Assembly: GCA_031406795.1 (NCBI GenBank)
Contig: JANOHV010000104.1
Location: forward strand, 1-32,905
DNA: 32,905 nucleotides
DNA from: DATDCY01 sp031406795 [NCBI: Candidatus Rokuibacteriota bacterium]
GTDB taxonomy: Bacteria > JAUVQV01
Direction of reading: 5' to 3'
The notes below the pieces were generated by a model, which did not search any database, had not been told where the DNA came from, and was given only the letters and a program-made list of their open reading frames with translations. Shown here piece by piece: positions 1 through 32,905 of this stretch (its first letter is position 1; each line of letters starts with the position of its first letter). The translations under genes and the position numbers were made by a program.

Positions 1-828
1 CTGGATGTCCTTGACCCCGCCGATGCGCCGGAAGGCCTTCTCTTCGATCACCCGCAGCAGCTTCGCCTGCAGGTCGAAACGCATCTCGGCGATCTCGTCG
101 AGGAAGATCGTGCCGCCGTCGGCCAGCTCGAAGAGCCCCTTCTTCGTCCCCTTGGCGTCGGTGTAGGCGCCGCGCTCGTAGCCGAAGAGCTCGCTCTCGA
201 GCAGCTGCTCGGGCAGCGAGGCGCAGTTGACGGCCATGAACGGGCGCTCGGCGCGCGCGCCGGTGTAGTGCAGCGCCTTCGCGACCAGGTCCTTGCCGGT
301 GCCGCTCTCGCCCTGGAGCAGCACGGTGGAGGCGCCGGAGGAGGCGACCCGCGCGACCAGGTCGAGCACGGCGCGCATCGGGGCGCTGACCGCGACCACC
401 CGGTCGAGGGAGAAGCGGGCCGGCTGCGCCGGGCGCAGGCGCGGGACCTCCCCCCGCAGGCGGCGGGGGTCGGGGCCCGTCCTGATCGAGAGCTTGACCC
501 CCTCGAGGTTGAACGGCTTGTTCAGGTAGTCGAAGGCCCCGGCCTTCATCGCGGCCACCGCGGTGTCGACCATGCCGTAGGCGGTGATCATGATGACGAC
601 GATCTCGGGGTCCGCCGCCTTGAGCTTCTGCAACACCTCGATACCGCCCATGCCGGGCAGCTGGACATCGAGCAGGACCAGGTCCGGCGAGGACTCGCGC
701 GCCAGGCGCAACGCGCTCTCGCCGTCCTCGGCGGTGGTGACCTCGTACCCTTCCTTGGCGAGCTCCTGCTGGAGCGACCAGCGGATCAGGTACTCGTCGT
801 CGACGACCAGAATGCGTTCTTTTGTCAT
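1..828 (-). CDS. Sigma-54-dependent response regulator, NtrC family (3' end outside window)
   Basis: Only the first 276 residues are present; the rest of the AAA+ domain and the DNA-binding domain lie beyond the left edge. Residues 1-120 form a receiver domain with the acidic pair D10/D11, phospho-acceptor D54 (LLDVQLPG) and K104 in the NKPF motif. A sigma-54 activator AAA+ domain follows, with Walker A GESGTGKD and Walker [10 protein letters not shown]. The sigma-54 contact loop reads GAYTDA rather than canonical GAFTGA. By family it should hydrolyse ATP to remodel sigma-54 RNA polymerase at distant enhancers once phosphorylated. It lies 131 bp downstream of a sensor kinase on the same strand, so the two are almost certainly a cognate pair. 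The ATG at 828 begins a normal receiver domain. Target genes are unknown; the adjacent cytochrome cluster is the obvious candidate. Confidence 0.95.
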
Positions 829-959
829 AGGCCCGGCTTCCCTCAGTGGCTGTCCGTGAATGCGCGGGTGATTATAGCGCGTTCTGCGGGCCACGCGGAA
901 CCTCTTCGTCAGCGAGAACGCCCTGTCGCGCGTCTGACCGACCTCGGGGAAGCTCAGGC

Positions 960-2450
960 CTACGCCGGGACGCGCGTCTCGACGACCGGTATGCGCACCG
1001 TGAAGGTCGTGCCGACCCCCGGCTCGCTCGTCACGCTGACGGTGCCGCCGCCCTGCTCGACGATCTTGCGCGTGATCGACAGCCCCAGCCCCGTGCCTTG
1101 GGTGCGCGTCGTGTAGAAGGGGCTGAAGATTTTTTCGCGGCTGGCGGGCGGGATGCCGACCCCCGTGTCGGCGACCGTGGCCACGATGAAGCTCTGCCCC
1201 CCGTCGGCGTCCGCCTCGTCGCGCAGCGCCGTGCGCAGCGTCAGATCGCCGCCCTCGGGCATCGCCTGCGTCGCGTTGAGAATCAGGTTCAGGAAGGCCT
1301 GCTCCAGGTGCTTGCCGTCGGCCATCGTCCGGGGCAGGCCCGCGGCGAAGTCGCGATGGACCCGGACCTTCGTCCGCGCCGGGTTCGGCAGCGCGATGAA
1401 GCTCGCCCGGTCGAGGATCTCGTTGACGTCCACCGGGCTCGGTTCGCCGGTGAGCGGCTGCGCGTAGTTGAGCAGGTCGCGGATCGTCTTGTCCATGCGG
1501 TTGCACTGGTGCAGGATCTGGTCGGCCACCTCGCGCCGCGGGTCTTCGCGCGGGAAATCGTCGGCGAGGACCTGCACCGCCCCGGAAATGCCGGCGAGCG
1601 GGTTCTTGATCTCGTGAGCGACGTTCGCCGCCAGCTCGCCGATGCTCGCCAGGCGCTCTGCGCGAATCAGCTGCTCGGTGTGGAAGCGCTCGATCTCGCG
1701 CTGGGTGGTATCGAGCTTCTCGATCATCGAATTGAGGCTGCGACCCAGGCTGCCGAGCTCGTCGCGGCGGGGCAGGCGCACGCGGGCCGAGAGATCGCCG
1801 CCTTCGGCGCGGCGCATCGCCTGCACGAGGTTCGAAATCGGCCGGTTGACCTGGACAGCGAAGATCAGCCAGATCGCGAAGCCGACCAGCGCGATGGTCA
1901 CCACCGCGGAACTGGCGAGGAACGTCCGGTTCTCGGCGACCTTGGCGTCCGTCTTCTTCATCGAGAGGCAGAGCTCGAAGATCGACAGCACCTCGCTGCT
2001 GGTCACGTGGCAGGCGCGGCAGGCGGTGTCGTTGCGGATCGTCTCGACCATGCAGAAAGCGTTGTAGCCGTGCCCGCCGCGGTACGGCATGCTCGGCACG
2101 CCGGCCTTGAAGATCTCCAGGCCGATGTCCTCGATCGTCAGGCCGACTTCCTGCTTGTCGGCGGACTTGGTGACCTTGCCGTTCTCGTCGAAGATCCGCA
2201 GGCTCTCGATGTCCGGGACGATGCCGATGCGCTCGAAGATCCCCTGGACGTCCTGGGCGCACTCGCCGCGCATGTCGTGCTGGATGCTCTTGACGATGGC
2301 GTGCGTCAACACCGCCGCCTGGTCCTTGGTCGTGTCGATAAACTGGTTGCTCTGGGCCTCGATGATGTAGAAGTACGAGCCCCCGACGCAGAGAACGAGG
2401 ATCAGCGTGACCAGCGCGGCGATCTTGCCGCGCAGCGTTGTCAGCCACAT
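960..2450 (-). CDS. Membrane sensor histidine kinase with periplasmic c-type heme motif
   Basis: The 496-residue protein has TM1 at about residues 9-30, a periplasmic sensor region at 31-178, TM2 at about 179-200, HAMP at about 201-253, a dimerization domain with H279 (AHEIKNPL), and an ATPase domain with the N box near 388-394 (LILNATQA), DTGVGI at 428-433 and GTGLGL at 452-457. The sensor region contains CRACH at 144-148, the consensus for covalent c-type heme attachment, shortly before TM2. Heme attachment would have to occur outside the cytoplasmic membrane, which fits this topology and the System II genes of the same gene run. I infer sensing of redox state or a small ligand such as O2, NO or CO through heme; the ligand cannot be read from sequence. 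The response regulator follows 131 bp downstream. Kinase identity is certain; heme binding is inferred from one motif. Confidence 0.95.
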
Positions 2451-2492
2451 GGCGTCATGGGGTCTGGCATGGAGAAGGAAGTTCGAGGCGGC

Positions 2493-2706
2493 GGGAGGGG
2501 ATCAACCCCTCCCCTACAGGAACAAAGACAGATCTGACATGCGTCCCAAAGCTCGGAAACGGCGCAGGGTCGAAAAGGGGATTCTTCATAGGTAGATTCG
2601 CCGTATGGGCGGGAGGGGGTGAACCCCTCCCCTACGGGAACGGGGAGAAATGTGTCGTTCAGCCCCAGGCCTCGACACGGCGTAGGGGCGGGATTCATTC
2701 CCGCCC
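2493..2706. repeat. Three REP-like palindromes upstream of the sensor kinase
   Basis: The 271-bp gap between the ferredoxin gene and the kinase holds three 25-bp elements: 2493-2517 (minus orientation), 2611-2635 (minus) and 2682-2706 (plus). Each has a GTAG foot, an 8-bp stem and a 5-nt loop. The first two have the stem GGGAGGGG/CCCCTCCC; the third has GGGCGGGA/TCCCGCCC. The second and third form an inverted pair with GTAG ends facing inward. They would lie in the transcript between the two genes and could affect its stability or termination. Confidence 0.85.
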
Positions 2707-2721
2707 GAACCTGCGTGCCGA

Positions 2722-3567
2722 TCACGAAGCGACCCGCGCGCCGGCGGGCGTGGGCAGCTCCGCGGGCGCGGCCGACGGCAGGTTTTCGAAGACCGTCTGG
2801 TACGAGACCACCGGGCAGGCGGTGCACTCCAGGCAACGGATGCAGTCCACCGAGCGCTCGTTCTGCCAGATGCTGATGTCCATCGGGCAGTTCTCGCGGC
2901 AGCGGTCGCAGCGCGTGCAGGAGCCGTGGTCGACGCGCATCTGGTAGACGCTGAAGGAGTTGAAAAACGAGAAGATGGTGCCGAGCGCGCAGGCCGTGCG
3001 ACAGAACGGCCGCTTCGCCGCGGCTGACCAGACGGCGAAGAGCGAGAGGATCGCGAGCTTGATGAAGAACATCTTCACCAACATCGCGCGGATGCTCTCG
3101 TCGAGCAGCGACCAGGGGATGCCGGCGATCAGGATGCCGTCGGGGCAGAGCTTCGAGAACCAGGGCTCCTGGGTGATCGCCGAGAGGGTGAAGACCAGGC
3201 CGGCGAGGACCAGGTACTTGGCGTAGGTCAAGGCCTTGGGGATGGCGATCTTGACGCTGCGCACCTTGTACAGCAGGTCCTGGAAGAAGCCGAACGGGCA
3301 GAGCCAGCCGCAGCACATCCGGCCGACGACGGCGCCGATGGCCGCCAGATAGCCCACCACGTAGGCCGGTATCGCCCCGCCGACGATCGCGAAGTGCTGG
3401 ATCGTGCCGATCGGGCACGCGAAAAGCGCGCCGGGGCAGGCGTAGCAGTTGAGCGTCGGGGTGCAGTACTCTTTGAGCGAGCCCTGGTAGATCGCCTTGT
3501 TGGTGAAGCCGAGCAGATACCCGTTCTGCCCGAACGTCGCGAGGATTTGAAAAAGTCGTCGTTTCAT
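2722..3567 (-). CDS. Membrane-bound 4Fe-4S ferredoxin, NapH/NosR/CcoG-like
   Basis: The 281-residue polytopic protein has cysteine motifs at C41/C44/C51 (CYACPGALFACP), a CCGWLCPFG motif at 85-93 typical of NapH/NosR/CcoG-type proteins, and two C-terminal [4Fe-4S] ferredoxin motifs at C217-C220-C223-C227 and C242-C245-C248-C251. Hydrophobic segments lie at about 60-82, 114-132 and 163-182. Proteins of this group pass electrons between the quinone pool and periplasmic redox partners, or handle redox-sensitive metal centres. Within a run of periplasmic cytochromes, the simplest inference is a quinol-side electron input or output module. The ATG at 3567 has only a weak Shine-Dalgarno sequence (GGGTGAC). 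A role in cytochrome assembly, as for CcoG in copper handling, is an alternative. Confidence 0.9.
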   Translation of the reverse strand: MKRRLFQILATFGQNGYLLGFTNKAIYQGSLKEYCTPTLNCYACPGALFACPIGTIQHFAIVGGAIPAYVVGYLAAIGAVVGRMCCGWLCPFGFFQDLLYKVRSVKIAIPKALTYAKYLVLAGLVFTLSAITQEPWFSKLCPDGILIAGIPWSLLDESIRAMLVKMFFIKLAILSLFAVWSAAAKRPFCRTACALGTIFSFFNSFSVYQMRVDHGSCTRCDRCRENCPMDISIWQNERSVDCIRCLECTACPVVSYQTVFENLPSAAPAELPTPAGARVAS

Positions 3568-3623
3568 GTCACCCGGGAATCGTCATCGCGCCGGCGACGC
3601 TAAATATTTGTTAGCCTTCACGC

Positions 3624-3692
3624 GGGAGGGTATGAAACCCTCCCCTACGACCCGGATCGTTGACGACGTAGGGGCGGGATTTATTCCCGCCC
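3624..3692. repeat. Inverted pair of REP-like palindromes (BIME-like)
   Basis: Copy 3624-3648 is in minus orientation and copy 3668-3692 in plus orientation, separated by 19 bp, with GTAG feet facing each other. They sit in the 182-bp gap between the 41-residue membrane peptide gene and the ferredoxin gene. The remainder of that gap shows no recognisable feature. Confidence 0.85.
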
Positions 3693-3749
3693 AAAATCGC
3701 AACGGCATCGCGCTTTGTTGGGGGGTCAACCGACCCCGATGCAGCTGAG

Positions 3750-3875
3750 TCAGACGAGTGTTGCATTGAAGAGCGTGTCGCCGATCTGATCGGCGAGCAC
3801 GCCCCAGACCAGCGCCCCGACCGCGAGCGCGGCGGCGACGATAGCGACGATCTTTTCCCGGCGGGGCCGATTCAT
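3750..3875 (-). CDS. 41-residue single-pass membrane peptide
   Basis: This short ORF encodes a basic N-terminus (MNRPRREK), one hydrophobic helix at about residues 9-28 rich in Ala, Val, Leu and Ile, and a short polar tail (ADQIGDTLFNATLV). It lies 29 bp downstream of the redoxin-TPR gene, on the same strand and within the same run, and 182 bp ahead of the membrane ferredoxin gene. The positive-inside pattern puts the C-terminus in the periplasm. Its Shine-Dalgarno sequence is weak, so translation may depend on coupling to the upstream gene. I recognise no family. A small subunit or assembly factor for the ferredoxin or cytochrome complex is the natural guess. A chance ORF is possible, but the clean helix and position argue against it. 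Confidence 0.6.
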   Translation of the reverse strand: MNRPRREKIVAIVAAALAVGALVWGVLADQIGDTLFNATLV

Positions 3876-3904
3876 CGAGTTACACCACGGGGACGAGGAC
3901 GGCC

Positions 3905-5089
3905 CTAGACCTCATCCCCGGTCGAAGGGAGGTTCATCAGGATCTCCAGCGCGCGGCGGAAATCCGCGGACGCCCGTTTGAGATCCCCCCCCGCTTCGCT
4001 GCCCTGCGCCCGGCGGAAATAGGTGCCGGCGTCAAGCGGGTTGAGCTCGAGCGCGGCCTTGAACTTCTCCTCCGCGTCCGCGGACTTGCCCTGCCTGGCG
4101 AGCACGAGGGCCAAATTCGAGACCGCGGGCGTGTACGTCGGGTCCAACGCGACGGCCTTCTCGAAAGCCGCGAAGGCCTCGTCGATCTTCCCGAGCTCCA
4201 GCAGCGCCTCGCCCTTGCCGGTGTGCGCGGTCACGTCGTTCGGGGCGATCGCCGCCGCCGCGCTGAACTGTTCCGCGGCCTGCTGCACGCTCTTCGGGTC
4301 CTTCTTGGCGAGCAGCAGCTGGCCGAGGAACACGCGGGGGGCGGCGTAGGTAGGATCCGCCGCCGCGGCCAGTTCGAGCTGCTCCATGGCCTTGTCACGA
4401 TTGCCGCGCTGGAACATCGTGCGGCCGAAGTTGAAGTGCCGCAGCGCCTTCGAGTCGGGCTTGTAGACCGGCACGGCAGCCACGGCATCGGCCTTGGGCG
4501 CCTCGCGCACGCCGAGCAGGATCTCGACCGACTCGCGGATGCCCTCCCCGGTGGAGCGCAGGTAGCTCGCCGTCTCGTGGACGATCTTGCCCTCGGCGTT
4601 GATCACCGCGGTCGAGGGTGTCGCCACGACACCAAACGCGTTGTAGGTCTCGAGGCCGGCGTCGATCACGATCGGCACCGTGAGCTTGAGGCTCGTCTTG
4701 AGCTCCTCGATCTGCCGCCGGTCGTCCGGGCCGAGGCTCAGCCGGTTGACGTTTACCGCGAGAACCTGAAAGCCCTTGTCGGCATACTGGGTGGCGAGCT
4801 TCTGCGCGTCCTCGAGAGCCGGCGTCGAGCGCGGGCTCCAGGTGGCGAAGAACACCAGGAGCGTTGCCGGCTGCCCCTTGACCTGGGCGAGCGTGTACTC
4901 CTTCCCGTCGAGAGTCTTCAACGAGAACTCCGGCACTTCCATCCCGACCTTCAGGTATTTGAAGGCCGCCCCCGCCTGGGGGATGGCGAAGAGCATGACG
5001 AGCAGGGCTGCGAATCCCGTCAGTACGTGGGTCGCCGTGCGCCACCCCCGACGGGGCGCTGCGGCCGGCGGCGGACCTTGAAGCGGCAT
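3905..5089 (-). CDS. Thioredoxin-fold/TPR fusion with CXXC replaced by SXXS
   Basis: The 394-residue protein has an N-terminal hydrophobic segment (about 20-42, signal peptide or anchor), a TlpA/ResA-like redoxin domain (about 45-195) and at least four TPR units (about 215-385). Where TlpA/ResA proteins carry W-C-x-x-C, it reads W84-S85-P86-R87-S88, so both redox cysteines are serine; the cis-proline region (VVATPST) is retained. It therefore cannot act as a thiol oxidoreductase by the usual mechanism. A periplasmic scaffold or chaperone that binds cytochromes or apocytochromes is inferred from the TPRs and the flanking multiheme genes. The Shine-Dalgarno is strong (AGGAGGGTC before ATG 5089), and the gene begins 12 bp after the pentaheme cytochrome gene ends. 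Confidence 0.9.
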   Translation of the reverse strand: MPLQGPPPAAAPRRGWRTATHVLTGFAALLVMLFAIPQAGAAFKYLKVGMEVPEFSLKTLDGKEYTLAQVKGQPATLLVFFATWSPRSTPALEDAQKLATQYADKGFQVLAVNVNRLSLGPDDRRQIEELKTSLKLTVPIVIDAGLETYNAFGVVATPSTAVINAEGKIVHETASYLRSTGEGIRESVEILLGVREAPKADAVAAVPVYKPDSKALRHFNFGRTMFQRGNRDKAMEQLELAAAADPTYAAPRVFLGQLLLAKKDPKSVQQAAEQFSAAAAIAPNDVTAHTGKGEALLELGKIDEAFAAFEKAVALDPTYTPAVSNLALVLARQGKSADAEEKFKAALELNPLDAGTYFRRAQGSEAGGDLKRASADFRRALEILMNLPSTGDEV

Positions 5090-5101
5090 GACCCTCCTCC
5101 T

Positions 5102-5782
5102 TCAGTAGAGCAGGAACTGTTTCTCGGAACCGTGCGGATTGTGGCACTCCGGACACTGCTTGCTCGCGCTCTTCTCGATGTGCGACTGGCTGCGGCTCTG
5201 GGCATGGCACTGCATGCACAGCGTCCGCACCCCCATGACCAGGAAGGCCGGGTTGGCCGAACCGTGCGGATCGTGGCAGATGCTGCACTGCCCGGCACCG
5301 AGCGGCCCGTGCAGGTACTTGTACCCGGTTTTCGGGTCGTGGCACGTGTTGCACAGCTTGGCCTCGGACACCGGCGAGGTCCGGCCGACGCCCTGCGGGT
5401 GACAGGCCTTGCACTCCCCTTCCTGGACCGGGTCGTGGTAGCGGTACGAGCGTCCCCCGGCGTCCTTGGTCTGGTACTCGAATGTCGACTGCCGGGATTC
5501 CGCCCCGGACTTGACCACCAGGGTGTTCTTGCCCGGGACAAGCGCGAGCGGGCCGGTGAACGCCTTCCCGACCTGTTTGATCCCGTCGACCTTGCGCCCG
5601 TTGAGCACGACCTCGAGCGTTCCCGAGGACCCGCTCCCGATCAGGGTCAGCGGCGAGCGATCGAGCGTGGCGCCATCCGGCGGGGCGAGGATCTTGAGCT
5701 CCTCGCCCGACGCGCCGCCGGCGGTGATCAGGGTTGCCGCCAGGACGACGCCGGCAACAGCGGCGGAACCGAATCGTTTCAT
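5102..5782 (-). CDS. Periplasmic pentaheme c-type cytochrome with N-terminal beta domain
   Basis: The start at ATG 5782 gives 226 residues, a clear signal peptide (about 1-26) and a well-placed Shine-Dalgarno (AGGAGCGAC). The frame stays open further upstream, but that part is low-complexity Arg/Ser and overlaps the preceding gene. Residues about 28-100 look like a beta-sandwich or Ig-like domain without cysteines. Five CXXCH motifs follow: CKACH, CNTCH, CSICH, CMQCH and CPECH, with the HGPLGAGQCSICHDPHG pattern typical of paired-CXXCH cytochromes. It is probably a periplasmic electron carrier or a subunit of the same complex as the larger cytochrome encoded two genes upstream. Its start codon lies 7 bp after the stop of the upstream redoxin-TPR gene, so the genes are co-transcribed. 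Confidence 0.93.
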   Translation of the reverse strand: MKRFGSAAVAGVVLAATLITAGGASGEELKILAPPDGATLDRSPLTLIGSGSSGTLEVVLNGRKVDGIKQVGKAFTGPLALVPGKNTLVVKSGAESRQSTFEYQTKDAGGRSYRYHDPVQEGECKACHPQGVGRTSPVSEAKLCNTCHDPKTGYKYLHGPLGAGQCSICHDPHGSANPAFLVMGVRTLCMQCHAQSRSQSHIEKSASKQCPECHNPHGSEKQFLLY

Positions 5783-5789
5783 GTCGCTC

Positions 5790-6785
5790 CTACTGCTTGC
5801 CGAAGAGCCGCGTGAGCGCCAGCTTGTAGCTCTCGACGGCCTTGGCGAGGTCGCCCTTCTTCTCATAGGCCTTCCCCATCTCGTAGTAGACTTTCTCGGG
5901 TTTGGGGTTCATCTTGATCGCCGACTGGAAATATTCGAGGGCCTTGTCCGTTTCGCCCTTCTTCGCGTGGGCCATGCCGAGGCCAACCTTGGCGTCGTTG
6001 CTGGTCGGGTCGCACTTGATGACGTAGGTGAACTCCCCGATCGCCTCGTCGACCTTGCCGTCGTCGAGAAAGGTGTGCCCGAGCAGGATGTGCGCATCGC
6101 AGAAGCCGGGGTCGAGCTTGAGGATCTCCTGAAGCTTCGCGACCGCCTTCTCCTTCATCCCGCGCTCCATCAGCACCATCGCGAGGCCGTACATCTTCTT
6201 GGCCTCCTTCTCCTCGGTGCTCGCCGCGGGGCCCTCCTGGGGGCGGATGGCGAGCTCGGCGTCCCCGGCCTTCTTCTCCCCGAGGGCCACCAGGGCGTAC
6301 TCGTTGGTGATCAGCTCGAGGTCAAAGGCGATCTGGTTCTCCTCGTGAATGAGCACGCCGGCCTTGTCGACCCAGATGACTTCGGGCATCGCCACGACGC
6401 CAAGCGTCCCGTAGAGCTCCTCGGTCCCCATCAGGATCGGAAAGCCCGCGCCTTCGGCGAGGGCCTTCGCGTCCTCGGCCTTGCCCTTGCCGAAGTAGAC
6501 GCCGAGGTAGACGACGCCCTTCTCCTTCATGGCCGCCCAACTCTTGCCGACGCGCTTGAACGCGTTGGCGGTGCTCGGGCCCTCCTTGAAGAAGACCATC
6601 ACGTGGGCCTGGCCCGGGGCGAAGCCGGCGTCGGCGCCGGCGGTGTCCTTGAGCGTGAACGCCGGCATCTTGTCGCCGTTCTTGACCTTGTTGAAACTCT
6701 GGGCCGGTGCGGCCAGCGCGATTAGCGCGGCCAGCGCGAAGATGGCCGGAAGGACCCGGGTGCGGTTCTTGATGCGGCTTGTCAT
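5790..6785 (-). CDS. Second redoxin/TPR fusion lacking active-site cysteines
   Basis: The 331-residue protein has a signal peptide at about 1-29, an AhpC/TSA-Redoxin-like fold at about 32-165 and a TPR array at about 195-325. The region equivalent to the thioredoxin active site reads VFFKEGPSTANAF, with no cysteine; VVAMPEVIWVDKAG marks the retained cis-proline strand. The domain order matches the other redoxin-TPR protein of this run, but the sequences are clearly diverged, so they are old paralogs rather than a recent duplication. The gene lies between the 13-plus-heme cytochrome (16 bp upstream) and the pentaheme cytochrome (7 bp downstream). Its start (ATG 6785) has the Shine-Dalgarno GGGAGG. 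A role in docking or assembling cytochromes in the periplasm is inferred. Confidence 0.9.
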   Translation of the reverse strand: MTSRIKNRTRVLPAIFALAALIALAAPAQSFNKVKNGDKMPAFTLKDTAGADAGFAPGQAHVMVFFKEGPSTANAFKRVGKSWAAMKEKGVVYLGVYFGKGKAEDAKALAEGAGFPILMGTEELYGTLGVVAMPEVIWVDKAGVLIHEENQIAFDLELITNEYALVALGEKKAGDAELAIRPQEGPAASTEEKEAKKMYGLAMVLMERGMKEKAVAKLQEILKLDPGFCDAHILLGHTFLDDGKVDEAIGEFTYVIKCDPTSNDAKVGLGMAHAKKGETDKALEYFQSAIKMNPKPEKVYYEMGKAYEKKGDLAKAVESYKLALTRLFGKQ

Positions 6786-6801
6786 GCTCAGCCTCCCCGC
6801 C

Positions 6802-8130
6802 CTAGTACTTGACCGCGGTCTCGCGGTCGTAGGTCTGCTCGCGGTGGCAGCCGACCACGCAATTGCCGCCCGTCGGCAGCTTCGTGAACTTGACCGGCAG
6901 CTGCCAGCCGCCGGTCCCGAAGGGAACCTTCTCGCGGATGTGCTTCTCCTGGTCGCCGGCGTGCATCTCGTGGCAGGCCTTGCAGCTGCGGCCCTTCTTC
7001 TGGTTGATGTGGAAGTAGTGCAGGTTGCGGTTGCCGTTGCGGAAACCGGTCAGCGTCGAGGTGACCTCGGTCAGCGCCATGTCCTTGTTGTGACAATCCC
7101 AGCAGATGGCGTAGTTCTCGGTCTTGTATTCCATGTAGAACTCGGGCGGGAAGAACTTCTTGAGGATCTTCACGTAGTCCGAGCCGTGCGTGTCGTGGCA
7201 GGCATAGCAGTCGTCCTGCTGGACCGGGCCGTGCAGCGACTTGGAGGCCAGCACCCGGGAACCGATGTCCTTGTGGCAGCTGTAGCAGATCTGCTTGGTC
7301 GAGAGCTTCAGCTGGCGCACATAGTCGGAGGAGTGCGGCGTGTGGCAGCCGGTGCAGGTGCCGCTCTTGAGCGCGCCGTGCTGGGTCTTGGCCTTCTTGA
7401 CGTGCTCCTGGACCTTCGAGTGGCAGGAGAAGCACAGCGCGGTCGGCTCGTTCTTGAGCAGGTACTTGTAGGCGCCGCTGTGGGAGTCGTGGCAGACGGA
7501 GCAGGACTCGGTGACCGGCTTGTGCACGCTCTTGCGGGTGAACTCGGCCTTGCGGTCCTCATGGCAGAGAAAGCACAGCGTGTTGCCGGAGGCCTCGAGC
7601 TGGTACTTGTAGTCCGAGGCGTGCGGGTTGTGGCAGACGTTGCAGTCGCCGGCGGCGACCGGGCCGTGGAGGAACTCCTTGTTCGTCTTGTTGTTCTCGT
7701 GGCAGGAGAAGCAGAGCGCGGAGGTCGTCGGCTTGCGCATCTGGAACTTCGCGTCGGACTGGTGGGGATCGTGACAGGCGATGCAGTCGCCCATCGCCAC
7801 CGGCCCGTGGATGAACTTGCCCTGCAGCTTCTTCTGGAGCGACTCGTGACAGATGAAACACAGGTCCTTGCCCTTGGCGGCGATCGTGAAGCTCGCCGAA
7901 CTGTGCTTCTCGGGGGTGTAGCTGGTGCGGGTGCGGTGGCAGGCGGTGCACACGCCGGCGCCGACCGGGCCGTGGACGTACTTGGCCTTGCCCATCCCCG
8001 GGTGGCACTTCTCGGAGAGACAGTTGTCGCCGCCCGGCGACTGTGCCCGAACGGGAACCGCGGCAAACAGCGCGGCTGCGACGAGCGCAATCAGGACGAA
8101 CAGCGTGTGGTGCAACTTGGTACCCTGCAT
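6802..8130 (-). CDS. Large paired-CXXCH multiheme cytochrome c (13 CXXCH + CX4CH + CX3CH)
   Basis: The start at ATG 8130 gives 442 residues, a signal peptide (about 1-30) and a strong Shine-Dalgarno (AAAGGAGG); the open frame extends upstream only as non-coding-like sequence. Thirteen canonical CXXCH sites are visible, arranged as repeats in which an LCFxCH-type motif alternates with an HGPVxxGDCxxCHxPHxSD unit. Two further atypical sites bracket them: CLSEKCH at residues 37-43 (CX4CH) and CVVGCH near the C-terminus (CX3CH). CX4CH is known to bind heme in some cytochromes c3, so up to 15 hemes are possible. With no transmembrane or lipobox segment, it is likely a soluble periplasmic wire. The System II maturation genes lie directly upstream. 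Confidence 0.95.
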   Translation of the reverse strand: MQGTKLHHTLFVLIALVAAALFAAVPVRAQSPGGDNCLSEKCHPGMGKAKYVHGPVGAGVCTACHRTRTSYTPEKHSSASFTIAAKGKDLCFICHESLQKKLQGKFIHGPVAMGDCIACHDPHQSDAKFQMRKPTTSALCFSCHENNKTNKEFLHGPVAAGDCNVCHNPHASDYKYQLEASGNTLCFLCHEDRKAEFTRKSVHKPVTESCSVCHDSHSGAYKYLLKNEPTALCFSCHSKVQEHVKKAKTQHGALKSGTCTGCHTPHSSDYVRQLKLSTKQICYSCHKDIGSRVLASKSLHGPVQQDDCYACHDTHGSDYVKILKKFFPPEFYMEYKTENYAICWDCHNKDMALTEVTSTLTGFRNGNRNLHYFHINQKKGRSCKACHEMHAGDQEKHIREKVPFGTGGWQLPVKFTKLPTGGNCVVGCHREQTYDRETAVKY

Positions 8131-8228
8131 GTCGCAAGCCTCCTTTGTGCTACGAACCATCACGCATCTCCCGGTAGACCGCCAGGCCACTGCAAGCTCC
8201 CTCGCGCACCGCCGCGGTTCGTCTACGA

Positions 8229-9284
8229 TCAACCGTAGCTGTGGAGGCCCGAGAGCACGAAGTTCACGCCGATGTAGGTGAAGATCACCGCTGCGAAGCC
8301 GATCACCGAGAGGACCGCAGTGCTTTTGCCGCGCCACCCCGCGGTGAAGCGGGCATGCAGGAAGGCGGCGTAGATCAGCCAGGTGATCAGGGACCAGGTC
8401 TCCTTCGGGTCCCAGCTCCAGTAGGTGCCCCAGGCGTAATTGGCCCAGGCCGCGCCGGTCACGATGCCGAGCGTCAGCAGCGGAAAACCGACCATGATCA
8501 TCTTGTAACTCAGGTCATCGAGGATCCGCAGACCGGGGAACAGGGCGGCCAGGCGCTCGTGGTAGAGCGCGCCGACGTACCAGAACAGCGCGAAGATCCC
8601 GACGGCGGCGATCCAGGAGACGATCTTCACCCCCGAGGAGTGGCTCGCGAACGAGGCCGCGAACAGATGCGGCTGGGCCACGCCCGCGACTTTCTGCACG
8701 AGGAAGTCCAGCATCGTGGCGGCGAACAGCGTGAACATCGTCACCAGGCTCGCCATGCCGACGACATAGAAGGCGTCCTTGCGCTTCTCCGCCGAGAGAA
8801 TCAGGTAGAGGATGCTGACCCCGAAGGATATCGTGAAGGCGGCATAGCCGAGAAAGCTGGTGATGACGTGCACGGTGAGCCAGTTGCTCTGGAGCGCCGG
8901 CACGAGCGGCTCGATCTCCTGCGAGATGTTCGGCGCGATGGAGATCGACGCAATCGCCAGGAAGCCCAGCGGCGCGGCGACGACGCCGAGCGCCCGATTG
9001 CGGTAGACCCGTTCGAAAATCAGGTAGATCAGGATGATCGACCAGGACCAGAAGACCATCGACTCGTACATGTTGGAGAGCGGGATGTGCCCGAACCCCA
9101 TGGCGTAGGATTCGCGCCAGCGCAGACCGATGGCCGCGGTCTGCACCAGAAACCCGACGACGGTCACCAGGGTCGCCGCCAGGCCGACCTTTTCGTTGCG
9201 GAAGGCCAGGTAGACGAAGTACGCCACCGTCGCCACGAGGTACAACACGAGCGATACGTTGAAGACCGCCGAACTGTTCATCAT
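8229..9284 (-). CDS. ccsA: System II cytochrome c maturation protein CcsA (ResC-type heme handling protein)
   Basis: This 351-residue polytopic protein carries the tryptophan-rich WWD-type signature WGTYWSWDPKETW at about 285-297, within CcsA/ResC family sequence (WANYAWGTYWSWD, then TWLIYAAFLHAR). CcsA and ResB together move heme across the membrane and attach it to CXXCH motifs; conserved histidines such as that in HVITSFLGY are heme ligands in the family. It lies 75 bp after resB and 98 bp before the large cytochrome gene. Two ATG codons are adjacent (9284 and 9281); the GGAGAG Shine-Dalgarno is only 1-3 nt from the first, so the second may be used. Databases call this family CcsA, CcsB or ResC inconsistently. 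Confidence 0.95.
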   Translation of the reverse strand: MMNSSAVFNVSLVLYLVATVAYFVYLAFRNEKVGLAATLVTVVGFLVQTAAIGLRWRESYAMGFGHIPLSNMYESMVFWSWSIILIYLIFERVYRNRALGVVAAPLGFLAIASISIAPNISQEIEPLVPALQSNWLTVHVITSFLGYAAFTISFGVSILYLILSAEKRKDAFYVVGMASLVTMFTLFAATMLDFLVQKVAGVAQPHLFAASFASHSSGVKIVSWIAAVGIFALFWYVGALYHERLAALFPGLRILDDLSYKMIMVGFPLLTLGIVTGAAWANYAWGTYWSWDPKETWSLITWLIYAAFLHARFTAGWRGKSTAVLSVIGFAAVIFTYIGVNFVLSGLHSYG

Positions 9285-9359
9285 TCTCTCCGGGTCCCTG
9301 AATCCAGATGGCCGTTCGTTATTTCTAGCACAAACCCCATGCCCCTGCCAAGGAGCTCG

Positions 9360-10871
9360 CTAGCCGCGGGCCTCACCCACGGCATGGATCGCGTCGCCGA
9401 GACGCTCGAACTCCTCGGTGAAGCGCTCGCGATTCTTGTTGGCGTTGCCCGCGAGCAGCACCTCCGTCTTGCCGCCGACCTCCCGCAGCCGCACCCAGAC
9501 CCGGCGGTGCGAGGAGAAGAAGGCGAACCAGAGCCCGAAGACCATCAGCGTGCAGCCGGCCCAGATCACCCAGACCCCGGGGTCGTAGACGACCTGGAGC
9601 CCCGTGTACTGCAGGCTGCTGAAGTCGACGAGCGTCAGATCGACCGGCAGGCCCGCGACCGTCTTGAGGTCGGGCCGGAGCTTGAAGAGATAGGTCAGCT
9701 TGCTCGTGCCGTCGGGGAGCAGCACCTGAACCGCGGCCACGGGGTTCTTCGCCTGGTTCGAGCGGCTGGTCGGCCGCCCCTGTTCGTCCTGCGCGAAGTC
9801 CGGGAAGATCCGCTGCATCTGCAGCCGCACGCCCGTCCCCGGGACTTCGAGGGTTTCGCTCCCGGTGAAGCTCAGGTCGTGCCCGGCGCCGGTCTTGAGG
9901 TCCACGGCGCGGATGCTCGCCTTGAGCCCGCGCCCGGTGTCGCCGAAGCTCGACTGGTAGAACCAGATCCCGTCGTATTGCAGCGGTGTGTTGACCTCGA
10001 TCCGCACAGCGGGCAACTCCTTGCCCTGGTCGATGACGGTGAGCGTGCTGAAAAAGTCCTTCGGCCGCTGTCCGCCCGGGTAGTAGTCCACCTGGAAGTC
10101 GTCGCAGCGCACCTTGAACGGCAGGGTCGCCATCCGGCTCTCGTCGCCGCGCATCATGATCTGGTCGGAGGTTTCCCCCTCCGTGATCTGCATGTAGGCC
10201 TTGAAGCCGTAAACGCTGCCGAGGAGGCCGCCGACGAAGATCATGATGATGGAAAAGTGCGTCGCATAGATGCCGAGCCGGCTGTAGGCGCCCTTTTGCC
10301 CGAAGAGGTAGAACGCGTCGTCGCGGTCGCTCTCGCGCTTGCCGAAGCCGCCCTTTTTCAGCGCGGCGGCAGCGACCGCGGCGGCCTCCGCCCGCGGCAG
10401 GCGCAGCGAGAGGGTGCGGCGATTGGGGCTGGCCTTGAAGCCGGACTCCTCGAGTTCGACCTTGGGGCGCGCCATGATCCGCCAGGTCTGCGGCAGGCGG
10501 CGCAGAGAACAGACGATCAGGCTGGTGCTGAGCAGGCCGAGCAGCGCATAGAAGTACCAGGTCTGATAGAGATGGAAAAAGCCAATGCGTTCCGAGATGT
10601 CGAATGCCCGCTGCGCGCGGCCCGCGTCGCCGAAGAAATCCTGGAACAGGCGCAGGTTGTCGGCGACTTCCCCGATGTTTTTCTGCTGCAACACGGTGCC
10701 GATGATCGAGATCGACGCGAGGATGATCAGGGTGACGACCGCGACGTGGACCGAGCTGAAGAACGAGAGCAGCGGGTCGTACCACGGCTTCGTGACGACG
10801 GCCGGCGGGGCGTCTGCGGGCGGGGGGGAAGTCTGTTTTTCCTCAACCACGGGGGGGGACTCTCCTTGCAT
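9360..10871 (-). CDS. resB: System II cytochrome c maturation protein ResB (Ccs1)
   Basis: The 503-residue protein has a ResB-type N-terminal core (LLSFFSSVHVAVVTLIIL then ISIIGTVLQQ), transmembrane segments at about 42-62, 107-127 and 222-242, a large periplasmic domain and a final transmembrane segment near 435-458. It is the partner of CcsA in the heme export and ligation complex. No Shine-Dalgarno precedes ATG 10871, whereas AAGGAGAG lies just inside the frame, 8-9 nt before a GTG at 10850, so translation may really start there. Between the two candidates is a run of eight G (plus strand 10851-10858), a site prone to slippage or sequencing error. A 15-bp perfect palindrome lies immediately upstream. 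Confidence 0.93.
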   Translation of the reverse strand: MQGESPPVVEEKQTSPPPADAPPAVVTKPWYDPLLSFFSSVHVAVVTLIILASISIIGTVLQQKNIGEVADNLRLFQDFFGDAGRAQRAFDISERIGFFHLYQTWYFYALLGLLSTSLIVCSLRRLPQTWRIMARPKVELEESGFKASPNRRTLSLRLPRAEAAAVAAAALKKGGFGKRESDRDDAFYLFGQKGAYSRLGIYATHFSIIMIFVGGLLGSVYGFKAYMQITEGETSDQIMMRGDESRMATLPFKVRCDDFQVDYYPGGQRPKDFFSTLTVIDQGKELPAVRIEVNTPLQYDGIWFYQSSFGDTGRGLKASIRAVDLKTGAGHDLSFTGSETLEVPGTGVRLQMQRIFPDFAQDEQGRPTSRSNQAKNPVAAVQVLLPDGTSKLTYLFKLRPDLKTVAGLPVDLTLVDFSSLQYTGLQVVYDPGVWVIWAGCTLMVFGLWFAFFSSHRRVWVRLREVGGKTEVLLAGNANKNRERFTEEFERLGDAIHAVGEARG

Positions 10872-10890
10872 TCACGGTTGCCGTAAAGCA

Positions 10891-10925
10891 GTCACGGCCG
10901 GCCGGACCAGCCGGCCGGCCGTGAC
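10891..10925. terminator. Perfect 15-bp inverted repeat between cytochrome c3 and resB
   Basis: GTCACGGCCGGCCGG (10891-10905) and its exact reverse complement (10911-10925) flank the loop ACCAG. The hairpin would be very stable but has no adjoining T-tract on either strand, so it is not a classic intrinsic terminator. It sits between the abundant-type small cytochrome gene and the membrane maturation genes. Attenuation or mRNA-end stabilisation would fit that position; a protein-binding site is also possible. Confidence 0.6.
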
Positions 10926-10995
10926 CTCAATTCTTCGCTCGCACCCTGTCCGGTCGTCGCCGACCCTTCAGGTGCGTCGGAGGCGCGGCTGAGGA

Positions 10996-11430
10996 CTACT
11001 CGTCCGCGCCGCCGTGACACTCCTTACACTTCGTCGGAGCCTTGGCGGCCGTAGCCTTGGCATCCGTCTTGTGGCAAGCGATACACCGGCCCGTCTTGGC
11101 GTGGATCATCTCGTAGGTGTTGACCTGCTTGTCCTTGGCCTCGGGACCGTGGCAGTCGAAGCAGAGCTTGGCCGGCTTGCCGCCTTCCTTGAGCTCCTTA
11201 TCCGTGTGGTGACAAACGGTGCAGCCAAGGTCGGCCCCGTGCTTCTTGTGGTTGAATGTGACCGGATTCTTCGCCTTCTTGCCTTCCTTGATCTTCGCCG
11301 CCGGCCACTTGTCGATCGGCTTGTCAATGGTCAGCTTCCCGTCCGGCGTCATGTGATGAGACGCGAAGGCAGCGCCGACCGCGAAGACCGAGAACATCAC
11401 CATCATCCCAACGACAATACTTTTCTTCAT
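10996..11430 (-). CDS. Class III tetraheme cytochrome c3
   Basis: The 144-residue precursor has a signal peptide at about 1-23. The mature part follows the class III pattern: VTFNHKKHG supplies distal histidines, then CTVCHH, CFDCH, CIACH (preceded by EMIHAKTG) and CKECH, giving four heme sites. Family members are low-potential periplasmic shuttles. It is the first gene of the minus-strand cytochrome run, with an excellent Shine-Dalgarno (GGAGGAG, 6 nt before ATG 11430). It is transcribed divergently from the TMTC-like gene, so the promoter of the whole run should lie in 11431-11543. I see no convincing -35/-10 or -24/-12 pair there. Confidence 0.95.
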   Translation of the reverse strand: MKKSIVVGMMVMFSVFAVGAAFASHHMTPDGKLTIDKPIDKWPAAKIKEGKKAKNPVTFNHKKHGADLGCTVCHHTDKELKEGGKPAKLCFDCHGPEAKDKQVNTYEMIHAKTGRCIACHKTDAKATAAKAPTKCKECHGGADE

Positions 11431-11543
11431 TCTTTACTCCTCCCTTTCCGTGTTCAGTAAGGTTTACTTGCTGACAAAAACTTGTACTTCATACACCCGC
11501 GGGCGGCGGGTTGTCAACCACCACCGGCGAGGCTGAACCGACA

Positions 11544-13511
11544 GTGCTTTCCTTTCGACGCGCGATCGTAAATAATCAGCCGGTGAAGTCCGCCAAATGG
11601 CTCATTTTCGCGGTATTGCTGATCTTGACCGCGGCCGTGTTCCGCCCGCTTCTCGAGAATGATTTCATCAACTTTGACGACGACCAGTACGTCACCGACA
11701 ACCGCCATGTGCAGCAGGGATTGAAACGGCAGGAATTCGCGTGGGCCTTCACCACGCGCGATGCGGCCAACTGGCACCCCCTGACCTGGCTCTCCCACAT
11801 GCTCGATGTGGAATTATATGGACTGAATCCGCGCGGTCACCACCTGACGAGCCTCCTCCTCCACCTGGCGAACGCCGGCCTCCTTTTTTTCGTTTTCAAC
11901 CGGATGACGGGAGGACTGTGGGCGAGCGCCTTCGTGGCCGCGGTTTTCGCCGTGCACCCCCTGCACGTGGAATCCGTAGCCTGGGTCGCGGAGCGCAAGG
12001 ACCTGCTGTCCGCCTTCTTCTCGCTGCTGACCCTGTGGGCGTATCACCATTACTCCAGTCGCCCCGGGGTTGGCAGATATGTCCCGGTGATCGTTCTTTT
12101 TTCTCTGGGGCTCATGGCTAAACCGATGGTAATCACCCTGCCGCTCGTCTTCCTGCTCCTGGACTACTGGCCCCTCGGGCGCCTGTCCGACGGGCGCGGG
12201 ACGGGAGGCTCCCTGCGACTCTCCACCCTGGCCCAGCGACTCCTGGAGAAAGCCCCCTTGTTTCTGCTCTCGGCGGGATCGGCGGCAATCACGCTTTCGG
12301 CACAGAAGTCGGGCGGAGCCGTCCAGGATGCGGATTTTCCGCTCGCCATCCGTGCTTTCAACGCGCTCGCGAGCTACGCCCACTATCTCTGGAAGATGGT
12401 CTGGCCGCGGAACCTCGCCGTTTTTTATCCGCATCCCGGCAACGACCTGCCGTGGTGGCTTGGCGCAGGCGCCGGGCTCCTTCTGCTCGCGAGTTCGATT
12501 GCGGTCGTGCGGGCGGGACGGCGGCTGCCTTTCCTCCCCGTCGGCTGGTTCTGGTATCTCGCGACCCTCATCCCCGTCATCGGCCTCGTGCAGGTCGGCA
12601 GACAGGGAATGGCGGACCGCTACACGTATCTCCCACTCACCGGCGTCTTCATCATGGTCGCCTGGGGCGCGCCCGCCCTCCTGAGCGGCTGGCGCCGGCG
12701 GGACCGGGCGCTTGCCCTGGCGGCGCTCCTGATCCTGCCGGCCCTCGGGGTCCGCGCGCACCACCAGGCCGCCGCCTGGCGGGACAGCCTGACTCTCTTC
12801 TCGCAGGCACTGCTGGCAACCCGCGACAACTGGCTGGCCGAATACAACGTGGGTCTCCTCCTCGCCGGGCGGGGGAATGCCGCCGGGGCGGTCGCGCATT
12901 ACCGCAGCGCGCTGCGCATCAGGCCCGACTACACCGAGGCCCACATCAACCTCGGCACCCTTCTCGCCGCCGAGCGCAAATTCGAGGAGGCGGCAGGCCA
13001 TTTCAGGGAGGCGATCAGCCGGGATCCGCTGATGTCCAGGCTCGGGGCCAACACGGCATTCGTCAGCCTGGGCAACGTCCTCTTGGAACTTGGCCGGACC
13101 GACGAGGCCGAAGGGATGTATCAGCAAGCACGCCGGGCCGACCCCCGTGATCCGGCGCCCCTCTACTGTCTCGCGCTCCTCGAGACCCGGCGATCGAATC
13201 TCCCGGGGGCCGAGACCCTGTACCGGGAGGCGCTGCGGATGAAACCCGACTACCAGGAGGCCGCGAACAACCTAGCGATCCTCCTGGTGAACCTCAGCAG
13301 AACCGGGGAAGCCGTTGGCACGCTGGGGCGGATCCTCGAGCTGAAGCCCGATTTTGCCCAGGGCCATTTCAACATCGCCACGATCCTCTCCACGCAGGGA
13401 AAGATCGATCTGGCGATCGACCATTATCGTGCGGGGCTCCAGATCGAGCCGGGCAACGGGGAAGCCCGGCTTGCCCTCGAGCGAGCCCTGCGGGCGGTGT
13501 CGCCCCGGTAG
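11544..13511 (+). CDS. Polytopic membrane protein with C-terminal TPRs, TMTC-like
   Basis: The N-terminal two thirds are multi-spanning and carry sequences typical of bacterial TMTC-like TPR proteins (FINFDDDQYVTDN, WHPLTWLSHMLDVELYG, AVHPLHVESVAWVAERKD). The last 210 residues or so are TPR units. TMTC relatives are GT-C fold glycosyltransferases, and the DD near the first periplasmic loop fits such an active site; a bacterial substrate is not known to me. The start is uncertain: TTG 11511, GTG 11544 and GTG 11583 are all in frame, with no ATG nearby. I chose 11544 because GAGG lies 11 nt upstream; TTG 11511 falls within a small GC hairpin (11495-11511). From 11544 the protein has 655 residues. 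A diheme cytochrome gene follows 87 bp downstream. Confidence 0.88.
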   Translation: MLSFRRAIVNNQPVKSAKWLIFAVLLILTAAVFRPLLENDFINFDDDQYVTDNRHVQQGLKRQEFAWAFTTRDAANWHPLTWLSHMLDVELYGLNPRGHHLTSLLLHLANAGLLFFVFNRMTGGLWASAFVAAVFAVHPLHVESVAWVAERKDLLSAFFSLLTLWAYHHYSSRPGVGRYVPVIVLFSLGLMAKPMVITLPLVFLLLDYWPLGRLSDGRGTGGSLRLSTLAQRLLEKAPLFLLSAGSAAITLSAQKSGGAVQDADFPLAIRAFNALASYAHYLWKMVWPRNLAVFYPHPGNDLPWWLGAGAGLLLLASSIAVVRAGRRLPFLPVGWFWYLATLIPVIGLVQVGRQGMADRYTYLPLTGVFIMVAWGAPALLSGWRRRDRALALAALLILPALGVRAHHQAAAWRDSLTLFSQALLATRDNWLAEYNVGLLLAGRGNAAGAVAHYRSALRIRPDYTEAHINLGTLLAAERKFEEAAGHFREAISRDPLMSRLGANTAFVSLGNVLLELGRTDEAEGMYQQARRADPRDPAPLYCLALLETRRSNLPGAETLYREALRMKPDYQEAANNLAILLVNLSRTGEAVGTLGRILELKPDFAQGHFNIATILSTQGKIDLAIDHYRAGLQIEPGNGEARLALERALRAVSPR

Positions 13512-13598
13512 CCGGGAAACGGCGGCAGGCGTAACTGCGGCGCAAGGGGACGGGGTCCGCGATGAAATGCCGCTAAGACCCAAGGAGGGAAGACCGAG

Positions 13599-14075
13599 AT
13601 GAATATCCTGAACTTCCGCGCGTACAGATGGACCGTGGCAGCGGCTCTGGGTGTTGTCGCCATGGCGCCGTCGCAGGCCGGCGCCGATGCCGGCCGGGAC
13701 CGGATGCAGCGGGGGAAGGAAGCATTCGTCTCCCAGTGCCTGAACTGCCACCAGACCGTCGACGAGGCGGCCGGAGGCTATCGCATGCAGCCTGCCTGGC
13801 AGAGGATTGTCGCGGACATGGTCGCCCGGGGGGCGAAGCTCGACGAGGCGCAGCAGGAAGCCGTCGTCGAATACGTCTCCGGCAGGATGCTGATGGTGGC
13901 CAAGTGCTCCTCGTGCCACACCTCCAACCGCCCGCTGACCGCGAGCAAAAGCCTCGAAGAGTGGAAGGGCTCGGTTGAGAACATGGTTCAGAGGATGCCT
14001 CCGAACCTGAGGCCGACCGCAGAGCAAATCGAAAAACTCACCCTTTTTCTCGCGGTGGAGCGCCCCCGCCCGTAG
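13599..14075 (+). CDS. Small periplasmic diheme c-type cytochrome
   Basis: The 158-residue protein has a signal peptide at about 1-29 and two CXXCH motifs: CLNCH at 47-51 and CSSCH at 103-107. The spacing of about 55 residues suggests two small single-heme domains, the second followed by the helix LEEWKGSVENMVQRM, as in some c-type cytochromes that use a Met or His distal ligand. The ATG at 13599 has the Shine-Dalgarno GGAGGG. It follows the TMTC-like gene on the same strand. Its last 38 bp overlap, tail to tail, the 3' end of the Sua5 gene. It is probably a soluble electron carrier; the partner is unknown. Confidence 0.92.
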   Translation: MNILNFRAYRWTVAAALGVVAMAPSQAGADAGRDRMQRGKEAFVSQCLNCHQTVDEAAGGYRMQPAWQRIVADMVARGAKLDEAQQEAVVEYVSGRMLMVAKCSSCHTSNRPLTASKSLEEWKGSVENMVQRMPPNLRPTAEQIEKLTLFLAVERPRP

Positions 14076-14715
14076 GGGTTTCCCCCAGGAGGGGCCGCCA
14101 GGCGCGCGCCGCCACCGCGCCGGCGCGCAGTTGAGTCACCGCCCCCGCATCGTCGATGTCGAGCAGGGTGGAGGCCGGGGAGGGGGGCAGGGATCCCGCG
14201 TCGACAAAAACGTCGACCTCCCCAGCCAGGTGGCGCAGTGCAGCGTCCGGGTCGCCGGTGCCTCCTGCCCCGGCGGTGTTGGCGCTCGTCCCGGTGAGCC
14301 CCCCCCCGGCGGCGCGCACCACCGCGCGGCAAAGCGCAGAACCGGGGACCCGAAGCGCCACCTTCCCGGAGGCCGAGCGGATGCCGGGGGGCAGGTCGGG
14401 GAGCGCCGGGAAGAGCAGCGTCAGCGGCCCGGGCCAGAAGTGCGCCATCAGCGCCCGCCAGGCTGCGGGGACCCCGGCTGCGTAGCGACCGACGAAAGAC
14501 GCGTCGGCGATGATCACGGGCAGCGGCTTGCCGGGATCGCGTCCCTTGAGCCGAAAAACCGCCGCGAGGCCGGCCGGGGAAAAGGGGTCCGCCCCGAGGC
14601 CGTAGAGGGTGTCGGTCGGGAAGAGAATCACGCCGGCTCCTCGTGCGGCGGCGCCGACGGCGGCCTCCTCCTCCGGCGTGAGTTCGTCCCTGCCGGCGCA
14701 ATCGATGATACGCAC
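14038..14715 (-). CDS. L-threonylcarbamoyladenylate synthase, Sua5/YrdC/TsaC family
   Basis: The 225-residue protein shows the family signatures LFPTDTLYGLG (about 31-41), LKGRDPGKPLPVI (substrate-binding Lys/Arg cluster, about 56-68), LTGTSAN and STLLDI. The enzyme makes threonylcarbamoyl-AMP from threonine, bicarbonate and ATP for the t6A37 modification of ANN-decoding tRNAs. Its length matches the TsaC/YrdC type rather than full Sua5. The start is GTG 14715, with GAGG 11 nt upstream. The low-complexity Pro/Gly/Arg tail (about 210-225) is encoded by sequence that overlaps the convergent diheme cytochrome gene by 38 bp, which suggests a recent run-on of this reading frame. Confidence 0.92.
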   Translation of the reverse strand: MRIIDCAGRDELTPEEEAAVGAAARGAGVILFPTDTLYGLGADPFSPAGLAAVFRLKGRDPGKPLPVIIADASFVGRYAAGVPAAWRALMAHFWPGPLTLLFPALPDLPPGIRSASGKVALRVPGSALCRAVVRAAGGGLTGTSANTAGAGGTGDPDAALRHLAGEVDVFVDAGSLPPSPASTLLDIDDAGAVTQLRAGAVAARAWRPLLGETPTGGGAPPREKG

Positions 14716-14728
14716 GGGGGGCCTGACC

Positions 14729-15106
14729 TCAGGAACGGCGGAATCCCCGGCGCGCCCGTGCCGCGAGCTGCACGAGCGAGATGGGCAACCGGCCGAGGCT
14801 CAGGACCCAGAGCAGCGCGACCAGCGAGGAGATGACGACTCCCGCGAGAGCCAGCAGCGGCAGGCCGATGCAGCCGCAGCCGGGGCCGAGTGTGCACCCC
14901 ATGGGACGGACGTTCATCTGTGGGTCCCGGGGCCCCCGGAATCCCGTCCGGTCGACATCGTCCAGGGATTCGAGGACTTCGGGCTCGAGCACTTCGACGT
15001 CCGTCGCAGCGCCGTCGTCGCCTCGCATAAAGGTCGCCGGCATGCCGCAGGACGAGCATTCGGAGGCCGCATCCTGCAGCCGGGAACCGCACCGCGGGCA
15101 GATCAT
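14729..15106 (-). CDS. Zinc-ribbon membrane protein of unknown function
   Basis: Starting at ATG 15106 (Shine-Dalgarno AGAGG), the 125-residue protein begins with a zinc ribbon (MICPRCGSRL, then ECSSCGMPA), continues through an acidic linker (about 28-60), a Cys/Gly-rich patch (CTLGPGCGCIG) and one transmembrane helix at about 87-108, and ends in a short basic tail (ARARRGFRRS). The frame remains open upstream to 15223, but that extension is only the translated 88-bp repeat and I exclude it. The gene lies 13 bp upstream of the Sua5-family gene and may be co-transcribed with it and gatB. I recognise no specific family. Confidence 0.75.
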   Translation of the reverse strand: MICPRCGSRLQDAASECSSCGMPATFMRGDDGAATDVEVLEPEVLESLDDVDRTGFRGPRDPQMNVRPMGCTLGPGCGCIGLPLLALAGVVISSLVALLWVLSLGRLPISLVQLAARARRGFRRS

Positions 15107-15142
15107 GACACCAGCCTCTCGGGGACAGGCTGGGCGAAGGTC

Positions 15143-15230
15143 TGGCGCGAAGGGGAGGTCTCCAGCAGCGGAGCGAAGCGAGGCCGATGGAGGTCCGCAG
15201 CGACAGGACCCCGCAGCCTGCACGGGACTG
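15143..15230 (-). repeat. Left copy of the 88-bp inverted repeat bracketing gatB
   Basis: Read on the plus strand, positions 15143-15230 match the reverse complement of 16687-16774: 23 identical bp, a diverged 21-bp centre, 34 identical bp, then 8 of 10 matches. The copy ends 5 bp from the gatB stop codon. The 34-bp block contains a small hairpin, GGTCC/GGACC. The diverged centre of the other copy can fold (GGGCT/AGCCC), which suggests selection on structure. Confidence 0.85.
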
Positions 15231-15235
15231 CTTCT

Positions 15236-16681
15236 TCAGCGGTCAAGTCTCTCCTGGAGCAGGCGGCGGATCTCGTCCGGGTTGGACCTCCCGCCGCTGG
15301 CGCGCATCATCTGGCCGACGAAGAACTCGAAGAGTTTGACTTTGCCGCCGCGGTAGCCCGCGACCTTGTCGGGGTTCTCGGCGACCACGCGGTCGGCGAG
15401 CGCGGCCAGCTCGCCGCCGCCGCCGGGTGCGGCCGGCCCCTGCGCCTCGATCGCCGCGGCCGCCGTCTTCCCCTCGCGGAACATCGTCTCGAGGGCGCCC
15501 TTGGCCTGCGCGCGCGTGAGCGTTCCCGCTTCGACCGCCGCCAGCAGCGCGGCGAGTTCCGTCGGCGGCACCGGGCAGTCGCGCGCGTCGCGGCCGGCGT
15601 CCCGCAGCAGGCGCAGCAGCTCGCCCATGACCCAGTTGCTGACCGTCTTGGGCTTGGGGAACGCCGCCACCGCGGCCTCGAACCAGCAGGCGAGCGCCGG
15701 GTCCGCCGTCAGGACCCCGGCGTCGTACTCCGGCAGGCCGAGCGACTCGACGTAGCGGCGGCGCCTGGCCTCGGGCAGCTCGGGCATCGCAGCGGCGACG
15801 CGGGCGAGAAAAGCCGCGTCGATCGCCAGCGGCACCAGGTCCGGGTCGGGGAAATACCGGTAGTCGTGCGCCTCCTCCTTGCGCCGCATCGAGTGCGTCG
15901 TCCCCGCCTTCGGGTCGAACAGCCGGGTCTCCTGCACGACGCGGCCGCCCTCGTCGAGGAGCGCCTCCTGGCGCGCGATCTCGTAGTCCAGAGCCTGCTG
16001 GACGTAGCGGAAGGAGTTCATGTTCTTGAGTTCGACCTTCGTCCCGAGCGTTTCGCGCCCGCGGGGGCGCAGCGAGATGTTCGCGTCGCAGCGGTAGCTG
16101 CCCTGCTCCATGTTCCCGTCGCAGACGCCGAGGTGCACGACGATGTCGCGCAGCGCCACGAGGTAGTCGCGCGCCTCCGCGGGCGAGCGCAGCACGGGCT
16201 CGCTGACGATCTCCATCAACGGGACGCCGGCCCGGTTCAGATCGACGAAACTCTGCCGCGGGTCGCCGAGGTTCTCGCCGTGGATGAGCTTGCCCGCGTC
16301 CTCCTCGAGATGGATGCGCGTCAGCGCGATCGTGCGCGCGGCCGCGCCGGCCCCGATCGCGACCCCGCCGCCCGAGCAGACGGGCAGCTCGTACTGGGAG
16401 ATCTGGTAGCCCTTGGGCAGGTCGGGGTAGAAATAGTTCTTGCGCGCGAAGCGGCTGACCGGCGCGATGGCGCACCCGAGCGCGATCCCGGTGCGCACGA
16501 TGCACTCGACGGCCGCGCGGTTGAGCACCGGCAGCACGCCGGGCAGGCCGAGGCAGACGGGGCAGACGTGCGTGTTGGCCGCGGCGCCGAAGTCGGTCGG
16601 GCAGCCGCAGAAGACCTTGGTCTTCGTCGCGAGCTGCGCGTGGACCTCCAGGCCGATGACGACTTCGTAACGGTCAGTCAT
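15236..16681 (-). CDS. gatB: Asp-tRNA(Asn)/Glu-tRNA(Gln) amidotransferase subunit B
   Basis: The full-length 481-residue GatB starts with YEVVIGLEVHAQL and has the cradle-domain zinc-binding cysteines (VFCGCP and HVCPVCLG), the GNLGDPRQ-like region and the C-terminal helical/YqeY domain (VGQMMRASGGRSNPDEIR). GatB phosphorylates the mischarged aminoacyl-tRNA and receives ammonia from GatA, so the cell makes Gln-tRNA(Gln) and/or Asn-tRNA(Asn) indirectly. The ATG at 16681 is the family start; the leader is formed by the right-hand 88-bp repeat and has only a weak GGGACC Shine-Dalgarno. A 387-bp repeat-rich gap separates it from gatA, unusual for gatCAB operons. Confidence 0.97.
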   Translation of the reverse strand: MTDRYEVVIGLEVHAQLATKTKVFCGCPTDFGAAANTHVCPVCLGLPGVLPVLNRAAVECIVRTGIALGCAIAPVSRFARKNYFYPDLPKGYQISQYELPVCSGGGVAIGAGAAARTIALTRIHLEEDAGKLIHGENLGDPRQSFVDLNRAGVPLMEIVSEPVLRSPAEARDYLVALRDIVVHLGVCDGNMEQGSYRCDANISLRPRGRETLGTKVELKNMNSFRYVQQALDYEIARQEALLDEGGRVVQETRLFDPKAGTTHSMRRKEEAHDYRYFPDPDLVPLAIDAAFLARVAAAMPELPEARRRRYVESLGLPEYDAGVLTADPALACWFEAAVAAFPKPKTVSNWVMGELLRLLRDAGRDARDCPVPPTELAALLAAVEAGTLTRAQAKGALETMFREGKTAAAAIEAQGPAAPGGGGELAALADRVVAENPDKVAGYRGGKVKLFEFFVGQMMRASGGRSNPDEIRRLLQERLDR

Positions 16682-16686
16682 TCAGA

Positions 16687-16774
16687 CGGTCCCGTCCAGG
16701 CTGCGGGGTCCTGTCGCTGCGGACCTCCATGGGCTTCGCCCCGCTCAGCCCCTGGAGACCTCCCCTTCGCGCCA
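16687..16774 (+). repeat. Right copy of the 88-bp inverted repeat bracketing gatB
   Basis: This is the partner of 15143-15230 in opposite orientation. It begins 5 bp upstream of the gatB start codon, so it forms the immediate translation leader of gatB. The centre reads GGGCTGAGCGGGGCGAAGCC in the gatB sense orientation and can fold on itself. No transposase gene lies near either copy. Confidence 0.85.
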
Positions 16775-16847
16775 CCCCTCCGCCCTCCAAGGCGCAATCA
16801 GCGAACGCCAACACAAGCCCCATTTCCTCCGCGGTCCCGTCACCAGC

Positions 16848-17050
16848 ATTGGTGGGGATGGAGTTGTTCCGGACGGGCGCATGGCGGAGCGCGAGGGAAC
16901 CTGGGCGGCCGCACCGGAGCGTCCCCGCAAGGGGCGAAGCGTGCTGTCTGAGCCCGCAGGGCGAGTTGCGCGCTTCGAGCGCAGGTGCGGACAAGCCCAG
17001 GTCGAGTGCGAAGCTGGCGACCGCCCGGGACAGCTCCATCCCCACCATCC
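16848..17050. repeat. Possible MITE-like element with imperfect inverted ends
   Basis: The gatA-gatB gap of 387 bp holds no convincing gene. Its outer part, 16848-16876, resembles the reverse complement of 17022-17050; the shared core is TGGTGGGGATGGAG followed by TGT.CCGG.CG. The roughly 200-bp interior is rich in GC hairpins (for example GTCCCCGCAAGGGGC at 16921). A small ORF can be read through it on the minus strand but looks non-coding. A non-autonomous mobile element or a structured intergenic repeat fits. Confidence 0.4.
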
Positions 17051-17068
17051 TCACGGTCGGGTGCCGGA

Positions 17069-18565
17069 TCATGGAACTTCTCCTGCTGTCGCTTTCACAA
17101 GAGGGGGACGCTTGGTATGCCAATCCGTTGCGAGTTGGAAGGCGTGGCCGGTGCGCAGCAGCGTCTCCTCGCCGAAGGCGGGGCCGATCAGCTGCAGCCC
17201 GATCGGCAGCCCCGCGGACGTGAAGCCGCACGGCAGCGAGAGGCCCGGCACGCCCGCGAGGTTGACCGAAATCGTGAAGATGTCCGAGAGGTACATCTGC
17301 AGCGGGTCGTCGCTCTTCTCGCCGATGCGGAACGCGGCGGTCGGCGCCGTCGGCCCGGCGAGCACGTCGACCTCGCGGAAGGCCGCGGTGAAGTCGTTCA
17401 GGATCAGCGTGCGCACCTGCTGCGCCTTGCGGTAGTACGCATCGTAATACCCCGAAGAGAGCGCGTAGGTGCCGAGCATGATCCGGCGGCGCACCTCGGG
17501 GCCGAAGCCCGCGCTGCGCGTGCGCCGGTACTGGTCGATCAGGTCGCGGGCACCCTCGGCGCGATAGCCGTACTTGACGCCGTCGTAACGCGCCAGGTTC
17601 GAGGAGGCCTCGGCCGTCGCCAGGATGTAGTAGACCGCCACCGAGTACTTCCCGTGCGGCAGCGAGACTTCCCGGACCCGCGCGCCGCGTTCCTCGAGTG
17701 TGCGCACCGCCGCGCGGACCGAGCGCTCGACCTCGGCGTCGAGACCGGCGGCGAAAAACTCGCGCACGATGCCGACGGTCAGTCCGTCGAGACGCCCGTC
17801 GCCGAGCAGCGCGGCGTAGGGCGGGACCGGACCGGGAATCGAAGTCGAGTCGCGGGGGTCGTGGCCCGCGATCGCCTCGAGCAGCAGCGCGCAGTCCTCG
17901 ACGGTGCGGGCCATGGGGCCGATCTGGTCGAGCGAGGAGGCGAAGGCCATGAGCCCGTAGCGCGAAACCCGCCCGTACGTCGGCTTGAGGCCGACGATGC
18001 CGCAGCAGGCGGCGGGCTGGCGGATCGAACCGCCGGTGTCCGAGCCGAGCGCCGCGAGACACGCGCCGGCGGCCACGGCGGCGGCCGAGCCCCCCGAGGA
18101 GCCGCCGGGGATCGTCGCCGGGTCCCACGGGTTGCGGGTGGCGCCGAATGCGGAGTTCTCGGTCGAGGAGCCCATCGCGAACTCGTCGAGGTTCGTCTTT
18201 CCGAGAAACACCGCGCCGCTCGCGCGCAGGCGCTCGACGACCGTTGCGTCGTAGGGGGGCACGAAGTTCTCCAGGATCCGCGAGGCGCAGGTGGTCGTCA
18301 CGCCGCGCGTGCAGAGGTTGTCCTTCAGCGCGATCGGCGCGCCCCAGAGCGCGGACGCACCGGCGGGCGGCGGCGCCACGCGATCGGCGCGGCGGGCCGC
18401 CTCGAGTGCGGCGTCGGCGTCGACGCGCAGGTAGGCATGCACCGTCGGCTCCACGCGGGCGATGCGCTCGAGCACCGCGCGGGTGACCTCCTCGGAGGTG
18501 AAATCGCCCCGGCGGCGCCCGTCGGCAAACTGCCGCAGCGTCAGGTCCGCGAGGTCCGTCACCAT
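17069..18565 (-). CDS. gatA: Asp-tRNA(Asn)/Glu-tRNA(Gln) amidotransferase subunit A
   Basis: The full-length 498-residue amidase-signature enzyme carries the Ser-cisSer-Lys triad at K81 (PIALKDN), S156 in [11 protein letters not shown] and nucleophile S180 in [12 protein letters not shown], followed by [20 protein letters not shown]. GatA hydrolyses glutamine and channels ammonia to GatB. The ATG at 18565 overlaps by 7 nt the end of a repeat-derived ORF that begins at the gatC stop. There is no good Shine-Dalgarno (GGAACG only), so translation may rely on coupling through that ORF. The last codon is followed by the 387-bp gap before gatB. Confidence 0.97.
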
Positions 18566-18759
18566 CGTTCCATAGTCCGTACCGGGAGGGGGTGAACCCC
18601 TCCCCTACACACGCCGTAACCCGTCATCCGATCCCCGTCGGCACAGGGTTGATCCTCGTCCGTCATCCCTACCCCATTGGGCCGGGGTTGATCTTCGTCC
18701 GTCATCCCTACCCCGTAGGGGCGGGGTTGATCCACGCCTGCCTTGTCCGAATCGATCAT
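18559..18759 (-). CDS. Repeat-derived 66-codon ORF bridging gatC and gatA
   Basis: The ATG at 18759 overlaps the gatC stop as ATGA, and its TGA (18559-18561) falls just inside gatA, overlapping its first 7 nt. The ORF therefore fills the gatC-gatA gap exactly. Its content is three 39-bp tandem repeats (a 13-residue unit around [13 protein letters not shown]) plus a REP-like element. Because 39 is a multiple of three, repeat number would not close the frame. It resembles no protein family I know. The product may be irrelevant, and translation through it could simply deliver ribosomes to gatA. Chance is a real alternative. Confidence 0.3.
18584..18608 (-). repeat. REP-like palindrome near the gatA start
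   Basis: A 25-bp copy in minus orientation (stem GGGAGGGG/CCCCTCCC, loop GTGAA, GTAG foot) whose near end lies 18 bp upstream of the gatA start codon. Confidence 0.85.
18622..18738 (+). repeat. Three tandem 39-bp repeats between gatC and gatA
   Basis: Units 18622-18660, 18661-18699 and 18700-18738 each start with CGTCATCC, contain a centre with a GGGTTGATC core and end in CGTC or CGCC. The third contains a degenerate REP-like element (GTAGGGGCGGGGTTGATCC at 18715). The array probably arose by tandem duplication of one such element with its flank. Confidence 0.85.
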
Positions 18760-19043
18760 TCGATTATCTTCGGGACCGCGAAGTGGCCCTGTTCAGCGGA
18801 CGGCGCGTTCGCGAGCGCCTCGTCGTTCGTCAGGCATTCGTGCACGACATCCTCGCGCATGACGTTGGTCAGCGGCAGCACATGGCTGGTCGGCTCGATT
18901 CCCGTCGTGTCGACTTCGCCCAGCTGGTCCATGTACTCGAGGATGGCGTTGAGCTGGCCGGTGAGCGATCCCTCTTCGCCGGGCGCAAGATCGAGGCGCG
19001 CCAGCTCGGCGACGTACCGCACCTGGTCGATCGTAATCTTCAT
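18756..19043 (-). CDS. gatC: Asp-tRNA(Asn)/Glu-tRNA(Gln) amidotransferase subunit C
   Basis: The 95-residue protein is a full-length GatC: an N-terminal helix (ITIDQVRYVAELARLDL), then LNAILEYMDQLGEVDTTGIEP and the C-terminal FAVPKIIE. GatC wraps around the GatA-GatB interface and stabilises the complex. The ATG at 19043 shares its A with the glmS stop codon (TGATG), so translation is probably coupled to glmS; an upstream GTG at 19046 is also in frame. The gene order glmS-gatC-gatA-gatB joins two glutamine-using systems in one transcription unit. Confidence 0.96.
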   Translation of the reverse strand: MKITIDQVRYVAELARLDLAPGEEGSLTGQLNAILEYMDQLGEVDTTGIEPTSHVLPLTNVMREDVVHECLTNDEALANAPSAEQGHFAVPKIIE

Positions 19044-20875
19044 CACTCAACGGTAACAGATTTCGCGAGATTGCGGGGCTGGTCGACGTCGTGGCCGAGC
19101 GCGTCCGCGAGGTGGTAGGCGAAGAGCTGCAACGGCACCGTCAGCAGGATCGGCGTCAGGAACGGGTTCGTGCGCGGCACGACGAACAGGTGGTCGGCTT
19201 CGGCCCCCAGATCACGGCCGGCGCGGTCGGTGAACGCGATCGCAATGCCGTGCCGGGCCCGGACCTCCTTGAGATTGGCGAAGATCTTGCCGAAGAGCCC
19301 GTCGCGCGGCGCGAGGATGATCACCGGCAGCTCGCGGTCGATCAACGCGATCGGGCCGTGCTTCATTTCGCCGCCGGCGTAGCCCTCGGCGTGGATGTAG
19401 GAGATCTCCTTGAGCTTGAGGGCCCCCTCGAGCGCGACCGGAAAGTTCACGTCCCGGCCGAGGAAGAGACAGCCGCGGCTTTTCGCGAACCGCTGGCCGA
19501 GTTCGGCCATCGGCGCGTTCAGCGCGAGGGCCTTGCCGATCAGCGCCGGCAGGCGCACCAGGTCGGCCAGATGACGTCCGAGCTCCGCGCGCTTGAGATG
19601 GCCGCGCTGCTGGCCGAGAAAGAGCGCGAGCAGGTAGAGCGCCGTGAGCTGCGACGTGAAGGCCTTCGTCGAGGCGACGCTGATCTCCGGGCCGGCATGG
19701 GTGTAGAGCACGCCGTCGGCGTCCTCCCGCGTGATGCTCGAACCGAGCACGTTGCAGACGGCGAGGCGAAAGCCCCCCTTCGAGCGGGCCTCGGCGAACG
19801 CGGCCCGGGTGTCGGCGGTCTCCCCGGACTGCGAGATCGCCACGGTCAGCACCCCCTCCTCGGCGGGCGCCTCGCGGTAGCGGAACTCGGACGCCAGGTC
19901 GACCTCGGCCGGCAGCCCCGCGAGCCGCTCGATGTAGTGCTCCCCGACCAGCGCGGCGTGCCAGGAGGTGCCGCACGCGAGGAAACGCACGCGGCGGATC
20001 CCGGCCACGATCTTCGGGGTCAGGCCGCAGTCGTCATCGAGGATGACGCGCCCTTTCTCGCGGCTGACCCGGGTGCGGAAGGTGTCGAGACAGGCGATGG
20101 GCTGCTCGTGGATCTCCTTGAGCATGAAGTGCTTGTAGCCGCCGCGCTCGGCCGAGACCGGGTCCCAGGAGACGTGGCAGATCTTCTGGCGCCGGGCTTT
20201 TCCCGCGGCGTCCGTCAGCTCCACGTCGTCGGGGCTCAGCACCGCGATCTCGCCGTTTTCGAGGTAGACCACCTCGCGGGTGTGCGCGATGAGCGCAGGG
20301 ACATCCGAGGCGAGGAACTGTTCGCCGACCCCGCGCCCGATCACCAGCGGGCTGCCCTCGCGCGCGGCGAAGAGGCACCCGGGCCGTTCGACGCAGATCA
20401 CGCCCAGCGCGTAGGAGCCCTCGATCTCGACCAGGGTCTTCGCGAGCGCGCGGCGGACGTCCCCGCCGCGGTAGAAGCTGTGCAGCAGCACCGCGACGAC
20501 CTCGGTGTCGGTCTCGGAGTTGAAAGCGTAGCCGCGCCCCTGGAGGCGCTTCTTCAGCGCGAGGTAGTTCTCGATGATCCCGTTGTGCACGACGACGAAC
20601 GGCCCGGAGCGGTGCGGGTGCGCGTTCTCCTCGCTCGGGCGGCCGTGGGTCGCCCAGCGCGTGTGGCCGATCCCGAGGGTGCCGGGGACGCCGGCCGGCC
20701 CGATCGCCGCCTCGAGCGCGGCGATCTTGCCCACGCTGCGGCACACGGCCAGCGCGCCGTCGTCGAGGATGGCGACGCCCGCCGAGTCGTAGCCGCGGTA
20801 CTCGAGGCGCCGCAACCCGTCGATCAGGATGGGGAGCGCGGGGCGCTTGCCGACGTAGCCTACGATGCCGCACAT
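19043..20875 (-). CDS. glmS: Glutamine--fructose-6-phosphate aminotransferase (isomerizing)
   Basis: The full-length 610-residue enzyme starts MCGIVGYVG, with the catalytic cysteine right after the initiator Met. The glutaminase domain (about 1-240) includes GIGHTRWATHGRPSEENAHPH. Two SIS sugar-isomerase domains follow (SQSGETADTRAA and the GEMKHGPIALID region), and it ends in the usual KSVTVE. It makes glucosamine-6-phosphate, the first step to UDP-GlcNAc for peptidoglycan and LPS. The Shine-Dalgarno is AAGGAG, 8 nt before ATG 20875. glmU lies upstream, separated by a 142-bp gap carrying a REP-like pair. No glmS-ribozyme-like leader is recognisable. Confidence 0.98.
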   Translation of the reverse strand: MCGIVGYVGKRPALPILIDGLRRLEYRGYDSAGVAILDDGALAVCRSVGKIAALEAAIGPAGVPGTLGIGHTRWATHGRPSEENAHPHRSGPFVVVHNGIIENYLALKKRLQGRGYAFNSETDTEVVAVLLHSFYRGGDVRRALAKTLVEIEGSYALGVICVERPGCLFAAREGSPLVIGRGVGEQFLASDVPALIAHTREVVYLENGEIAVLSPDDVELTDAAGKARRQKICHVSWDPVSAERGGYKHFMLKEIHEQPIACLDTFRTRVSREKGRVILDDDCGLTPKIVAGIRRVRFLACGTSWHAALVGEHYIERLAGLPAEVDLASEFRYREAPAEEGVLTVAISQSGETADTRAAFAEARSKGGFRLAVCNVLGSSITREDADGVLYTHAGPEISVASTKAFTSQLTALYLLALFLGQQRGHLKRAELGRHLADLVRLPALIGKALALNAPMAELGQRFAKSRGCLFLGRDVNFPVALEGALKLKEISYIHAEGYAGGEMKHGPIALIDRELPVIILAPRDGLFGKIFANLKEVRARHGIAIAFTDRAGRDLGAEADHLFVVPRTNPFLTPILLTVPLQLFAYHLADALGHDVDQPRNLAKSVTVE

Positions 20876-20905
20876 GAGATCCGCTCCTTCATTCGTGCCC
20901 GCAGC

Positions 20906-20978
20906 GGGAGGGGGTGAACCCCTCCCCTACGTCCCGTGTTACCCCGTTTCCCCGCAGGGGCGGGATTCATTCCCGCCC
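20906..20978. repeat. Inverted pair of REP-like palindromes between glmU and glmS
   Basis: Copy 20906-20930 is in minus orientation; copy 20954-20978 is in plus orientation with GCAG instead of GTAG at its foot. They occupy the glmU-glmS gap, 30 bp upstream of the glmS start codon. A similar inverted arrangement occurs at two other gaps in this window. Confidence 0.85.
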
Positions 20979-21017
20979 GGAATCCGATTGCCGGAACGAT
21001 CGCCATTCCAAGCACAC

Positions 21018-22403
21018 TCACTTCTTTCCGAGGAGACTGCGGCGGCGATCGGCCCAGCCGTCCACCGTCTTCTGCGGCGCGCGCGAGAGAGCGAGAGCGC
21101 CGGCGCGGACATCCTTCGTCACGGTGGTCCCGGCCGCGATCAACGCGCCCCTGCCGATCCGCACCGGCGCCACCAACTGCGTGTCGCTGCCGATGAACAC
21201 ATCGTCGCCGATGACCGTCAGGTGCTTGGTGTACCCGTCGTAGTTACAGGTGATGGTGCCGGCCCCGACATTCACCCGCCGGCCGATCCGGGCGTCGCCG
21301 AGGTAGCTCAGGTGGCCGGCCTTGGCGCCCGCACCCAGCGACGCCTTCTTGGTTTCGACGAAATTGCCGACGTGCACCCCGGCGGCGAGTCGGGTGCCGG
21401 GACGCAGACGAGCGAACGGCCCCACGCGACAGCGCGGCCCGATCGCGGCTTCCTCGACGACGCAGCAATCCGCGAGGACGCTGTCCGGACCGACCCGGCT
21501 GTCCCTGACCCGGGTGTACGGGCCGATGCGGCACCGGGCGCCGATCACAGTGCTCCCCTGCAGGGTCGTTCCCGGGAGGATCACGCTGTCGGCGCCGATG
21601 CGCACGCCCGGTTCAATGCAGGTCGAAGCCGGGTCGAGCACGGTGACCCCGGCGCGCATCAGCCGCTCGAGCACGCGAAGGCGCAGCACCGCATGGACGC
21701 GCGCCAGCTGCACGCGGTCGTTGACCCCGAGCATCTCCAGCGCCTCCTCGCAGGGCACGCCGACGACGCCCAGCCGCGCGCGCACCGCTGCGCCGATGAC
21801 GTCCGTGAGGTAGTACTCCTCCTGACGGTTGGCGGCCCGCAGCCGCCCGAGGGCGCGGTCGAGAAAACGGTTTTCGAAACAGTAGACCCCGGCGTTCACC
21901 TCCGCGATGCGCCGCGTCGCCGCGTCCGCGTCGTCGTGCTCGACAATCCCCCGCACTTCGCCGGACTCATCGCGCACCACCCGCCCGTAGCCGGCGGGAT
22001 CCGCCAGCCGGGCGGTGAGAAAGCTCACCGTCGCGCGCCGGCGGCGGTGTTCGGCCAACAGCCGGCGCACTGTGGCCGCAGTCAGCAGCGGCGTGTCGCC
22101 GGAGAGCACGACGGTGTCGCCCTCCCCCGCGAAGAGAGCGCGCGCCTGGCGCACGGCGTGCCCGGTGCCCAGGAGCTGCTGCTGGAGCACCGTCTCGAAC
22201 CCGGCCGGCAGAACTTTCGCCACCGCCTCGGCCTGAAAGCCGACGATCACGGCGCGGCGGGTGGCGGGCAGGGCGCGAGCCACATCGAGCGGCCACGCCA
22301 GCAGCGGGCGGCCGAGGACCGGGTGCAGAACCTTCGCGACACCCGAGCGCATCCGCGTGCCGCGCCCGGCGGCAAGAACGAGGACGGTCAGACTGCGTGT
22401 CAT
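21018..22403 (-). CDS. glmU: Bifunctional UDP-GlcNAc pyrophosphorylase / GlcN-1-P acetyltransferase
   Basis: ATG 22403 gives 461 residues, the usual GlmU length; the frame is open a further 16 codons but without family sequence. The N-terminal uridyltransferase has LAAGRGTRMRS (the family Lys after AAG is Arg here), LLGTGHAV and LSGDTPLL. The C-terminal left-handed beta-helix acetyltransferase includes GRRVNVGAGTITCNYDGYTK. Together with GlmS it supplies UDP-GlcNAc. It is divergent from the HD-GYP gene across a 280-bp gap and appears to head the glmU-glmS-gatCAB run. Confidence 0.97.
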   Translation of the reverse strand: MTRSLTVLVLAAGRGTRMRSGVAKVLHPVLGRPLLAWPLDVARALPATRRAVIVGFQAEAVAKVLPAGFETVLQQQLLGTGHAVRQARALFAGEGDTVVLSGDTPLLTAATVRRLLAEHRRRRATVSFLTARLADPAGYGRVVRDESGEVRGIVEHDDADAATRRIAEVNAGVYCFENRFLDRALGRLRAANRQEEYYLTDVIGAAVRARLGVVGVPCEEALEMLGVNDRVQLARVHAVLRLRVLERLMRAGVTVLDPASTCIEPGVRIGADSVILPGTTLQGSTVIGARCRIGPYTRVRDSRVGPDSVLADCCVVEEAAIGPRCRVGPFARLRPGTRLAAGVHVGNFVETKKASLGAGAKAGHLSYLGDARIGRRVNVGAGTITCNYDGYTKHLTVIGDDVFIGSDTQLVAPVRIGRGALIAAGTTVTKDVRAGALALSRAPQKTVDGWADRRRSLLGKK

Positions 22404-22483
22404 GTCGTTATTCCCCTGCGATTGCGGCAAAAACTTCGCGCATTCTACCACAGCCGCCGTCCTCCGGGGGAACTCTGGCGCGA

Positions 22484-22578
22484 TAACCCTTCAATGAACG
22501 GTGGCCCGATCAGTACCGCTCGTCAAGCACACGGCTCACCATGAACGGGAAAAGTTACCGCAATTCACTGAAGGGTTA
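22484..22578. repeat. 95-bp element with 15-bp inverted ends in the glmU/HD-GYP divergent region
   Basis: TAACCCTTCAATGAA (22484-22498) and TTCACTGAAGGGTTA (22564-22578) are inverted repeats matching at 14 of 15 positions. The gap is 280 bp and otherwise contains only the promoter noted separately. No target-site duplication is evident. It could be a short MITE or a paired operator for a regulator acting on both divergent genes. Confidence 0.55.
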
Positions 22579-22598
22579 CGTGACCAGCCCGCACAACG

Positions 22599-22627
22599 TT
22601 GACTTTCCGCCCCGCGCTCGGTAGAAG
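22599..22627 (+). promoter_or_regulatory. Predicted sigma-70 promoter for the HD-GYP gene
   Basis: TTGACT (22599-22604), a 17-bp spacer, then TAGAAG (22622-22627). The -35 matches consensus at five of six bases and the -10 at four of six. A start near 22634 would give a leader of about 50 nt to ATG 22684. Confidence 0.45.
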
Positions 22628-22683
22628 GGGGAGGAGAGCGGAGACTTCGCGAACCTCAGACGGGTATCAGGCACGGGAGCGTC

Positions 22684-23595
22684 ATGCCGTCACGACTCGA
22701 TTTTGCCGTCCGATCGCTCGAGGGGCAGGAGATCCTCCCCGCGGGCACGCCGTTGAACGCCTCGGTGCTCGCCTCCATCGCGAGCGCCGGCCGGGTCCAC
22801 CGCTGGGAACAGCGGGTGCTCCTCGCCCATGGCACGGTCCGCGAGGACCTGGCGCTGGCCGCGCGCGTCGGGCCATACGCCACCGTGTTCGGCAGCGCGG
22901 ACGAGTACCGCGACCTCGAGCTGCTGATGGGACAGGCCCGGCTCCCGGATCCCTGCCTGCGGGGTCTGGACTGGTTCCAGGCGAACGACACCTACACCTA
23001 CCGGCACATCCTGATGGTCTTCGCTCTCTCCTGCCTGCTGGTGCGGCGGCTCGGATACAGCGCCCCGGCGGCCGCGGCCGAGGCGGTGGCCGGGCCGCTC
23101 CACGACTTCGGCAAGCTCTGCGTCCCGCTGGCGATTCTGCTCAAGCGCACGGCGCTGACCCGCGGCGAGCGCCGGCAGCTCGAGCAGCACACGCTGGCCG
23201 GCCACGTCCTGCTCTGCCACTACATCGGGGAACCGGAGCATTTCACCTCACGGGTCGCCCGCGACCATCACGAACGCCGCGACGGCTCCGGCTACCCGCA
23301 CGGTATCTCGCTCGCCGACCAGCTCGTCGAGATCGTCGCGGTCTGCGACATCTACGACGCCCTCGTCTCGCCCCGCCCCTACCGCAGCGCCGCGTTCGAC
23401 AACCGCTCGGCGCTCGAGGAGCTCACCGCGCTGGCCGAATCCGGACGGATCAGCCGGGATGCGGTGCGGCTGCTCGTCTCCGTCAACCGCAAGGACCATC
23501 CGCCGCCCGAGCGCTGCGCGGTCTCGCTGGAGAAACGCGGCACCGCACCCGCCCGCAACCTCTACGGAGTCTTCGCCGACGGTGACGGGCGTTGA
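22684..23595 (+). CDS. HD-GYP domain protein, probable cyclic-di-GMP phosphodiesterase
   Basis: The 303-residue protein has an N-terminal region of about 95 residues that I cannot assign, then an HD-GYP domain: H108 (TYRH), HDFGKL with H140/D141, H169 (EQHTLAGH), HH at 195-196, GYP at 203-205 (RDGSGYPHG) and DIYDALVSPRPYR at 222-234. Most metal ligands and the GYP signature are present, so hydrolysis of c-di-GMP or cGAMP is plausible. No receiver domain or membrane segment is visible. The ATG at 22684 is preceded by GGGAG at short spacing. The DNA after the stop becomes less GC-rich towards the VapBC genes. Confidence 0.93.
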   Translation: MPSRLDFAVRSLEGQEILPAGTPLNASVLASIASAGRVHRWEQRVLLAHGTVREDLALAARVGPYATVFGSADEYRDLELLMGQARLPDPCLRGLDWFQANDTYTYRHILMVFALSCLLVRRLGYSAPAAAAEAVAGPLHDFGKLCVPLAILLKRTALTRGERRQLEQHTLAGHVLLCHYIGEPEHFTSRVARDHHERRDGSGYPHGISLADQLVEIVAVCDIYDALVSPRPYRSAAFDNRSALEELTALAESGRISRDAVRLLVSVNRKDHPPPERCAVSLEKRGTAPARNLYGVFADGDGR

Positions 23596-23776
23596 AAAGG
23601 GCTCATCTGCGGCAATAATCCGATTGCCCCGCGCCTGATGTAATCCCGTAAGCCTCAATTGGGATTCGAGTTTAGTGCTCTCGGCCTCGTTGGGGACTAC
23701 GGACATTTAAAGCCCTACAATCGAGGTGTCGTTAGCGTACTCGCCCTCTTTCTGCTGCCGCCAGTTGCGGATTTTC

Positions 23777-23805
23777 TTGCCGTTCGAACAACTCCGATAT
23801 ATATT
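23777..23805 (+). promoter_or_regulatory. Predicted vapBC promoter with possible operator
   Basis: TTGCCG (23777-23782), a 17-bp spacer and TATATT (23800-23805), with transcription expected near 23812 and the antitoxin ATG at 23831. GATAT (23796-23800) and ATATC (23814-23818) form a short inverted repeat over the -10, where VapB-type repressors commonly bind their own promoter. The region 23596-23830 holds no gene and is AT-richer than its neighbours. Confidence 0.45.
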
Positions 23806-23830
23806 GCCGATAGATATCACGGAGGGTGTC

Positions 23831-24061
23831 ATGGCTCAGACAGCGAAGGTCTTCATGAGTGGAAGGAGCCAGGCTGTTCGGCTCCCAATGAAGTTTCGAT
23901 TTTCATGCAAAGAGGTGCTCATCGAGAAACGGGGAGACGCTATTGTCCTGCGGCCACGGCCGGCGGGATGGGCAGACTTTTTTTCCCGCCCGTCCCCGGT
24001 GCCCGGAGACTTTCTCAAGTCTCGTAATGATTCTCCGCCCGAAGAGCGGGAGTTGTTTTGA
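23831..24061 (+). CDS. vapB: VapB-type antitoxin (AbrB/MazE-like)
   Basis: The 76-residue protein starts MAQTAKVFMSGRSQAVRLP, the swapped-hairpin AbrB DNA-binding fold of VapB antitoxins, followed by VLIEKRGDAIVLRP and a tail (about 47-76) that would bind the toxin. The Shine-Dalgarno GGAGG precedes ATG 23831. Its stop overlaps the toxin start as TGATG. The reading frame is open upstream, but that part covers the promoter. It neutralises VapC and should repress its own operon. Confidence 0.93.
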   Translation: MAQTAKVFMSGRSQAVRLPMKFRFSCKEVLIEKRGDAIVLRPRPAGWADFFSRPSPVPGDFLKSRNDSPPEERELF

Positions 24062-24459
24062 TGCTGTACATGCTCGACACCTGTATCTGCAGTTACGTCC
24101 TCAAAAAACGCCCGCCGTCGGCAAAGGCCAGGTTCGAGGGGGTCTCCCCCGGCGCCTTGTGCATTTCTGCCGTGACATTGGCGGAGCTGTACTACGGGGC
24201 GGCCCGCCATCCGAAGGGAGAGGCGATCCGTACGGAGATAGACGACTTCGCAGCTCGGCTCTCTGTCATGGGGTGGGATGCGGCGGCGGCCGACCACTAC
24301 GGATCGATTCGCACGGTTCTCGAAAAGCGTGGTTCGCCGATCGGGGCGATGGACATGCTGATCGCTGCCCACGCCCGCAGTATGAGAGCCGTTCTGGTCA
24401 CCAACGACATCCGCCATTTCACGAGGGTTCCCGGCCTCAAGGTTGAAGACTGGTCGTAA
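24061..24459 (+). CDS. vapC: VapC-type PIN-domain toxin ribonuclease
   Basis: The 132-residue PIN protein has the acidic active-site set D6 (YMLDTCI), E42 (LAELYYGA), D98 (AMDMLIAAHA) and D116 (LVTNDIRHF). VapC enzymes cut specific tRNAs or rRNA and stop translation when the antitoxin decays; the target cannot be predicted here. ATG 24061 shares its A with the vapB stop; an in-frame TTG lies just upstream. The active site is complete, so the system looks functional. Confidence 0.95.
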   Translation: MLYMLDTCICSYVLKKRPPSAKARFEGVSPGALCISAVTLAELYYGAARHPKGEAIRTEIDDFAARLSVMGWDAAAADHYGSIRTVLEKRGSPIGAMDMLIAAHARSMRAVLVTNDIRHFTRVPGLKVEDWS

Positions 24460-24522
24460 TCGGAAAGCCGCGCTGGCGACACTCGGATTATTTGCGGTGT
24501 TGCACTCCTCCCGACTCCCTGC

Positions 24523-24626
24523 GGCAGGCACCAGCCTGCCTCAGTCGTCGGATCGGGGTGCGCCTTGCACCTGAACCCTTTTGAACACCCTCCCCGCTAC
24601 CGTTGCCCAGCGAGGCGAGGGCAACG
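24523..24626. terminator. Three hairpins between convergent vapC and corA
   Basis: GGCAGGC/GCCTGCC (24523-24540), GGTGC/GCACC (24557-24571, followed by a short CTTTT) and CGTTGCCC/GGGCAACG (24601-24626). They lie between the tail-to-tail genes in an otherwise empty 211-bp gap and probably end transcription from one or both sides. None has a strong T-tract. Confidence 0.4.
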
Positions 24627-24670
24627 CTCCCGAAATCGGCCTCCGCGTTCCTAGAACGACCCGGCCGACC

Positions 24671-25756
24671 TCAAAACCATTTCTTGCGGCGGAAGTAGGC
24701 CAGCATCGCCAGCGCGATCCCGATCATGACGGCCCAGATGAGGCCGTAGCCGTAGCGCCATGAGAGTTCCGGCATGTGCTCGAAATTCATGCCGTAGACG
24801 CCGGCGATGAACGTCAGCGGGATGAAGATCGTCGCGATCACCGTGAGCACCTTCATCACCTCGTTCATCCGGTTGCTGACGCTCGAGAGGTAGATGTCGA
24901 GCATGCCGGCGAGGAGGTCGCGGTAGGTCTCCACGGTGTCGAGAACCTGCACGGCGTGATCGTAGAGATCGCGCAGGTAGACGCCCGTCGACTCGCGCAC
25001 CAGGTCGCGCTCGCGCTGCAGGCCGCCGATCAGCTCGCGCAGCGGCCAGACCGACTTGCGCAGGTTGATCACTTCGCGCTTGAGGGCATAGACCGCGTGC
25101 AGCGTTTTCGGCGCCGGGGAAGCCATGAGTTCCTCCTCGAGCTCCTCGAGGCGGTCGCCGATGCGCTCGAGCACCTTGTAGTAGTCGTCGACGACCGCAT
25201 CGAGGATCGAATAGGCCAGGTAGTCCGGCCCGTGCTTGCGGCAGTGGGCCTTGTCGGCCTTCAGGCGATCGCGCAGCGTGCGCGCCCAGGGTTGCGGCCC
25301 CTCGTTGAAGGAGAGCAGCCAGTTCCCGCCGAGCACGAGGCTGATCTGCTCGGCGTGGATTTCGTCGCTGTCATCGTGCAGATGCAGGACGTTGAGGTCC
25401 ATGAAGAGGTGGTCGCCGTAACTTTCGAGCTTCGGCCGCTGCTCGGTGTGCGCGATGTCCTCGAGCAGCAGCGGGTGCAGGCCGAACCGGCTGCCGACCC
25501 GCTCGAGGATGCCGACGTCGTGCACCCCGTCGATGTCGATCCAGAGCGTGCGCTCGTCCCCCGGCGTCGGGAAGGCCTCCTCGATCGCGGCAACTTCGCG
25601 CTCATCGTACCCCGCGGCATCGTAGAGAATGCGGGTGATCAGGACCTCGGGGTGCGCGGCGAAGGCGGGGTGCGTGGGTTCGGAGGTGGCGACCAGCGTG
25701 CCGGGGGGCAGCCCGGCCTTCTGGGCAATGCGGCGCCTGCGCTTCCTGTGCACCAT
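24671..25756 (-). CDS. corA: CorA-family magnesium/cobalt transporter
   Basis: The 361-residue protein has the CorA layout: a large cytoplasmic alpha/beta and helical funnel (for example DLNVLHLHDDSDEIHAEQISLVLG), then two C-terminal transmembrane helices (about 300-320 and 335-353) joined by the loop containing the selectivity signature YGMNFEHMPEL, and a basic KKWF end. It forms a homopentameric Mg2+ (and Co2+/Ni2+) channel. I prefer ATG 25756 over the in-frame GTG 25765; neither has a clear Shine-Dalgarno. A REP-like array lies upstream. Confidence 0.96.
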   Translation of the reverse strand: MVHRKRRRRIAQKAGLPPGTLVATSEPTHPAFAAHPEVLITRILYDAAGYDEREVAAIEEAFPTPGDERTLWIDIDGVHDVGILERVGSRFGLHPLLLEDIAHTEQRPKLESYGDHLFMDLNVLHLHDDSDEIHAEQISLVLGGNWLLSFNEGPQPWARTLRDRLKADKAHCRKHGPDYLAYSILDAVVDDYYKVLERIGDRLEELEEELMASPAPKTLHAVYALKREVINLRKSVWPLRELIGGLQRERDLVRESTGVYLRDLYDHAVQVLDTVETYRDLLAGMLDIYLSSVSNRMNEVMKVLTVIATIFIPLTFIAGVYGMNFEHMPELSWRYGYGLIWAVMIGIALAMLAYFRRKKWF

Positions 25757-25863
25757 GCCCGCCACTCTAACAGTTTGTTGAACTGCCCGAAACCGGCAGG
25801 CTGCTCAAAATGGTCCAGGTGGTCGCGGTACGGACGCTCCAAGGCTTGCGACAGGCGGATGCC

Positions 25864-25888
25864 GGGCGGGGATCAACCCCGCCCCTAC
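25864..25888 (-). repeat. REP-like palindrome upstream of corA
   Basis: A 25-bp copy with stem GGGCGGGG/CCCCGCCC and loop ATCAA, in minus orientation, whose CTAC end leads into the 100-bp tandem repeat. Confidence 0.85.
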
Positions 25889-26080
25889 GAAATATCCATG
25901 CGAGCGCAGGGGAGGGGTTCACCCGCGCCCCACCTACCAAAATACCACGGTAGTGTAGGGGAGGGGTTCGCCCCCTCCCTCCCCCTACGAAATATCCATG
26001 CGAGCGCAGGGGAGGGGTTCACCCGCGCCCCACCTACCAAAATACCACGGTAGCGTAGGGGAGGGGTTCACCCCCTCCCA
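25882..26080 (+). repeat. Two tandem copies of a 100-bp unit built from REP-like elements
   Basis: 25882-25981 and 25982-26080 agree over about 98 bp with two substitutions. Each unit contains two REP-like elements in plus orientation: 25906-25930 and 25955-25979 in the first, 26006-26030 and 26055-26079 in the second. The GCAG-foot copies have a mismatched stem (GGGAGGGG against CCGCGCCC). The array lies between the start of corA and the end of the cation transporter gene; the roughly 340-bp gap (25757-26100) contains no gene. Confidence 0.9.
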
Positions 26081-26100
26081 TCACTGCAGATGGGCCTTTT

Positions 26101-26778
26101 TCAGCAATCCGCCCCGCCGCAGGTGCAGGAGCCGGTGCGGGCCTTGGTGAAAGCCTCGCGCCCCTCGCGCCACGCCAGCGCGGCGATCACCACCGCGCCG
26201 AGCGTGTCGATGTGCCGGAGGCCGGTCGCCTCGTACCCAAGACTCGAAGCGAGCAGCACGAAGGAGAGGGCGAGGCAGGCGCGCGTGCAGGCCGCATCGG
26301 CAACGATCGCCGCCGAGCCGAGCGCGCGGCCGACGGACATCTTCAGCCGGATCAGCAGCCACATCGTGATTATCGAGACCCCGGCGACCACGACCCCCCA
26401 GAAGGTGGTCTCGGGCGCGCTGCCGGCCAGGATGTTCCAGGCCGCCGTAAGCACCAGCCCGCCGGCCAGCAGGTAGAACGCCGCGCCGGTCACGCGCAGC
26501 GCCGTCTTCTCGAATCCGTCCGCGCCCTCCCCGTCCGCGCTCGCGCGCAGCCGCCGCATCATGTGCCAGATGCCGACGCCGGAGATCACCTCGACGAAGG
26601 AGTCCAGCCCGAAGCCGAAAAGGGCGACCGTCTCGTCCGCGAGACCAAAGTACACCGAAACCAGTCCCTCGAGAAGGTTGTAGCCGATGGTGACAACGGC
26701 GAGCTGCGTCGCGCGGGCGTACAGCCGCGCACGCGCCTCGGGCGCGATCACCGGCGGGGTCAGTGTCACCAGCGCCAT
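26101..26778 (-). CDS. CDF-like cation transporter with Cys-rich tail
   Basis: The 225-residue protein has about six hydrophobic helices and the pattern of a half-size cation diffusion facilitator: FGFGLDSFVEVISG in the second helix and VADAACTRACLALS plus IDTLGAVVIAALAWREG later. It ends in CTCGGADC, a likely soft-metal site. No cytoplasmic CDF C-terminal domain is present. It probably exports a divalent heavy metal such as Zn, Cd or Co, but substrate is inferred from family only. ATG 26778 is favoured by AGGAGGG at proper spacing; an in-frame GTG at 26784 would sit too close to it. It is divergent from hisA, 57 bp apart. Confidence 0.88.
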   Translation of the reverse strand: MALVTLTPPVIAPEARARLYARATQLAVVTIGYNLLEGLVSVYFGLADETVALFGFGLDSFVEVISGVGIWHMMRRLRASADGEGADGFEKTALRVTGAAFYLLAGGLVLTAAWNILAGSAPETTFWGVVVAGVSIITMWLLIRLKMSVGRALGSAAIVADAACTRACLALSFVLLASSLGYEATGLRHIDTLGAVVIAALAWREGREAFTKARTGSCTCGGADC

Positions 26779-26823
26779 AACCACCCTCCTCCCGATTCAG
26801 TCCCGACGGGATCCATTTTGCAC

Positions 26824-26829
26824 TATAAT
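26824..26829 (+). promoter_or_regulatory. Perfect -10 box placed for a leaderless hisA transcript
   Basis: TATAAT ends 6 bp before ATG 26836, so a start at the usual distance would coincide with the A of the start codon. The -35 region (around 26801-26806, TCCCGA) is poor. No Shine-Dalgarno precedes the ATG, which fits a leaderless mRNA. Confidence 0.45.
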
Positions 26830-26835
26830 GGCCGG

Positions 26836-27618
26836 ATGCGCTTTCGCCCCTGTATCGACCTGCACCTGGGCCGGGTGAAGCAGATCGTCGGCTCGACCTT
26901 CTCCGACGACGACCCGGACCGCATCGCCACCAATTTCACCTCGAGCCGACCCGCCTCCTGGTACGCCGCGCGGTATCGCCGCGACGATCTCCCCGGCGGG
27001 CACGTCATCATGCTCGGCCCCGGCAATGAGGCCGCCGCGGCAGACGCCCTGCGGGCCTACCCGGAGGGAATGCACATCGGCGGCGGCATCAACGAAGAGA
27101 ATGCCCCCGCCTGGCTCGAGCGCGGGGCGGCCGCGGTCATCGTCACCTCGCACGTCTTCCGCGACGGGCGCATCGACGAGGAGCGCCTCGCCCGCCTCGT
27201 CGCCCGCGTCGGTCGCGAGCGACTCGTCCTCGACCTGAGCTGTCGCAAACGCGACGGGCGCTACTGGGTCGTCACCGATCGCTGGCAGAAATTCACCGCC
27301 GTCGAGGTGAACCCGGCCGGCCTCGATCGGCTCGCCGGCTCCTGCGCCGAATTCCTGATCCACGCCGCCGACGTCGAGGGCCGCTGCGAAGGGGTCGAAG
27401 CCGACCTCGTCGGGCTGCTCGGCGACTGGAGCGGCATCCCCGTCACCTACGCCGGGGGCATCCGCGATCGCCGGGATCTGGAACTCATCCGCGACCTCGG
27501 CCGCGGGCGTCTCGATTTCACCGTCGGCAGCGCCCTCGACATCTTCGGCGGCACGGGGCTCGCCTACGACGAGGTGGTCGCCTTCCACCGCGCCCAGGGC
27601 GAATCGGCCGCACCTTAG
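26836..27618 (+). CDS. hisA: Eukaryotic-type HisA (HIS6-like ProFAR isomerase)
   Basis: The 260-residue TIM barrel resembles yeast/plant HIS6 rather than ordinary bacterial HisA: RPCIDLHLGRVKQIVGS at the start with D8, LVLDLSCRKRDGRYWVVTD with D133, FLIHAADVEGRCEG and IPVTYAGGIRD. It should convert ProFAR to PRFAR in histidine synthesis. The upstream open frame is the antisense of the transporter gene and is not part of the protein. No other histidine genes are in the window. The SNF2 gene starts 7 bp after its stop, so the two are probably co-transcribed. Confidence 0.92.
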   Translation: MRFRPCIDLHLGRVKQIVGSTFSDDDPDRIATNFTSSRPASWYAARYRRDDLPGGHVIMLGPGNEAAAADALRAYPEGMHIGGGINEENAPAWLERGAAAVIVTSHVFRDGRIDEERLARLVARVGRERLVLDLSCRKRDGRYWVVTDRWQKFTAVEVNPAGLDRLAGSCAEFLIHAADVEGRCEGVEADLVGLLGDWSGIPVTYAGGIRDRRDLELIRDLGRGRLDFTVGSALDIFGGTGLAYDEVVAFHRAQGESAAP

Positions 27619-27625
27619 CGAGAAC

Positions 27626-30600
27626 TTGAACACCCTGCTCGAATTGCTGCGGGCGTACCCGCCGGGCCAGGTCTTCAGTCTGGCGCCGAAACCCACGCTG
27701 CTGCGGGGCATCGACTATTTCCGGCGGGGAAGCGTTGCCGGATTCAGCTGGAACGCCGACCGCACGGTCCTGACCGCCGCGGTGAGCGGCCAGACCCGCT
27801 ACCTCGTCGATGTCGAGGTCGGCGGGAGCCACCTCGATTTCACGTGCACCTGCCCGGCCTGGAAACCCGACGCGCACTGCAAACACGTGGTTTGCGCCGC
27901 GATGACGATCAAGAACCTGCTCAATCACGGCTCGTTCGTGGTGGAGGGCTGGGATTCCGGCAGACGGGAGCATCTGCTGCGGCAGATCGAGTCCGGTGCC
28001 CCGGACGAACCCCCGCCCGAGGCGGCGCGCGGGATCGTTGCGCCGAGAGCGAGCGTCGGAGCGACGATCCGGCGGGCCGCGGCCGTCGAAGGATTCGCGG
28101 TCGCGATCGTGCCGGGGCGGCCGATCGCCGACGTCGTGCTGCTGCGCGACGGCGAGCCGGCGCAGGGGTACCGCGACTTTGCGGACACGCCGCCGGTGCT
28201 GCGCCCGTTGCTCTCGCCCTACCAGCGACTCGACCGCTATGGCAAGACCTGGTTCCTCGCGCAGTATCTCGCCAACCACGGCGGCAGACACCCGCTGCTG
28301 CTGCAGACCCCGGCGGGTGAGCAGCCGTTGCGGTATCTCCCCGCGCCGGCCGATGCTGCGCGCACCGAGCTGGATCTCCGGCCTGACGGCGTCAACGCCG
28401 CGAAGATCTTTCTCCTCGACGGAAAGGAATTGCGGGGCGCGCAGATCGGCGACGGCATCGCGCTCGACGTCGACGCGGGAGTGATTTCTGCGGTGATCGA
28501 CCGGCAAGGCTGGCGCATCTGGAACGAAGTCACCTCGCTGCTCCCGCTCCCCGACGACGAAGAGGAGTTCGTCTTCGAGAACGAAGCGCCGGAGAACGAT
28601 GAAGAGGAGGAGGAACTCTCCCGAGCGGCGCTGGCCGAGCTTCTCAGCCGCATTCCGGTCTACTACCCGGCCGCCGAGGGCGCGGCGCCGCCAACCCTGC
28701 TGCTCAAGATCGGCGGGCTGCCCGTCGCCGCGCAGGCGGTGCAACCGCGCTACCGGTTGAGCATCCTCCCCGGCCGCGACCAGGACGAACGCCAGCTGCA
28801 CGCCGAGGTCATTCTCGCTGACAGCGCGGTGCTGCCCCACCCGCTGATCTCCGGGTTCCTCCAGTTCTCGCGGCTCCGCGTCTCGCAGCCGCTGCGCGCG
28901 AACAAGCGCCGGTCGGTGCTCTGCGCGGCCCTGATCGAGATGCTCGCCGCGCCGACGAACAAGGAGGCGCAGGGGGCCATATCACGGGCGGCGCGCCACG
29001 AGGCGATCGACCGGCACCACCTGCGCCACGAAGTGCGGGAGCTGCTGCAGGCCAACCTCGTCGCGTCCCGGTTGAGTTCCCGCGCCCTGATCCTCGCCGG
29101 CGAGCACTGGGTCACGGCGCCCGTCGAGCTGCGGCGGGAACTCGACCTCTTCCGGATTCCCTTCGACGTCTTCGGCTGGGAGATCTTCCGGGAGATGCCG
29201 GACGTGGACTTGCTGCGCGTGCCGGCCGAGAAGCTTCAGGCGCAGCTCCCGCAGCTGCTCGAGGCGCTCGACGCCGCGGGGATCGAACTGCAGCAGGGCG
29301 GCCTGCCCGTGCGCGCAGCGGCCTGGGAGTTCAGCTTCGACGCGCAGCGCAAGGAGGGGATCGACTGGTTCGAAATCCGGCCCGAAATCCGCTGCGACGG
29401 CCGGTTGCTCGGCGCACGCGACCTGAAGCGGATCCTCAAGGGCGGCGGAACGGTGGAGATCGACGGCCAGCTGCGGGTCGTCGACGCCGCATCGCGCGAA
29501 GTGCTCGCCCTGCTCGGCGGCGTGCGCGGCAAGAACGCCGCCCGCAAGAGCGGCAGCCGGGAGATCGTGGAGGTCCCGCGGTTGCGCATTCTCGACTGGA
29601 TCCACCTGCGGCGGCACGGCGTCGTGGTGCGCCTGCCCGCGGAGGACGAAGCGGTCGTCGATCGCCTGCTGCATTTCGAGCGGCTCGAGGCGCGAACGCT
29701 CCCCGCGGGACTGCGGGCGACCCTGCGCCCGTATCAGCGTGAAGGCTGGCACTGGCTGGCCTTCCTGTACGAGCACGGCTTCGGCGCCTGCCTCGCCGAC
29801 GACATGGGCCTCGGCAAGACGCTACAGGCGATCATCCTGCTCGGCGGCATCACGGAGGGCCTGGTGCGCGCGCCGGGCGAACACGGCCGGCGGCCGCACC
29901 TGATCGTCGTCCCCCCGAGCCTGCTCTTCAACTGGGAGAGTGAGATCCGCAAGTTCTTCCCGGGGCTGACGGTCGCCACCTACGCCGGCGCCGAGCGCTC
30001 CACCGACTTCGGGAACGCCGATATCGTGCTCACGACCTATGGCCTGGTCCGGCGCGATCTCGCGCGGCTGGGGCCGATCCCCTTCGACGTGATCGTCTTC
30101 GACGAGGCGCAGGCGATCAAGAACGCGGCCGCCGACACCACGGGCGCCGCCCGGCAGCTGCGGGCGCGTTTCAAACTGGCGATGACCGGCACCCCGGTGG
30201 AGAATCATATCGGTGAATTCATCTCGATCCTCGATCTCGCGGTTCCGGGTCTGCTCGACGACGTCAAAGAGAGTCAGGTCGAACAGATCGTCCGGCGCAC
30301 CCGCCCCTTCGTGCTGCGCCGGACCAAAGAGCAGATCCTCCAGGAGCTGCCGCCCAAGGTCGAGACCGACATCTACCTGGACCTCACGGAGCACCAGAAG
30401 ATGCTCTATCGACGGACGGTGGAGTCCGTCAAGTCCACCATCGAGGCCGCCTACCGCTCGCGCACGGCGTCCCAGGCCCGGATCATCGCCCTCACCGCGC
30501 TGCTGCGGCTGCGGCAGATCTGCGTCTCGCCGCAGCTGATCGACCCTGCGCACCACGAGCCTTCGCCCAAGATCGGCTTCCTGATCGCGCAGCTGCGGGA

Positions 30601-31081
30601 ACTGCTCGACGAGGGGCACCGGGCCCTGGTCTTTTCCCAGTTCACGTCCTTTCTCGACCTGCTCGAGCCGGAGTTCGAACGGGCCGGGATCGACTTCGTG
30701 CGGCTCGACGGCTCGACGCCGACCGCCAAACGCAGAAAGCTCGTGGAGGGCTTCCAGTCCGGCGCGGGACCGGGCGTCTTTCTGCTGAGCCTCAAGGCCG
30801 GCGGGCAGGGGCTCAACCTGACGAGCGCTTCGTACGTCTTCCACCTCGACCCCTGGTGGAACCCGGCCGTCGAAAACCAGGCGTCGGACCGGACACACCG
30901 GATCGGCCAGCGGCGGACCGTGACGATCACCCGGATCCTGATGCGCCACACCATCGAAGAGAAGATGATGACCCTCAAGCAGCGCAAGCTCGATCTCTAC
31001 AAGACCGTGCTGGCCGACGCCGAGGACGGCGGGGGCGGGGCGGCGCTCAGCAGGGAGGACCTGGCGTTCCTGCTGGGCTGA
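27626..31081 (+). CDS. SWIM zinc-finger SNF2-family ATPase (Swi2/Snf2 helicase-like)
   Basis: The 1151-residue protein has an N-terminal SWIM zinc finger (C74-x-C76 to C85-x-H87: FTCTCPAW, then AHCKHVVC), a long middle region with an acidic stretch (about 308-335), then a complete SNF2 motor: DDMGLGKT near 725-732, DEAQ near 826, and helicase C-terminal motifs SLKAGGQGLNL and DRTHRIGQ near 1088-1095. Bacterial members (HepA/RapA-like and helicase-associated SNF2) remodel nucleic acid-protein complexes; the target here is unknown. The start is TTG 27626, without a good Shine-Dalgarno, so translation may depend on coupling to hisA 7 bp upstream. Confidence 0.95.
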   Translation: MNTLLELLRAYPPGQVFSLAPKPTLLRGIDYFRRGSVAGFSWNADRTVLTAAVSGQTRYLVDVEVGGSHLDFTCTCPAWKPDAHCKHVVCAAMTIKNLLNHGSFVVEGWDSGRREHLLRQIESGAPDEPPPEAARGIVAPRASVGATIRRAAAVEGFAVAIVPGRPIADVVLLRDGEPAQGYRDFADTPPVLRPLLSPYQRLDRYGKTWFLAQYLANHGGRHPLLLQTPAGEQPLRYLPAPADAARTELDLRPDGVNAAKIFLLDGKELRGAQIGDGIALDVDAGVISAVIDRQGWRIWNEVTSLLPLPDDEEEFVFENEAPENDEEEEELSRAALAELLSRIPVYYPAAEGAAPPTLLLKIGGLPVAAQAVQPRYRLSILPGRDQDERQLHAEVILADSAVLPHPLISGFLQFSRLRVSQPLRANKRRSVLCAALIEMLAAPTNKEAQGAISRAARHEAIDRHHLRHEVRELLQANLVASRLSSRALILAGEHWVTAPVELRRELDLFRIPFDVFGWEIFREMPDVDLLRVPAEKLQAQLPQLLEALDAAGIELQQGGLPVRAAAWEFSFDAQRKEGIDWFEIRPEIRCDGRLLGARDLKRILKGGGTVEIDGQLRVVDAASREVLALLGGVRGKNAARKSGSREIVEVPRLRILDWIHLRRHGVVVRLPAEDEAVVDRLLHFERLEARTLPAGLRATLRPYQREGWHWLAFLYEHGFGACLADDMGLGKTLQAIILLGGITEGLVRAPGEHGRRPHLIVVPPSLLFNWESEIRKFFPGLTVATYAGAERSTDFGNADIVLTTYGLVRRDLARLGPIPFDVIVFDEAQAIKNAAADTTGAARQLRARFKLAMTGTPVENHIGEFISILDLAVPGLLDDVKESQVEQIVRRTRPFVLRRTKEQILQELPPKVETDIYLDLTEHQKMLYRRTVESVKSTIEAAYRSRTASQARIIALTALLRLRQICVSPQLIDPAHHEPSPKIGFLIAQLRELLDEGHRALVFSQFTSFLDLLEPEFERAGIDFVRLDGSTPTAKRRKLVEGFQSGAGPGVFLLSLKAGGQGLNLTSASYVFHLDPWWNPAVENQASDRTHRIGQRRTVTITRILMRHTIEEKMMTLKQRKLDLYKTVLADAEDGGGGAALSREDLAFLLG

Positions 31082-31108
31082 ACGAGCGGAATTCTTTTCG
31101 TCGCCCCG

Positions 31109-31912
31109 CTAGAAGCTGTACTTCACGCCGGTGGTGACGCCGACGTCCGACGCGGTTTCGGAGAGGCCGAGATCCAGGAGCGCATAGAGGCGGATGTCGG
31201 TCCGGAGCCGGTGGCTCACGGAGAACATCAACGATGTGGCCGCCGGCCGGGAGACCAGGGAACTGGCGGAGTCGTAGTACAAGCTCAGGATCCAGGCCGG
31301 CCGCGGCTGCCAGCCCAAACCGAGGTCCCACGCGATGCGGTTGCGATAGCTGAGATCCGGCGGGTCGCCGATGAAGGTGTACATGAAGTCGGCCATGGCG
31401 AAGTACTTCCCACCGAAGCGATAGCTGAGTTCGGTGCCGAAGCCGACGTCCGCTTCCCCGGTGCCGAGGTCCTCGGGCGCGGTCGGCAGTTTGAGCCGGC
31501 AGACGAGATCGACGTACGGCAGCCGCCCCTTCTGCGTCAGGGCCGCGTACTTGCCCTTCAGAACGATGTCGCCGAGTCCGGAGGCCGACGCGCCGTCCCC
31601 GCCGTCGACGGCCTGCGGCGTGCCGTCGATGACCACAACGTCGCCCGCCGTGTCCATGGAAACGTACGGGATCGTGACGGAGACCTCCCCCGGCGTGAAG
31701 AGGTACTTGAGCGTCAGCGGCACGGAGAGCATGGTGGTGGTCGCGTCGCTCCCGTACTCACCGCGCAGGTAGGAAACGGCGAGATCCGCCTGCCAGGAAC
31801 CGGCGCGCGCCGGAGCCGACGCGAGGAGCGCAGCCCAGAGGACGGCGCAAACCGCCGCCCGCAGGAACGGGCGGCGGCCACGGCCAGAGAACTTCCCGCG
31901 GGCACAGGTCAT
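31109..31912 (-). CDS. Outer-membrane beta-barrel protein of unknown function
   Basis: The 267-residue protein has a signal peptide at about 1-37, then alternating amphipathic strands rich in Tyr, Gly and Ser, ending in KYSF with the terminal Phe typical of outer-membrane barrels. It resembles barrels annotated as transporters of the phenol-degradation (MetA-like) family; I am not certain of the family. The start (ATG 31912) is 12 bp after the stop of the upstream Pro-Glu-Lys-rich protein gene, with AGGCGG as Shine-Dalgarno, so the two form a small operon convergent with the SNF2 gene, whose stop is only 27 bp away. Confidence 0.85.
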   Translation of the reverse strand: MTCARGKFSGRGRRPFLRAAVCAVLWAALLASAPARAGSWQADLAVSYLRGEYGSDATTTMLSVPLTLKYLFTPGEVSVTIPYVSMDTAGDVVVIDGTPQAVDGGDGASASGLGDIVLKGKYAALTQKGRLPYVDLVCRLKLPTAPEDLGTGEADVGFGTELSYRFGGKYFAMADFMYTFIGDPPDLSYRNRIAWDLGLGWQPRPAWILSLYYDSASSLVSRPAATSLMFSVSHRLRTDIRLYALLDLGLSETASDVGVTTGVKYSF

Positions 31913-31924
31913 GCGCCGCCTGAA

Positions 31925-32620
31925 CTACTTCGCGGTGCGTTGAGGTTTTTCCGGCTTCTCCGGTTTTTCCGGTCTTTCGGGTTTCTCCGGCTTTTCGACT
32001 TTCTCCGGCCGTTCGGGCTTGTCCAATTTCTCGGGTTTTTCGGGTTTCTCCGGTCGTTCAGGCTTGTCCAGCTTCGCAGGTTTTTCCATTTTCTCCGGCT
32101 TGTCGAGCTTGCTTCCGCGGTCGGGCTTCGCGCCGGTGCTGGTCTCAGGGGTGGTCAGAACCGGTTCGACAGGGACAACCGTCGCGTCCTTCTTCGCCTG
32201 TCCCTTGCCGACGACTTCGCCGAGCTTGAAGCCGTTCGCCTGAGCAATCTCGCCCCAGCCCATTCCCGCCTGGCGCTGGGCGAGCAGGCCGTCGAGAATC
32301 GGCGTTATCGGCAGCGCCGTGGTCTGCGCGGTCGAGATCTTCTGCGCCAGCGAGATGGCGATCTTGATCTCGCCCCACCCCAGACCGCTCGTGCGCATCG
32401 AAGTCACCTGCGCCGGGGCGACCCCGGCCTGCTCGGCCAGTTCCTTCACTTTCCCCGGTTCTACCGGCGGGATGGCTTCGGTTTCGGTGGTGGTTGTCTG
32501 ATCGGTCGGCGCGGGCGCCGGCACCTTCTGTTTGGTTTCGGCAAGTGCAGGACTCGCCGCGGCCCAGGACACTGTCAGTATCCCGGCACAAAGGACGATC
32601 CGGAACTTTGATCTATTCAT
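31925..32620 (-). CDS. Secreted protein with two GWGEI repeats and Pro-Glu-Lys-rich tail
   Basis: The 231-residue protein has a signal peptide at about 1-27. Its middle (about 55-145) contains two similar units, each with the core GWGEI (SGLGWGEIKIA and AGMGWGEIAQA) preceding a helix. From about 165 to 231 it is almost only Lys, Pro, Glu, Asp and Arg in a three-residue KPE/RPE rhythm, encoded by degenerate 9-bp units. Such tails are extended and can span the periplasm or bind the cell wall. The Shine-Dalgarno is strong (AGGAGGGG before ATG 32620). It is paired with the outer-membrane barrel gene, so a periplasmic partner role is inferred. I recognise no named family. Confidence 0.85.
   Translation of the reverse strand: MNRSKFRIVLCAGILTVSWAAASPALAETKQKVPAPAPTDQTTTTETEAIPPVEPGKVKELAEQAGVAPAQVTSMRTSGLGWGEIKIAISLAQKISTAQTTALPITPILDGLLAQRQAGMGWGEIAQANGFKLGEVVGKGQAKKDATVVPVEPVLTTPETSTGAKPDRGSKLDKPEKMEKPAKLDKPERPEKPEKPEKLDKPERPEKVEKPEKPERPEKPEKPEKPQRTAK
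31936..32107 (-). repeat. Degenerate short tandem repeat encoding the KPE-rich tail
   Basis: Units of about 9 bp resembling TTCTCCGGT/TTTTCCGGC on the plus strand recur through this stretch and encode the three-residue KPE/RPE pattern. Substitutions keep the charge pattern, so selection on the protein is likely. Confidence 0.7.
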
Positions 32621-32788
32621 GATCCCCTCCTGTTCTTTCTCGCATATCTGATCACTGCGTCGAGACTACTCCATTCGTCACCATCTTGACACGAGCAAAC
32701 ATAGTCTGGAAATCGGAAGGGAAATGTGACGCGAGACACACCAGCCGACCGCGTCATCTATACTAAAACAATGTTGGCCGCTGCTCCG

Positions 32789-32905
32789 TTACATCGGGCC
32801 TAACAAGCGGAGACGCACCAGTTTCTGCGCCAGAGCGTAGATGTCTTTCCCGCTTCCCGAGCGGCGGAGTCCGAGCGCCACGACGATAACGATTACCCGC
32901 GCTCG
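32789..32905 (-). CDS. Possible 3' end of a gene running in from the right edge
   Basis: An open frame of 38 codons enters at the right edge and stops at TAA (32789-32791). It reads a hydrophobic stretch (VIVIVVALGL) and then a basic helix (AQKLVRLRLLG). It is too short to recognise and may be chance. The gap 32621-32788 holds no gene that I can see. Confidence 0.25.
   Translation of the reverse strand, partial: RARVIVIVVALGLRRSGSGKDIYALAQKLVRLRLLGPM

What the first reader, a model, noticed from the sequence alone, without database searches (positions are those of the whole stretch)
1..11430. Self-contained multiheme electron-transfer module with its own maturation genes and heme sensor
Eleven minus-strand genes combine System II heme ligation (ResB, CcsA), four-, five- and 13-plus-heme cytochromes, two cysteine-less redoxin-TPR proteins, a tiny membrane peptide, a NapH/NosR-like ferredoxin and a two-component system whose kinase has its own CXXCH. 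I know the parts as families but not this combination. No outer-membrane porin-cytochrome pair or terminal reductase is present, so the electron acceptor is unknown. The module could move quinol electrons to a periplasmic acceptor, with heme-sensed feedback.
Basis: partly seen in the sequence, partly recalled or inferred. Interest (0 to 1): 0.7.

Follow-up and report, generated by a model that had tools for sequence, protein, structure and literature searches.

The report
Cytochrome-assembly locus with tiny selenoprotein
This gene cluster makes unusual multi-heme electron carriers together with its own heme-attachment machinery, and the 'tiny membrane peptide' in it appears to be a previously unlisted selenium-containing protein that is read through a stop codon, pointing to a possible new way of supplying reducing power for building such proteins.

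Summary
In detail: eleven minus-strand genes lie in window 1-11430, and the neighbourhood recurs. In the 15 Desulfobacterota genomes (of 297 drawn) with the closest 13-CXXCH cytochrome, redoxin-TPR and NapH genes flank it in 15 of 15, and ResB/CcsA and the CXXCH kinase in 12 of 15 each.

Two points change the reading. First, the 'tiny membrane peptide' probably does not end at its TGA, which is followed by LSCIGVG-stop. Across 40 instances of LSCIGVG-stop the preceding codon is TGA (30), TGC (5) or TGT (5), never another. A SECIS-like hairpin is present in 29 of 30 TGA forms and 1 of 10 Cys forms, and all 26 carriers tested have tRNA-Sec. It is very probably a membrane selenoprotein with a UxxC motif, a Sec relative of the CD1871A family, mostly paired with NapH. 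It also occurs in compact ResB-CcsA-tiny-NapH loci without the large cytochrome. Second, both module redoxins lack CXXC in every homolog examined, and the large cytochrome has two further invariant, unconventional heme-type motifs.

Best reading (inferred): a dedicated System II maturation locus; NapH plus selenoprotein handle thiol redox.

The parts
10996..11430 (-). tetraheme c3-like periplasmic cytochrome (PpcA position)
   Evidence: 4 CXXCH; PF02085 5e-17
9360..10871 (-). ResB (System II cytochrome c synthetase part)
   Evidence: PF05140 3e-102
8229..9284 (-). CcsA/CcsB (System II cytochrome c synthetase part)
   Evidence: TIGR03144 294 bits, cut-off 187.6
6802..8130 (-). 13-CXXCH MtrA-like cytochrome with extra CX4CH (C37) and CX3CH (C424) motifs; possibly 15 hemes
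   Evidence: model fold nearest MtrA 6r2q_A E 7e-9
5790..6785 (-). redoxin-TPR 1, no active-site CXXC
   Evidence: AhpC-TSA 7e-5 (23.2 bits, below its cut-off of 26) and TPR; 0 of 17 sequences (window and 16 loci) with CXXC at the site
5102..5782 (-). pentaheme cytochrome with N-terminal Ig-like domain
   Evidence: 5 CXXCH; PF09699 9e-24, weak BiPBP_C/Glucodextran_B below cut-offs
3905..5089 (-). redoxin-TPR 2 (ResA-like), WSPRS in place of WCxxC
   Evidence: Redoxin 2e-20, TPR_CcmH_CycH 5e-10 just below cut-off; ResA PRK03147 5e-17, below cut-off; 0 of 11 (window and 10 loci) with CXXC
3726..3875 (-). tiny membrane selenoprotein, 49 aa, TGA (Sec) at codon 42 (3752-3750), C-terminus U-LSCIGVG
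3722..3737 (-). SECIS-like hairpin GGGGUC-GGUU-GACCCC 12 bases behind the TGA codon
   Evidence: in the longer segment the window's lowest-energy fold is a different one
2722..3567 (-). NapH-like membrane Fe-S protein with a CX5CX2CX6C stretch before the CX3CP and C-terminal cysteine clusters
   Evidence: TIGR02163 3e-13, far below cut-off; cysteine conservation
960..2450 (-). histidine kinase with heme-c Cache-like sensor domain (CXXCH at 144, Met60)
1..828 (-). NtrC-type sigma-54 response regulator, cut by the window edge
   Evidence: PF00158, PF00072

Best explanation
This is a dedicated System II cytochrome c maturation locus joined to its own multiheme clients, under control of a heme-c sensor kinase. 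Shown by comparison: the cluster recurs; the tiny gene has the computational marks of a selenoprotein; it is linked to NapH and to ResB/CcsA; the two module redoxins have lost CXXC; the big cytochrome carries two extra unconventional heme-type motifs. Inferred: the tiny protein sits in the membrane with its C-terminal U-x-x-C in the periplasm and takes electrons from the membrane Fe-S protein NapH, which is fed from the cytoplasm or the quinol pool. The pair keeps apocytochrome cysteines reduced (or otherwise handles thiol redox) so that ResB-CcsA can attach heme. The redoxin-TPR proteins no longer do redox chemistry and act as chaperones that hold the long apocytochrome. The kinase becomes competent only when heme is attached and reports redox state or NO to the NtrC-type regulator. 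The cytochromes form a periplasmic wire to an acceptor encoded elsewhere.
For: Synteny: of the 15 genomes with a 13-CXXCH cytochrome at 540 bits or more, redoxin-TPR 15, NapH 15, ResB/CcsA 12 and kinase 12; the three without a kinase (L111, L112, L124) end at or within 1.3 kb of NapH. Selenoprotein: 40 LSCIGVG-stop instances, preceding codon TGA 30, TGC 5, TGT 5, others 0; pattern found in 35 of 395 genomes (38 matches) against 2 matches for the reversed pattern; hairpin in 29 of 30 TGA (28 of 29 without the remnant L095) and 1 of 10 Cys forms, Fisher p 3.6e-7; Val codon GTC in 30 of 30 TGA but 1 of 10 Cys forms; bases behind the stop CCCC, CTCC, CCTC or TCCC in 29 of 30. tRNA-Sec hits of 67-79 bits in 26 of 26 carriers tested; SelA 15 of 17 and SelB 15 of 17 over cut-off, each genome with at least one. 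Maturation link: ResB-CcsA-tiny-NapH adjacency without the 13-CXXCH gene, with a tetraheme cytochrome upstream (L264, L267) or a CXXC TlpA-like redoxin downstream (L229/L265); these three genomes (G237, G190, G138) were in the draw and are not among its 39 with the large cytochrome. Four second copies of the tiny gene lie beside a TlpA-like protein with CVAC. Redoxins without CXXC: 0 of 17 and 0 of 11. Unconventional motifs invariant in 22 of 22.
Against: CcdA/DsbD (PF02683) is not systematically missing: 10 of 16 full-module genomes have it, against 12 of 15 comparison genomes, so the pair does not simply replace CcdA. Three of the 15 best module loci have no ResB/CcsA nearby (L127 at a contig end; L118 and L122 not), and Nitrospirota clusters with the cytochrome and redoxin-TPR genes have neither NapH (0 of 20) nor the tiny gene (exact pattern in 0 of 198 genomes). 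Two module genomes (G033, G234) keep the cluster with only a remnant of the tiny gene, though each has an intact copy elsewhere, and G187 has its only intact copy outside the module. The regulator is adjacent in only 3 of 15, and sigma-54-type sites are not enriched. For the related Geobacter locus, passages say ppcA is not in a larger operon (PMC12977616) and predict ppcA, gsu0615-0617 and omcE as separate units (PMC1829397). No experiment; heme attachment, Sec insertion and topology are predictions. The window's own genome is not held, so its Sec machinery is untested. One TGA form (L251) lacks the hairpin, and free-energy z-scores are mostly modest.
Confidence: 0.5

Rival explanations
1. 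One reading: a self-contained respiratory module in which NapH (with the tiny selenoprotein as accessory subunit) oxidises quinol and feeds the 13-CXXCH cytochrome and the tetraheme shuttle; ResB/CcsA merely travel along.
For: NapH-type proteins are known quinol-linked ferredoxin subunits (recalled); NapH is near the large cytochrome in all 15 best loci; the cytochrome models as MtrA-like.
Against: NapH and the tiny gene also stand with ResB-CcsA where no large cytochrome is present; the NapH family scores are far below the NapH cut-offs (50 of 213 bits); Nitrospirota keep the cytochrome and redoxin-TPR genes without NapH.
Confidence: 0.3
2. The TGA is an ordinary stop and the product is a 41-residue membrane peptide; LSCIGVG is an accident or an RNA element.
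For: TGA is a stop by default; the DNA behind it also forms a hairpin, and the G+C-rich sequence folds easily (window segment z -1.3).
Against: The heptapeptide is kept while its codons vary (Ser by AGC, AGT, TCC, TCG, TCA, TCT), and the TGA alternates only with Cys codons, never TAA or TAG.
Confidence: 0.04
3. The kinase is a nitric oxide or redox sensor with no link to maturation beyond needing heme c itself; the redoxin-TPR proteins still do peroxide or thiol chemistry by other residues.
For: A 2026 preprint (PMC12889525; abstract, first part of Results and Discussion read) reports c-type-heme Cache domains fused to signalling modules as NO binders.
Against: Kinase and regulator recur beside ResB-CcsA in eight named Nitrospirota loci, which ties them to maturation genes; module kinases share two extra cysteines (C133, C161) in 14 of 14 against 0 of 17 others.
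Confidence: 0.25

Closest known systems
Geobacter ppcA-resB-ccsA-GSU0615-GSU0616-GSU0617-omcE locus (GSU0612-0618)
   Same: Loci L064, L069 and L070 show a triheme cytochrome, ResB, CcsA, a 10-CXXCH cytochrome (39% identical to window residues 110-442 in L069, ending in the same GGTCVVGCH motif), an 8-CXXCH cytochrome weakly similar to the window's pentaheme protein (65-78 bits to C5 or the large cytochrome; N-terminal domain alike by eye), and a 4-CXXCH cytochrome; L064 and L069 also show a heme-free ORF before the last. Papers name GSU0613 ResB-like and GSU0614 ResC/HemX-like (PMC7894505, passages), GSU0616 (PMC1829397, passages) and OmcE as GSU0618 (PMC13194489, passages).
   Different: No redoxin-TPR, NapH, selenoprotein or kinase was recognised in that stretch. 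The match of these loci to the GSU numbers is by gene order and recall, not by comparison with the G. sulfurreducens sequence. A passage in PMC12977616 says ppcA is not expressed in a larger operon.
CD1871A family CXXC motif-containing protein (NCBIfam NF040920)
   Same: Short protein with a membrane-helix-like stretch and C-terminal CxxCIGxG-type motif (motif recalled; Cys form CLECIGIG seen in L049); full-length match 2-38/38, E 2.5e-7 for one Sec homolog with C written for U.
   Different: First Cys replaced by Sec; scores stay under the family cut-off (30.4 of 32 bits; window 14.4).
System II cytochrome c maturation (ResA, ResB, CcsA, CcdA)
   Same: ResB and CcsA above cut-offs; ResA-like redoxin domain.
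   Different: The local redoxins lack CXXC; NapH and a UxxC microprotein are present and no CcdA among the eleven genes.
Dedicated heme lyases for unconventional heme motifs (NrfI and CcsA1/MccA in Wolinella: recalled; SirA in Shewanella: start of abstract of PMC6976685 in a search listing)
   Same: A heme lyase encoded beside a multiheme client with unusual motifs, with TPR helpers (recalled).
   Different: The motifs here are CX4CH and CX3CH at the two ends of the chain; requirement not tested.
Heme-c Cache sensors GSU0935/GSU0582 and sCache_heme (DUF3365/Tll0287)
   Same: Cache fold, CXXCH, a conserved Met (Met60), histidine kinase context.
   Different: No Pfam hit to the Tll0287-like family at E 0.01; best structural hits are WalK domains (E 1e-6), GSU0935 ranks 4th (E 5e-6, TM 0.44/0.50), and Tll0287 itself is not among the 50 rows shown.

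Membership tests
Bacterial selenoprotein | In-frame TGA aligned with Cys codons in homologs (Cys/Sec pair) | tested here: met
   TGA 30, TGC 5, TGT 5, none else in 40
Bacterial selenoprotein | Conserved coding sequence behind the TGA | tested here: met
   LSCIGVG with synonymous variation in all TGA forms; the pattern search required these residues, so invariance is partly by construction; the looser pattern gave the same heptapeptide in all 15 hits
Bacterial selenoprotein | SECIS hairpin just downstream with G in the apical loop | tested here: met
   6-bp stem, loop GGGU/GGUU/GGCU; 5 or 6 pairs in 29 of 30 TGA vs 1 of 10 Cys forms; the bSECIS rule itself is recalled; no Rfam match
Bacterial selenoprotein | SelA, SelB, tRNA-Sec in the genome | tested here: met
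   tRNA-Sec 26 of 26 carriers, SelA and SelB 15 of 17 each; not testable for the window's own genome
Bacterial selenoprotein | Sec in the protein | not testable with these tools
   needs labelling or mass spectrometry
CD1871A family (NF040920) | score over the curated cut-off of 32 bits | tested here: not met
   14.4 (window), 23.7, 30.4 and 18.2 bits; filed as a relative, not a member
System II maturation | ResB plus CcsA | tested here: met
System II maturation | ResA-type CXXC redoxin in the locus | tested here: not met
   0 of 17 and 0 of 11 module redoxins have CXXC at the site; other redoxins of the genomes were not surveyed
NapH quinol dehydrogenase subunit | score over NapH cut-offs; NapG/NapC partners | tested here: not met
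   50.0 bits vs 213 (TIGR02163), 44 vs 234 (PRK09477); no NapG/NapC among the eleven genes
sCache_heme / DUF3365 | Cache fold with CXXCH | tested here: met
sCache_heme / DUF3365 | match to Pfam PF11845 | tested here: not met
   no hit at E 0.01
MtrA / porin-cytochrome conduit | MtrA-like fold | tested here: met
   6r2q_A E 7e-9, TM (target) 0.62; phmmer 59 bits
MtrA / porin-cytochrome conduit | MtrB-type porin next door | tested here: inconclusive
   none among the module's own genes; other neighbours were not scanned for porins

The most novel reading that the evidence does not exclude
A NapH-type membrane iron-sulfur protein and a one-helix UxxC selenoprotein form an undescribed transmembrane reductase that delivers electrons to periplasmic thiols for System II heme attachment, with cysteine-less ResA-TPR proteins as passive chaperones for a 15-heme cytochrome that has unconventional heme sites at both ends.
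Probability: 0.35. Interest if true: 0.88.

Novelty: new variant of a known kind. Interest (0 to 1): 0.76.

Why it matters
How thiols of apocytochromes are kept reduced for heme attachment is understood mainly for CcdA/ResA and DsbD/CcmG systems (recalled). A selenoprotein of about 49 residues tied to NapH and to ResB-CcsA makes a concrete, testable candidate for another route, and gives a functional setting for CD1871A-type small proteins, a name that did not occur in the four papers returned by my search. It adds a candidate to the 119 selenoprotein families and subfamilies listed in a 2026 review (PMC13188914; Table 1 as read has no such family). It also suggests that ordinary gene calling cuts this protein at its most informative residue. 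The module marks a set of Desulfobacterota with a dedicated multiheme assembly line.

Tried and rejected
Genome scan with redoxin-TPR 1 found nothing.

Sigma-54-type sites: 32 matches with up to 2 mismatches against 40.8 expected, so no support from sites for regulation of the cluster by the NtrC-type protein. Promoter-like sites 2 against 1.2 expected, terminator-like 6 against 9.2.

CcdA replacement: tested and not supported. SECIS in Rfam: four weak chance-level hits, none a SECIS, in window 3600-3900. PDB sequence search with the kinase sensor: none; the fold search gave hits.

Literature: a search for at least five of multiheme cytochrome, thioredoxin, tetratricopeptide, ResB, CcsA, gene cluster gave one paper, on NrfA (listing only). 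Main texts of PMC12133095, PMC10553843 and PMC12977616 were searched for thioredoxin, TPR and ResB, the last two also for NapH: no occurrences. CD1871A and NF040920: 0 occurrences in the four papers that held any of three terms. The 2025 paper by Haft and Tolstoy cited in the review (tried by its PMC id and, wrongly, by another DOI) is not held, so it could describe this protein; the families that the review's table credits to it do not match, TsoA (LULAxC) being nearest by eye and not among the hits.

Of the 39 genomes with the cytochrome in the Desulfobacterota draw 37 were examined (G251 and G299 not), and of 32 in the Nitrospirota draw 20. Cytochrome rows for one search were chosen with at least 12 CXXCH.
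Full report
What is there. Eleven genes lie on the minus strand of window 1-11430. In order of transcription: a tetraheme c3-like cytochrome, ResB, CcsA, a 442-residue cytochrome with 13 CXXCH, redoxin-TPR 1, a pentaheme cytochrome, redoxin-TPR 2, a tiny membrane gene, a NapH-like Fe-S protein, a histidine kinase with one CXXCH, and an NtrC-type regulator cut by the window's edge. Pfam and NCBIfam support the assignments except that of the tiny gene. Spacing is 7 to about 29 bases from the large cytochrome to the tiny gene, and 75-271 bases elsewhere, with repeat-like sequence on both sides of NapH.

Does the neighbourhood recur? Yes. In an even draw of 297 genomes from the phylum of a Geotalea genome (G001; taken here as Desulfobacterota in the broad sense), redoxin-TPR 1 has homologs in 22 (E 1e-20) and the large cytochrome in 39 (E 1e-60). 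I examined 37 of these 39 around the cytochrome. Fifteen have a 13-CXXCH cytochrome scoring 540 bits or more. There, redoxin-TPR is near in 15, NapH in 15, ResB/CcsA in 12 and the CXXCH kinase in 12. The three without a kinase (L111, L112, L124) end at or within about 1.3 kb of NapH. The regulator is near in 3 of 15. In the 16 module loci (the 15 and L130) a Ppc-like gene was recognised in 2, redoxin-TPR 2 in 10 and the pentaheme gene in 5, so these parts are variable or too diverged for this search. The other 22 of the 37 are looser: seven have a redoxin-TPR hit nearby and nine an NtrC-type regulator. In Nitrospirota the cytochrome is in 32 of 198 genomes (E 1e-60). Of 20 examined, 14 have redoxin-TPR or TPR hits, 7 the kinase, 5 ResB/CcsA and none NapH. 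Separately, ResB-CcsA-kinase(CXXCH)-NtrC regulator stands together in eight named Nitrospirota loci.

The large cytochrome. Its 13 CXXCH positions are kept in 60 or 61 of 61 aligned sequences, which were chosen with at least 12 CXXCH. In a 22-sequence alignment the N-terminal CX4CH (C37, C42, H43) and the C-terminal CX3CH (C424, C428, H429) are invariant too. I read this as 15 heme sites, two of them unconventional; heme attachment there is inferred. Its model (mean pLDDT 79; C-terminal part poor) matches MtrA of the Mtr complex. The related 10-CXXCH cytochrome of L064, L069 and L070 ends in the same GGTCVVGCH motif.

The redoxins. None of 17 redoxin-1 and none of 11 redoxin-2 sequences (window included) has CXXC at the active site; redoxin 2 has WSxRS or WSxRA instead of WCxxC, or CSPRS in L118. 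In the two Nitrospirota loci whose sequences I printed (L183, L190), the protein at the redoxin-1 place is TPR only, by eye. The TPR part is therefore the constant feature, which suggests apocytochrome chaperones, by analogy with CcmI/NrfG (recalled).

The tiny gene. It reads on through its TGA: FNATLV-TGA-LSCIGVG-stop. A loose motif search found the same ending in the window and 14 loci; a second one added two remnants (L095, L097) and a Cys form CLECIGIG beside NapH in Desulforhopalus L049. A DNA pattern for LSCIGVG-stop, blind to the codon before it, hit 35 of 395 genomes with 38 matches, against 2 for the reversed pattern. With the window and L073 that makes 40 instances. The preceding codon is TGA in 30, TGC in 5, TGT in 5 and nothing else. 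One of the 30 (L095) is a remnant whose upstream frame is broken. Serine is written AGC, AGT, TCC, TCG, TCA and TCT in the TGA forms, so the protein sequence is what is kept. A 6-bp hairpin with a GGNU loop stands 12 bases behind the TGA, with 5 or 6 pairs in 29 of 30 TGA forms but in 1 of 10 Cys forms (p 3.6e-7). That one, L237, resembles the Sec forms L228-L234. The Val codon is GTC in 30 of 30 TGA forms and 1 of 10 Cys forms. Free-energy z-scores alone are mostly modest, and in the longer window segment another fold is slightly better. All 26 carrier genomes tested have a tRNA-Sec hit of 67-79 bits, while three Nitrospirota genomes without the gene and without SelA reach at most 50. SelA and SelB are over cut-off in 15 of 17 module-type genomes each, and none lacks both; all 15 comparison Desulfobacterota genomes have both as well, so this is necessary, not discriminating. 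The protein is a Sec relative of NCBIfam's CD1871A family, below its cut-off.

Where the tiny gene goes. NapH follows on the same strand within 600 bases in 33 of 40. Two further loci (L095, L100) were merely cut short, and longer versions (L115, L120) show NapH. The other five are second copies elsewhere in module genomes; four of these lie beside a TlpA-like protein with CVAC, one of the four also with NapH upstream. In L264 and L267 the order is tetraheme cytochrome-ResB-CcsA-tiny-NapH, and in L229/L265 ResB-CcsA-tiny-NapH-TlpA(CXXC), without the large cytochrome in the stretch held; these three genomes are not among the 39. In NapH, 17 of the window's 18 cysteines are conserved in at least 30 of 33 sequences, including a CX5CX2CX6C stretch at residues 35-51. 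Charge distribution puts the UxxC end in the periplasm (my reading of the sequences, by the positive-inside rule; no topology program was run). This pattern links NapH and the selenoprotein to System II maturation and thiol chemistry. A strict replacement of CcdA is not supported: PF02683 is found in 10 of 16 full-module, 14 of 16 other LSCIGVG-carrying and 12 of 15 comparison genomes.

The kinase. CXXCH and Met60 are kept in 31 of 31 homologs; C133 and C161 in 14 of 14 module kinases and 0 of 17 others. The sensor models as a Cache-type domain (pLDDT 84); the best hits are WalK sensor domains, with GSU0935 and GSU0582 at ranks 4 and 11. A 2026 preprint (PMC12889525: abstract, first part of Results and Discussion read) assigns those two to a heme-c Cache family and reports NO binding for one signalling member. 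An axial role of Met60 here is inferred.

What it works like and what it is. It works like a dedicated maturation locus with its own clients. Its nearest relative by gene order is the Geobacter ppcA-omcE locus (PMC7894505, PMC1829397, PMC13194489, passages), where I saw no redoxin-TPR, NapH, selenoprotein or kinase gene. A GSU0616 mutant there reduced U(VI) about 30% faster than wild type, without complementation (PMC1829397, passages). Passages also treat ppcA as its own transcription unit, which warns against assuming one operon here.

Novelty. The review's 119-family table has no entry for this protein; the paper most likely to hold one is not in the library. I call the whole a new variant of a known kind, with a candidate new selenoprotein inside it.

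Noticed in passing
at the ResB end of the module in 9 of 16 full-module loci (e.g. L112:7652-9454, L113:14083-16014; in L122 on the other strand, L118 and L122 without ResB); not seen in the window: A recurring flavoprotein: cysteine-rich N-terminus, membrane helices, Fer4_20 and Pyr_redox_2 (GltD-like) domains (Pfam run on the L112 copy only). It could be a cytoplasmic electron donor to the module.
   Followed up: partly
L115, L117 (genomes G234, G033): The module copy of the tiny gene is a remnant (in G033 both the TGA and the downstream Cys codon are altered), while each genome holds an intact TGA copy elsewhere.
   Followed up: partly
L263, L261: Second copies of the tiny gene lie with a CVAC TlpA-like protein, a protein with a DsbC-like CPYC stretch (by eye) and a 7-CXXCH cytochrome: another possible thiol-redox locus.
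   Followed up: no
L205, L209: 23-CXXCH cytochromes that join a C-terminal part like the module cytochrome's to extra repeats, near an 8-CXXCH protein; in L209 ResB-CcsA lie upstream as well.
   Followed up: no
L206-L216: Relatives of the 13-CXXCH cytochrome in other clusters; 7 of these 11 loci show a 12-CXXCH cytochrome with kinase and NtrC-type regulator hits, often with 4- and 5-CXXCH cytochromes. L209 is the 23-CXXCH case above.
   Followed up: no
window 2451-2721 and 3568-3725: G+C-rich repeat-like intergenic sequences (GTAGGGGAGGGGTT..CCCCTCCC type, by eye) on both sides of NapH.
   Followed up: no
window 11511-13511 (+) and 13599-14075 (+): Divergent membrane TPR protein and a small cytochrome with two CXXCH, just upstream of the module; no relative among the other neighbour ORFs of 16 module loci at E 1e-3.
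   Followed up: partly
L131-L133: Full-length relatives of the module kinase and regulator in genomes of Geotalea, Geobacter and another Geobacteraceae; in L131 and L133 near 23-CXXCH cytochromes, in L132 and L133 near a 4-CXXCH cytochrome.
   Followed up: no
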